64,000 bases of DNA from Phorcus lineatus (lineage: Eukaryota > Mollusca > Gastropoda > Trochida > Trochidae), in NCBI GenBank assembly GCA_921293015.1, contig OV121082.1, forward strand, positions 26,177,497 through 26,241,496. The letters are read 5' to 3'. The notes under the pieces are model-generated. The model did no database searches. It saw only the letters and a program-made list of their open reading frames with translations, and was not told the origin of the DNA. This document shows positions 1 to 64,000 of this stretch, piece after piece; positions within the stretch are counted from its first letter, which is position 1; each line of letters starts with the position of its first letter. Position numbers and translations under genes: made by a program.

Positions 1-593
1 ATACTGAACTAATATGCAGTAAGATGTTAATTTTCAGAACAACCACCACCACTCAATAAAGTAACACAATTTATAAAGTTTGAGATATATTTGACTAAAA
101 TAAAATGTGCCTCTTTAAATCTTGGTTACAGGCTCCTTGCCAATGAGATGCATAATTCACATATTTGGTATCCTAGTGGCCCCAAATAAAGGCCACATAG
201 ACCACACCCTGAAATCCTAAATCTAATCTTCTTCACAAGTGTAAGGCTCTTCAACACCTGATTAGGTCTGTATGGGCCACACCCTTCAACAAGTTTTAGT
301 CTTCTATTCCAGGGTTATGGAATTTACACTTTTGATTTTGGTGAGTCTGTGACCGACAAATGGCGCCATTGTTCTACCTTATGTTATATGTTGTGTGAAG
401 CCTGCATGATGAGCTGCAAAGCCAATGGCTCTACTTTCAGTTCCATGACTCTACCTTTGAGTGACAGACCAGGATTTGTCCAAGTCAGAGGTTGCATGAC
501 ATGCTTTGCTCCTCCGCGTTAAAGTTGAGCAAAGTGCTGTGGTATGTAGACAGGTACAGCTCCTTGATTCATGTTATGTTGTCTGATGCACAG
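1..593 (+). other. TSC2 intron (3' part) with a decayed repeat element
   Basis: This is the intron before the first visible exon. About 150-435 resembles a diverged copy of the 145-bp-repeat element found at 4155 and 32511: it ends with a GATGAGCTGCAAAGCC-like terminus near 410-430 and contains degraded copies of the repeat body. The acceptor is GATGCACAG at 593. Confidence 0.5.
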
Positions 594-697
594 GAGAGCT
601 CAGTGGAGATGCTTATGGAGCACCAGGCTCAGAAGATCCAGCCTGACCAGGAGAACTGGATGAACAACCTGGACAAGCTCATGGACAAGTACTTCAG
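594..697 (+). CDS. TSC2: TSC2 exon w1
   Basis: The 104-nt exon starts in codon phase 0 and ends with two bases of an Arg codon. Its end encodes [10 protein letters not shown], matching the tuberin helix that ends in MERYFR. The acceptor is TGCACAG and the donor GTACTC. The exact acceptor is less certain than the donor because the upstream exon is outside the window. Confidence 0.85.
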
Positions 698-3600
698 GTA
701 CTCATCTCGTGCATATTCTGTACACAACTTGTGCATCTTAAAAGGACAGTCCTATCACAGGGTTTTTTCTGGAAACAAAATTCATTTTGACATTCCAGTT
801 TCTATATATTTTGTTACTAGTGCATGATTATAGCACAATACAGTTGAATCATGTTACTGAGGGTAACATTTAATGTTGATGTAGATTTGACAACTTGATA
901 AAGAGCAGCGCACACCCTGTAAATATAAAAATGTAGGTACAACTGTGAATAGCCTTGCTTTGGCATAACAAGGCATTGTTTATTAGTTTAATCATTTATC
1001 AATCGTAAATGTGTAGATATTTTATCAATACATATAGTATATTTTCATTACATTGTAAAGTTATTAAAGGATATCGCTGTTTAAAGTCATTTCCAGCCTA
1101 AAAAGATGGTAGAGCGGACGCCGATAGGACAAGCACTTTAAGTACTCAACTTGTATATCTTAAGTTCTCAACTTGTATATCTTAAGTACTCAACTTGTAT
1201 ATCTGAAGTACTCAACTTGTATATCTGAAGTACTTAGCTTGTATATCTGAAGTACTTAGCTTGTGCATATTCAATACTCAACATGTACATCTTCACTCTT
1301 CAGTACTCATCTTGTTTTTTCTCTGCTTATTTATCCCCCACCCATTCGTCCAACCCAAATAGGTTTCCTGTCCCCTCCTCCAACAGTTTTTTATCAATCG
1401 TTCAGAAACTTTACACATGTGTTACATATATATCAGTGATGTGCATCCCCCTTTTTGGCACAATGCATTCAATATTTTTTGTTATGACACTTTACTTGGA
1501 GCAGTCAACTTTTCAATTTCCAAATGACAATATCTGTCTTGCGAAATCAACTCCTCAGCAGTTTTTTATCAATCTTTCTGAAACTTGACATATGCTTTGG
1601 ATATATGACAGTCATACGTATATCTCCATTTCCAAAAGATTGAATATCCAAATTATTGGCAACTCCTATACTTATTGATAAATAGTAAATCTATATAAGT
1701 GAAATACTCTTGAAAGCAGAGTTAAACCCCAAATCACCTCCCCTCACCTCATCATGAAGCCCCGACCTTGAAGTTCTCTCTCTTTTAACTTTTAACTTTT
1801 AACTTTTAACTTTCAACTCTAGCGCCAGGACTCTTCTTGATTGGCTTTTGTTTCAGACAGGAAACAAGGACTGGGATTCGCAAAAAAGCTCTGGACATCC
1901 TCTCTCTGGTGCTTAGTTTCAACAAGCATGTGTACGAGGTAAGATGTGTTCAAGTATTATAAGTTATAACAATCTGTCAGTGGTGCCCTGTGTTAGGCTT
2001 TATTCAAAACGTCTTTGCATCTTTTGATAAAACCACACATTTAGGCTTATATGTAATATAATAATATGATAATTATGTGAAGATGTTATTTATTTGTAAC
2101 ATTAATATTCATAATTGTTTCAAACTCTTCAAATGATATACAAATTGAAATGTATCTAAACTTTTATCTTACTTTTATATGTAGATTGCATTTACTACCA
2201 ATGATTACTCTGGTTAAAGATAAAAAAAAATGTAACATCACAAATGTAAGCAAATTAAGTTTAGTTAAAAATGAAACCATAATCATGGTCATAGATCTAG
2301 TTTTACCACTGGCAAGGGATATAGAGGACTCGGCTTGTAAATATCAAAAGTGAAAGTTGGTCATTGTTTGACAAGCTGTGAGGTTTATGTCAATTTTCAA
2401 TCAGTCACTTGTCAGGGTCACAAAATGGAAGTGTAGTTTTGAAATAATCATCCTCAGCCACGAGAATTCTCAGTGACAAACCAATTTTTTCCTTTATGGT
2501 AAACAACTTTTACATGTAGATTTGATACAATAATGAAAATAAAAATGATACATATCCAGCACTAAATTTGAGATTAATAACTTCAGTTTTATTATTTTTC
2601 TCACATTTTTGTCATGTTTATGGTCATGTTGAAACTTTCAGCTTATTGTAATGATCACACGGTCAAAACGTTTAGTTCATTCATATGGCCATTTCAGTAT
2701 TGAGTGCCTTTTTCATAAGAATGATAAAAAAAATTATGAAACATGAAAAGATAACTCTGTAGAAACTCTCATTTTAGCTTCTTTCTTGAGTGCGGCGGGG
2801 AAAATGGTCATGTTTGTGACAAATACTTGTTTTTATTTAGTTTGTAATTTGAATGTCTGTATTTGGAAACATGGCTACACAGACTTTGATCCACGGTTAC
2901 TTTAATGTGTTTCATGCTACATGCATTAAGATTATCTTATCTTATCTTATCTTATACCGACTTCAGCGCACACTTTTTATGAAATGTATAAACATTTGTC
3001 ACTCTACTGTAATGATATTTAATTAGCTCAAGATAGAGTTGCACCAGCTATCCCCCAAATTGACATTGTCAAGTCAGGTACCATTATTGCTACTTGATGT
3101 AGGACAATGGTGCCACTGGTAATTCTGAAGCTATCTCTGATGTTATGTTGATGTAGATGTAATTTCTAACCCATGTAAGTATTGATGTTGTCACAGAGTG
3201 ACCTGATCGAGCTAGTGGTACTGCCGCACCTGGGTCACATTGAGAGTGATCTTGACCCGGAAGTGAGGAAAGTAAGTGCGGAGATGTTACTTGTGTTGGC
3301 ACAGGACTGCAAGACCAACGAGTTCCTCGACATCATGGAGGTCATCCAGAAGGTAGACAACTATTTCCCAGTAGTTTCCTCTAAGTATTCAGATGTATAG
3401 TCATGATCTGGCCCAATCCACTTTAAAAGTTTCCATGAAGTTCTGATGTGATGATATTAATTTGTTGTACAGGTGATGAAAAAGCCTCTGTGTACAGACT
3501 CGGACACCCCACATGCACTGGATGATGCTAGTGTCGTTGATGTGAAAACAGCAGGACTAAAACTTTGTGAGGTTTTCAAGGTGAAATATCTAAGTGTGTT

Positions 3601-6600
3601 TATTCAGCCACCTGTTTAGAATAAAAATTTGGTTTCATTTTAAAGCTTATCAGGCCAATAATTATCCATCATCCTTAAATGTTTCACATTTTTAGCACAG
3701 CCATGGCCTATATTCTGAAGCATATCGCCATATTATCTTCAGCTCTCCTCAAGGAGGCATTGCCAACTGAGATGCTATTTGTTCAACATATTGGTGATAC
3801 GCTTTTGCCTCCAGGGTGTGCACAACATCTGTGTGGTACAAGTGTACCCTAGTCAATGTTATGTCCACTTGTATAGATCGCTCCAAGTTGATCCCTTTGG
3901 CTACATTTGATTTGCTATTAAAGTTGGTCAAGGGAGTTAATTAGTTGTGTGTCGTCCAAATTTCACTGCTGCCTGTACGTAATGGTGACATGTCAAGTGA
4001 TTTAAAATAGGTGCAGACCCTACGAGGTGGTCCTGTTTTGACAGGGTATTCCCATTTTTGACACATGAGAGTGGTTTGGTTGTTTCATTTTCATTCTTGT
4101 TTATAAACAACGTCGATTGTGGTCATGTCATTCCGTCAAAAATGTTTTTTTGGTTTTTAGCTCATCAGGTCTGAAAGACCCGATGGGCTTATGGCATGGC
4201 AAGGCGTCCGGCGTCCGTCCATCCGTCCATCCGTCCGTCCGTCCGTCCATCCGTAAACTTTTCACTTTTTCGACTTCTTCTCCAGAACCAATGACTCTAG
4301 AGAGCTGAAATTTTATGTGCATACTCCTTGGCAAATGGGGATTCTAAATTGTAGATTTCGTGACCCCATGACCCCAAATGGGGTCACAAGGGTCAAAAAC
4401 TTAAAAATCTATTTTAATCTTCTTCTCCAGTTCCAAAAGGTCCAGAGAGCTGAAAAGTTGTGTGTAGACTCCTTGGGCACTGGAGATTCTAAATTGTAGG
4501 TTTGGTGACCCCATGACCCCAAATGGGGTCACAGGGGTCAAAACATGAAAAACCTATTTTCATCTTCTTCTCCAGTTCCAAAAGGTCCAGAGAGCTGAAA
4601 AGTTGTGTGTAGACTCCTTGGGCACTGGAGATTCTAAATTGTAGGTTTGGTGACCCCATGACCCCAAATGGGGTCACAGGGGTCAAAACCTGAAAAACCT
4701 AATTTCATCTTCTTCTCCAGTTCCAAAAGGTCCAGAGAGCTGAAAAGTTGTGTGTAGACTCCTTGGGCACTGGAGATTCTAAATTGTAGGTTTGGTGACC
4801 CCATGACCCCAAATGGGGTCACAGGGGTCAAAACCTGAAAAACCTAATTTCATCTTCTTCTCCAGTTCCAAAAGGTCTAGAGAGCTGAAAAATTGTGTGT
4901 AGACTCCTTGGGCACTGGAGATTCTAAATTGTAGGTTTGGTGACCCCATGACCCCAAATGGGGTCACAGGGGTCAAAACCTGAAAAACCTAATTTCATCT
5001 TCTTCTCCAGTTCCAAAAGGTCTAGAGAGCTGAAAAGGTGTGTGTAGACTCCTTGGCCAACGGGGATTCTAAATTGTAGGTTTGGTAACCCCATGACCCC
5101 AAATGGGGTCACAGGGGTCAAAACCTAAAAAACCTAATTTAATCTTTTTCCCTAGTTCCAAAAGGTCCAGAGAGCTTAATAGTTGTGTGTAGACTCCTTG
5201 GGCACTGGAGATTCTAAATTGTAGGTTTGTTGACCCCATGACCCCAAATGGGGTCACAGGGGTCAAAACATGAAAAACCTATTTTCATCTTCTTCTCCAG
5301 TTCCAAAAGGTCCAGAGAGCTGAAAAGTTGTGTGTAGACTCCTTGGGCACTGGAGATTCTAAAGTGTAGGTTAGGTGACCCCATGACCCCAAATGGGGTC
5401 ACAGAGGTCAAAACCTAAAAAACCTAATTTCATCTTTTTCCCTAGTTCCAAAAGGTCTAGAGAGCTGAAAAATTGTGTGAAGACTCCTTGGACACTGGGG
5501 ATTCTAAATTGTAGGTTTGGTGACCCCATGACCCCAAATGGGGTCACAGGGGTCAAAACCTTAAAATCCTACTTTCATCTTCTTCTCCAGTTCCAAAAGG
5601 TCTTGATAGCTTAATAGTTGTGTGTAGACTCCTTGGACAATGGGGATTCTGAATTGTAGGTTCGGTGACCCCTTGACCCCAAATGGGCAATGGGCCTTTT
5701 TTATTTGATTGTGAATAACTCTGACGTTGGGACAGGCTATCTTTCCTACACTGCCCATGACCCCATGGTCTAAACCACAACACCTATTTCTATCAAAAGT
5801 CTGATGAGCTACAGAGCCCATGGCTCTATTTTTTATAATCACTGTAAGAGTAAGAATATTTGCAATCGACTTGCTTATTTTATTCTCCACTTCCCTTCAA
5901 TGTAATTCTCTTTTGATTTTGAGCAAACAACACACATGCATGAGAGGTTCAATATACAATATTGCTGATTACAAACTATACTGTGTTGGCAGCACCGGAT
6001 GTATGTGATTCCATCTGCGTACTGTGTGCGGATCTACGAGTTACTGGTGTGGATTGTCTCCAGCCACTACCAGCATCTCTATCGGGGACACACTGCCTGC
6101 ACCATCCGGAGGGCTGTAAGTAGCTCCTTGCCTCCAGCAGCAAACAACTTTATTTGGAGTGAACAATAAAACCTTCTGTCAGGTCTTCCAATGCTTATTG
6201 TAAAACTTTATAACTTGCAGGAGTTGCAAGAAGTAACTTGCAAAATAATGAATTAAAAATGAATTATGTTATGATATCAAAATGTCAACTTTCTGTTTTT
6301 GTTGGCAGATTCTGGAGCTCTTCATGCAGCTTCGGTCTGACAGCTTCCATCGTTTGGGTTTGACCGAGACAGGTCAGGATGGTCCCTGTCCCTTCAGCCC
6401 TTATGTGACCTGTAACCAGAGATCAGAAAGTGAGGAGGTGGCCCCTGCCAGCCCAGTTACAGGAGGTGGAGCCTCCCCAAGCCCCTGGTACCAACCCCCT
6501 GCTGTCATCAACTACACGCATGCCTTCACCCTCTACATCACCTGTCTACAACAGGTCAGTCCGTCTCCTACAGTTCTTAGTTTCATCACATCACTATATG

Positions 6601-9600
6601 AAATAAAAGAAAGTTACATAGGCACATACTTGATGATTGATATTGTTATGTTATTGCTGCAGGAGTTGGACTGGGAAGTGCTGAGGTGTGTGCTGGAGAA
6701 CCTTCCCCTCGTGCTGCTGAACAAGACTCTTATCCTCACAACCTCGGGCAACATGGTCGCCCCCCTCTGTCAGTGTCTCTGCTCCATGGTGAGTACACCG
6801 TGTCAGTGTCTCTGTTCCATGGTGACTGCACCCTGTCACTATCTCTGTTCCATGGTGACTGCACCCTGTCACTATCTCTGTTCCATGGTGACTGCACCCT
6901 GTCAGTGTCTCTGTTCCATTGTGACTGCACGCTGTCACTATCTCTGTTCCATGGTGACTGCACTCTGTCACTATCTCTGCTCCATGGTGACTGCACCCTG
7001 TCACTATCTCTGTTCCATGGTGACTGCACCCTGTCACTATGTCTGTTCCATGGTGACTGCACTCTGTCAGTGTCTCTGTTCCATTGTGACTGCACCCTGT
7101 CAGTGTCTCTGTTCCATGGTGACTGCACCCTGTCAGTGTCTCTGTTCCATTGTGACTGCACCCTGTCAGTGTCTCTGTTCCATTGTGACTGCACCCTGTC
7201 AGTGTCTCTGTTCCATGGTGACTGCACCCTGTCAGTGTCTCTGTTCCATGGTGACTGCACTCTGTCAGTGTCTCTGTTCCATTGTGACTGCACCCTGTCA
7301 GTGTCTCTGTTCCATGGTGACTGCACCCTGTCAGTGTCTCTGTTCCATTGTGACTGCACCCTGTCAGTGTCTCTGTTCCATTGTGACTGCACCCTGTCAG
7401 TGTCTCTGTTCCATGGTGACTGCACTCTGTCACTATCTCTGTTCCATGGTGACTGCACTCTGTCAGTGTCTCTGTTCCATAGTGACTGCACCCTGTCAGT
7501 GTCTCTGTTCCATGGTGACTGCACCCTGTCAGTGTCTCTGTTCCATGGTGACTGCACCCTGTCAGTGTCTCTGTTCCATTGTGACTGCACCCTGTCAGTG
7601 TCTTTGTTCCATGTTGAGTACACTCCGTCCTATTTATTACAGATATCAAGCTTTTTCTTTGAAATCACTTCATCATGAACCTTTTTCAGACTTGGATGAA
7701 CACTTATTTGCACATTATGTGTAGTAATTGTTCTTCTCCTTTTGATAATGTTTTTATATATGTATAAGGTTAGATGTGTAGTAAGTAATTATAATCCAAA
7801 ATCTTCCTTTAATGTTATATTTTGTCTTTGTCTCTTTGAAGGTATAACTCTTAATTCATCACACAAATCTTTTACTGGGATAAAATAGTGAGGATTATGA
7901 TTTTTACAGATACTTTACTTCATTACATATCTACTTGGTTAAAGAAGTATTCATGTCTCATTATTGTTAAGAAGTTGAAACATAATAACTGCTTTAAATT
8001 TGATATACTTTCCAAACTATTTTGTGGCGTTTGAACAATCAATTGTCAACTGTATTTTGGCTTGTACATGCAGGTAAACGACCGGTCACTGTGCCTCCCA
8101 GAGAAACTGGACAGACTGCCACCCAAGTTCACGCGTTCTGATTTCCACTCCTTTGTCTTCCCTGTGCTGGCTACTATGGTGACATACCACAACTACTTGG
8201 ATCGGCATGGCCAGGTGAAGCTTTCCTCTTAACAATCCAATCTAAACATAGCACACATCATTGTTTTGTACAACATCTTACTGTCAGCAAATTTGGAATA
8301 GGGGGAACCAGTCTATTTCAGCACCAACTGTTAAGTTACAAATTACTGTCAAGTAAAAATTTTAGGAACAAAAATTTATATCTACCTTTTTGTAATCAGC
8401 TGCTCTTTGAGATCTGTTTTGTTGGTGACCATTCACTCTAGTAATAGAATATTCAGTTAATGAGCTTATGTTTTTTTTATTGTTGTTCTTAACCCTCAAG
8501 TTGCTGAATAATATTTTGACCAATTTTCCCCCTGTGGCTGAATTTTTCAGCACTGGCCTCACTAATGTTAATGCCTAATTAGCTCCTGTGGCTGAATTTT
8601 CCACTGTTTTTACAGTATATGTTGTTTTAATACGTCAAAGTAGGGACTTAAAAAATCGTTTTATACAAAGTCAGTTGGCGAATCCTGTGTAAAAATGGAC
8701 ACTTCTTATCCGACACTTTGAATGAATTATTTATACCTCCTAGAACGATTTCTATTACAATCTAAAGATTGGCTTCATTTTGAGTTGAATAAAATCCTGA
8801 AATATTATCGCGCAACTAAAATTCTTATACGGAATTGAAGATACATTATTCCTATTCACAATGATATAAAAATAATTATGATACGATCTCCAGTTAGATT
8901 TCTACAAGTTTTTAAAGATGGTCTTTATTTCCAGTTAAATAAAATCAATAATACTGAGCGCGCATACATGTATTATATATGGAATGGCAATTTATTCCTC
9001 TTTAAGATGCCAAAAACATTATTAGAATGCGTCTTACAGTTCAAAAGATATATGCTGCGAAAGATAGTTTGGGTACCAAGACAACGTTCTGACCCTACTG
9101 CATTAATAGCTAGAACTAAATCCCCCAGGGCCTTCTGGCTAGTCAGTACCCTTATACCCCGGGGCCCCAGCATGCGAGTGCCACAGACTTCTAATCAACA
9201 GCCTTGGCTCCCGCATAACCGATTCTCTCTGCGGGTGAAGTCACACTCGGGTCAGTGTTCGGGCAAACAGTCCAGCATTGTTACTTTTTCAGCTTACAAA
9301 AGCATAATATCATTAGCTTTAAATACATTTAGAATGGAATAGTTTCAGATTTAGTCTAATTTAGTCAGATTTTATCAAAAAATTTAAGAATAAAAATTTG
9401 GGGTCACCTAACAATTTAACATTGTCAGCATTAAAAATATTGTTGCCATCTGCAAATTTCATTTTATCATCAAAAACTGTGTTCCACAGGAGATGTCGTT
9501 TTGACAGTAGATTTTGAACAATGCCATGTTACAGTCAATATGATTGTTGCAGAGGGAACTGCTGAAGTGTTTAGAGTTTGGGCTGGTGTCAAAGTGTGCC

Positions 9601-12600
9601 AAGACATGCGTGAGTGCTTTGCGGATATCTGCGCTGGAGATGCAGGAGGTGATGATGCGACTGCTGCCGTCTGTACTGCTCTCTCTCTCCAAGATCTCCG
9701 CCACCATGTCCATGGCCATTCCTGTCCTAGCCTTCCTCTCCAGTCAGTACACTCTCATTTCTTCTCGGGACTTATCCCCTGCCAGAACTAGATGGCATGG
9801 GATATTGTAATGTTAACTTAAAGGTGTATCTCTCCATTTAAAAATTGTTTTCTGAACAGAATATTAAACAAATTATATTACAAGCTACTATCAATGCAAT
9901 TTAGGGCTTCTCGCTTTTGCCCACTGCGGCATTGCAGAACACTGTAGTCTTCCATAGCAAACAATAAATACAAAGGCTGATGTGGTACAGAGCCCAAGGC
10001 TTTTTACCTGTAAAACTTCAACCTCAGATGTAAAATAATACTTTACTTAATGAGCTGCAGAGCCAGTGGCTATTTGTGTTATGGTCATTAATTCCTTTAC
10101 ATTCTCTCCCCACTGTGGTAGCTCTGTCATCAATTCCTATACATTCTCTCCCAACTGAGGTAGCTCTGTCATTAATTCCTATACGTTTACTCCCCACTGT
10201 GGTAGCTCTGTCATCAATTCCTATACATTCTCTCCCCACTGTGGTAGCTCTGTCATTAATTTCTATACATTCTCTCCCAACTGAGGTAGCTCCACCATTA
10301 ATTCCTTTACAATCTCTCCCCACTGAGGTAGCAAAGTCAGTAATTCCTATAATTCTCTCCCAACTGAGGTAGCTCCACCATTAATTCCTATAAATTCTCT
10401 CCCCACTGAGGTAGCACAGTCATTAATTCCTATACATTCTCTCCCCACTGAGGTAGCACAGTCATGAATTCCTTTACAATCTCTCCCCTATAGGCTCTTA
10501 CTTATCTCTCTAAATTATTCCTTTACATTCTCTCCCGACTGAGGTAGCTCCACCATTAATTCCTATATATTCTCTTCCCACTGAGGTAGCACAGTCATTA
10601 ATTCCTAAATATTCTCTTCCCACAAAGTTAGCTCCATCATTAATTCCTAAATATTCTCTCCCAACTGAGGTAGCACCGTCATTAATTCCTATACATTCTC
10701 TTCCCACTGAAGTAGCTCCACCCTTAATTCCTTTACATTCTCTCCCGACTGAGGTAGCTCCACCATTAATTCCTTTACATTCTCTCCCCACTGAGGTAGC
10801 ACCGTCATTAATTCCTTTACATTCTCTCCCCACTGAGGTAGCAGTTATTAATTATTTTCTTTACATTCTCTCCCCACTGAGTGAACACTGTCATTAATTT
10901 CTATTCATTCTCTTCCCACTGAAGTAGCTCCACCCTTAATTCCTTTACATTCTCTGCCCACTGAGGAAGCTCCGTCATTAATTCCTTTACAATCTCTCCC
11001 CTCTTACTTAATTCTGGTATCAATTCCTTTACATTCTCTCCCCACTGAGGTAGTTCTGTCATTAATTCCTTTACATTCTCTCCTCACTGAGGTATCTCTG
11101 TCATTTACTCCTATACATTCTCTCCCCACTGAGGTAGCTCCACCATTAATTCTTAAACATTCTCTCCTCAGGGAGGTATCTCTGTCATTTACTCCTATAC
11201 ATTCTCTCCCCACTGAGGTAGCACAGTTATTAATTAATTTCTTTAGATTCTCTGCCCACTGAGGTAGCTCCACCATTAATTCCTATACATTCTCTCCCCA
11301 CTGAGGTAGCACTGTCATTAATTCCTTTACATTCTCTCCCAACTGAGGTAGCTCCACCATTAATTCCTATACAATCTCTCGCACTGAGGTAGCACAGTCA
11401 GTAATTCCTATAACTCTCTCCCAACTGAGGTAGCTCCACCATTAATTCATATATATATTCTCTCCCCACTGAGGTAGCACAGTCCTTAATTCCTAAATAT
11501 TCTCTTCCCACAAAGTTAGCTCCACCATTAATTCCTATAAATTCTCTCCCCACTGAGGTAGCACAGTCATTAATTCCTATACATTCTCTCCCCACTGAGG
11601 TAGCACAGTTATTAATTAATTTCTTTACATTCTCTCCCCACTGAGGTAGCACAGTCAGTAATTCCTATAATTCTCTCCCAACTGAGGTAGCTCCACCATT
11701 AATTCCTATACATTCTCTCCTCACTGATGTTGCTTCCTCAGTAATTCCTTTACAATCTCTCCCCTCTAACTTAGCTCTCTCATTAATTCCTTTACATTCT
11801 CTCCCCACTGAGGTAGCTCCACCATTAATTCCTATACATTCTCTCCCAACTGAGGTAGCTCCACCATTAATTCCTATACATTCTCTCCTCACTGAGGTTG
11901 CTTCCTCAGTAATTCCTTTACAATCTCTCCCCTCTAACTTAGCTCTCTCATTAATTCCTTTACATTCTCTCCCAACTGAGGTAGCTCCACCATTAATTCC
12001 TATACATTCTCTCCTCACTGAGGTTGCTTCCTCAGTAATTCCTTTACAATCTCTCCCCTCTAACTTAGCTCTCTCATTAATTCCTTTACATTCTCTCCCA
12101 ACTGAGGTAGCTCCACCATTAAATCCTATACAATCTCTCGCACTGAGGTAGCACAGTCAGTAATTCCTATAACTCTCTCCCAACTGAGGTAGCTCCACCA
12201 TTAATTCATATATATTCTCTCCCCACTGAGGTAGCACAGTCATTAATTCCTAAATATTCTCTTCCCACAAAGTTAGCTCCATCATTAATTCCTATACATT
12301 CTCTCCCCACTGAGGTAGCACAGTCATCAATTCCTTTACATTTTCTCCTCACGGAGGTAGCACAGTTATTAATTAATTTCTTTACATTCTCTCCCCACTG
12401 AGGTAGCACAGTCAGTAATTCCTATAATTCTCTCCCAACTGAGGTAGCTCCACCATTAATTCCTTTACAATCTCTCCTCACTGAGGTAGTTCTGTCATTA
12501 ATTCTTTTACATTGTCTCCCCACTGAGGTAGCACAGTTAGTAATTCCTATAATTCTCTCCCCACTGAGGTAGCTCCACCATTAATTCCTATACATTCTCT

Positions 12601-15600
12601 CCTCACAGAGGTTGCTCCGTCATTAATTCCTTTACAATCTCTCCCCTCTTACTTAGCTCTCTCATTAATTCCTTTACATTCTCTCCCCACTGAGGTAGCT
12701 CAACCAATAATTCCTATATATTCTCTCCCCATTGAGGTATCTCTGTTAGTAGTTCCTATAATTCTCTCCCCACTGAGGTAGCTCCACAATAGTCAAATAG
12801 CACAGTCATTAATTTCTAAATATTCTCTTCCAACAAAGTTAGCTCCATCATTTATTCCTTTACTTTCTCTCTCAACTGAGGTAGAACCGTCATTAATTCC
12901 TATAAATTCTTTTCCCACTGAGGTAGCACAGTCATTAATTCCTATACATTCTCTACTCACGGAGGTAGCACAGTTATTAATTAGTTTATTAACATTCTCT
13001 CCCCACTGAGGTAGCACGGTCATTAAATCCTATACATTCTCTCCTCATTGAGGTGGCTCCACCATTATATCCTTTACATTTTCTCCTGACGGAGGTTGTT
13101 TTGTCATTAATTCCTATAATACTCTCTTCACTGAGGTTGCTTCGTCATTAATTCCCACTGAGGTGGCTGCACCATTAATTCCTTTAGATTCTCTGCCCAC
13201 TGAGGTAGCATCGTCATTAATTTCTATACATTCTCTTCCCACTGAGGTAGCACAGTCATTAATTCCTTTACATTCCCTCCCCACTGAGATAGCTCCACCA
13301 TTAGTTCTTTACATTCTCTCCCCACTGAGGTACCACCGTCATTAATTCCTATATATTCTCTCCTCACTGAGGTAGCTCCACCATTAATTTCTTTACATTC
13401 TCTCCCCACTGAGCTAGCTCCTTCATTAATTCCTATACATTCTCTCCCCACTGAGTTATCTTTGTCTTTAATTCCTATAAATTATCTTTGCATGCATGGA
13501 GATACATATCTGTCATCACACAGGGCTATGCAATTGCTAAATGAGGCAAATGGGCAGTGAAAGAAATCATTAAATGCAAAGTCATCATTCAAATGAAATT
13601 AGCTTTCCAAGAGCATATGGAAATATAGGAGATAAAGGACAACTTTTTGAGCTGCTTTGCTGATTGCACAACTTACTCAGATTGCATTCAATCAGATTGA
13701 TTCATTTCTAGACAAAGGAACGCTTGACAAAGGTTGTGAAAGAATTTATGACAGTACTACATCTGTTTGGAGAGAATGACGTGTTTGTTTCTCTTTTCTT
13801 TCGTATCTTAATCATTGTAACCAAGTGAAACCTTTTGTCAGCATGGTTTTATGTTAAATTGCAAGAGTAACATTTCAGATGATAATGAATTGATCCTGTT
13901 AAGAATATTTTTTGCAATTATTTTGTTAATTCATGAAAGTGAAATTGATAATTAGAAATGTAGTATATTTCATGTATCTTTTTTCCAGGCATTGTAAGAT
14001 TGCCAAACTTGTATGGCAACTTTGTTGAAGATCAGTACATGAGTGTTTTTGCGATAGCGCTGCCTTACACAAACCCCTTCAAGTAGGTAGTCTCTCATCA
14101 ATGTCTCATACCAACTCAATGTAGTTGCTGTCTCAAACATCTCTATGTAAAACAGTGATAATTGAATGTGTTAATAAAGCTGAGAACAAACATAGATAAC
14201 GTCAATGACCTAAGAAGAATATATAGGTGTGATCATCGCAAAGAATGAGAAGCACATTAAGATTTGTTGTCTCTGCAGATTCAGCCACTACACAGTGTCC
14301 CTGGCCCACCACGTCATCGCCATCTGGTTCATCCGCTGTCGTCTCCCCTTCAGGAAGGCCTTTGTCAAGTTCATCCAAAAGGTAGGTGAAGCACCAAAGC
14401 CCATCCACAAGAAAAGGTTTGAGAATCTTGAAAGAGGATAAACCTTCCACTCTGATGATCGAGGCACTTGGAGTCGTGTCATGTGTATGGTGATTGTATG
14501 AATGTTCTATCTATGACAGGGTCTCAGAGCAAACGTGTTGCAGCAGTTCGAGGAGAACTCCTTCAACAATCTGCACAGCCTGGAGAGCAAGCAGCAGGAC
14601 TCTTCCCACCGGGCCCGCAGTGGTTCATACACAGAGGGCGGTCGAGTCAGGTAACCCTCAACTTATCACAAGTCAGTGTACAGTTATTGTTAATATGACC
14701 TTTTCTACAAAATAGTTTTTAGATGATTTATGTGTTTTTGAATATTTGAAACCCAGTAATTCATTTAACAATAAATTGTGCCTATTGAAAGTGAAATGTA
14801 CACAAATCATTAGTAGCAAGGTAAAGTTACAGATTGACTTTCATTGGTGATTTAGATGTGAGACTGGCTGTTTAATCATATATATTTTGTCAAATCTACA
14901 ATTTCAAACTTACCTTTTTAAAGTTGTGATGGATGTGTTGTAGATTTTAAACTGAATGTTGAAATACCCCCCAAAAGATTAAATAAATTTCAATCAAAAT
15001 ACTGAAATATTATCACAGTTTTTATTGCAACATATGTCACAATAGAATATTTGGTGCAAGATCTAGTCTTAGTGGTTATAGGCCCTTTACAGATTTCTAT
15101 AAGAGTGCATTCATAAGCTTGAAAGCAAATGGATCGAGTTGATGTATTTCCTGAAAAAAAGTATGTATTGAAATGTTATTTCTCTGAATTAGTTCTATAT
15201 TTTGTGCTAAATTTATTGAACATTGATGGGGTATATGTGCAGGATCTTGACCATTTCAAGTTTCTTGCTTCTTGCCTCTTGCAAGGCTTCATCGGTTTCA
15301 TTTGGCATATTTTCTATTGACCGCTGTAATAATCTTCCTCTCACGCAGACGGCGAATGATGTCTGGGTCAGCAGTGACAAAACGAGATCCACCGCCAGTA
15401 GATGAGAAGATGAATACGTTCCATCGCGAGCTCACGGAGACCTGCACTGATGTCATGGCCCGATATGCCTTTGCCAATTTTGCTGCAGTGCCACATCGGT
15501 AAGTAGTATATGTAGTTCAGTATACTCCTTTTTATTTCACATCCTTTCTCCTCTCATCATTAGGGCTCTGACGGGTAAACAGAAACAGATCATAAACAGA

Positions 15601-18600
15601 TGATAACAATTTTATCCTATGTAATGAAGCAAAGTTACAATAAGAATCACTGCAGTGCAAAGGATGTGTCTTCTTTTATTCCAAGGATGCAGCAATAAAA
15701 TCATATCTGTAACTTCATCTACTCAAGATATATTTATTTTCTGTTCCAAACATACAACAAACAACTCTATATATTTGAAAAAGTAAATATGAAATAATAT
15801 TGATGTTATGAATCAGTGTTGTTCACTTCAATATTGTTTTCCCCTGTTAGAATATAATATAATAAATATCATGCTTGATTTAGGAGATAAATCCATTCTG
15901 CTTTTTATTTTGGGGTTGTATGTCTTGCATTTTTTACCCCTAAATTTAATTTCAAACCAAGCTAGTGAGCTTGAATTAATCCTGCTTCAGGACTGTTTTT
16001 TAATAAGGAGTCTTTAATACAGTCTAGGTCCTCATTCAGCAAGTCAGTATTTGAGATCATATTATGAAAAGAATATTATTGATAAAGAATCAGGAAATTA
16101 TGAATATATTTCATAGACTAAATTTTAGGTTAACGGAAACTGTGAGCTTTCAAAATTGAAGGTGTTTTTAGGGTACTCGAGTCTGGGTCAGGTTCTAGGC
16201 CATGGGTAATCGAGTCTAAATTTCCTTATCCACCAGAGACTTGCTCATCTGATTGTACAGAAAAGATAACATTGTAAATATGTCCTTGTATTGGTTTCCT
16301 CAAAGATGATAGACTTTTATCAATTTTTATTATTTAACAGTTCAAAACTAGTCAACTTCCTTCTGTCTGGGACCCAAAGTCAGACATGGTTGCTAGGTAA
16401 CAAGATTGTCACCATAACAACAAGTGGGAGTGGCATGAAGGCTGCTAATGCAGGTGTGTGTGAGAAGTGTGCAGCTTTGTACCATGAGGCTACTGTGATT
16501 AGGACGACTGCACCTACACCCAAGAGTGAGCGACGACGTCATAAGTCTGCTGCATGTCTGAGTCGCAGTCAGAGCCAGATGGACTCAATCCCATCCCCGA
16601 GTTTGGAGGAGGGTAGGGTTGCCCCAAAGTGGTCGCAGGATGACCTCAGCATGCCACGCCCCGTATCAGATGAGGTGGGAGTGCAGACAGGCTCGTCTCT
16701 GTCCGGGGACTCTTTGGATTCATTCCTTCTTGGTACGTCATTCAGTCTCATACCACTCTTGTTACTCACATAGTTCTTCACAGCTTGTTTCAAGAGTACT
16801 GGTACAGTTTCTTTAAAAACATTTTGTGATTTATTTTATTAAGGTCTGAAGAGTGAGACTGCAGAAAATCAACCTAGTACAAGCTTACCCCCGTGTTCTT
16901 GCTGGTGCAGTGGCTGGGCAGAGGTGAACATCAGGGGGCCTAGCGGAAATGTGTCCTGGGTCATGCGTATTGAGAATGAGATGAGCTCTAACATTGGCAT
17001 CATGGAAGCCAGTCTTCAGGACATCACAATGCTCTTCAAGCCCATTCAGCAGTGCCCAGGGCAAGAACGTAGCCACAGAAAGATTGACAGTGAAAGCCTC
17101 GGGGAGGAGGAATATGAGTCACTTTACTCCAAACATTTCTCCGGTCAGTACATGCTTTCTCCACTCCAAAGATTTCTCCGGTCAGTACATGCTCTCTTCA
17201 ATCCAAACATTTCTCCGGTCAGTACATGCTCTCTCCACTCCAAACACTTTACTGGTCAGTACATGCTCTCTCCACTCCAAACACTTTACTGGTCAGTACA
17301 TGCTCTCTCCACTCCCAACACTTTAATGGTCAGTTACATGCTCTCTCCAATCCAAACACTTTACTGGTCAGTACATGCTCTCTCCACTCCAAACACTTTA
17401 CTGGTCAGTTACATGCTCTCTCCACTCCAAACACTTTACTGGTCTGTACATGCTCTCTCCACTCCAAACACTTTACTGGTCAGTACATACTCTCTCCACT
17501 CCAAACACTTTAATGGTCAGTACATGCTCTCTCCACTCCAAACACTTTACTGGTCAGTTACATGCTCTCTCCAATCCAAACACTTTACTGGTCAGTACAT
17601 GCTCTCTTCAATCCAAACATTTCTCCGGTCAGTACATGCTCTCTCCACTCCAAACACTTTACTGGTCAGTTACATGCTCTCTTCAATCCAAACACTTTAC
17701 TGGTCAGTACATGCTCTCTCCACTCCAAACACTTTACTGGTCAGTTACATGCTCTCTCCACTCCAAACACTTTACTGGTCAGTACATGCTCTCTCCACTC
17801 CAAACACTTTACTGGTCAGTACATGCTTTCTACACTCCAAACACTTTACTGGTCAGTTACATGCTCTCTCCAATCCAAACACTTTACTGGTCAGTACATG
17901 CTCTCTCCACTCCAAACACTTTACTGGTCAGTTACATGCTCTCTCCACTCCAAACACTTTACTGGTCAGTACATGCTCTCTCCACTCCAAACACTTTACT
18001 GGTCAGTACATGCTTTCTACACTCCAAACACTTTACTGGTCAGTTACATGCTCTCTCCAATCCAAACACTTTACTGGTCCGTACATGCTCTCTCCACTCC
18101 AAACACTTTACTGGTCAGTACATACTCTCTTCACTTTTAACACTTATCTGGACAGTACATGCTCTCACTATTCTAAACACTCCTCTGTTTGGTAATTGCT
18201 CTCTCTACTGCAATCTCTTTTGTCTTGTGGTTTGCTTAACCATGTACTGATGTTATGACCGTGTATGGATGATGTTTATATATCTGACTGATATGTTGTC
18301 TGTGTGTTCAGATGAGATGGACAAGAATAGCAGTAATCCCAGCCAGCACAGAGATGTCTGTATGGACAACAGCAGTAAACAGGTATTTCACACTCTATTA
18401 CTCACTAATTGCACCTTATTTATCTATTTACAAATGATTGATTATGTTTCATCTGAAGATGAGCACTCAGTTGTATTAGGCCTCCTCCTTTCTATAGTCC
18501 CAGTTTGTCAGTGTGAGAGAAGAGGAGAGCCCTTGTTCCTCTGACAGCAGTCCGGCAGTGCTGGAGAGGAGTGAGCCCCAGCCCACCGCCACCACCACAT

Positions 18601-21600
18601 CCACCAGTACTGTAAACATCCTGCAGTCCCCACGCTCCATCCGGAAAACTAACTCCTCTCCATCCCTCTTCGGGTCATATGATGAGGACCCTAGTCTGTC
18701 CCTGGAGCGTAAACTTGGTGGCGACAGAGCTGATCACACTGCATCCTCAGCCTTCAATCCAGCCAGCCATTCCCATGTCCTGGAGTTGAGTCAGAACACA
18801 CAGCAGACAACCATCACAGAAGAAACAAACTATCCAGAGACTCCACCAGTTGAGCATGAAGTACTTACAACAGAGTCTACACTTAACCTCCAGGTGATCC
18901 CCTTTGTATCTTCTCATGAATTTGCATGCCTTGTCCATTGTCTCTGAGTTTTTTCCTCATCTAAGAGAAATCAGAAAGGTAGCTGGTTAAAGATAATGTT
19001 GTGTGCCTTTTGCAGAGTGACAGTGAGCCAATGACCACCAGTAGTTCCCAGGGTTCGTCAGTTCAGGAAGAGCAAAAGGAGTTGCCCTCTGTGAAGAAAC
19101 GGTGTCACACAATATCTGTGATGTCTCCTGCCAAAGAAGGAGTACACACAGAAGACAAATCCACAGTACGTAGCTCAGAAGCACGTCACGGTGGGATCAG
19201 CCCAAGCTTCGTCTTCCTGCAGCTCTTCCACAACCACCCCCTGCTGAGTGGAGCTGAAACACCAGTCCTCCTGCCTCAAAGTCAGGTATGGTTCCTGTCC
19301 TCTTGTCTCATAGTAAGGTATAAAACTTGCCATCTTGACTGACTGTGAGGTAAAGTACCTGTCCTCCTGTCTGATGGTCAGGTATAGTACCTCTCCTCCT
19401 ACCTGATAGTGAGGTATAGTGCACGTCCTCATGTCTGACAGACAGGTATAGTACCTGTCCTCCTACCTGATAGTGAGGTATAGTGCACGTCCTCATGTCT
19501 GACAGACAGGTATAGTACCTGTCCTCCTACCTGATAGTGAGGTATAGTGCACGTCCTCATGTCTGACAGACAGGTATAGTACCTGTCCTCCTACCTGACA
19601 TTGAGGTATAGTGCACGTCCTCATGTCTGACAGACAGGTATAGTACCTGTCCTCCTACCTGATAGTGAGGTATAGTGCACGTCCTCATGTCTGACAGACA
19701 GGTATAGTACCTGTCCTCCTACCTGATAGTGAGGTATAGTGCACGTCCTCATGTCTGACAGACAGGTATAGTACCTGTCCTCCTACCTGACAGTGAGGTA
19801 TAGTGCACGTCCTCATGTCTGACAGACAGGTATAGTACCTGTCCTCCTACCTGATAGTGAGGTATAGTGCACGTCCTCATGTCTGACAGACAGGTATAGT
19901 ACCTGTCCTCCTACCTGATAGTGAGGTATAGTGCACGTCCTCATGTCTGACAGACAGGTATAGTACCTGTCCTCCTACCTGACAGTGAGGTATAGTGCAC
20001 GTCCTCATGTCTGACAGGTATAGTACCTTTCCTCCTACCTGATAGTGAGGTATAGTGCACGTCCTCATGTCTGACAGACAGGTATAGTACCTGTCCTCCT
20101 ACCTGACAGTGAGGTATAGTGCACGTCCTCATGTCTGACAGTGAGGTATAGTGCACATCCTCTTGTCTGACAGTGAGGTAAAGTGCACATTCTCTTGTCT
20201 GACATTGAGTTATAGTGCACATCCTCTTGTCTGACAGTGAGACATAGTACACATCCTCTTGTCTGACAGTGAGGTTTAGTACCCATCCTCTTGTCTGACG
20301 GTGAGGTATAGTGCACGTCTTCATGTCTGACAGACAGGTATAGTACCTTTCCTCCTACCTGATAGTGAGGTATAGTGCACGTCCTCATGTCTGACAGACA
20401 GGTATAGTACCTGTCCTCCTACCTGACAGTGAGGTATAGTGCACGTCCTCATGTCTGACAGTGAGGTATAGTGCACATCCTCTTGTCTGACAGTGAGGTA
20501 AAGTGCACATTCTCTTGTCTGACATTGAGTTATAGTGCACATCCTCTTGTCTGACAGTGAGACATAGTACACATCCTCTTGTCTGACAGTGAGGTTTAGT
20601 ACCCATCCTCTTGTCTGACGGTGAGGTATAGTGTACGTCTTCATGTCTGACATTGAGGTTTAATACTCACCCTCCATTCTGACAGAGAGGCATAGTGCAC
20701 ATCGTCATGTCTGACAGTGAGGTTTAGTAACCATCAATATCTCTGACAGACATGTAAAGTGCACATCCTTCTGTCTGACAGACAGGTCCTGTGTACGTTT
20801 TTCTGTCTGACAGTGAGGTATAATACTCACCCTCCTGCTTCATAGGCAGGTATAGTACTTTTTGTGTTCCTAAGTATATGTAACTCACATAGAATTTAAG
20901 AAGCAGTTAGCTGACTAGTAATTTGTAATGTTGTTTGAATTTGACATAACCATTTAATGAGAGGATATACTTAATTGAAAACTTCATATTTTCTGCATAT
21001 AGGTCATTGACCGAGCGCTGAGAATGTTGGATCACATTCACCCATATGAAACTCACAAGATTGCTGTTCTTTATGTTGGGCCTGGACAGGTAATAACTGA
21101 TGATAAGAATAATAAATAAATAATGTACATATGCTCATCAAGGGTAGATACAGGCTTCATTTGAAGGTACAAACAATGATGTAAGTGGAAAGACAATTTC
21201 TAAACTGTTAGTTGCAATTGATTCCTTCAGTTTCTATAAGACCTCTTATATCTTGATTTGTTTATGTGCACTCCATTCCACTGTGCTGAGTGAAGTAAGC
21301 AACAGGTTAGCTAGAAGTGACTGCTGGTGGAGACCAGTAGAAGCAGTTAGTGCCCACATACACGCATTGACAGTGCACTAGCCATTTTGCATTCTGTGTC
21401 CTGCGAAGACATACTCCATCTTACCATCAAATTTTACTTGATATTGATCTGGAATTTTTTAGCTTAATCTTGGGAAATGATTGCAATAAGTAAGTTTGTC
21501 GTGAGTCTAACTCTTACCAATTCATGTCCCTTTGAACATTATGAAAAATGTGTTTTTGTTTAAAGTTCCATATTTAACCCTTCCGTTGCTGAATATTATT

Positions 21601-24600
21601 TTGACCAGTTTTGCCCCCGTGGCTGAATTTTCCAGCACTCTCCTCGCTACGGTAATAACGCAATTAGCCCCTGTGGCTGAATTATTTCGCACCGCGAGTC
21701 GCGGCTGTTTTTTCGATAAATGGTGTATTCACATGGCGGATTACGGATGAAACTGACCGTTCGATACAAAAGTAGCCCGCCAATCCCTTACACAAATGAA
21801 CGATCTTTATCCGACACTTTGAATGAAATTTTTATCTTACCTAGAACGGTTTCTATTGCAATATGAAGATTGTCTTTATTTAGAGTTACGGAAAATCCTT
21901 AAATATAATCGCACAATTAATTTTTTTATATGGAATTGAAGATACATTATTCCTCTTTACGATGATATATATCTTTTTACAATGCGACCTCTAGTTAGAT
22001 TTCTACAATTATCTAAAGATTGTCTTTATTTCCGGCTGAATAAAATCCCTAATACTTAGCGCGCATACATGTATTATATATGGAATTGTAGACAATTTAT
22101 TCTTCTTTATGATGATAAAAGATTGTTAGAAAATGTCACCCTGTTCAAAAGATATACGCCGCGAAAGATGGTTGGGGGTACCCCGAGGATGCTCCGACAT
22201 AACAGGATTTTTAGCCAGAACTAATTCTCCCTTGGGCAGTCTGGCATCGGTACGCTAATTAGTACCGTTATACCCCCGGGGCACCCCCAAGGCACCAGCA
22301 TGCGAGTGCCAGTGTTCTAAGCACCAGCGTTGCTTCCTGCTGTACCGATCCTCTCGGCGCGTGCAGTCACACGCGGGCGAACATTCCGAGATAATAAAAT
22401 CAATCATTCTATACGCACGCCGCATCGTTATTTCTTGCTGCGCATGTACAAATTATACATGGAAATAAAGATAAATCTTTCGTCCTTACGACTGTGAAAA
22501 AATAATGAAAAGGTGCCAACTGGTTCAAAAGATATGAAAAACGAAAGAGTGATACCCTCAACTACTTGAAAACAAATTTTGATAAGCGTTCTATTTGCGA
22601 CACCAGTCGCATCATCCACCGCATTGTTATTATTGACTGCGCATATGCATATTATACATGGAATTAAAAACAATTATATTCCCTTGAAATAGGTGAAAAA
22701 AATATAAAAAAGTATAAAATAGTTCGGGAGATATGAACCGCGAAAGAGCGACACCCTCAACTACTTGAAAATAGATTTTAACAATCGTTTTATTTGCGAC
22801 ATTTGTCGCAGCACTCGCCGCACCATTTTTATTCATTGCGCACATGCATATTATACATGGAATTAAAGATCATTCTTTCCGCTTGAGAAAGGTGGAAAAA
22901 AAATTTAAAAGTGCCAAATAGTTCGGGAGATATGAACCGTTAAAGAGGGGTACCCTCAGACATTTGGGGAAAAAAATTGATAATTGCGACATTTCTCGCA
23001 TTATTTGCCGCTTCTTTATTATGTGTTGCGCACATACACATTTCATAATGAATCAAAGCCAGTTCTTTTCCCTTTACGATGATGTAAAAAGTATGAAGTT
23101 TCGCCACCCGATTCTAAGAAAACAAATTGCGAAAGATCGGGGGTAGGTTCGTGATGCGGCTCGTATCAAACGTCCAGTGACAGCTCACATTGACTTTCTC
23201 TGTCTCTTTTACGACTTAAAAAAAAGATTATTTTATTGACAATCAGTATTTTATATTACACTTATTCACCTTATTGATGTGAAGAATAAACTTTATAAGG
23301 AGAGTAACGCTCATCCACACTTCTGCTTCTTTCTTCTTTCTTCAATCTTCTTGATTATCCCCCTCATTTTCCTTCTCTGACATCAAACTGATATAAGCTT
23401 TAGTGCAATCTTGTGACGTGTGATAAATTCTGAAACATGGTGCTGCACATAGAGCCACATTACACTCGATACATTCGAAAGAAGATTCTTTGCCTACCCT
23501 TTTCTTCTTTCGAACTGGCTGATTTGTTTCTTCGAATTCCCTTCGACGAAGTTCTCTATTCGCTTTGGAGCAAACAACACACATGCGTGTTAGGTTTTTC
23601 TTCTTTCCAACAGGCTGAATCTTTGATGGAAAGTGACGACCATGGAGTCGCAAGACACTATCGTCGCTCGTGCTCGGCCGGCCGCGAGGACGTCTGCGCA
23701 GGGAGGGCACTTTTTCTGTTTCGGCGAAGGTGATCATATGCTGCACCAAATCTTTTCTAAATTGACGGCTTGTTTTCAAAGGTTTGTCTTCTGAGAATTC
23801 TTTATAGATAATGTAAGAATTCAACATGGCAACGTTCAACACATGAAACCACACACGCTTCCACCATTTAAGAGTTTTCATTTTGAACGGGGTGTACGAC
23901 AGCATCTGGTCGGCCCGATCCACACCTCCCATATATTTGTTGTATTCGTGCACAATACGTGGTCTCGTATTTGCTTCCCCAGTCACTCGGTTCTTCTTTC
24001 CTGTCTCTACAATTTCGGCGTCTTCTACGGTTGACATGAGCAACACTGACTTCCTGTCCTCATACCGCAAAACGAGTAGGTCTTGATTGTGATAGATTGT
24101 CATATCCCCTTTCTTCTGATTCTTCTGTGCCTTCTTTAGCTTTTCAGGAATGCCTTTGCGATTTCCTCTCAAAGTTCCCGTCGCACCAGTTCCCATTTCC
24201 CACAAGTTTATATACAATGCCACCGAGGAATAGAAATTGTCCATGAACACATGATACCCTTTCCCAGCATATTCCTTCACCAAGTCCATGACGAGATCAT
24301 ACGTTTTCCCACCAACAGAAACAGCTTCATTTGTTTTTCCAGTGTAGAGTTTGAACTTGCAAACATAACCATTTGTTGAGTCGCACAACATGTAGGCCTT
24401 TATCCCATACTTCTTCGGCTTGTCGGGATTATATACTTTGAAACTCAGATTGCCTTTCCAAGGCACCAACCCTTCGTCAACACAAATGTTTTGATGCGGC
24501 TTATAAACTCTGGAAAAACGATGCACGATGCGTTGGTACAGATAGCCAAGTTTATTCATTGGTGAAAAATGCGGAGTGTTTCGTCCCGGCATTAGGTTGT

Positions 24601-27600
24601 TATCATTCAAATGTAGATACGTTAGCAGTAGCCAGAACCTGTCGCGGGGCATGCACTTGGAAAAGAAGGGCGTCGACGTAACATCACTTGTTGACCAATA
24701 CTCAGAAAAGTTTCTCTGTACAACCAGAGACATTGCTATTGTCATTGCAATGAATACTTTCATTTCTTCGGCATTCGTATCATACCAGTGCCTCAACCGT
24801 GAACAGGGTTTCAGAACCTTATCATCGACCTGTTGGTGGAAGTATCTGTTGGTTTCTGCTGCCAATGATCCATAATCATCTTCATGAAAAAACAGTCCGA
24901 AAAAGTCTACAGGTTGCGGGTTATCAGGCAATTCTATAAACCGTCCTAATCCCGTTGCGCCAGTAAAATGCAATTCGACACGTCCACGTTGCCTCGGCCC
25001 CTCTTCCCAGCGATCCATAAAATTATCTTGGTCATCAAAATGTGTGTCCATTTCATTATATTGCTCGTCAAAGCCACTGAACTCTTCCTCTGTGGAAGTA
25101 CCAGCCGTAGCAGTTTCACCCGTACCAGCTAATATGTCTCTTGCAATGTTTCTTATTTCTTGATCACTATCAATGTCACTTTCACTATCACTGTCACTGT
25201 CACTGTCACTATCACTCTCATCAGTTGATTCCATATCAGAAGCTTCATCGGCATGGACCTCGTTGATGAAGTCGTCGTCGCTAGACGTTGACGGACCTTC
25301 CCAACTCCTGGTTCGCGGCCTCCTGGCCTTAGGCATCTTTCACATCAATCTGTAAATGATTGAAAATAATTTAGGCACACGCAAGATATAATAACATCAA
25401 CACATGACCTGTTGTACAGAGAAATTCAATGTGAGCTTCATGGACATTCAATTGCCACATTTTGTAAGTGTTTGAAACAAATTTGCCGTTGCGCGCCTTT
25501 GGCGCCAGCGGTCATCAATAATCCGGACATTTTCTAATTGTCCTGGTGAAAGCCGGACATTTTGTTTCACGATTTGCAAAAATAACAAATCAGGACAAAT
25601 TCTAACATTGCTGGACAATTTCTAACTTTCGGACAACTTTTCACAATCCAGCCGAACAAGTTCTAATGTCGCCGGACACTTTCTAACTTTTGGACGACTT
25701 ATCACAATCCCGCCGAAGGTGCCGATGGCACCGACGGCCGCCGACGTTGTATCAACATTATCAACCCTGATGCCGCCTTCTGACTCCTATGCAATGAGCC
25801 GGCGAGTCGCGAACAACTGCCTTCTACGTCAGGAAAGTTCTGATTGTCAGTTGTGGATTACAAAAGTTTTTCAACTTTTGACTTCTCTTCCGAGAATGAT
25901 AGGTTCCACGGGACGGCCGTAGTCAACGAGCACCCGGCCCCTTGTCTTTAGTTCACTGGAAGGAACTCATGCCATCCCGACATATATAGCAAATTATTTA
26001 AAACATCGGAATGCTACCAAACTTTTTTTTCAAAAATGAGTTTCCTCGACCAACAAAAATTTGGCAGAAAAAAACACATACCTGCTGGCGGTGCCCGACG
26101 AAAGTCCGCTGAAATTTTTTTTCTCGAACACGAACATTTTCGTTGGACACATTATCTCATGACCTGATGGCGGTGCCCGGCGAAAGATCCCCGACATATT
26201 GTGTCTCAACCACAAACATTTTCGTTGGACAACTTTGCCTTGACCTGATGGCGGTTCCCGACGGCATCCCCGACATACTGTGTCTCAACCACAACATTTT
26301 CGTTGGACAATTTTCCCATGAACTGATGGTGGTGCCCGACGCAAAAATCCCCTAACTCAAAAAAGACATCAATAACGCTATGAATGTAAATCCAAAAGTT
26401 TTTTTTCCTTCAACTTTCATGGTTTATAAAACTCTATAATTGAACACTAAAGAAACAGGGTTTCCTTCATAATTTTTTTTACTTATTACATTTATTTATA
26501 ACATTTTAGCGGCGCTTGTTGAGTCTTTATTTCTATGAGCGCATAAACAAATTGTATATCAAATTGAAGAGAATTTTCTGCTCTTTACGCTGATACCAAA
26601 CGTTGTTGAGCGCGCCACTTGGTTACAGAAATACGAAATGCGAAACTTGCCAAATTTGCGGCACTTCTTGTGCCTTTATTTTTGTGTGCGCATGTATGAT
26701 CAATATATTGAAATGAAGAACAACGTTCCGTCTTTATTTAGACGTAATATTTATCAAAATCCGCCAAGTGGTATAGAAAATATCGAGTGCCAAAGAAAGG
26801 TACATGAAAATCGAACTTCAGATCACATGAAAAGAACCCTTTGTGCGGCGCTTGCTGCATCGTCGTTTGTTTTAGCGCATGTACATTTTATATATCACTT
26901 TGTAGACAATTTATTCCTCTTGATAATGATATAAATGGTTTTGAAATGTGTCATTTGTACATGGGGATATGAAGTGCCAAAGTTTCCCTATTTGCGTCAC
27001 TAACGGAATTGCGAAGTGCCAAAGTTGTTCTTTTTACGGCACTTGTTGAGTCTTTATTTATTTGCGCGCATAATAATTGATATAGGGAATTAGAGACAAT
27101 TCATTTGTCTTTATAGTGATGTAAAATTCAACAAAATCTTTTTCACGGTGTAAAAGAAATTCATTGTGAAAGAAAGGCACATGAAAATCGCGCTTCAGAT
27201 CACATGATAAGAAAGTCGGCAAAATTACCTTTTTGTGCGGCGCTTGCTGTATCTTTATGAATTGTTGCGCATGTACACATTTTACATGGGATTAAAGACA
27301 ATCTTTTTCTCTATCTTGTGATATAAAAAATGTCAAAATATGTTGAGCACATCATGAGAAAATTGGTGTGACAAAACAGTGTAAAACTAAAAATATATAA
27401 AAATCACCTTTTTTGCGGCACATGCGGTATCTTTATTTCACGAGGCGCACATATGTTTTTTACATCGAATTAAAGACATTTTTTTTCTCTTTCAAATGAT
27501 CCCACCTATATTGAAATCCGCCCAAGGGTTCAGAACATAGGGCGTGCGATAGGAAGGCGTGCATAGGGTCAAAATGCACGCGTCTCAGTAAACGATAGCA

Positions 27601-30600
27601 TGCGCGGGTCGGTAAGCTCGTGCGAGAGGGTAGAAAGTGCCCACAGGCTATTAGCACGTGCGGCGGGGAGTGGGGAAAAATTGAGTGATTTTAACGTTTA
27701 TTTTCGGTACGATAAACATTATCAATACTCTCATAACTTTCGGAGCATGTTCGCGCATTATTTAGAACACCAACAAAACAAAACACGGTTGCTTAGCGAC
27801 AGCCGGAACGAAAATACAAGCGTTGAACTGAGACTACTGCTAGGCAATAAATTTCCGGGACCCGCCACCGAGACCCACGGTCATAATTAGTTAGCGTGAG
27901 AAAAATAGAGTGTGCTACTCGCATCCCGCTAAGAGGACTTGCGGGCAAAGCTAATTTCATCCCGGAATATTCCGGGACCCGCATCTTAAGGGTTAAAATT
28001 GCTCTGATCTAGCTGATTGACTACTGAAAGTAGATTAACGGTTTGGGAGGATCCTTTCAACAGAATTCTTTCAGCTTTTAATAAGCAAACGCAGAAGTGT
28101 ATGTGTATTGTTGGTCCTATGGAGAAGATTTTCAAAGACACATACTGTTAAAACTGAAAATTCCGATTAAACAATTTATTTTAGTTACTAGCATAAAATC
28201 CTTTAATATGGCCAAAACTGCTACAAGGTAAATGATAGGGAACTGGTGTTTGGTGGAATTTGGTGCAAGTTTTTTTTAAATATCCCAATAATATGTATTT
28301 ATTGAGCTATTGAGGTTCAAAGTTTTAAACTTTAAAGGGATATAACGTTTTGATTAATTTTTTTCTTAAACCCTATTACACCAAAATTGACTGTTTACAT
28401 AAAATTGCAATTCTCCTAATAGAGTAGAAGCCTATTGCAAAATATTCGGACCTTAAGAAATAATTAAGTACAAAAAAGATATATTTAAAAAAAATTTAAA
28501 ATGGCTTAATATTTTGCACTGCAACCCTCATTATAGACAGGGAGACGTCCAAAATTTGAAAAGAATTGGTTATAAGGTCTTTCTGGCAACTTCTTATTTT
28601 TAGAAATGACTAAGAACAAAGCATGGAAAGTCTTGAAATATTCCAAAATTGATGACAGGACAGAATTTGCTATATACCCTTACGTGGGTAACAAATTAAA
28701 GTTAGGCGATACTCTAGCAGTCCTGAAAATGTCAGGAAAATCGGATCAGTCTTCATTTCAGAAATTGATGCAAAAAAGTGTTAAATTGGGCAAAGTAACA
28801 ACCATAGGTCTTACATATACATAAGTCTGGAAGACCTTATAAATCTCCATTGTCTATTGTAAGCAAGAAAGCAACTAATGGTACTCCCATTTTCTAACAT
28901 CTTATGATATGACATAACTTGTTATCACCCTTCAGGGTGATAAGCATACACTCTACTTTCTGAAGAAGGGAAGAAATAAACAGTTATACTTACAGTTATT
29001 TACAGTCAACTAAACAAATGATGGTTTGTGAGTGAAATTTCTATCACATATGTAGACTTTTTTATCACTATTGAAAGGTTGTCTTAACTATCGGTGCCAT
29101 AACTTCATAAATCAATTTTGATTGCTATAAAAATCATTCTGGATGTGATAGAATGATAGCTTTAAATATGTTATGATACTTTAAATGAGACTGCGTATAT
29201 TAAAAAAATGTGAAACATCTGTAACATTAATTTACTTGGACATATCTTTATGTGCAGGTGTCTGATGAGCGGGGTATACTATGCAACCTGTATGGATCTG
29301 CACGCTATGCCCGCTTCGTCCAAGGTCTGGGGCAACTACTGCACCTGCGTGACACGGACCCAAACCGAGTGTACGTAGGAGGGCTGGCCCTCACAGGGGG
29401 AGATGGGGAGTTTGCCTACAGCTGGCAGGATGAGTCCATGCAGGGTGAGTATCAAGGGTGTAGGAACATTCCTGTCTTACTATCCTCACTGCACACCATC
29501 CAGCAATCTCTGCTACCCAAGCACATGTTTACCTATAGTTTTTTCTTTTCAGTTATATTCCACATAGCAACATTGATGCCAAATCGAGAATCGGATCCAA
29601 ATTGTAATGCCAAAAAGTTGCATATTGGGAATGACTTTGTTACAATAGTGTACAACGACAGCGGTGAAGACTATAAGATGGGCACCATCAAGGTGAGTCA
29701 CCACAGCGGTCTATTGATGTGCTGTCTGGGCAAGTTTCTTCATTGTGTCATGGTCACCACAGCGTTCTGTTGATGTGTTGTCTGGGCAAGTTACTTAATT
29801 GTGTCATGGTCATCACAGTGGTCTATTGATGTGTTGTCTGGGCAAGTTTCTTCATTGTGTCATGGTCACCACAGCGGTCTGTTGATGTGTTGTCTGGGCA
29901 AGTTACTTAATTGTGTCATGGTCATCACAGTGGTCTATTCATGTGTTGTCTGGGCAAGTTTCTTCATTGTGTCATGGTCACCACAGTAGTCTATTGATGT
30001 GTTGTCTGGGCAAGTTTCTTCATTGTGTCATGGTCACCACAGTAGTCTATTGATGTGTTGTCTGGGCAAGTTTCTTCATTGTGCCATCATCACCACAGCG
30101 GTCTGTTGATGTGTTGTCTGGGCAAGTTACTTAATTGTGTCATGGTCATCACAGTGGTCTATTGATATGTTGTCTGTGCAAGTTACTTAATTGTGTCATG
30201 GTCAACACAGCGGTCTGTTGATGTGTTGTCTGGGCAAGTTTCTTCATTGTGTCATGGTCACCACAGTAGTCTATTGCTGTGCTGTCAGGGCATGTTACTT
30301 CATTGTGTCTTGGTAACACAGCGGTGTAGTGCTGTGTTGTCTGGGCAATTCTTTTGTCAAGAAAATATAATAGAATACCTTTGTTGTTTTTCCTGCACAA
30401 TATGAATAGCCGACTTTCTTTCCAATTTTAAAATTCTTTTATTTAATAATAAGACAATTCAGCTATTTTAACATTTTTCTCTTGCAAAATAATCAATGAT
30501 GTAGAGACCATGGATGAATTTTTGGAACGTCAACAAGCAACTTTTGGCATATGGTCAAATTCTGGAAGGTGATTTTATTCTTGAAAGTCAATTGAGGTTT

Positions 30601-33600
30601 ACGTCACCTCAGAAGTTTGACAGTTCTAGAGAGTGTTTTTGTTGTTGTTGACAGGGCCAGTTCAACTACGTGAACATCGTGATCCGCCCTCTGGACTACA
30701 AGAGTAACGCAGTGACCCTGCAGACTAAGGACGGTAGGTACCCTCACTTATTATAACACTGTGCAGTTCACACAGCTTCTAGAAGTTGTTTGTCAAACAT
30801 GCCGATTATTCTTTTTCATATCTTAATGCACAGACAAATTATTTAGTTTTGATTACGCCTTTAAGATGATCATTAACTAGTGTTTTTCGCTGGCCTGAAA
30901 GATTTGGGCATCTAGTGGCCCATGAAAGGAGTACAGACTTTGTACAGATCTCTTGGCTAATAGGGATAATGGATTAGGTTACATGCTGGCCTCTTCTAAG
31001 GGCCTTGGGGGGCATGCCTTAAAAACTTTTTTCATCTTCTTTTTAGGACGCAAATGCTCTAGAGAGAAATGTTGTGTTCGAGAGTCCTTGGCTAATTGGG
31101 ATTATAATTAACATTTGATGACACTATGGTCCAAATATTGTGACTCTGTGGCACCTTAAATAGTATAATTGATGTATCCTGATGTGCTACAGAGCAAGTG
31201 GCAGTTAGTTATGTTAAACATAGACATTCAACTGATCCTGTAGAAACTGATTGTTAATTTGCTAGATTCTTTGACTTGTTCCACTGACAAATTTAAGTGT
31301 TTTTATTATAGTGCCATTTGAGTTCAAGGGTCACATATCGACAGGTATGACATAAATGTGTCACTGCTATGGCCTGTATGCTACTGCACTTCCTTTGTGC
31401 TTTACATGTGTCACATTCTGTACTGATTTTCTGCCTTTTTGCAGAGTATGAAATAATTGCCATGTATCATAAATATGTGTTTGCTGCTCTGTCTGCTGTC
31501 ATATACCAGAATGAGGCCTTACTTGACATGTTAAGTTGGCTGCTCTGACTGGCTATATATATATATATATGTGCCATGTGCATGACTGTCTAGATATGGA
31601 TGTCCCTGTTTGACCTGTGTTTCACTTATGTTTCTCCTTGATTTCCCTCCCTCACAACTCTCATTCACCGATCACTGCATGGCTTCATCTATCAAGTCTA
31701 TTTCACATGGAAATCGACAGTACCTTTTCCAAAGGCCTGGCTGTGGGTGAATTTATCACTGGTAACAAAGCTTTTTAATTGTTCAATGGATTTTATTTCA
31801 AAAGCCCATACTGAACTTAAAAGCTAAATTAAGTTAAACCTGTTAAAAGTTAATTATCAGGGAAAGATGATTACTTTAAACATTTTATCATTGTCCTCAA
31901 AGGATGCACCATTTTTAAAAAATCTGCCATACCCTTATTTTTTTTTATCCCACCAATATTTAATGCTGTAGGATATAGTCATAACCCTGTCTGTTTGTCC
32001 ATTCATTGCTTTTCGTTTCCGGAACAAAAAACCACTCCTGAAATCTTCCTGAAACTATGCATATGTGTTACCCACCAACTGGAGTGTTGCCTTTTGATAT
32101 TTGTAGATTTCTGAAAATTGTAATTGAAAGCTGGTGAATTTGTACTCTTTACGTACAGGGATAGCTTCATTTCAGGAGCAGAAGTCTGTTACCATTCATC
32201 ACATCATTCTGAAACTTTGCATGTGTAATATCCACCTAGGCTACTAATGTGGTGCATTTTGATATCTTCAGAATTTAATTTGTTATTTAAGGTTTTAAAC
32301 AGTTGAATGTGGACTATGGAATGGCCAGGATGATATTTACAAACTCCAGTCTCCATGTGACAAAGATGAATAGTTGAGCAATTGGTTTGTGTTTGGAAAA
32401 AGTCATTAAAATGTTTTAAGGATTTAATGTCTGCCAATTTCATTTGGGATGTCAGGACAAAATGCAAAACTTATATTAGTCATTCTCAAAATTTGCAGCT
32501 TTTTAGCTAATCAGGTCTGAAAGACCCGATGGGCTTATGGCATGGCAAGGCGTCCGTCCATCCGTCCATCCGTCCATCTGTCCATCCGTCCGTAAACTTT
32601 TCACTTTTTCGACTTCTTCTCCAGAACCAATGACTCTAGAGAGCTGAAATTTTATGTGCATACTCCTTGGCAAATGGGGATTCTAAATTGTAGATTTCGT
32701 GACCCCATGACCCCAAATGGGGTCACAAGGGTCAAAACCTTAAAAATCTATTTTAATCTTCTTCTCCAGTTCCAAAAGGTCCAGAGAGCTGAAAAGTTGT
32801 GTGTAGGCTCCTTGGGCACTGGAGATTCTAAATTGTAGATTTTGTGACCCCATGACCCCAAATGAGGTCACAGGGGTCAAAACATGAAAAACCTATTTTC
32901 ATCTTCTTCTCCAGTTCCAAAAGGTCCAGAGAGCTGAATAGTTGTGTGTAGACTCCTTGGGCACTGGAGATTCTAAATTGTAGGTTTGGTGACCCCATGA
33001 CCCCAAATGGGGTCACAGGGGTCAAAACCTGAAAAACCTAATTTCATCTTCCTCTCCAGTTCCAAAAGGTCTAGAGAGCTGAAAAGGTGTGTGTAGACTC
33101 CTTGGCCAACAGGGATTCTAAATTGTAGGTTTGCTGACCCCATGACCCCAAATGGGGTCACAGGGGTCAAAACCTAAAAAAACTAATTTCGTCTTTTTCC
33201 CTAGTTCAAAAAGGTCCAGAGAGCTGAAAAGTTGTGTGTAGACTCCTTGGGCACTGGAGATTCTAAATTGTAGATTTTGTGACCCCATGACCCCAAATGA
33301 GGTCACAGGGGTCAAAACATGAAAAACCTATATTCATCTTCTTCTCCAGTTCCAAAAGGTCCAGAGAGCTGAATAGTTGTGTGTAGACTCCTTGGGCACT
33401 GGAGATTCTAAATTGTAGGTTTGGTGACCCCATGACCCCAAATGGGGTCACAGGGGTCAAAACCTATAAAACCTAATTTAATCTTTTTCCCTAGTTCCAA
33501 AAGGTCTAGAGAGCTGAAAAGGTGTGTGTAGACTCCTTGGCCAACGGGGATTCTGAATTGTAGGTTTGGTGACCCCATGACGCCAAATGGGGTCACATCA

Positions 33601-36600
33601 GTCAAAACCTAAAAAACCTAATTTCATCTTTTTTCCTAGTTCCAAAAGGTCTAGAGAGCTGAAAAATTGTGTGAAGACTCCTTGGGCACTGGGGATTTTA
33701 AGTTGTAGGTTTGGTGACCACTTGACCCCAAATGGGGTCACAGGGGTCAAAACCTTAAAATCCTACTTTCATCTTCTTCTCCAGTTCCAAAAGGTCTTGA
33801 TAGCTTAATAGTTGTGTGTAGACTCCTTGGACAATGGGGATTCTGAATTGTAGGTTCGGTGACCCCTTGACCCCAAATGGGCAATGGGCCTTTTTTATTT
33901 GATTGTGAATAACTCGGACGTTGGGACAGGCTATCTTTCCTACACTGCCCATGACCCCATGGTCTAAACCACAACACCTATTTCTATCAAAAGTCTGATG
34001 AGCTACAGAGCCCATGGCTCTATTTTTTGCTTGCATACTACGAAATAATTTAAATAAGAATTCATAATTTTGTTTTCACAAATAGTAAGCTACATGGTTC
34101 AGGGTCTAAATTCAAATCTGTTTGAGGCTAATAATTATGTCTGATAGTCTGGTAGACTCATTAAGCTAATGAGGATGAAGACACAATGTCATTCCTGTAA
34201 CAACTCTAATGCCTGTCTTTAATATATGTCATTTATATATGAAGATTTTTGTATTATTATATCTAACTTAGCAGTTGTTTTGTTTCTCAAACTTTAGAAG
34301 AACTTTTTAGATCATATTTCATGAAATAAAGATTTTCTGTACATTTTGGGATTTTAAAAAGTGAAACCTGTTCATACATGAAAACACTCTTGATATCATT
34401 TGAATTGACCCCTAGCTAAAAATTGTACTGAAGATTATTTATAGGATAATTTTATTACTTTCAACTGATTTTTCACAAACCTTTTTACTTCTTAGATTAT
34501 TTAACATTTTCTTCTTGGTCCTGCTACATGAAAGAAAGTTCCACACAGAAACATAATGTTATTGGAAAAAAACGTTTCACCTTTTTATGAAAATTTGTTT
34601 AATTCAAATGTAAATATGTCATCTATCTGACAGAAAGAAAGTGTAAATAAACTCCATATAAGAACCTCAGTAAACTTAACATCTTATCAGGAAGTAGTGA
34701 AAGTCATTCTCTCCCAACAGAGGTAGCTCCGTCATAAATTCCTATACTACCTCTGTCCCATTTCGAAGGTTTCTTGTGCACGAAATGTAGAAATCTGATT
34801 GGATGCAATCAAAGTTAGTTGTGCAATCAGCGACGCCGTTTCAAAATGTATCATTTAAATCGTCTAAATTATTTCCGTAAGCTTTCCAAAAGCAAATTTT
34901 TTTCCGAATATGCAGATGGCACTTTGAGTCTTCTTTATAGAACAAAAACGCCTCATTTTTGCAACTGCATCATTACATAGGCCTGTGTGTCAACAAATAT
35001 GTTATTCATGCATTCGGTGTTTTCATTGGTTGAAATATTGCCAGGTAGTTTAAGTTGCAATATCGCGCCGGTAGGGGCATATGCCTAAAGCACAAGAAAC
35101 CTTCGTATTAGGACAGAGGTAGTATAGGAATTTATGACGGAGCTACCTCTGTTGGGAGAGAATGAGTGAAAGTAAGAAGAGAAGCAAGTTTATGTTTGTT
35201 ATAGGAAAGACCTACATGTGTTGCAGAAGGACATTAATGTAGTATATATGAGTATTGATCAGGATATACATATATGGTTATGTGTGTGACAGTGAAAATA
35301 ACAAAGTTTGACAATAGGCATTTTCGATGTGTAGTGTATGACTAAACCTAAAAGGCCAATTAAACATTAATATTTCAGAACTTTACCTTCTTGTTATCCC
35401 AAAAACATTGACTATTACAAGGGAGAGCGCTAGGGTCCACTGCTTCAGTGCTAGGGTCCACTGCTTCAGTGCTAGGGTCCACTGCTTCAGTGCTAGGGTC
35501 CACTGTCTCAGTGCTAGAAACCACTGTTTCAGTGCTAGTATCCACTGCTTCAGTGCTAGAAGCCACTTTTTCAGTGCTAGGGTCCCTTGCTTCAGTGTTA
35601 GAAGCCACTGCTTCAGTGCTAGGGTCCACTGCTTCAGTGCTAGGGTCCACTGCTTCAACGCTAGGGTCTACTGCTTCAGTGCTAGGGTCCACTGCTTCAC
35701 TGCTAGAAGCCACTGTTTCCACCAATTGCCTTAGTGCTCAACTTTATAGCTTCAATCCTGGACACTACATGCACATGTTATTGTAACATGACTTCGTTGT
35801 ATCCTCGATTCTGATTGGTCGATTCGAAAAAATTACCCTATGTTGAATGACAATGAATACCCGCAAATTAGCAAAGGCGAATCACCACGAATTGATACAA
35901 CATGTTCACTAGTGCCGGCCCGACTCAAGTTTTAATTTTCCAGTTTCTTAGAAAATTCGTGCCGTACTCCGATTTGACAGTTGTCTTTGTCCTTTTTTAT
36001 ATTGTGTCTACCGATAGATATCACAAATACACTTTAATATGATTTATTTTTGAAGAACGAAAATATTTTCAACTGGCTTACTTAGTCCAAGTTTGCCGCA
36101 AAGTTTCATGCGGCCGCCTTCTTTCGAATGCCGTTCCCATTGTATGACGTCACAAAGGCCAACCGTTTTGACGTCACAATGTTTGCGTCGCTGTCACAAT
36201 GGATGTGGGCTAACGCCGTCGGTTTTAAACTAAATTCGCGGGTGTTGAATAACAATGAATCCCAGAAATTTTACAAACGCAACTATTTATCGATATTGTA
36301 ACATGACCGTTAGTTATTAGAACTTTAAGAGCGAACTCTGTTTTTGCGTACTTATTTTTGTGTGGAAAGGATTTTGTGACTGTTCTAATTCTGTAAGAGG
36401 AGAGATAAGGTCTAACTAATGTGAATTCTCGGCATTATTTACATTACAAACATCGTTGTGATATTAGCAAATGGTGGCATTCGTAACAGCGAGACCTTAA
36501 AACATACTTGTTTAATTTGAGACCGAAATCAACAATTATAAAGCTCGTAGAAAAATATTGTAAGACCCCGAATACAAAAGTCTTGAACTAGCCCAATACC

Positions 36601-39600
36601 ATTGTGACAGCGACGCAAACATTGTGACGTCAAAACGGTTGACCTTTGTGACATCATACCATAGGAATGGCATTCGAAAGAAGGCGGCCGCATGAAACTT
36701 AGCGGCAAACTTGGACTAAGTAAGCCAGTTGAAAATATTTTCGTTCTTCAAAAATAAATCATATTAAAGTGTATTTGTGATATCTACCGGTAGGCACAAT
36801 AAAAAAAGGACAGCGACAACTGTCAAATCGGAGTACGGCACGAATTTTCTAAGAAACTGGAAAATTAAAATTTGAGTCGGGCCGGCACTAGTGAACATGT
36901 TGTATCAATTCGCGGTGATTCGCCTTTGCTAATTTGCGGGTATTCATTGTCATTCAACATAGGGTAATTTTTTCGAATCGACCAATCAGAATCGAGGATA
37001 CAACGAAGTCATGTTACAATCATACTTACATAACCTTTTTTTTTTAAGGCATCATTATAAATTGACTTTCCTCTTTTGTTTTCTTTCAGGGTCATGTCAC
37101 ATTAAGTGTAATTGTTGTTCCAATAACAATAGCTGTTACAGAAAAGAAAAATAACATGAATCAATCCTGATAAAAATTATGAACAGTCTCTGTCAAATTC
37201 CAGACAATATCATTGTGTTACAAGTATGTTTATGTACAGAGATAAACATAACATTGTGTTACAATTATGTTTATGTACAGAGATAAACATATCATTGTGT
37301 TACAATTATGGTTGGGTACAGAGATAAACATATCATTGTGTTACAAGTATGGTTATGTACAGAGATAAACATATCGTGTTACAAGAGCTAGATGTAACAA
37401 GTATGGTTATGTACAGAGATAAACATATCATTGTGTTACAAGTATGGTTATGTACAGGGATCGACATATCATTGTGTTACAATTATGTTTATGTACAGAG
37501 ATAAACATATCATTGTGTTACAAGAGCTAGATGTAACAAGTATGGTTATGTACAGAGATAAACATATTGTGTTACAAATATGGTTGGATACAGAGATAAA
37601 CATATCATTGTGTTACAATTATGTTTATGTACGGAGATAAACATATTGTGTTACAAGTATGTTTATGTACAGAGATAAACATATCATCGTGTTACAAGTA
37701 TGGTTATGTACAGAGATAAACATATCGTGTTACAAGAGCTAGATGTAACAAGTATGGTTATGTACAGAGATAAACATATCGTGTTACAAGAGCTAGATGT
37801 AACAAGTATGGTTATGTACAGAGATAAACATATCATTGTGTTACAAGTATGGTTATGTACAGGGATCGACATATCATTGTGTTACAATTATGTTTATGTA
37901 CAGAGATAAACATATCATCGTGTTACAAGAGCTAGATGTAACAAGTATGGTTGTGTACAGAGATAAACATATCATTGTGTTACAAGTATGGTTATGTACA
38001 GAGATAAACACATGTTTTGAAAGTTGGTTAGTTTTTTTGTTAATTGGCATTATTCGAAAGACACAGAGAAAATATACTAAAATATTCTTACTTTTTCTGA
38101 TGATTTACTTAAAGGGTTTTGTCTTTGACTCTATAAGACATTTTCAATACACTTGTCATGAATTTGATACTGAAAGTTACAGATAGATTTTGATCATGGA
38201 TAAAATGATGAGGGATCATTTGCTTTAACGCAAACTTATGTTTCTCTTACAGGAAGACAAATTTCTTGTATACAAGACTAAAAGTTTAATTTTTATAAAA
38301 AAATATTGCTTATTGTTTGTTGCATCAAAGAAAACATAAGTTCTATAGTTAAAAAGCTGCATCTTTCGAGAATGACTCATATGCCAAATTTATAGTTACA
38401 ACAAGATTCAAGTGATGATACGTAAATACACCTAGGTTTGACATAGGAAACAATTTAAAAAATGTTTTAATATCAAATTTGCTTTTTTGGAAAAGAATTG
38501 ATGCATTTTGAAATTTGATCGTAAAATTATTAATTTTATTTTGTCCCAAAAAATTCTGTATAGGGTTGATACCCTATTTACCCTATATGAAAATGTTTTA
38601 TGACTTATATATTTGAAAAATAATGTATTTTGCACCAATTACGTCTATAAGTTATATTGATATAACTTCATGTTTGGATGAAAACAATTCTTTCCTTTAT
38701 ATTTTTATCATATTACAAATGTGTTGTATTTTTTTATTAAAATATCAGCAAAAATTTATTTCAATGGAATCTCTAATATATCATACAGTCATTTCAAAAA
38801 TTGTTATTGATAAAATATGTTGGTTCTTAAAACATAGTACCCTATAGCTTTACTATGTCAGCTTAATGTTATGTCTCATAATATGAAGATTAGAGACACC
38901 TTGTGAAGTTTTGTCTTGATGCTTTGTTTTTCAGACATTGCAGACATACTTGGACACCGAGATAGGAAGATAATATCTGATGGCAATCTTGCTGTATTAG
39001 TCCGACAAATAGCCATGCATTGTAATGTAAGTTTAAAGTCAATACTTCCTTGTGGAGTTCTTAAGTATACTCTTTATAAAAGCACATTAGTGGCGAATTC
39101 ATATGAATATTTAAAAAATCAACCGTAAAATAGATGAGTCCCGAGGGTAACCATCCCCCCAGCTCCTTTTTCATTTGATGAACCCCGACATCAAAATTCA
39201 TGAATCCTCCACTGCATATCAGATAATGTGAAACATACACCAGAAAAATTTATTACAACATCAAATTTTTCAACTTTCTAGTTAAAACTTTGATCAACAA
39301 ATGAATGAGACCAGGAAGTCACTTTACAACCAATCAGTGACAAGAAGCTTTGGCATCTCGCCTACTATCTAATGCTATCATTTGCCTTTGTTTCTTTATA
39401 TCTTTCCTTAAAAACTTTTCTGTGATTAACTGTCACTATTTGATATTTTCCTTGTGTACAATGGGTGCAATGCTACACTGAATTTCAGCACAGTACCACC
39501 CATGGTTCGCTAGTTCCAGCCGATGCTCGCAGGTTTCACTGCAATGCATAGCCACAATGATGTTGTGGGCTATCTCCCTGCAATAATACTAGCAGCCGCG

Positions 39601-40252
39601 ATATAAGTGAAATAATTTTGAAAGCGACGTTAAACACCAACTCACCTCACCTCAGCTTTCGTACAAATATAGAGATACACAATACTAGTCTGTCATCCAG
39701 ACCATATGGCAAAATCTTAAAGGAGCCTTCTTAAGTCTAGAAAATGTTGGCAAGTCTAGTTGCCTCAGCCATAGGCCTGAAATTAAGAATTGTACAGGAC
39801 TCCTTTTTTATATTATTTCATTCCAAATATTGAAAAATACATTTTTAGTGAAACCTTTTTTTCAGGGACTATATGTTAGTCTAACAACATACAAGTATAG
39901 CATCATAAGTATCAGCATAGAGTTGATGTTGCCAACATATTAGAGTTGGAAATTGTCAGTTAATGACTTAACCCCATTACTGTGATTGACTTCTGTTTTG
40001 TTGTGTTGACAGCTGGCATCCATGGTGCTACAGAGGCAGCAGTCTCAGCCCCAGGACCCCTTCGCCTCCAACTGGCTGGAGCGGCTGCGACAGATCAAGC
40101 GCATCAGACAGAAAGCCTGGCAAGAGGAGAGTGGTGCCGGGGCAGCAGCAAGTGTGAGTGGGGGAGAGAGGGGAGTACAGAAGGAGCTAGATCATACCCC
40201 ACAAGGACTCAGGGGGCGCACACTCATAGAGGACTTCACAGATTATGTGTAA
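594..40252 (+). CDS. TSC2: TSC2 (tuberin), C-terminal ~1333 residues, 24 exons, gene span
   Basis: This span covers the coding exons of tuberin present in the window; the 5' part of the gene lies upstream. Tuberin forms a cytosolic/lysosomal complex with TSC1 and stimulates GTP hydrolysis by Rheb, switching off mTORC1. The joined exons read without a stop for 1333 codons, and every intron is GT-AG with compatible phase. Recognised pieces in order are the mid-protein tuberin domain (exons w1 to w12), a Ser/Thr-rich variable region (w14 to w18), the Rap/Rheb-GAP domain (w18 to w23) and a basic helix before the terminal EDFTDYV. Catalytic and phosphosite residues are kept, so the gene looks functional. 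Human tuberin has about 1807 residues, so roughly 550-600 are missing upstream. Introns are loaded with arrays and transposons. Exon edges were set by reading-frame continuity and resemblance to known tuberin. Confidence 0.97.
1128..1300. repeat. 22-bp tandem repeat, about 7 units
   Basis: The units are variants of AAGTACTCAACTTGTATATCT inside the w1-w2 intron, drifting at the right end. No coding potential is seen. Confidence 0.85.
1340..1660. repeat. Two degenerate ~176-bp tandem units of a dispersed repeat
   Basis: CAGTTTTTTATCAATC followed by GAAACTT occurs at about 1384 and 1559, with related sequence between. The style, a short block ending in a GAAACTTT-type motif, resembles the degenerate unit pair at about 31975-32480. 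Confidence 0.5.
1692..1753 (+). mobile_element. SINE 3'-end fragment
   Basis: The sequence TATAAGTGAAATACTC, then GAAAGC, GTTAAACCCC and a TCACCTC tail matches the 3' end of the SINE copies at 39470-39660 and 51555-51885. Only the tail region is present. Confidence 0.75.
1785..1815. repeat. TTTTAAC short tandem repeat
   Basis: Five consecutive TTTTAAC-like heptamers lie just upstream of the w2 acceptor, in the region where the polypyrimidine tract and branch point would be. Confidence 0.8.
1857..1938 (+). CDS. TSC2: TSC2 exon w2
   Basis: The 82-nt exon begins with the last base of the split Arg codon and encodes [17 protein letters not shown], the counterpart of the human ESRTAIRVKVLHVLS segment. 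Acceptor TTTCAG, donor GTAAGA; it ends in phase 0. Confidence 0.95.
1939..3196 (+). other. TSC2 intron w2-w3, no feature recognised
   Basis: AT-rich intron. Only a short ATCTT microsatellite near 2933-2955 was noticed. The 67-aa ORF at 2150-2353 has no recognisable content. Confidence 0.7.
3197..3352 (+). CDS. TSC2: TSC2 exon w3
   Basis: The 52-codon exon encodes [20 protein letters not shown] onward to a second helix with [10 protein letters not shown], aligning with the tuberin HEAT-like segment containing VVISQLSHI and LLDIIEKV. Acceptor GTCACAG, donor GTAGAC; phases 0/0. Confidence 0.95.
3473..3580 (+). CDS. TSC2: TSC2 exon w4
   Basis: The 36-codon exon encodes VMKKPL onward to [14 protein letters not shown], the counterpart of human EDVKTAVLGLLVILQ. 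Acceptor TTGTACAG, donor GTGAAA; phases 0/0. Confidence 0.95.
3581..5992 (+). other. TSC2 intron w4-w5
   Basis: This 2.4-kb intron is mostly filled by the 145-bp-repeat element at 4155-5833. Outside that element, 3581-4154 shows nothing recognisable. Confidence 0.9.
4155..5833 (+). mobile_element. Non-autonomous element with ~145-bp tandem repeats, copy 1
   Basis: The element opens with TTTTAGCTCATCAGGTCTG, has a short GTCC/ATCC array at about 4204-4253, then about ten ~145-bp units. Each unit contains GACCCCATGACCCCAAAT and TCTTCTCCAGTTCCAAA. It closes with GTCTGATGAGCTACAGAG and a T-rich run. The two ends are partly complementary (AGCTCATCAG versus CTGATGAGCT). A second copy lies at 32511-34029, and their last ~200 bp (5633-5832 and 33832-34028) are almost identical. 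No coding capacity; the ~65-residue ORFs on the minus strand are the repeat read in frame. The mechanism of spread is unknown. Confidence 0.85.
5993..6115 (+). CDS. TSC2: TSC2 exon w5
   Basis: The 41-codon exon encodes [19 protein letters not shown] and then [18 protein letters not shown], matching human [20 protein letters not shown] and SSIRLQAF. Acceptor TTGGCAG, donor GTAAGT; phases 0/0. Confidence 0.96.
6309..6554 (+). CDS. TSC2: TSC2 exon w6
   Basis: The 82-codon exon encodes [18 protein letters not shown], matching the human LLLLRADSLHRLGL segment, then PFSPYVTC and a linker ending ITCLQQ. Acceptor TTGGCAG, donor GTCAGT; phases 0/0. Confidence 0.97.
6663..6788 (+). CDS. TSC2: TSC2 exon w7, whose end seeds a minisatellite
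   Basis: The 42-codon exon encodes [15 protein letters not shown] and ends in [10 protein letters not shown], matching human ESDWKVLKLVLGRLP and DQLCSALCSM. Acceptor GCTGCAG, donor ATG|GTGAGT at 6789. Its last nine codons and the donor recur in the array that follows, so the native donor is only the first of about 25 similar sites. Confidence 0.95.
6789..7620 (+). repeat. 33-bp minisatellite copied from the w7 exon-intron junction, ~25 units
   Basis: The units read CTGTCAGTGTCTCTGTTCC, then ATGGTGACTGCACC. The native junction (CTGTCAGTGTCTCTGCTCC then ATGGTGAGT) is the first, slightly different unit. Each unit has a GT in a donor-like context (CATG|GTGACT or CATT|GTGACT). Because 33 is a multiple of three and no stop occurs, the w7 frame stays open to a stop near 7724. 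Long ORFs here on both strands are artefacts of the repeat. Confidence 0.95.
8074..8214 (+). CDS. TSC2: TSC2 exon w8
   Basis: The 47-codon exon encodes [19 protein letters not shown], then [20 protein letters not shown] and YLDRHGQ, aligning with human [21 protein letters not shown]. Acceptor ACATGCAG, donor GTGAAG; phases 0/0. Confidence 0.97.
8493..9275 (+). mobile_element. Truncated piggyBac-family end
   Basis: It begins at a TTAA (8489-8492) followed by CCCTCAAGTTGCTGAATA and runs colinear with the left end of the complete piggyBac element at 21578. Shared blocks include ATCCGACACTTTGAATGA, TTAGATTTCTACAA and GAAGATACATTATTCCT. Similarity fades near 9275 and no matching right terminus was found. 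The 154-aa ORF here has no recognised content. Confidence 0.8.
9553..9742 (+). CDS. TSC2: TSC2 exon w9
   Basis: The 190-nt exon encodes [19 protein letters not shown] and then [17 protein letters not shown], matching human REMVYCLEQGLIHRCASQC and HISATASMAVPLLEFLS. Acceptor GTTGCAG, donor TCTCCA|GTCAGT; it ends in phase 1 (A of AGC). Confidence 0.97.
9975..10072 (+). mobile_element. Two terminal fragments of the 145-bp-repeat element family
   Basis: GATGTGGTACAGAGCCCAAGG near 9979 and AATGAGCTGCAGAGCCAGT near 10049 both match the closing terminus of the 4155 and 32511 elements. They are short relics next to the start of the 42-bp array. Confidence 0.6.
10078..13485 (+). repeat. 3.4-kb array of a 42-bp unit (~80 copies), derived from a MITE terminus
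   Basis: The units are CATTCTCTCCCCACTGAGG, then TAGCTCCACCATTAATTCC and TATA, with many variants. The 42-bp period equals the first 42 bp of the MITE at 34705-35164, starting at its very tip. The array runs straight into MITE interior sequence (13486-13778), so it appears to be one terminal inverted repeat of an insertion amplified in place. ORFs on both strands are repeat artefacts. It fills most of the w9-w10 intron. Confidence 0.93.
13486..13778 (-). mobile_element. Interior and right terminus of an old MITE copy
   Basis: GCTGATTGCACAACTTACTC and GATTGCATTCAATCAGATT match, in reverse orientation, the interior of the MITE at 34705. The end (AGAATTTATGACAGTACTAC onward to GGAGAGAATG) matches its terminal repeat. 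Together with the array to the left it forms one element with a hugely expanded left end. Confidence 0.8.
13989..14082 (+). CDS. TSC2: TSC2 exon w10
   Basis: The 94-nt exon encodes [20 protein letters not shown] and [10 protein letters not shown], matching human LARLPHLYRNF and QYASVFAISLPYTNP. Acceptor TTTTCCAG; donor CTTCAA|GTAGGT, chosen because AA plus the next exon's A gives the conserved Lys. Confidence 0.97.
14279..14381 (+). CDS. TSC2: TSC2 exon w11
   Basis: The 103-nt exon encodes [20 protein letters not shown] and [14 protein letters not shown], nearly identical to human tuberin in this block. Acceptor CTCTGCAG, donor GTAGGT; ends in phase 0. Confidence 0.98.
14520..14650 (+). CDS. 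TSC2: TSC2 exon w12 with Akt-type site
   Basis: The 131-nt exon encodes [17 protein letters not shown] and later [14 protein letters not shown]. The RARSGS stretch has the R-x-R-x-x-S form of an Akt site. The candidate serine codon is 14625-14627, in the position of human Ser939 (RCRSIS). Acceptor ATGACAG, donor AG|GTAACC; ends in phase 2. Confidence 0.93.
15349..15498 (+). CDS. TSC2: TSC2 exon w13
   Basis: The 150-nt exon completes an Arg codon and encodes [13 protein letters not shown], then [20 protein letters not shown], matching human LELTETCLDMMARYVFSNF. Acceptor CACGCAG, donor GTAAGT; ends in phase 2. Confidence 0.97.
15499..16340 (+). other. TSC2 intron w13-w14 with a dispersed repeat at 15985-16150
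   Basis: The block at 15985-16150 contains TACAGTCTAGGTCCTCATTC, CAGCAAGTC and then TTTCATAGACTAAA. It shares these with 48845-48990 and with 55945-57250 (the latter interrupted by about 1.1 kb). The family is unnamed and probably LINE-related. Nothing else is seen in the intron. Confidence 0.6.
16341..16732 (+). CDS. TSC2: TSC2 exon w14
   Basis: The 392-nt exon encodes [20 protein letters not shown] and [11 protein letters not shown], matching human [20 protein letters not shown]. A low-complexity Ser/Arg-rich region follows ([18 protein letters not shown]). Acceptor TTTAACAG, donor CTTG|GTACGT; phase 1 exit. Confidence 0.95.
16844..17143 (+). CDS. TSC2: TSC2 exon w15, whose end seeds a minisatellite
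   Basis: The 300-nt exon encodes [20 protein letters not shown], matching human GWAEILVRRPTGNTSWLM, and ends in ESLYSKHFS before a phase-1 donor TCCG|GTCAGT. Acceptor ATTAAG. The exon tail (TACTCCAAACATTTCTCCG) plus donor recurs in the following array. The first donor was chosen because phase 1 joins w16 in frame. Confidence 0.93.
17144..18190 (+). repeat. 37-38-bp minisatellite copied from the w15 exon-intron junction, ~28 units
   Basis: The units read GTCAGTACATGCTCTCTCC, then ACTCCAAACACTTTACTG. The first units keep the exon-like AAACATTTCTCCG. Every unit carries a GTCAGT or GTCAGTT donor-like site. Unit lengths alternate between 37 and 38 bp (GTCAGTACATG and GTCAGTTACATG), so downstream donors would shift frame. 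Long ORFs across the array are artefacts of stop-free sequence in all + frames. Confidence 0.95.
18312..18382 (+). CDS. TSC2: TSC2 exon w16
   Basis: The 71-nt exon (2+69) encodes [20 protein letters not shown] and SSKQ in the variable Ser-rich linker. Recognition rests on phase, splice sites (GTGTTCAG, GTATTT) and position rather than conservation. Confidence 0.75.
18504..18893 (+). CDS. TSC2: TSC2 exon w17
   Basis: The 130-codon exon encodes [20 protein letters not shown] and further Ser/Thr-rich sequence ([19 protein letters not shown]) ending STLNLQ. This is the poorly conserved linker, comparable in place to the human region with SSSPELQ. Acceptor GTCCCAG, donor GTGATC; phases 0/0. Confidence 0.88.
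19016..19285 (+). CDS. TSC2: TSC2 exon w18, Akt-site context and start of the GAP region
   Basis: The 90-codon exon encodes [13 protein letters not shown], with the threonine codon at 19109-19111 aligning with human Thr1462 (RPRGYTIS). Position -3 is Arg and -5 is Lys, so the Akt motif is near-canonical. It continues [20 protein letters not shown] and ends VLLPQSQ, matching human [16 protein letters not shown] and ILLPNESQ. Acceptor TTTGCAG, donor CAG|GTATGG; phases 0/0. Confidence 0.97.
19286..20850 (+). repeat. 32-bp minisatellite copied from the w18 exon-intron junction, ~49 units
   Basis: The units read GTATAGTACCTGTCCTCC, then TACCTGATAGTGAG, or the GTGCACGTCCTCATGTCTG version. They mirror the native end GTCCTCCTGCCTCAAAGTCAG followed by GTATGGTTCC. 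Each unit thus carries a CAG|GTATAG or GAG|GTATAG donor-like site. Alternating A and B units give a 64-bp period for much of the array. A block at about 20103-20310 recurs at about 20423-20630, a 320-bp (ten-unit) duplication. Confidence 0.95.
21003..21089 (+). CDS. TSC2: TSC2 exon w19
   Basis: The 29-codon exon encodes [20 protein letters not shown] and AVLYVGPGQ, matching human [20 protein letters not shown] and YVGEGQ. Acceptor GCATATAG, donor GTAATA; phases 0/0. Confidence 0.97.
21090..21573 (+). other. TSC2 intron w19-w20, left unique part
   Basis: AT-rich intron sequence before the piggyBac insertion. No repeat or gene was recognised. Confidence 0.7.
21850..23130. repeat. Degenerate ~150-bp repeats, left flank of the piggyBac element
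   Basis: Successive units contain a TATGGAATT- or TACATGGAATTA-type motif, a TTTACGATGATAT-type motif, GTTCGGGAGATATGAACC and TACCCTCA. At least five units are visible. Related motifs recur on the far side of the transposase (26480-27520) in the same orientation. They may be transposase-binding or simply expanded sequence. Confidence 0.7.
23342..25336 (-). CDS. piggyBac-family transposase, intact, 664 aa
   Basis: This is a DDE/D cut-and-paste transposase of the piggyBac superfamily (DDE_Tnp_1_7 type), acting in the nucleus on its own TTAA-flanked ends. Residues 1-110 are acidic and low complexity, with an SDSDSDSD run near 40-55. The catalytic core spans about 140-510 with the three expected aspartates: D287 (ICVDEG), D366 (HVFMDNFYS) and D473 (GGVDRADQ). 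The C-terminus (about 584-645) is a Cys-rich zinc-binding domain with CVVC, CIEC and CAAPC pairs plus H639 and C644, as in other piggyBac proteins. The start is supported by an in-frame TGA two codons upstream. No frameshift or stop is present, so the protein could be active. It is antisense to TSC2. Confidence 0.95.
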   Translation of the reverse strand: MPKARRPRTRSWEGPSTSSDDDFINEVHADEASDMESTDESDSDSDSDSDSESDIDSDQEIRNIARDILAGTGETATAGTSTEEEFSGFDEQYNEMDTHFDDQDNFMDRWEEGPRQRGRVELHFTGATGLGRFIELPDNPQPVDFFGLFFHEDDYGSLAAETNRYFHQQVDDKVLKPCSRLRHWYDTNAEEMKVFIAMTIAMSLVVQRNFSEYWSTSDVTSTPFFSKCMPRDRFWLLLTYLHLNDNNLMPGRNTPHFSPMNKLGYLYQRIVHRFSRVYKPHQNICVDEGLVPWKGNLSFKVYNPDKPKKYGIKAYMLCDSTNGYVCKFKLYTGKTNEAVSVGGKTYDLVMDLVKEYAGKGYHVFMDNFYSSVALYINLWEMGTGATGTLRGNRKGIPEKLKKAQKNQKKGDMTIYHNQDLLVLRYEDRKSVLLMSTVEDAEIVETGKKNRVTGEANTRPRIVHEYNKYMGGVDRADQMLSYTPFKMKTLKWWKRVWFHVLNVAMLNSYIIYKEFSEDKPLKTSRQFRKDLVQHMITFAETEKVPSLRRRPRGRPSTSDDSVLRLHGRHFPSKIQPVGKKKNLTRMCVVCSKANRELRRREFEETNQPVRKKKRVGKESSFECIECNVALCAAPCFRIYHTSQDCTKAYISLMSEKENEGDNQED
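25500..25710. repeat. Degenerate GCCGGACA-type short repeats upstream of the transposase
   Basis: Variants of CCGGACATTTTCTAA and GGACAACTTTTCACAATCC recur several times just upstream of the transposase start on the minus strand, where its promoter would lie. Function unknown. Confidence 0.6.
26070..26345. repeat. ~83-bp tandem repeat, about 3-4 units, inside the piggyBac element
   Basis: The units share TGATGGCGGTGCCCG, CCCCGACATA, TGTGTCTCAACCAC and AACATTTTCGTTGGACA. They lie upstream of the transposase on the minus strand. A 70-aa ORF over them is a repeat artefact. Confidence 0.8.
26480..27520. repeat. Degenerate ~160-bp repeats, right flank of the piggyBac element
   Basis: Units contain GCGGCGCTTGTTGAGTC or GCGGCGCTTGCTG, then TTTATTT, a GCGCATGTACA-type motif and a TTCCTCTTTA-type block. 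They resemble the left-flank repeats. About six units are discernible. Confidence 0.65.
27997..29257 (+). other. TSC2 intron w19-w20, right unique part
   Basis: No recognisable feature. A 72-aa ORF at 28606-28824 has no motif I know and no splice context, and is left out as a gene. Confidence 0.6.
29258..29444 (+). CDS. TSC2: TSC2 exon w20 (Rap/Rheb-GAP domain)
   Basis: The 187-nt exon encodes [32 protein letters not shown] and [20 protein letters not shown], matching human [20 protein letters not shown] and VYLGGLDVCGEDGQFTYCW. Acceptor TGTGCAG. The donor CAGG|GTGAGT was chosen because the leftover G joins TT of the next exon to give Val. Confidence 0.98.
29553..29692 (+). CDS. TSC2: TSC2 exon w21 with the catalytic asparagine
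   Basis: The 140-nt exon encodes [14 protein letters not shown], then [20 protein letters not shown] and KMGTIK. The Asn of HIGND (codon 29630-29632) corresponds to the catalytic asparagine thumb (human Asn1643), and the Asn of YND to Asn1651. Both are kept, so Rheb-GAP activity is expected. Acceptor CTTTTCAG, donor AAG|GTGAGT; phase 0 exit. Confidence 0.98.
29693..30360 (+). repeat. 56-bp minisatellite starting at the w21 donor, ~12 units
   Basis: The units read GTCACCACAGCGGTCTGTTG, then ATGTGTTGTCTGGGCAAG and TTACTTAATTGTGTCATG. The first unit starts directly with the donor (GTGAGTCACCACAG). Unlike the arrays after w7, w15 and w18, clear exon sequence is not seen inside the units. Confidence 0.93.
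30655..30733 (+). CDS. TSC2: TSC2 exon w22
   Basis: The 79-nt exon encodes [20 protein letters not shown] and TLQTKD, matching human [20 protein letters not shown]. Acceptor TTGACAG, donor GACG|GTAGGT; phase 1 exit. Confidence 0.97.
30876..31215 (+). mobile_element. Decayed copy of the 145-bp-repeat element
   Basis: It has one degraded unit (TTCATCTTCTTTTTAGGACG, CTCTAGAGAGA, GAGTCCTTGGCTAATTGGGA) and a closing GATGTGCTACAGAGCAAGTG terminus, related to copies 1 and 2. Confidence 0.65.
31312..31344 (+). CDS. TSC2: Candidate 33-nt microexon in the GAP domain
   Basis: A TTTTTATTATAG acceptor and a GTATGA donor bound 33 nt that fit the phase-1 gap between w22 and w23 exactly (2+30+1). It would add [11 protein letters not shown] before DIADILG. 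No equivalent is known to me in human tuberin. It is a candidate alternative exon only. Confidence 0.35.
31735..31761 (+). CDS. TSC2: Candidate 27-nt microexon in the GAP domain
   Basis: A CTTTTCCAAAG acceptor and a GTAACA donor bound 27 nt that also fit phase 1 to phase 1 (2+24+1), encoding GLAVGEFIT before the Asp of w23. The acceptor is weak. It might be an alternative to the 31312 candidate. Confidence 0.25.
31975..32480. repeat. Two degenerate ~165-bp units of a dispersed repeat
   Basis: TCCTGAAACTATGCATATG near 32048 and TTCTGAAACTTTGCATGTG near 32210, each followed by a CCACC and TTTTGATAT block, mark two tandem units. A GTCTGTTTGTCCATTC block precedes them. Confidence 0.55.
32511..34029 (+). 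mobile_element. Non-autonomous element with ~145-bp tandem repeats, copy 2
   Basis: It has the same architecture as 4155-5833: opening TTTTAGCTAATCAGGTCTG, a GTCC/ATCC array at about 32546-32595, about nine 145-bp units and the closing GTCTGATGAGCTACAGAG. The last 200 bp differ from copy 1 at about one position by eye, while unit number and order differ, pointing to recent spread or gene conversion between introns of the same gene. Confidence 0.85.
34030..34695 (+). other. TSC2 intron w22-w23, unique stretch
   Basis: AT-rich sequence with no recognised repeat, RNA or coding signal. Confidence 0.6.
34696..35173. mobile_element. 460-bp MITE with long inverted ends and 9-bp target duplication
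   Basis: The element at 34705-35164 begins CATTCTCTCCCAACAGAGG and ends with the inverse. The inverted repeats extend about 85 bp, including GAAGGTTTCTTGTGC. AGTGAAAGT flanks it on both sides (34696-34704 and 35165-35173), a 9-bp target duplication compatible with Mutator-like transposition. There is no coding capacity. Its first 42 bp are the unit of the 10078-13485 array. Confidence 0.88.
35430..35715. repeat. 21-bp tandem repeat, ~14 units
   Basis: Units of GCTAGGGTCCACTGCTTCAGT with variants. Open frames on both strands (for example a heptad of STEAVDP type on the minus strand) result from the 21-bp period. Confidence 0.9.
35780..37020. mobile_element. 1.24-kb element with ~422-bp terminal inverted repeats
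   Basis: The left arm 35780-36202 and right arm 36599-37020 are inverted copies, with ATTGTAACATGACTTCG at the left tip and its complement at the right tip. They match closely along their length (for example GCGGCCGCCTTCTTTCGAAT). The ~400-bp centre contains a further ATTGTAACATGACC near 36294 but no coding sequence. No clear target duplication was found, so the superfamily is open. Such a foldback could form a long hairpin in TSC2 pre-mRNA. Confidence 0.9.
37190..38015. repeat. ~41-bp tandem repeat with higher-order structure, ~20 units
   Basis: The units read GTGTTACAAGTATGGTTATG, then TACAGAGATAAACATATCATT. Some carry an insertion containing GAGCTAGATGTAACAAG, which recurs every two to three units. 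ORFs over it are artefacts. Confidence 0.92.
38016..38934 (+). other. TSC2 intron w22-w23, 3' unique part
   Basis: Very AT-rich; nothing recognised. It ends in a strong GTTTTTCAG acceptor. Confidence 0.6.
38935..39026 (+). CDS. TSC2: TSC2 exon w23
   Basis: The 92-nt exon encodes [20 protein letters not shown] and [11 protein letters not shown], matching human [20 protein letters not shown]. Donor AAT|GTAAGT; phase 0 exit. It closes the GAP domain. Confidence 0.96.
39470..39660 (+). mobile_element. SINE copy (3' two-thirds)
   Basis: It contains CCGATGCTCGCAGGTTTCAC, TGCAATGCATAGCCACAA, CTGCAATAATACTAGCAGCC and GAAAGCGACGTTAAACACC, ending in the CTCACCTCACCTCA tail. It is the + orientation of the minus-strand copy at 51555-51885. 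Confidence 0.85.
40013..40252 (+). CDS. TSC2: TSC2 last exon w24 with stop codon
   Basis: The 80-codon exon (79 residues plus TAA) encodes [20 protein letters not shown], then [19 protein letters not shown] and a linker ending LIEDFTDYV and TAA at 40250-40252. It aligns with human WIARLRHIKRLRQRICEE, the calmodulin-binding-type basic helix, and with the C-terminal VEDFTEFV. Acceptor TTGACAG. Confidence 0.98.
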   Translation: MASMVLQRQQSQPQDPFASNWLERLRQIKRIRQKAWQEESGAGAAASVSGGERGVQKELDHTPQGLRGRTLIEDFTDYV

Positions 40253-40600
40253 ACATCCCCTCGTTGAATGATGAATGATGACTTGTGAACATCCGTCATG
40301 TCTCAACCTCAATTACCACTGTCTGTATAGCAGGTTATTCAAAATTATTCAATTCCAGCTTAATATGATCAGAACTTGTGTGTGAAAATTCATTTCAGCA
40401 AATGGTGGACTAAAATGCAGTCCATCATATGTACTTGTTTACATGTTATTGCTTTGACATAAAGTCCTGCCTCAAAACAAGATTGATATCATTCAGAAGA
40501 TTCTTTTTCAGAAGGGATCATCCTTGGGGTACTTATGCATAAAATCTGTTTATTTTTGCTATATGACAGGTTATGACTATATTTTAAATAAACAAGAACA
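40253..40600 (+). other. Candidate TSC2 3' UTR
   Basis: Sequence after the stop. From about 40497 it overlaps the left inverted repeat of the DIRS relic. The first clear AATAAA is at 40587-40592, inside that repeat; an earlier CATAAAG near 40459 is a weaker alternative. Confidence 0.5.
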
Positions 40601-42630
40601 CACATTAAAGATGTTTTCTCATATATCACCACCCTATTTTGGCCCGAAACCCTAGCATTTGCCATAGAACCAAGGGCAGGTAACTCCATTGGCACCACTT
40701 TTCATTCTGTCATTGAAGGGGAAAACGTTCTTTTGTTCACGAAGTATTTTGCTAAGTTTCTGAGTGTTCTAAAAAAACAAAAGAATATTGGAGATGTATG
40801 GTAACCTTTATTGCTAATCATAGTTAGAATAGGTTCGCATTTTCCGCATTCCATGGTGTTGTGACTTAGTTTTTTCCCAAGCTGTTCGAACCTAGCTCTA
40901 GTGCTACGTTCTTGCGCGGGAAAAAAAGACAAACATGGCGGATTCCTGGAGATTGTTTTTCTTGACTTGGTAGAAAATAGATATCTTTTGTATGGAATCA
41001 ACCTTTATTTGGCACTTGATATTTTTTTAAATAAGCATCTAATTACGTCGATGGCGATCGTTTTCACCTGGTTGTAAACTTGATGAAAATTTTTGTTTTG
41101 TCGTGGGCAAGTCATGTTGTTTACATGTTCTTTTTATTTCAGGCTGTGGTTGTAGTGCTTGCTTTATTGATGCTTCATACTATTTTTGCCACGGCTGCTT
41201 ATCATATAGTATTATATATATCTTAGGATTATATATTTACTTAGATTTGCACTGACACGTCCCGCCCCTTCCCCTTAGAGTTAGCAGCTCAACTATTCTT
41301 TTGTTTGGCTTACAGCCTTTCAAGAAGTGCGTTGACTGTGGTGCTTCCATCCCACATAATGATGGACACCCAAGCAGCTTGCCCTGTTTGGTCACGCTGG
41401 GTCACCTAGACTTTGACTGCTCAATCTGTCAAAGTCGACCCCCCCCTCTAAGAAAAGGGTTGGTAAGAAGAAGGCAGCTGTCTCCCCCCCCCCCCCGATC
41501 CCCTATGAGGAGAGATTCGGAGGTGGGGTGCCATCTGTCTTCCACTAGGGCCCATCCCATCACCATACCATTAATTCACTTAATAAGGGGCAAATGTAGG
41601 GCCTCATGGGGAAACTGATGTCCGGTAAACCAAAGAGCCGGGACTGTGGCGCTGCTGCGTCTAGAGCAGAGCCTCTGGCTCCTTCAAAGTAACGACAGGA
41701 GGTTAACAGGTTGTGGTTTCCCTAACTTCCTCCGTCGTTCTCCCGAGTAATTCCTCAGAAACCTCGTCCGTTCAGGACTCTGAGATGACGGGGGATTGCT
41801 CAGAAGAGGAGATGGAGGTCTGTGGGGGTTCGGAGCTTGATCCTACCACCCTACCGATTTGAATCAGGAGGCCACCAAGAAGATTTTGAACATTCTTATC
41901 AAGCTGGATTGGACAATAAACATGAAGAAATCAGACCTTACCCCCAGGCAGGGGGTTTGGTTCAACACAGAACTGGGCTCATTCTCACCACTCAACTCCT
42001 ATCGAATTACCGGCAATGTCCCCACGGCAGCTTCGGGAGCGAGGTCGACACAACCCCACAACCTTGATATGCGTCGCATCCTCAAATGTTATATCAAAAG
42101 AACAAAAAAAATCCAAAAGGATAAGCAGTTGTTCTGCTGTTATGGCAGATCCAGATCGGGACAACTTAGCTTAGTTAAAGAAAGTCCTTCTAGTTCCTTC
42201 TTCAAAAAAGGGAGGGGTTGACATTTTGCTCTTGACAATATTAAATAAGCGTTTTAGCCCTATTCATTAGTCCCAGGGTCAGCACTTCAACACTTCAAGA
42301 CCTACATCATGGCAAGTCACGTGACCAGGTGAGTGACCTGTTTTCCTTGATTAAGGGTTTTTATGATGCAGACAGAATTCCACTTCCAGAACCCTTCTCT
42401 GGGAGTCTGTTCTATGCAAAAGTACCCGAAGGAGGATCCCTTCTGAGATTTATAAGTGGTGATAATAGAGTTACCTGCCCTTGGTGCTAGGGTGGTGATA
42501 TATGAGAAAACACGTTTAAGTGTTTTTTTGTATATTTTTTATTTTATAGTCACAAACTGTCATATAGCAGAAACAAACAGATTTTATGCAATAGTACCCC
42601 AAGGAGGATCCTCTTCAAAGAATCTGAAAC
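40497..42630 (+). mobile_element. Decayed DIRS-type retroelement with inverted repeats
   Basis: The left arm (40497-40690) and right arm (42466-42630) are inverted copies sharing CAGATTTTATGCA, AGTACCCCAAGGA and ATATATGAGAAAACA. Between them are coding remnants on the + strand: a Gag-type zinc motif at 41310-41440 (KKCVDCGASIPHNDGH, then FDCSICQS) and a reverse-transcriptase fragment at about 41859-42000 (ILNILIKLDWTINMKKSDLT). A further partial terminus copy (CTATGCAAAAGTACCCGAAG) near 42412-42450 may be what is left of an internal complementary region. Most of the element, including the recombinase, is deleted. Confidence 0.75.
40587..40592 (+). terminator. Candidate polyadenylation signal AATAAA
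   Basis: AATAAA lies 335 bp after the TSC2 stop, within the transposon-derived inverted repeat. Its use is inferred from position only. Confidence 0.4.
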
Positions 42631-43453
42631 CTCTGCTGGTTTGTTCGAATTGTTATGTTTACATCCTATTTAGAGTAATTTGGAACTGCCAGAACATGAA
42701 ACTTTACACACACCAACAGGGGTTGAAAAATACTCTTGCTGTACGCCCGGATATGGTAAACTTTCAATGTTGGGCAACTAAACTACACAAGTCAACTTTC
42801 CCGATGAAGTAACAAAAATGTTTTGATTTTACTTGCAGTAAAAGTCAACCTACGTAATTTCAATGTCCTTGTCTTTTTACTGTGAAAGTAATCAAAGTTT
42901 TATTATCCCTGTTTACATTATAGACCAGGAAAGGAGTTACTTTCCCTCAATTTGTAAACCAACAGTGACCGAGTATTTTATTTTATAGTAACATGCTAAA
43001 CAAGTGCAAAAGTGCACGTCAAAGTTACCCTATCTATAAGGTTTCAAGACAATACTTAAAGACAACGTCAACAGAAAATGTCAGTGAGGTCACGAATAAA
43101 GCAGATTACAAATACTTTGAAAGTTCAAAGAATAACTAGATTTAGATAATCTTTTTATGAAGGGATTATAAATTTGTTAACTGCAAATGGCTTTCATATT
43201 GGCAAAAAGGGATTGGAACTGCACAAATGTAACTTGTGAATGTGACAGAACCAAAGATGCCCACATGCCAAGATTAAGTAATTGCCAGTGGAAACATATT
43301 GGGCACTAATTATTCACTAGATGAGGTTTGTCAAGCTTACAATAAAATCCTGTACACATTCTACCAAACAAAAAAGTGACAAGTATGTAATCATAAAAGT
43401 CAGTAGAGAAAAATGCAAACATCTAAGTTGGTTGTTATGATAAAAGTGAGCTT
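42631..43453. other. Intergenic stretch, nothing recognised
   Basis: AT-rich sequence without supported genes, RNAs or repeats. Confidence 0.6.
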
Positions 43454-46092
43454 ATTGGGTCATTCTCAAAAAATGGAGTTATTTGGTGGATGCCATAACA
43501 ACAACAAAATCCTTTTCGATTTCAAATTTTTTTGAACAGTTTGAACAAGGTAATCCCTGAAAATAAAAATCCAGATTATGCAATCTTAAACATGTCTGGT
43601 TATATAAATATTTACTTGTTAACATGATGAGTTGAGGATATATGTCAGTGATGTTACCAAAACATTTTTTAGCCTTTCTTGATAACTAATAAATTATTTT
43701 TGTTAATAAATTTACATGAGCCTAGTATCTATGACATACTTTAGGTTGTCTGAAGAAAATCTATAAAAACTTATGAATTTACTTGTGAAATGGGAAACTG
43801 ACAATGTAATGACATACAAATATATGTGTACAAAGTGCAAATGCAATTAAAAAATGCTAAATTAACTTTAGAGTTTTGAGAAAGGTTAACTGGTAATACA
43901 GTAACAGGTGGATTGTGTTTCTGGCTATTATTTCTGTGGAAATAAAAGACTTTGTTAGTTGTAACATCACTGACAAGGAGGGTAACATCACTGACATCAT
44001 GTTGGATAAAAGCTTAATAACGTCATCTGTACTGCCAAAGATGAAATATTGTTTAACTCATTATTTATCTATTGTAAAATGCAAGACAGGTTTAACTTAA
44101 AATATTCATATAAATTGATGTTTTCCGCTGGAAACAAATTTCTATCTTACAAATGGTAACAGCACTGACATAAAGGTAACATCACTGACAAGAAATTTCA
44201 AAAAAAGATTTCTAAAGGGTGCAAGACTGTCAAAGATAGGCACTGATGTATTCTTTCGTTAATTATTTAAAATACCAAATAGCCTAGTGTTAGTTGATTC
44301 ACTTTTTAGGGGTTTTTAATAATAATTTCATACATCAAATATTATTGGTAACATCACTGACAGGAAAGGCAAAATCACTGATATGACATTACTAAAAAAA
44401 ACAAATAAATATGTATTTCTGAACCGGCTTCACTATTTAATATATAATGGTAAAGTTGACATAGTCTGTTGTTAAATAATGTACATACACAGGGCATTTT
44501 TTTTTATCAGATCAACATTTTCTCTTAACAAATGGTAACATCACTGACTGAAAAGGTAACATCACTGACAATGATTATTGTAAATGTTTTTTTCAGAGAT
44601 GTGGTATTGTCATGGGTAAGCCACTGGTGTCATCATTTATTAGACAATGTAAATGCCAAATTGAATAGTGTTAATTGATGGACTTGACTAACATGAACAT
44701 GACATTAAAGAAAATCTTGGCACTTCTCAGGGTTGTTTTCTCTCTGTTGTCCGCATCTTTCCTGTTTATCTGCTGCAATGAGTGCCCTGCTGATGAGAAA
44801 AATGAATTTGTATACATTGGACATACCTATCATATTGTATGTTATTACATTAGATATAATTTGCCTCATCCTTGTCAATTGCAAATTCTTTGCTTGAGTA
44901 TAAAAATATTACCAATATTAATACTATCAATCAAGTTAAAAATAATATTTATTTTACCATTTGCAAATCAAAGTATGTTTGTTCAGTTTTTTTGTTTTAA
45001 TAAATTTCACAAACAATAAAAAAAATTACTGTGTAAAATCATAATAAATATGATGATTAATGTGATTCAATCAAACATATCGTATCAAAACTTATGATGT
45101 ATCAGTGATGTTACTTTTCTATGTCAGTGATGTTACCATAAATAATAAAACACCATGTACCTTTTAAGAATTACCATACACTTCTTTGTTGTATTGTATA
45201 TCAAACTTTGACATATATCACAGAGTAAAACATAGTAATAATGATGAATGATGTGTTTCAATCAAACATATTATATCATGATTTATGAGTTATCAGTGAT
45301 GTTTCTTTTTTTTGTCAGTGATGTTACTTTTTTAATGGTAACATCACTGACGGTAACATCACTGACAAATTTCAAGTGAAGGGGTCAGTATGAACAATGA
45401 TTACTCCAAAAACAGCAGGAGAGAAAAAACAAATGCTGGAGATTCATAAAGGCAACTTACAGATTTGACCAAAGTGTTAAAAGAATAAAATACATTACAG
45501 AAACCTTGGTAACATCACTTACAATAAAAAGTCCTACTCGTTAAGTGTACTCACCTTCTATATATCTGCTGAGCTCAATTTCATGTTGACACAACTAAGT
45601 CCACATGCATCATTTAGAACAAGAAGTGCTTGAAAAGGAGACATCATTATTTCCTCTTCATCATAGAGAGACAACTCTTGGATTCATCAAAATTGTACAT
45701 GGTAACATCACTGACACAAATCTGTGTTACCATGTTCTTTTTCATATATTTTGATAAGAACCTACTGAACATATATGAAATACTTTTTTTTGCATTAATG
45801 AGTAAATCCTTTCAGACTTCACCCACAACATCTGCCTTTTTTTCATGTAGGGTATTATATATATAGATGTAAATAGTGACCTATGACCATTGTTAGTTAC
45901 GTAACGTGCATAATATCATATTTTTATAGATATTAAAAACACCAATATTGAAGAGATTAAAGAGTTTGTTGTTCTACTCTTTGCAAACATGAGAGATACA
46001 CCTGGAGAAATCACAAATGGGGTAAAAAAATCATCAAATTGTAAAAATAATTCTGTTAGCGTAATTGCTCCATTTTTTTAGAATGACCCAAT
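43454..46092. mobile_element. 2.6-kb inverted-repeat element studded with GGTAACATCACTGACA
   Basis: The ends are inverted: ATTGGGTCATTCTCAAAAAA at 43454 and its near complement ending CTAGA-free AGAATGACCCAAT at 46092, about 25 bp. Inside, the 16-bp motif GGTAACATCACTGACA or a close variant occurs about 17 times in both orientations: reverse at 43643, 45101, 45122, 45292 and 45313; forward at 43961, 43981, 44155, 44175, 44347, 44534, 44555, 45337, 45352, 45508 and 45701. No transposase-like ORF is visible. No target duplication was found. Confidence 0.7.
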
Positions 46093-46370
46093 CATATTAT
46101 TATTAAAGTGGGATAACAATCATGTAAATATTAAATTTGGCTGACAATCATGCTGATATTAAAGTGGGCTAAAATCATGCTGACATTCAAAGGGTCTGCG
46201 ATCTTGTTGATATTAAAGTGGGCTAACAATCATGTAATGATAAAAGTGGGCTGACAATCATGCTAATGTTACATTTAAGTTTAATGACAATCACCTTAAC
46301 ATTAAAGTCGGCTAACAATCATGTAATCATTAAAGGTTGGCTGACATTCATGTTAACATAAAAGTAAACT
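46093..46370. repeat. Degenerate ~33-bp tandem repeat
   Basis: Units resemble ATTAAAGTGGGCTAACAATC, then ATGCTGAT; about eight are discernible. The array begins immediately next to the right end of the 43454 element. Confidence 0.75.
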
Positions 46371-46651
46371 GCAATTTATGCAAAAATACAAGATGTTTGT
46401 TACAAACTTGTGCATCTATATGCATTGATAAACATGATGCACATTAATGACCAAACAAGAGGTTTGTTGATCTTGCTTGCTTCCATACAAATCATGTCAA
46501 AACTTGATTGCTCTACTGTGAAACTGGCTTGGTACCATACAAAATATCAAAACATACCTCTTAAAGATACTAATAAAAATAAGGGAATAAAACTCAAAGA
46601 ACCCACACAATATGACTCAAAACCTTTCAAGGAACACATACAAAAATAGCA

Positions 46652-47101
46652 ATTACCAGAGGCGTAACTACCTTGTAGCACAAAAAGCATGTGCTTAGTA
46701 TTAGTATATGACATTTACGTTTCTTGAATAAATGTGTATGCTGGCAACACTGGACTTCGCAAAAGAGGATCTCTATCCTAATATCCATGTTACTGTCAGA
46801 ACTCTTGTGACAATGCCAGTATCTTCTTCAAATGCCGATTGCTCCTTTAACGCAAAGAGACGTGTTGCAACGTATCTTATATCGGCAATGGTAACGGCCG
46901 GCTAAATGCGCTCGGGTCGTCGGATCATTAGACGTTTCAATAATTAATTGTAGTGACAAATCGTTCATTGCGTTATTCTTACCATAGCTAATTTTGATGG
47001 AATCTTTACATTCAATTGGTATGATGTTTTAGTGGGTTTGGTTTATCACAGCCTTAAGTTATGTTTACAACTGAAAATTTCCTAGTTACGCACCTGATTA
47101 C
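46652..47101. mobile_element. 440-bp hAT-like MITE with ATTAC target duplication
   Basis: The element 46657-47096 starts CAGAGGCGTAACTACC and ends TAGTTACGCACCTG, short inverted repeats of hAT style (CAGNGGCG). ATTAC flanks both sides (46652-46656 and 47097-47101). It has no coding capacity. hAT elements usually make 8-bp duplications; only 5 bp match here. Confidence 0.6.
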
Positions 47102-47209
47102 CTTTCAAGCAACCCATGCAAAATGAGCAATAAACTTTCAAAGAGTGAATGAGTAACATGTTTTCAACCTTTCATGGAACCCCCAAACAAATTAGCAATT
47201 ACCTCTAAA

Positions 47210-47695
47210 AGAAATATGCATACTATACAAATGGTTTATAAAAACTGCTAACAATCCGTGTATTCTATAAATGGTTTGTCAAGAGCTGCTAACAATCCGT
47301 GTATTCTACAAATGGTTTGTCAAAACTGCTAACAATCAGTATATCCTAAAAATGGTTTGTCAAAACTGCTAACAATCCGTGTTTTCTACAAATGGTTTGT
47401 CAAAACTGCTAACAATCCGTGTTTTCTACAAATGGTTTGTCAAAACTGCTAACAATCCGTGTTTTCTACAAATGTGTTGTCAAAACTGCTAACAATCCGT
47501 GTTTTCTACAAATGGTTTGTCAAAACTCTACCGATCAGTATATCAAAAAAATGGTTTGTCAAAAATGCTAACCATCAGTGTATCGTACAAATGGTTTGTC
47601 AATTCAAATCTTTATTAACCTTTAGCTTTACAGCTGATCAGCGGTTATAAATCAAGTCAAACTTCTAATCATCAGTGTATCCTGTAAATGGTTTG
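47210..47695. repeat. ~40-bp tandem repeat, ~11 units
   Basis: The units read AATGGTTTGTCAAAACTGCT, then AACAATCCGTGTTTTCTACA, diverging towards both ends. Confidence 0.9.
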
Positions 47696-47928
47696 TGTAA
47701 ACTGCTTCTCCGTGTCTGGACCATATTGTAGTGAATGACTTTTGAGTGATAGGTGTTAGAAAGATTTGTTAGATAGAACTTATCGTTCAACTAACAACTG
47801 TTTTAACATGCCCACATTGAAAGTTAAAAGTTAAGGGCGCTATTTATGAAATCCATAAAAAGAAAATCCTTGCAAACAAGCAAGATAACTTTAACTTTTA
47901 ACGTTTTGGTGCTTTGAAGGCCCTTATT

Positions 47929-47930
<2 letters not shown>

Positions 47931-48007
<77 letters not shown>
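47931..48007. repeat. (AT)n-(AG)n microsatellite
   Basis: About 58 bp of AT dinucleotides followed by about 18 bp of AG. Confidence 0.97.
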
Positions 48008-48126
48008 ATCTTACCCAAGAGTTTTCTATAATAAAATATATCAACACGAGTTGATAAAAGTTACAAATATCCTAGGCTTGATATATTTGATATCAGGGCC
48101 CTTTTAGGGTGATATTCTATTTATCA
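48005..48126. mobile_element. Palindromic ~120-bp element, copy 1
   Basis: GAATCTTACCCAAGAG at the start and a TGATATTCTATTTATC end, with ATATATCAACACGAGTTGATA inside, fold on themselves. It is related to 59813-59946. Confidence 0.6.
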
Positions 48127-48330
48127 TATTTTTATTAAAAATTATTTCTTCCACGAATATGTACATTTCTGAAAGTTGCACTACCCTAATACTCCCAGTG
48201 CGGCGATGTCATAGCATTGTGACATCGTCATGTTTATGATGTCATGTCATTACTTTATGCTATAAAACAATTGTGATGAAATGTACTTGATGGTAGAAGC
48301 TTGGGCATAGTTCAAAATCAAAATCATTGT
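48127..48330. repeat. Dispersed block shared with 59575-59700
   Basis: Both blocks contain a GATGTCATAG or GACGTCATAG stretch followed by ATTGTGA, ATTACTT, then AAAACAATTGTGATG and a TGTTCAAAATC or AGTTCAAAATC stretch. The palindromic element sits beside each, so both may be parts of one family. Confidence 0.5.
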
Positions 48331-48844
48331 CAAAACGATATATCTTAGGAGATACTGTATGATCTCCACAAGCGATGTCTCCCGTGGAACACAATTTTGG
48401 TTGATAATTCATCTGTGGAGAAGTACCAAAATTTGAAAAGGCATTTATATACACTTGATCAAAGGTCAAGGTCACAGCAGAACGAGGATTAATGCACTTT
48501 TGCAAAAATGCTTTATTCTGATTATCAACAATTTTTAATCAATACATGATTGTTAAATTCACTGAAAAATGATCGTTAATTGTGGACCTTGAGTGTAAAG
48601 GGTCAAGGTCATGTGATATCGGTTATTGCCATATACACCTTTTGATAAAATTTTAAACAAGAAATATGTACTGAGAACTCTTACTAACCATTTATTGATT
48701 ATATCCAATGTAATTCCTTTATACGTGATCCTCTTGATACAACCCTACAGTTTCAGCAAAGTTATTGATTTACAAATAGGGTTGGTATTTTGGTGAGAGA
48801 GTATGTAGTGCAGATGAACTTGAGCCCGTGCAGTAAGTCATGTA

Positions 48845-48990
48845 GTCCTGCTTCATGACTGTGTATATAAAGTCCAGTCTAGGTCCACATTTAGCAAGTC
48901 TGAATACACAAAATTAGGAGCCCAAAGAAAAAAATATTATGGATGAAGGAACATTTTAATTATTAAAATTTTTCATAGACTAAAGTCATG
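48845..48990 (+). mobile_element. Short derivative of a LINE-associated sequence
   Basis: It joins GTGTATATAAAG, CAGTCTAGGTCCACATTTAG and AATTAGGAGCCCAAAGAAAA directly. In the LINE at 55945-59520 the same blocks are separated by about 1.1 kb. It looks like an internal deletion derivative of that family. Confidence 0.55.
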
Positions 48991-50860
48991 TAATGGCTGT
49001 GCTATAAGAGACGGAATTTAGTGCAACAGGCACTTGAGATTCACGACGGGACTGCCGTTGCGCGCCCCGGTTACCTTAAACTATGGATCATTCTATGGAA
49101 GCAGACGTTCAGGCCTCTGCTCCTTCCAAACACTCGTTTCCAACTATACTAAAGACCAAACCGAAGGCGATTATTTCCAATCTATTCAACTGCTTCGTGG
49201 CTATATGGATGCTGACCTTTCAACTTTAAAGCGGGAATTCATCAATGAATTCATCAATGGTAGAAATTGCCTTGAACTAGTTCAAGTGATTTGAGTGGTC
49301 AGTGAATGATATGCAAGAAAGAAAACGTGAATGGCAGGTGCGCTCTGAGTAAAGACATGACATGATGAGATGGGGTGATCAGTGGCCTAGCTGCTACCTC
49401 CTCACACTCGCTCCGTCCTACTGCTGTCAGTCCGATCTTGAGCAGGTGATAACAGATGCAAGCATGTACCTTGAAGTACAGGTCATTGACAGACATACCA
49501 TTCAGTAAAGCTTCATTTAGACTAAAGTATTTCATGTAGACTTGTCAAGACACGGATGATGGTGTGTTGATCACATCATCTTTATCATCATCTCTCGTTT
49601 AGTACTAACAAAAAAGTATTCTCTTCGGTGTTGTACATGAGTAAAGACATACAGTATAATAACATGTACAACAAGATAACTGCATGCATTGAATATAAGT
49701 ATCAAATTGGTTACAAACAGTCCAAATGAACTTAGAAAGCGTTTTGTGAGTTGACTTTTAGTTGTGAAAAGTTTACGAAACTATAACACATTAGGCCAGG
49801 ACAAATGATCTACGTATATCTGCGCAGTAGTGACATTTAAATACACGATGAAATTCAGCTCTAATCAAATGTGAATCACATGAATTACAGAATCTCTCTT
49901 CTCTTCCGATATTTGCTATCTGCCAGTTTCTATTGGTAGTTTGCAAGTTCTAGATTAAAACATTGATTAGAGATCACTTCTGATAAGAGTCGGTATAATT
50001 ATGAAGAGCAATTCAGAATTTTATGATAACCTCCTTTAGAAGAGTTGTCCATATCGCTCGTCCGTTATTATGAAAATGATATTTTAAGATATTATCTACG
50101 TTAGAAATGATCCACGAGTTTTAACAATGATGAGAATGATCATAAACATTCGGAATACCGCTCTTACGGAGAATGTGTTTAATATGACTTACCAAGGTAT
50201 AATGATAGAGCGTTTTCTTTGCATTTGTAATGTATTGATTGTAAAATGTTACTAATGTTTTGGTTGTGAAAATATCAATTTACCCCAGTGTGAGACATCT
50301 TGTTTAAAATTTGAAGCTGGATAGGTTCTCTACCGAGTTCCTCATACACAATAACGTTTGGCGTATTAAACCGTAAACCAGTAGCGAATTTAAAGAGCCA
50401 CTCCGTGATTTTCATAACATATTATTTACCTTTGATAAGAACCTCAATGTCGTATGTGGTGATATAAAATCAAAACATCTTAACTTTTCAAGTCCAAAAG
50501 ACATATGTATGACAAATACTGGTTTTCCATGAACAGCCTTATAAATGCACAGAGGTGTAGATATTACGTCCAATATACATTGATACTAGTTATATAACCT
50601 AACAATTAACGCTATCAACTTCTAACTGCCCTCCTGGCTGTTTTAGATAAGTCTCCAAAATTACGTTTGACTATTTGACGCGCGCTACTGTCCGGTTTTC
50701 GATCATGATAGCGACGTTCTACCTTCATATTGTCACTGTAAAAAAACAAAAAGGTTTAAAATGTATCTTTATGGCAAGAGTCGATACTTCGCGATCAAAT
50801 GACACCATTGATTAAGTTTGGCATATACGACTCCAACAACTCACGAAGTGGCTCTTTAAG
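48991..50860. other. Intergenic stretch, no supported gene
   Basis: An 86-aa ORF at 49034-49294 (ends LELVQVI) has no motif I recognise and no codon or splice support. Otherwise nothing was recognised. Confidence 0.5.
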
Positions 50861-51384
50861 AAATTTTAGATAGGAACTTTTTCTGTTATTTCAGTGTCCA
50901 CATATTCCCATATCTCGCATCCGTAAAACAAAACTGGTGCAACTAATCTGTCAAATGCAGAAAGAGGTAGTTGTAGTCTCAGTTTGATATTTATAGCACG
51001 TTTCAATAATGCTGTTGATGCCTTCATACCAAGAAAAGCATGATAATTAACAGAGAAATTCATATGTCCATTTCTATGTAGCATAGTTCCTAGGTAATTG
51101 TCAGTGATTGTCCTTCGATTTTGTTATCATATAGTGAGAAAGTTTTCTGTGAAAATACCTGCCGGTCCGGAACCGATTATAATTATCCTTGTCTTGTTAA
51201 TATTTTCTATCGTTCACAATATTCAGCAAACAAATTCAGAGAATTGTGTAGGTCATCATGGGTTTCTGTAAGAACAGAATCGTCTGCATAGTGTAGGACC
51301 AGAGGTTTGAAATAAATAATAAAATCATCGTTGTTTCTAATTTATGGAAGCGCATTACTGCCAGAAGTGATAGCGCAATCTAAT

Positions 51385-51560
51385 TAGACATTAGTTTCAT
51401 CTAATACTAAAAAAAATTTCAATAAAATTATTTGTATACACCATCTAAACAGATGAGTTTTGTCTAATTAGATTATACTGTTATGTAATTAGATGAAACT
51501 ACCATATAATTAGACGAAACTATCATATAATTAGATGAAACTATCATATAATTAGAGGTG
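51385..51560. repeat. Short ~24-bp tandem repeat next to the SINE
   Basis: Units of ATAATTAGATGAAACTATCAT occur about four times and run into the SINE tail. Confidence 0.8.
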
Positions 51561-51885
51561 AGGTGAATTTGGGTTTAACGCCGCTTTCAAGAGTATTTTA
51601 CTTAAATCGCGGCTGCTAGTATTATTGCAGGGAGAAAGCCCGCAACACCTTTGTGGCTATGCATTGCGATGAAACGAGCATCGGCTCGAACTATAGCGAA
51701 CAACGCGCTGAAATTCAATTTTAGTGTAGCATCGCACCCAAAACTTACTGCGTGTAGAACAGTTATCTACTGCAGACAAAGTTGTTGAGCCCCCAGCGGG
51801 ATTCGTACCACAAACCTCTTGATCCGAAGCCGAACGCCAGTATCCCGCCAGTAATTTCTCTTTGATACCAATTTGTTTTATATTG
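51555..51885 (-). mobile_element. tRNA-like SINE, near full length
   Basis: On the minus strand it begins near 51850 with GGCGGGATACTGGCGTTCGG and GGTACGAATCCCGC, which resemble Pol III A and B boxes. It continues through TGCAATGCATAGCCACAA and AATAATACTAGCAGCCGCG to a GTTAAACCC and TTCACCTCACC tail. Related copies lie at 39470 and 1692. Confidence 0.8.
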
Positions 51886-52755
51886 GTCCACAATCCAATT
51901 GTCCAGACTTTATCAAATGATTAAGAAAATTCTACAAAGTAATAAAAGAGTTCTTTTTAGTGCTTCTTCAATCTGTGGATCAAATTATGAATTATGAATA
52001 CATTATCAGTTAAAAAACCTTTACTGACACCGGTTATATGTGATATAATACCATTACCATGGAAAAACTTCATTGAGGATAGTAATAAATAGCTTGCCAA
52101 AGCAGCTAAAAACAGATATCGGTCTTTTGGAGGCAGGATCCATACGATCTCCTGATTTCTTGTAGATAGGTTTTATTGTTTATTGTGAGTTATTCCAGTT
52201 TGTATTACAGCGTTGAAATATTCCTCATAAAAAGGCAGTAGATTTGGTAAGGCTGAAAATAAGAACTCATTCAAAATCAAATCTAAACCAGGTGTCGTGT
52301 TTTTCTTTAATTTCTGGTGAGCAAAAACTATTTCATTTGAAGTTATGTCTTCATTGTGTACTCTAACATCATTATTTTTCGGGTCCTTTATTCCATTTAA
52401 GTCCGCATCACCATCAATTTTGCTTTCATTTAAGTTTTTGAAATGACCTTAAACATCATCTAAAGGGATTGGGTTATATTGTCTTTCTGTTTATCTTTAA
52501 GTTGTCAGTCTCCGATAGTGTTTAGGTGACGATTGCTTGTCTTTCCTTAACAGCTGGCTTCTTATAAAATCATTTTCCTTTTTTATATAACTATTCATGG
52601 TTGTCTTATAATCCTTACTTGCTTATAGGCAAAGAGTTTTATTTGTCTGTTTTTTTCTTTTGCATTCATCAGTGAGTGTCTTGGAGATTACACGAAAATC
52701 CCGTTGAGAAATGATAGTATGTTTTTGTTTAAACATCATTATTTATACTCACCGT

Positions 52756-52894
52756 CGATAGTTAACAATATGCCCGATTATCCTAATCTGTCTAATTCCG
52801 ACAATCCTTACACAGAGTAAAGACAGAGTTATCGCTGCTCTAGCCTGCATCGAATACTCGCCACCAGGTGGCTAACCCCACGTCATCATTGCTT
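52756..52894. repeat. Inverted terminal repeat of the DIRS-like element (element 3' side)
   Basis: Starts CGATAGTTAACAATATGCCC and ends CGTCATCATTGCTT; exact inverse of 55577-55715. Confidence 0.9.
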
Positions 52895-52949
52895 CTTCTG
52901 ACGGGCAGAGAAACCGATCGTACAGAGGGGAGGCCGGGTGGGAGCTAAC

Positions 52950-53044
52950 GATTGTTAACTATCGACGGTGAGTATAAATAATGATGTTTAAACAAAAACA
53001 TACTATTATTTAATATACTCTCCTCGATAGTTAACAATATGCCC
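52950..53044. repeat. Internal complementary region of the DIRS-like element
   Basis: The first part (to about 53005) is the complement of 52717-52770. The second part (CTCCTCGATAGTTAACAAT and neighbours) is the complement of 55690-55736. The junction between them predicts how the ends would be joined in a circle. Confidence 0.85.
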
Positions 53045-53274
53045 GAATCCCACAGACGGAGGTGGGTACGAGCGGCCAAGCGATAACCACTCTCTCTTTA
53101 CACAAGAACACTGGGGACCTGTAAGATGACACTCCGCGTGAACCCCTAGGGGACGGAGTGGTCAGCCTTGACCCATCCTCGCTGTGCGAGGGGGTCCGCA
53201 ACCAAGGTCGCCAACTAAAATACAAAAGACAACAAACAACCAACTAAGATCAATCTCGGGTTTATTCGAATTAG

Positions 53275-54894
53275 TTAACGAGTAGGAGGGTGACTCCTGC
53301 GCTGAGGAGCCGAAGGAACTCGCTGCTGGGCGTACACCTGTGCGCCCAGTCGGTTGATCCCCTCCAAATCCTCGTTGGAGATGTCCCGGAGGTAGTGGTT
53401 GGCGAACACCAAGCCTGACTTCCAGAAGCAGCCAGCCATGATGTCCGCCACCGCCAAGTTGCTGTGGAGGGCCATCGTCGCTGAGATGGCCCTGATCTCG
53501 TGCGGATTTGCCCTCGCTGGAGGGTCAAGGTCCGCTGCTTTGTAGGCGTCTAGGACCGCTGAGCGGAGGTAGACGCCCAGTTGTCTTTTATCAATTTCCC
53601 GGACACTGGTCTGGGAATGTGGGATGAAGAGTCTCCTTCTCCCTTGACGCAGTGTCCGGGTTTTCTCGGCATAGATCCGTAGCGCGCGTACCGGACAGAG
53701 GAGACGATTCTCCTCGTCTGTCGGATCTACGCTCCCGGAAATGGACGGTAACGAGAAGGTTCTACCCCTCTCGTCCGCGGTTTGGTTTTTGCAGATAAAC
53801 TCAGGCGCCAGTCCCAGAGTAGCCGACCCCCCATCCCTCACATCAAAACGCAAAAGGTCCGCCTGGAGAGCATGTAGCTCTGAAATCCTGGCTGCGGACC
53901 CCATTGCGACCAAAAAGGCGGTTTTGATGGTGAGACGGAGGACGGTTGTCTCCGTCAAGGGTTCATAGTGGTCGGACTTTTCCAACCTGGCCACCCTAGT
54001 CGAAGAAGGTTCTTCCTCCAACTCCTGAACGCTTACCTGACACCAATCAGCGATGGCAGTCAGGCGGTCCTTTAGATCGGGAGCGTCGTTCGCCGTGGTC
54101 ACAGCCGTGACAGGCGGTGGGGGAGTCACGTTCCCCCGCCCAGGCGTTCCTTCATCCTGGCCTCGATCAGGAGTTGGGGAAGAGTCATGATCCGAGGGGG
54201 TGGCGGCGGGAGAAACGACCACCACCCTCCTCCTCTTAGGAGAGGACGGCGCCTCAGGGGAGGGCGGGGATGAAGTAGTCCCCTCCTCGACCCTGGGCCG
54301 CTCACGTTCTCTGGACTCGAACATGGATACGACCAGATCCTTCACTGAGGACATGATATCGTCCGTCAGCTTCTTCTGGTCGAAGGCAACTGGGGAAGCG
54401 GGTCTCGACCTCTTCCTCTTCTTATGTTTCCTCTTCCTCCTGGCGGCCCGGCGGCCCGGGGAAGAGGCAGTGTCAGGGGAGGATCTCCTTCCAGGAGATC
54501 GCTCTACCCCGCTAGAGGGAGGAGAGGCGGCCGGCGCATCCTCAACCGGCGACACGATCTTATCGGACCCGCCGCCTGTCTCCGACAGGTCAAATTCCGC
54601 GGCGTCCTCCGAAATGACCAGATCTGAGTTTTGCGCGCCATCCGCGCCCTTGGTGGCGGTGGCTGAGGAGGACGCAGAAGGCCGCCTAGTGGATCTGAGT
54701 CTCTGCTGAGACTCCGACTTCTTTACCGCGGCGCGGTACTCTCTGTGCTCCGCCGGGGAAAGGTGTTCACATTCCCTGCACCTGTCCGACTCGGCGCAGA
54801 GATTCCGACACAGGCGGCAGAGAGAGTGAGGGTCGAAGCGCGCCGACTTCCTGGACCCACACCCTCCACAAAACCCTGAGAAGGGGTTGGACAT
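53275..54894 (-). CDS. Gag-like/DIRS-type tyrosine recombinase fusion, 539 aa
   Basis: Residues 1-45 carry Cys pairs (FCGGCG, CRLCRNLC, CREC) of a zinc-binding Gag-like domain. Residues 60-270 are Ser/Pro-rich and charged, with a basic RRKRKHKKRKRSR stretch near 152-164. Residues 310-520 are a tyrosine recombinase catalytic domain: R336 (SAARISEL), possible K369, H465 and R468 (HEIR), W491 (FWKS) and Y501 (NHYLRD), the DIRS arrangement. The N-terminal DNA-binding half of a usual DIRS recombinase, and all of the reverse transcriptase, RNase H and methyltransferase-like regions, are absent. The frame is unbroken, unlike nearby relics. It could cut and rejoin the element ends. A C-run lies just upstream of the start on this strand. 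Confidence 0.85.
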   Translation of the reverse strand: MSNPFSGFCGGCGSRKSARFDPHSLCRLCRNLCAESDRCRECEHLSPAEHREYRAAVKKSESQQRLRSTRRPSASSSATATKGADGAQNSDLVISEDAAEFDLSETGGGSDKIVSPVEDAPAASPPSSGVERSPGRRSSPDTASSPGRRAARRKRKHKKRKRSRPASPVAFDQKKLTDDIMSSVKDLVVSMFESRERERPRVEEGTTSSPPSPEAPSSPKRRRVVVVSPAATPSDHDSSPTPDRGQDEGTPGRGNVTPPPPVTAVTTANDAPDLKDRLTAIADWCQVSVQELEEEPSSTRVARLEKSDHYEPLTETTVLRLTIKTAFLVAMGSAARISELHALQADLLRFDVRDGGSATLGLAPEFICKNQTADERGRTFSLPSISGSVDPTDEENRLLCPVRALRIYAEKTRTLRQGRRRLFIPHSQTSVREIDKRQLGVYLRSAVLDAYKAADLDPPARANPHEIRAISATMALHSNLAVADIMAGCFWKSGLVFANHYLRDISNEDLEGINRLGAQVYAQQRVPSAPQRRSHPPTR

Positions 54895-54899
54895 AGCCC

Positions 54900-55576
54900 C
54901 ACGCTCACCCTAGGGGGGGGGGGGGGGGCGCCTGACTGGACAGCGCCGGCGCTGCACGGGGACAGCCCACTACGCACGACCAGACGCAAGCGAGCGCCAG
55001 TCGATCAGCGCTAGCGGGAGGCGGGGCCGCCTGGAACGCAGGCGATAAACTCTAGCGTCAGGCGAGCCGCGCTAGTAGAAGGCGGTAGAGCGCCTGAAGC
55101 GCAGGCGGTTTGACGAGCAGGCGGCCCGCGCTAGCGGGAAGCGGTAGAGCGCCTGACGCGGCAGGCGGTAGGCGGCAGGCGGCAGAAACTCCAGGCGGTC
55201 AGACGCAAGGCCTGAAGCCAGCGCGGGCGCTAGGCGGTAGGCGCTACCAGGCGGCAAGCGCACAGCTAGCCAAGCGCAGAAGAGAGGCGGTAGACGGGAG
55301 GTCTACCGCTAAACCAGCCAACACGGGGCGGAACGACCCAGCACGCAACGCACGTGCAGTCCGGGTAGCCGAAATCGACAACAGCTGACTGAAGTCAACT
55401 GCTGACAAAACCGGCAAGGAGACAAATAACCACAGGTTCTGGATACTCCACAAGAAGTAGCCGAACCCAAACACGACAAACAGTCGAGAAATCACACAGG
55501 TGAGAAAGGTTTAATCATAAACAAGTCGGAAATCGCTAAGCTATCAAGACACGTCTGCACTTGATGGCCGACAGAA
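54900..55576 (-). other. GC-rich 5' region of the DIRS-like element
   Basis: A run of about 16 G (54913-54928, + strand) is followed by degenerate repeats of AGGCGGTAGAGCGCC and GCGCTAGCGGGA types. Likely the untranslated leader and promoter; no ORF is supported. Confidence 0.6.
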
Positions 55577-55715
55577 AAGCAATGATGACGTGGGGTTAGC
55601 CACCTGGTGGCGAGTATTCGATGCAGGCTAGAGCAGCGATAACTCTGTCTTTACTCTGTGTAAGGATTGTCGGAATTAGACAGATTAGGATAATCGGGCA
55701 TATTGTTAACTATCG
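55577..55715. repeat. Inverted terminal repeat of the DIRS-like element (element 5' side)
   Basis: Exact inverse of 52756-52894 by eye. Confidence 0.9.
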
Positions 55716-55944
55716 AGGAGAGTATATTAAATAATAGCTTTTACCCTCTGAAAAATATTCAATGAGTGGCTTGAGGATTTTTATTTTCTTCAGATTTACG
55801 AAAATCAGGTTGAGAAATGATATGTAGGTGTAGCCTTTGAAAAGTAACTTTTCGGAAAGTAAGGAATTAGTGGAACTGAGGAAAGAATAAGAGGAGATCT
55901 TCATTCGGTCATCGTCCAAGTGGAAAAGGTTAGTCGTTATATTA

Positions 55945-58900
55945 GTCCTGCTTCATAACTGTGTATATAAAGGAGCCTTTAATCCAGTCTAGGTCCACAT
56001 TCAGCAAGTCTAGATTGACTGAATACACAGTCATGACAACTTCACTGACCCACTAACGGATATTTCGCAGCCAGAGGAGCTTACTTACGTTTATGATTTC
56101 TAGCCAGGGGAGGTTGAGATTTATTCTTGTTAAAGTTTTAGGGTCTTAGCTTTGATGACATGCATTGGATTTGTATTGGTTTGAAAGTATAACATATTTC
56201 AGTATATTCAGCATTGATGTAGTATAATGGCTTAATGGCTTGTGCAATAGAAGACGCAATACGATATAGACTTGAAGAAAGGGTTTGAAAGTTTAAGAGG
56301 TCACCAAATAAACTTTAAGAAAGAATTAGAGGAAGGAAATTACGCATTTCGTCTTCACCAACTGAGACAGGGAAGTCACAAACATTTTGAATTGCTCAAA
56401 TTAACATTAAAGTAGTACTACAATTTAAATAATGTCAGTATGATTGTGATTTCACCTTTAGTCACACTGAAAACAGAAAACAACAGATGGATATAGAGGG
56501 GTTTAATTGAATTCAGTATATTTGAAAGAGGAGGGTGACCAGAGCAATGAGGATGGACTACTCAATCTAAAATATAAGGAGTACGTGGTGAGATTGACAT
56601 TAACTTTGCAAGCCTTTGGTAGTTATCGTGAACTTGTTTAAGAATTAACAAAGGATAAAATGAGACTTTGAAATTCAAGAGACATGCTCCCTTTTGATTG
56701 AACTTAATATCATGTGGTCACTTTACATAACCATAAAAGGCAGATTACAAGGTATTTATGTCGCAATTTGGGGTTATACAAAATGCTGCCTTCTGATTTG
56801 GACAAACTAAGGTCATATGAACATCAGGATTACCTTTTCAGTGTATCATTGCACAATAATAAGTTCCTAGGGGTAAAAGCCATGTTCAAACCTGGTTCAT
56901 TTAAAAAGTGAACTGCGTTAACGATATCAGAAGTACTGAAAGTCAGTGATGCTCTCAATAGGATGGATACAGAAACGTGACAGTAGTTCAACCCCCTGTC
57001 TCTGAGATGGCCATGGGTGTGGAAGCCATCATGGGTTCCAATGTTGACAGATTTACTGATAGTGGAGGCTTCAACAATTTAGTTGTAAAGAAAAGAGACA
57101 GAAAAATGTATCCACTTATCCAATTAAGATTGTCCTGATAAAAGGCCCATGAAGTTATTTATTCTATGAAATTAGGAGCCCAAAGAAAAAAATATTATGG
57201 ATGAAGGAACATTTAAATTATTAAAAAAATTTCATGGACTGAATTTTGGTCTATCGTTATATCTGCAGCTTAGAAAATTGGAATTTTGTGAGTAATGGTA
57301 TGTCTGAACTAGAGCTGGAAGAAGGATCTACCATAGAGGGTGCAAAACAAATTGTTCTTGAGGCAAAATCTTTTTATGAAAGTTTGTATTTCTCCAAGGA
57401 GAATATGTTGAAAGATTGTAACCTTGATGAACTCTTTTCTGAGGAAGAATTGCATAGACCCTGCAAGAAACAATCTAATTCTTTAGAAGGTCCTGTGACA
57501 TAACATGAAGTTTAGTCAATGCTTGAAGAAGGCAAAAAAGAAACAGAGTCCAGGTTCAGATGGATTTCCTTACGAGATCTTTAAGTTCTTCTGAAAAGAC
57601 AGTCCCCTTTCCTGGTGAAGGTCAATTAATTATGTAGCTTTGCTAATGGTAATCTCTCAGTGACACAGAGGCAAGATATTGTTACATGCATTCCAAAAAT
57701 AAACCTAAGCGTTGTTTTAAAACTGGAGACCTATCTAAACTTCTGTCATCAGTTATACCCGAGAGGTTCAAAGTGTGCTCCCGAAATTGAACAGTACTGA
57801 TCAAACCGATTTAATGTATAACAGATATATTGGTGATATATAAGAATTGAATAAGATTGAATATAAGATTGCTCAATGACTTGATAAATTATACAGAATG
57901 CAATAATATTCCTGGAATGTTGTTTTTAATAGATGTTGAGAAAGCATTTCATTCTGTCACATGGTCATTCAGAACTTATACATTCATCGTTTGGATTTGG
58001 AGAGACATTATCAAGTGGTTTAATATCCTTTACAGTGATGCAAGATCTTGTTTGAATATTAACGACACATTGTCCCCTTGGTTTTCTGTGGAACGAGGCT
58101 GTAGACAAGGTGATCCTCTGTCACCATATATCTTTATCCTCTGTTTTGAGATTCTGATATTAAAGGAATTTCAGTTGATAATGAAGAGTATTTGTTGACA
58201 CAGTATGCAGACGATCGGAGTTTGTTCTAGATGGTTCTCAGGAGTCATTTGAGGCTACGGTTGACACGTTGAATGTTTTTGCTTATATTTCAGGACTTAT
58301 ATGATTTAAATAAATTGTTCAGTCAGATACTTACCATCGTTAAATATTCAATGGAATCTAGAATACTCTCTTGGGGTGATATTTTCAGGATATTTATCTA
58401 CTATGGCTAAGAAGAATTTTAAAAATAAACTGTAAGAAATTCAACTGATAATCAACAGAATAGCTATAATAAAATCATTGCTAATTTCAAAATGAAAATC
58501 TTTTTCCAACTCTCCCAAACCCTCCAGGAAACTCTCTTCAGGAAGAAGACAACATGCTTTTCAATTTTCTCTTGAGTGGGAAAAATGAGAAGATCAAAAG
58601 AGTTGTTGCTTGTAATCCGTGAAAAAGGATGGTCTTGGTATGGTGGAATCTCTCTGTTATGTCATTTCTGCAAAGCTGACATGGATGAGAGAGTTGTTGG
58701 ATGTTGGTCATGGTTCAAAATGGAAACTGTTATGCTATGTTTCAAGACTACAAACTCTAGGTGTAGTTGGTATCTTCTTTTCCAAGTGAACGATCAAAGG
58801 ATCGTAAGAATGAATTTTGGAGTGATTGTATGTGGTGGCACGTTTTCATTTAAGATCAAGCCGAATTCCTTTGTGAATTCACAACAGAACCAATTTTCTA

Positions 58901-59520
58901 TAACAACAACCTGAAAGTTGGTAAAGAGGTAATTTCTCTTCTGCTTAGCCTGAGAGAGTTGTTAGTCAGATGCATGATTTTGTCAAGTTAGATCGAACTT
59001 TATGGTCCCTTGAAGAATTTCGAAATACCTTTGAACTTCAGGTGATAAGCACACAGAATTCTTTAAACAGCTAGGTGACAATCTTGTTATTCGAAAACTA
59101 ATGTCTGTTCAAAAGGTGCTAAATGTTCTTATTACAAAAGTGAGAAGAGTGTATGCTTACTGACTTAGACTGGGGAGAATATTTTAGCATATCAAGACAA
59201 CATTAGATACCAAAATTGCAATGGTTTCAGTTTAGCCTTGGTAACTCATTAACAAATTCTTTCCCGTTTAAGATTAAAATCGCTGATATCAACTTATGTA
59301 CATTTTGCCACTTTGAAGTTGAAACCATTAGACATCTCTTTGAGACTGTCACCATTCAAAAACATTTGGTGATTGTTTTTAAAAAATTGATGAATGGTAA
59401 ATGTAATGATGCTCATAACCTGAACTTTGTTTATTGTGTTTGGGTTGAGAAAGAATTTACATACTGATTGTTTTTTTATTTGATGTAGCTGTTAGAAAAA
59501 CTTTCCATAAATATATGTTA
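55945..59520 (+). pseudogene. Decayed LINE (L1/Tx1-like), plus strand
   Basis: From about 57249 the translation gives AKSFYESLYFSKENMLKDCN and EGPVT, then SMLEEGKK and SRFRWIS (RT entry region), GMLFLIDVEKAFHSVTWSF (57914 on), GCRQGDPLSPYIFILCFEIL (58097 on) and a YADD box (TATGCAGACGAT near 58205) followed by LDGSQESFEATVDTLNVFA. Frames change several times and stops intervene, so it is dead. A 3' fragment near 59216-59467 (FCHFEVETIRHLFETV) matches the C-terminal Cys-His region of such LINEs. The stretch 55945-57240 holds sequence shared with 48845-48990 and 15985-16150 and otherwise unassigned sequence. Confidence 0.75.
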
Positions 59521-59574
59521 GGTTTTAAAATGTGTTCTCCAAGTTCTTAGTTTTAACCATTTTGGACATTATAT

Positions 59575-59790
59575 ATGTAACAGATATCTCATGTCTATGA
59601 CGTCATAGTATTGTGATGTCATTACTTGGTGATTTAAAACAATTGTGATGTCATGAACTTGACTGTAACAGGGCATTGTTCAAAATCTATTCTTAAAACA
59701 ATAACTCCATATATCACAGTGCACTGACATTACCGCACCGAAAGTCTAAGAGTATTGCTGTGTTCAGAAATGCACTTTTGTCACGGAATG
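59575..59790. repeat. Dispersed block shared with 48127-48330
   Basis: Contains GACGTCATAGTATTGTGATG and AAAACAATTGTGATGTCATG; same family as the earlier copy. Confidence 0.5.
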
Positions 59791-59812
59791 GAAATGAAAA
59801 ATGAGTTTGGAT

Positions 59813-59946
59813 GATAAATAGAATCTCACCCTCGTGTCTTCTGATATCAAATATATCAACCCTCGTTGATAAAAGTAAAATATAATATGCGTTACCTTCA
59901 TCAACTCGATACCAGAAGACACTTAGGTGAGATTCTCTATTTATTA
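59813..59946. mobile_element. Palindromic ~134-bp element, copy 2
   Basis: The left end AATAGAATCTCACCCTCGTG and right end CACTTAGGTGAGATTCTC are inverted, with GTCTTCTGATATC and GATACCAGAAGAC as inner arms. Foldback element related to 48005-48126. Confidence 0.8.
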
Positions 59947-62821
59947 CCGCCGTTTAAGAAGCAACAATGTTATTACACATCGGCGATGATTTTGCTTTGT
60001 ATTTCATATATTTCTGCGTGTTATAAATAAAATACTGAGCTCAATGCCGTTTAATTACAAGTTTATGAAACTCGTGGAAGGTATAGGTATCTAACTCGCT
60101 TTCGCTCGTTCAATACCAAACCACACACTAGTTTCACACAAATGTTGGACGTCGTTATGTATTCTCTATATAATATCCTATATCAGTTTATGTTAGGTTA
60201 ACTCCTCTTCCATAGCAATAGATAGGGACCTCATTTCTTTGGGAGTGTATCGATTTGAAAGCGCAAGAGTCTATTAATTAGACGGACGTATCGCACTGTT
60301 CTTCCACATCATTATTAGCTTCCACATCTCACCATTTATTAGGTATCCTCAGTGAATTCCAAGAAAACAAGTTTATCTGCTTTCGTATCGAATTTTTCAT
60401 TCAGCACAATATCTTCTTGAGTCGAGGGGGTGGGGAGTCGTCATTTTTCAAGAAACTCTTCACCTCAATGATTGGAGCCACGTCATGCGCGTTGTGTAAA
60501 TAAACGGTCGCATACCTATTCGTCGAATTTTTAGTTTTAGGATAGAAAAATCCGTTCGACGGATCGGTACTGTGATTTTAGTTGTTGAATGGCTTACATA
60601 ACGTTGTAACGTTCCATAATAAGACAAAAGGGGTGTTTAGACTCATTCATTTTATTCTGATCATTTGAAGTTACGATGTATTCGTTGTATTTGATGAGTG
60701 AATATATTATCCATATAAACGAACGTGCCGTCGATGTATATAACATATCATCTTCATTTGTATTATGTATTTTATGAATAAATACATGATCATATAAACA
60801 TTTCGTACATTATAAACATTAGATACATTATGTACACAAACTTGTACAGTATGTGACTGACTTATCGATCAGTCCAAATCTACCATACGACCGAGTAATT
60901 GTCCGAGACAATTAAATCCAGATAGGCCATGATTTCGATGTCGCCGTACTTGTGTCCTCCGTGGTAAGCGTATCTTGAACCTCTAGAACTGGGTAGGACC
61001 TAAACTTCAACTGCAGCGTTTGCCATATTTCAAAGTACGAATTCGAAGTGATGCATTTGTCATACACGTATCTAAATATAAGGGACACAAAGGAACAATA
61101 AAACATTCAACTGTTACCCTTACTCAAAGTATAAGTTTACAGTCTACATAAACAGAAAGGAGTTTAACAGTGTGATTCCTTTACTCGGTAATATGTCCGT
61201 TATCCGTCCCAGAAAATAAGACCTTCTCATGTAAAGAAGCGATCGTAATGATTGTAACAACCCGTACACCCCTTCATTACTTAACTTAGATTTTCCGAGT
61301 GTCTCTCGCTCGCCAAGATTCGACCGATCAGTACAAAACCACTCAAGCGTTATTCGATGGATAGGTACAGTTCAGTTTTGAAAATTCGACGGATTAGGCC
61401 GTAATCAGATAAACAAACACAATGACCGAGGCACGCTGAGCAACTCGTACAGATTCCGGGCTTTCTCGGGCCCCTACCGCATGTCACGTGACCTCACCCA
61501 ATTTTGCGTCACGCTTGCTTAACAAAACAAAACAGTGTTCATGTAGGCCTACTGTTGGACGTATTTACCCTACATTTTATCTTGTCAAGGCTTCTGTTAT
61601 GTTTTATATGTTTCTGGATTGTTTTCTATTAAAATGTCATATGAATTTTGACATTTTGAAGAATTAAAGACGCTAATTATGAGTATTTAACTTCTTCAAT
61701 TAGTTAGGCCAGATGACTAAACTAAGACGATGTGTTAAAAAGAACTAAAATACGATTAACGCTGAAAATAATCTAATAAAATAAATGGCAGGCTATACGA
61801 AAGGGACATTCAGGCGTGTTCAGAGCATTGTTGAATAACGTTAGTGACTGGAAGAGGCATGGATATGTGTAACTCATAAATATATTGACAGGAGTGGTGT
61901 AGGCTAGACTAAGTGTGGACACAAGACTGGTGGCAAATCAAGGAGATATCGTGTCGACTATCAAGATGAACGGGGTAGCAGTTAAATACAACAAACTTAG
62001 AGTTTAGACTTGTTCAGGTCCTCTCTGTTATGAATGAGTCTTTCAATATCTTAGGAATATCGAATAATTACATTTCCATCACTTCAAAGCCAAAGCTATA
62101 TGGTATTCACTGCCGTGTCAGCACTGGATAAAGATAAAGCTTGTTCTTTTTTCAAAGAAAACTGCCATTTGCCGTGTTTTACATTTAAAGATGAATATAT
62201 ATGAATAGTTCAATTATGTCACAATATTAGATTATTTTGCAGCCCTCCCAATAAACGTCATGGAAAACCAAGGAATGCCCGTTTCACTAGCTCCAATAGA
62301 CTTACTGGTTTGAAAATGAAATACTTGTTTCAATTGGCGAAAGATCTCGTTTTAAGCGCGAATATCTATTTACGATATATTATCGATCTGTCTGTGAAAA
62401 TGTAGGCCTATATACTTATAATTTTAAATATAATCGATCACTCTTAGGAGACACACGGGGAGTAGGAGCATTTACTGAAGGAACATACATTGAATGTTGA
62501 TATTGTATATATATTTTTCGTTGTAGGAAACATCTGAAATGCTTCTTAAGTTATTGCTCTTGAAAGATATCAGTTAATACTCGGTATGAGGATCGACGAA
62601 ACGCTATGTAGTTGTAGAGCTATTGTTTCAAGAACTACTCATGCAGGCCTATAAAACTTCAGCAATCATAGGAGTATAAGAACACAACACCGAGTTCATG
62701 GGCTTGATAGCAATACGTTATCAAAGGTCGGTGTTGAAGTGCCCAGTTGAATGACAAGGATGGTTTTGTTACTGTCTCTTATATTGAAAATGTTGATAAT
62801 TAGCGCTGAGTTGACACACCC
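59947..62821. other. Intergenic stretch with no supported gene
   Basis: No coding, repeat or RNA signal was recognised. A GTCACGTGAC palindrome (extended E-box) occurs at 61483-61492 beside other GC-rich sequence. Confidence 0.5.
61483..61492. promoter_or_regulatory. E-box palindrome GTCACGTGAC
   Basis: A perfect 10-bp palindrome of the type bound by MiT/TFE and USF bHLH-zip factors. One occurrence alone is weak evidence. Confidence 0.25.
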
Positions 62822-62880
62822 CCAATCGGCTGTTGACTTGACGTCATGTGACCCTATGTCGCGTATTGCGATTGGTTACG
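62822..62880 (+). promoter_or_regulatory. Candidate promoter: CRE flanked by CCAAT motifs
   Basis: A CCAAT at 62822-62826, a full CRE TGACGTCA at 62839-62846 and an inverted CCAAT (ATTGG, 62871-62875) lie within 55 bp, a typical layout of a CREB/NF-Y promoter. A candidate first exon follows. Confidence 0.45.
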
Positions 62881-62949
62881 CCAATGTGAGCCCACATCTC
62901 CTGATATTTACTATAATGTTTTCCGGTACCTTTGCAGTTTAAATTACAC

Positions 62950-63041
62950 AATTTGAAAATCACCGATAGTGACAAGACAAGTAAAGAAAAATCTTCCTGT
63001 TTCAATCTTTCTCTTCAGCTATCATCTGCGGCTGTGTGTAG
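62950..63041 (+). other. Candidate non-coding first exon of the next gene
   Basis: Sequence ending GGCTGTGTGTAG is followed by a strong donor GTAAGTG at 63042. It lies about 170-200 bp downstream of the CRE/CCAAT cluster. No start codon in good context is seen. The 5' edge is a guess. Confidence 0.35.
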
Positions 63042-64000
63042 GTAAGTGTTATCGGTGTTTTTCAGCAGCAGAGCGTACCGTGGACTTTGTACTCTGAATT
63101 TCTATTTTTATCTAAGACCATATAGCGAGGCTGTCGTACAAAATAGTTATTCATTATAAGGCAAAACAAATAATTAGTAAAATATTACAATGAAACTTAG
63201 TTCATAACTATGGCTAGTATTTTAGAATCAAGAAAAGGGGCAAAAAAGCCAAGTAGAACCGAAAATGAAATATTAACATGAAGGATTTCATAGCTTCATA
63301 TATGATCTGACTTTTAATTTATATTAATTGTAATGCCAATGGCAATTAAGTCAACAAGGTGAGCTATTTGAACCACAAAATGTGTAGGATGACAACCACA
63401 GCTGCTGTTATCAAAATTTATTAAATGTTTTCATTTAATTATTTTTCAATTAATAGAGAAGCAAAAAAAAAAAATTATTATAGATTTATCTAACTTTTCT
63501 GCAATTAGATAGAATGAAAAGTTATTTGCAACAACAGGTAAAACATATTGGCAAGTGATAATATATTTAATGCTGTTACTTTCTTGTCACTCTCTGAGAA
63601 GAGTGTGTTTGTGTATGTGTGTGTATATGTATATGTATATATGCTGCTAGTTTAGACTTGAAAGATTAACAAAACTGAATAACCTTTAGAATATTAGTAC
63701 ATCAAAACCGGAGATCTACAATATCTGAATCAAAGCTAAAGTATGTCAACTGAGATTTTGACTTGTGTACAGTATTTCTGAAACATCACTATAATTTTTC
63801 ACAAATATATGGCTTAAATTCTTTTAGTTTAGCTTGATTTTAACCCATGCAGTACAATTGATTTTGATTTCATTTTAACATTTCGAGTTGAATTTAACTT
63901 TCAATGCAGTCAGTAAACCTGCATGTCTTCTAAAAATCTCCAGATATTTTATCCATTTTCTCAAACTTTATATGTGATTTGGATATACATCAATGCCCAC
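63042..64000. other. Possible first intron, nothing recognised
   Basis: AT-rich, with a short TG/TA-rich microsatellite at about 63604-63645. No exon was recognised before the end of the window. Confidence 0.4.

Follow-up and report, generated by a model that had tools for sequence, protein, structure and literature searches.

An internally deleted DIRS1-like retrotransposon copy with a fused Gag-recombinase frame, very probably a one-off deletion derivative

Piednoel et al. (2011, PMC3266345) give DIRS1-like elements full lengths of 3974-6283 bp and inverted terminal repeats with a conserved part of 31-304 bp. The element analysed here resembles them in its identical 140-bp inverted repeats, in having an internal region close to the 3' end that is complementary to its tips, in an A/T-rich tip and junction, which agree with the common ATT/AAT type, and in belonging to a family whose full copies of about 6.2 kb have Gag, reverse transcriptase (RT)-RNase H and recombinase frames. 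What it lacks in comparison with DIRS1-like elements is RT/RNase H, half of its Gag and the core-binding region of its recombinase. A comparison with its relatives in the genome indicates that it is a member of a young DIRS1-like retrotransposon family, very probably made defective and non-autonomous by a one-off deletion.

Layout of the element and its insertion site

The window, the whole stretch of 64,000 nucleotides that was analysed, corresponds to C2:26177497-26241496 in an assembled genome of 957.8 Mb and 74 contigs. The element was annotated as follows, with L009, a full-length copy of the same family, as reference:

52717-55736, minus (coding strand): internally deleted DIRS1-like retrotransposon copy, 3020 bp
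55577-55716, no strand: terminal inverted repeat at the 5' end of the coding strand, 140 nt, 100% complementary to 52755-52894
52755-52894, no strand: terminal inverted repeat at the 3' end of the coding strand, 140 nt, pairing with 55577-55716
52951-53046, minus: internal complementary region, complementing both tips joined head to tail
53275-54894, minus: fused open reading frame (ORF), 539 aa, putative product of the deletion, from the ORF list and comparison with L009
53980-54894, minus: Gag-derived part of the fused ORF, residues 1-305 of the L009 Gag
53278-53979, minus: tyrosine-recombinase catalytic part, residues 731-964 of the L009 frame, without the core-binding region
53978-53979 (within 1 base), no strand: deletion junction, 3165 bp absent relative to L009, 1-nt microhomology, one genome match
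55063-55064, no strand: second deletion, 23 bp, in the G+C-rich 5' leader (after element position 2347)

A sequence-only reading of the window had described a single unbroken 539-codon ORF and an internal region complementary to both tips, and both were confirmed. Positions 52951-53011 pair with the left tip at 52709-52769 (61 nt, 98%) and positions 53003-53046 with the right tip at 55694-55737 (44 nt, 100%). The inverted repeats are identical as it had stated, over 140 nt rather than 139 bp. The 23 bp missing at the second deletion are present in 19 of the 20 other aligned copies; L023 has 6 bp there.

The left flank ends in ATA beside the tip in the window copy and in 19 of 20 other copies, while the right tip ends in AATA in 14 of those 20 and in AAT in the remaining 6. 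The window site is slightly unusual in having G as its fourth letter, a position occupied by A in 17 and by T in 3 of the 20 others. Nothing beyond the shared 2-3 letters was seen as a duplication in the flanks. These site letters fit the DIRS model of PMC3266345, in which a circle junction recombines with a short target that matches it; a 2-3 bp target-site duplication would look the same as such matching letters. The host flank also holds a repeat: immediately to the left of the element, at 52685-52716, is a stretch of 31-32 bases ending GTTGAGAAATGATA, and the same GTTGAGAAATGATA-ending stretch occurs again at 55792-55822, 55 bases past the right end.

Elsewhere the window has eukaryote-type gene content. 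A Rap_GAP domain (PF02145, 1.4e-26) at 29252-29773 is presumably the end of a TSC2/tuberin gene, and ORFs from 6282 on, we assume, may hold earlier exons of this TSC2/tuberin-like gene. Array-like repeated ORFs appear in the ORF list at about 6650-7650 and at 17375-18195. An unbroken 664-aa transposase ORF (DDE_Tnp_1_7, 2.2e-92), which we take to be of piggyBac type, occupies 23342-25336 on the minus strand, and an RT fragment (RVT_1, 2.8e-09), LINE-like by eye, is found at 57857-58198 on the plus strand.

Full-length relatives and the deletion junction

For comparison, 27 other copies of the family were fetched from the genome, in sets of 20 (L009-L028) and 7 (L031-L037). Six of the 20 in the first set were shorter than 6.1 kb. 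At the site of the gap in the window copy, 2523-3165 bp were present in all 20 copies of the first set, and sequence was also present in all 7 of the second, some of which had gaps of their own, so that the gap was filled in 27 of 27. RT-bearing, full-length relatives of the kind that the earlier reading had proposed searching for as a parent exist in the genome, L009 being one example.

The Gag ORF of L009 (591 aa) had no match in Pfam. Its 719-aa ORF matched reverse transcriptase (RVT_1, PF00078, 1e-17) and, below the curated cut-off, RNase H (RT_RNaseH, PF17917, 5.5e-4); its PDB matches include the RT/RNase H 4ol8 and the Ty3 polyprotein 7q5b. The last part of this frame, after RNase H, may resemble a methyltransferase-like domain; a Pfam search of it returned no match at E <= 0.1. 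The recombinase frame of L009 gave SAM-like (0.0017) and Phage_integrase (0.19) matches, both under the curated Pfam cut-offs, and no match among PDB sequences; its catalytic motif was read by eye. The SAM-like core-binding match, likewise below cut-off, lies at about 5223-5411 of L009.

Relative to L009, the window copy is without positions 2377-5541, a stretch of 3165 bp or about half of the element's length. This stretch takes in half of Gag, the whole of RT/RNase H and the SAM-like core-binding region of the recombinase, and the first 305 of the 591 Gag residues are fused in frame to the retained recombinase residues. The breakpoint lacks GT-AG ends, which rules out a removed intron as the cause of the gap.

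The junction was found once in the genome. A search with the whole element gave at least 113 matches (40 of 448 candidates scored, the counts being lower bounds); among the matches listed, the only one covering 1-3020 in one piece was the window copy, and elsewhere the large matches begin or end at element position 1263. With a 200-bp probe spanning the junction, 1 of 40 reported matches was continuous and 39 were half matches (40 of 171 candidates scored). When up to 3 mismatches were allowed across the whole 958-Mb genome, a 30-base junction pattern matched only the window, and its reversed control matched nowhere. Multiple copies with the same fused ORF, which the earlier reading had proposed to look for, were not recovered by this pattern. 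A single-copy fusion, a parent with RT and a breakpoint unique to the locus had been named beforehand as the outcome that would refute that reading and make the fusion a one-off deletion, and this is the combination that the genome search returned. The Gag-side half of the 200-bp probe also has two matches on the same strand at G000:C5:56700737 and 56702572, 1.8 kb from each other, perhaps a tandem or rearranged copy.

Other copies of the family have also been shortened internally. Deletions or losses of 25-642 bp inside the element were seen in 7 of the 20 other aligned copies, among them L020, L022 and L025-L028, with 0-3 nt of microhomology as aligned; the 12-bp and 17-bp deletions in L012 and L023 are left out of this count. 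Boundaries were read off a MAFFT alignment, with an uncertainty of a few bases, and the actual L027 junction is a letter or two away from the join that the alignment implies. L026 (C7:12133700-12141200) and L027 (C9:36700800-36708300) have three internal deletions in common, although their flanks differ and the loci are unrelated. One of the three, of 91 bp, starts at the codons for the RT motif YLDD, which was read by eye (boundary within a few bases), and its junction has exactly two genome matches, the L026 and L027 loci. Because two unrelated loci share the deletions and this junction, RT-damaged copies of the family have probably been copied or moved, which suggests full-copy proteins acting in trans as the simplest route.

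Age of the copy and state of the fused frame

Across the 3.0 kb shared with L009, 11 of 3015 aligned bases are different in the window copy (99.6% identity); in comparisons with all 20 other aligned copies, the number ranges from 11 to 46 of about 3000. Six substitutions are private to the window copy, as compared with 0-11 in each of the other copies. These small numbers indicate that the insertion is young, as is the family. Inverted terminal repeats were present in all 21 copies compared, and in all 21 the end repeats agreed at 164-166 of 173-174 aligned positions. Near-identical repeats are a family trait, not distinctive of the window copy, and since every copy compared has them they are no sign of selection on this one. 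Identical repeats and an intact ORF had been read as pointing to recent movement or selection; the youth of the copy stands, the argument for selection from the repeats does not.

Nor does the open frame provide one. Three of the private substitutions fall in the ORF, two synonymous and one nonsynonymous (D269N). In a simulation that modelled substitutions only, an ORF of this length stayed open with a probability of 0.82 after six random substitutions and 0.90 after three, so survival is expected after so few changes and does not indicate selection.

Cys/His motifs near the N-terminal end of the 539-aa protein and an R...HxxR...W...Y pattern near the C-terminal end were read by eye. The whole protein had no Pfam match at E <= 1, hence none to RT or RNase H, and no match among PDB sequences at E <= 1. 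Its C-terminal part gave a sub-threshold match to PF00589 (E 0.11), and one scan of viral contigs found no relative of the recombinase part. The recombinase had been called full; only the catalytic part is retained, and it is incomplete because the SAM-like core-binding region of L009 lies in the lost stretch. Judged by this sequence, the fused protein is predicted to lack recombinase activity. That the protein is produced and either hinders or assists full-length copies, with the copy itself still movable in trans through its intact ends, is very unlikely.

Origin of the copy and comparison with known elements

The preferred explanation is a single 3165-bp internal deletion, which would have arisen either through a template switch of the reverse transcriptase or through end joining at the locus. 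It would have cost the element the latter half of Gag, the gene for RT-RNase H and the beginning of the recombinase gene, and joined two reading frames by chance (1 in 3). The resulting copy would be unable to move alone, and any movement would need proteins of full-length relatives acting on its intact ends. Such movement in trans is possible in principle, and nothing points to movement after the deletion. Set against this explanation are the frame that is open across the join together with two complete ends, which leave movement in trans possible, the sub-threshold Pfam matches of the L009 recombinase, and the chance of an assembly error at a multi-copy element. That last concern, namely that a full-length copy lost its middle portion during assembly, draws on the difficulty of assembling multi-copy elements and is very unlikely here: the join is clean, with a 1-nt overlap, and was seen once, and the copy has six substitutions and a 23-bp deletion, which none of the 20 other aligned copies has in full. 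Collapsed repeats seldom yield so clean a novel join.

The time of the deletion is a separate matter. The copy may already have been deleted when it inserted, shortened during reverse transcription and integrated by proteins of full-length relatives. This is a sub-case of the preferred explanation that differs in timing alone, and a substantial possibility, if short of an even chance. The complete ends and internal complementary region agree with it, as do the three deletions shared by L026 and L027 at unrelated loci, one with a junction found exactly twice in the genome; against it, no second copy of the window deletion was found in the genome. That a DIRS-like element shed its RT, as first proposed, was confirmed. 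The further proposal was a minimal Gag-recombinase lineage without RT, autonomous or trans-dependent, moving by an RT supplied in trans or as a Crypton-like DNA circle. An open 539-codon frame between complete ends is what such a lineage would have, yet it is extremely improbable given the single junction in the genome, the RT-bearing copies elsewhere and the absence of half of Gag and of the recombinase core-binding region, and the 2 synonymous and 1 nonsynonymous private substitutions hold no readable selection signal. Crypton-like movement was rejected on the single junction and on the position of the core-binding region within the lost stretch.

A single chance deletion in a young retrotransposon can evidently yield an open fused frame flanked by perfect repeats. 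The window copy is of little importance by itself. The family is mildly useful, being young, with full-length copies and two loci that share deletions hitting RT; these shared deletions in L026 and L027 suggest RT-defective DIRS copies mobilised in trans.

Compared with full-length family copies such as L009, the window copy has the same ends and similar insertion-site letters, and differs in lacking the 3165 bp that they hold. Cryptons are autonomous DNA elements with a complete tyrosine recombinase and no RT. The window copy is like them in encoding part of a tyrosine recombinase and no RT; it is not identified as one, having RT-bearing close relatives and an incomplete recombinase. Unlike in Cryptons, its RT was lost by a deletion seen in one copy, and its ends and relatives are those of DIRS.
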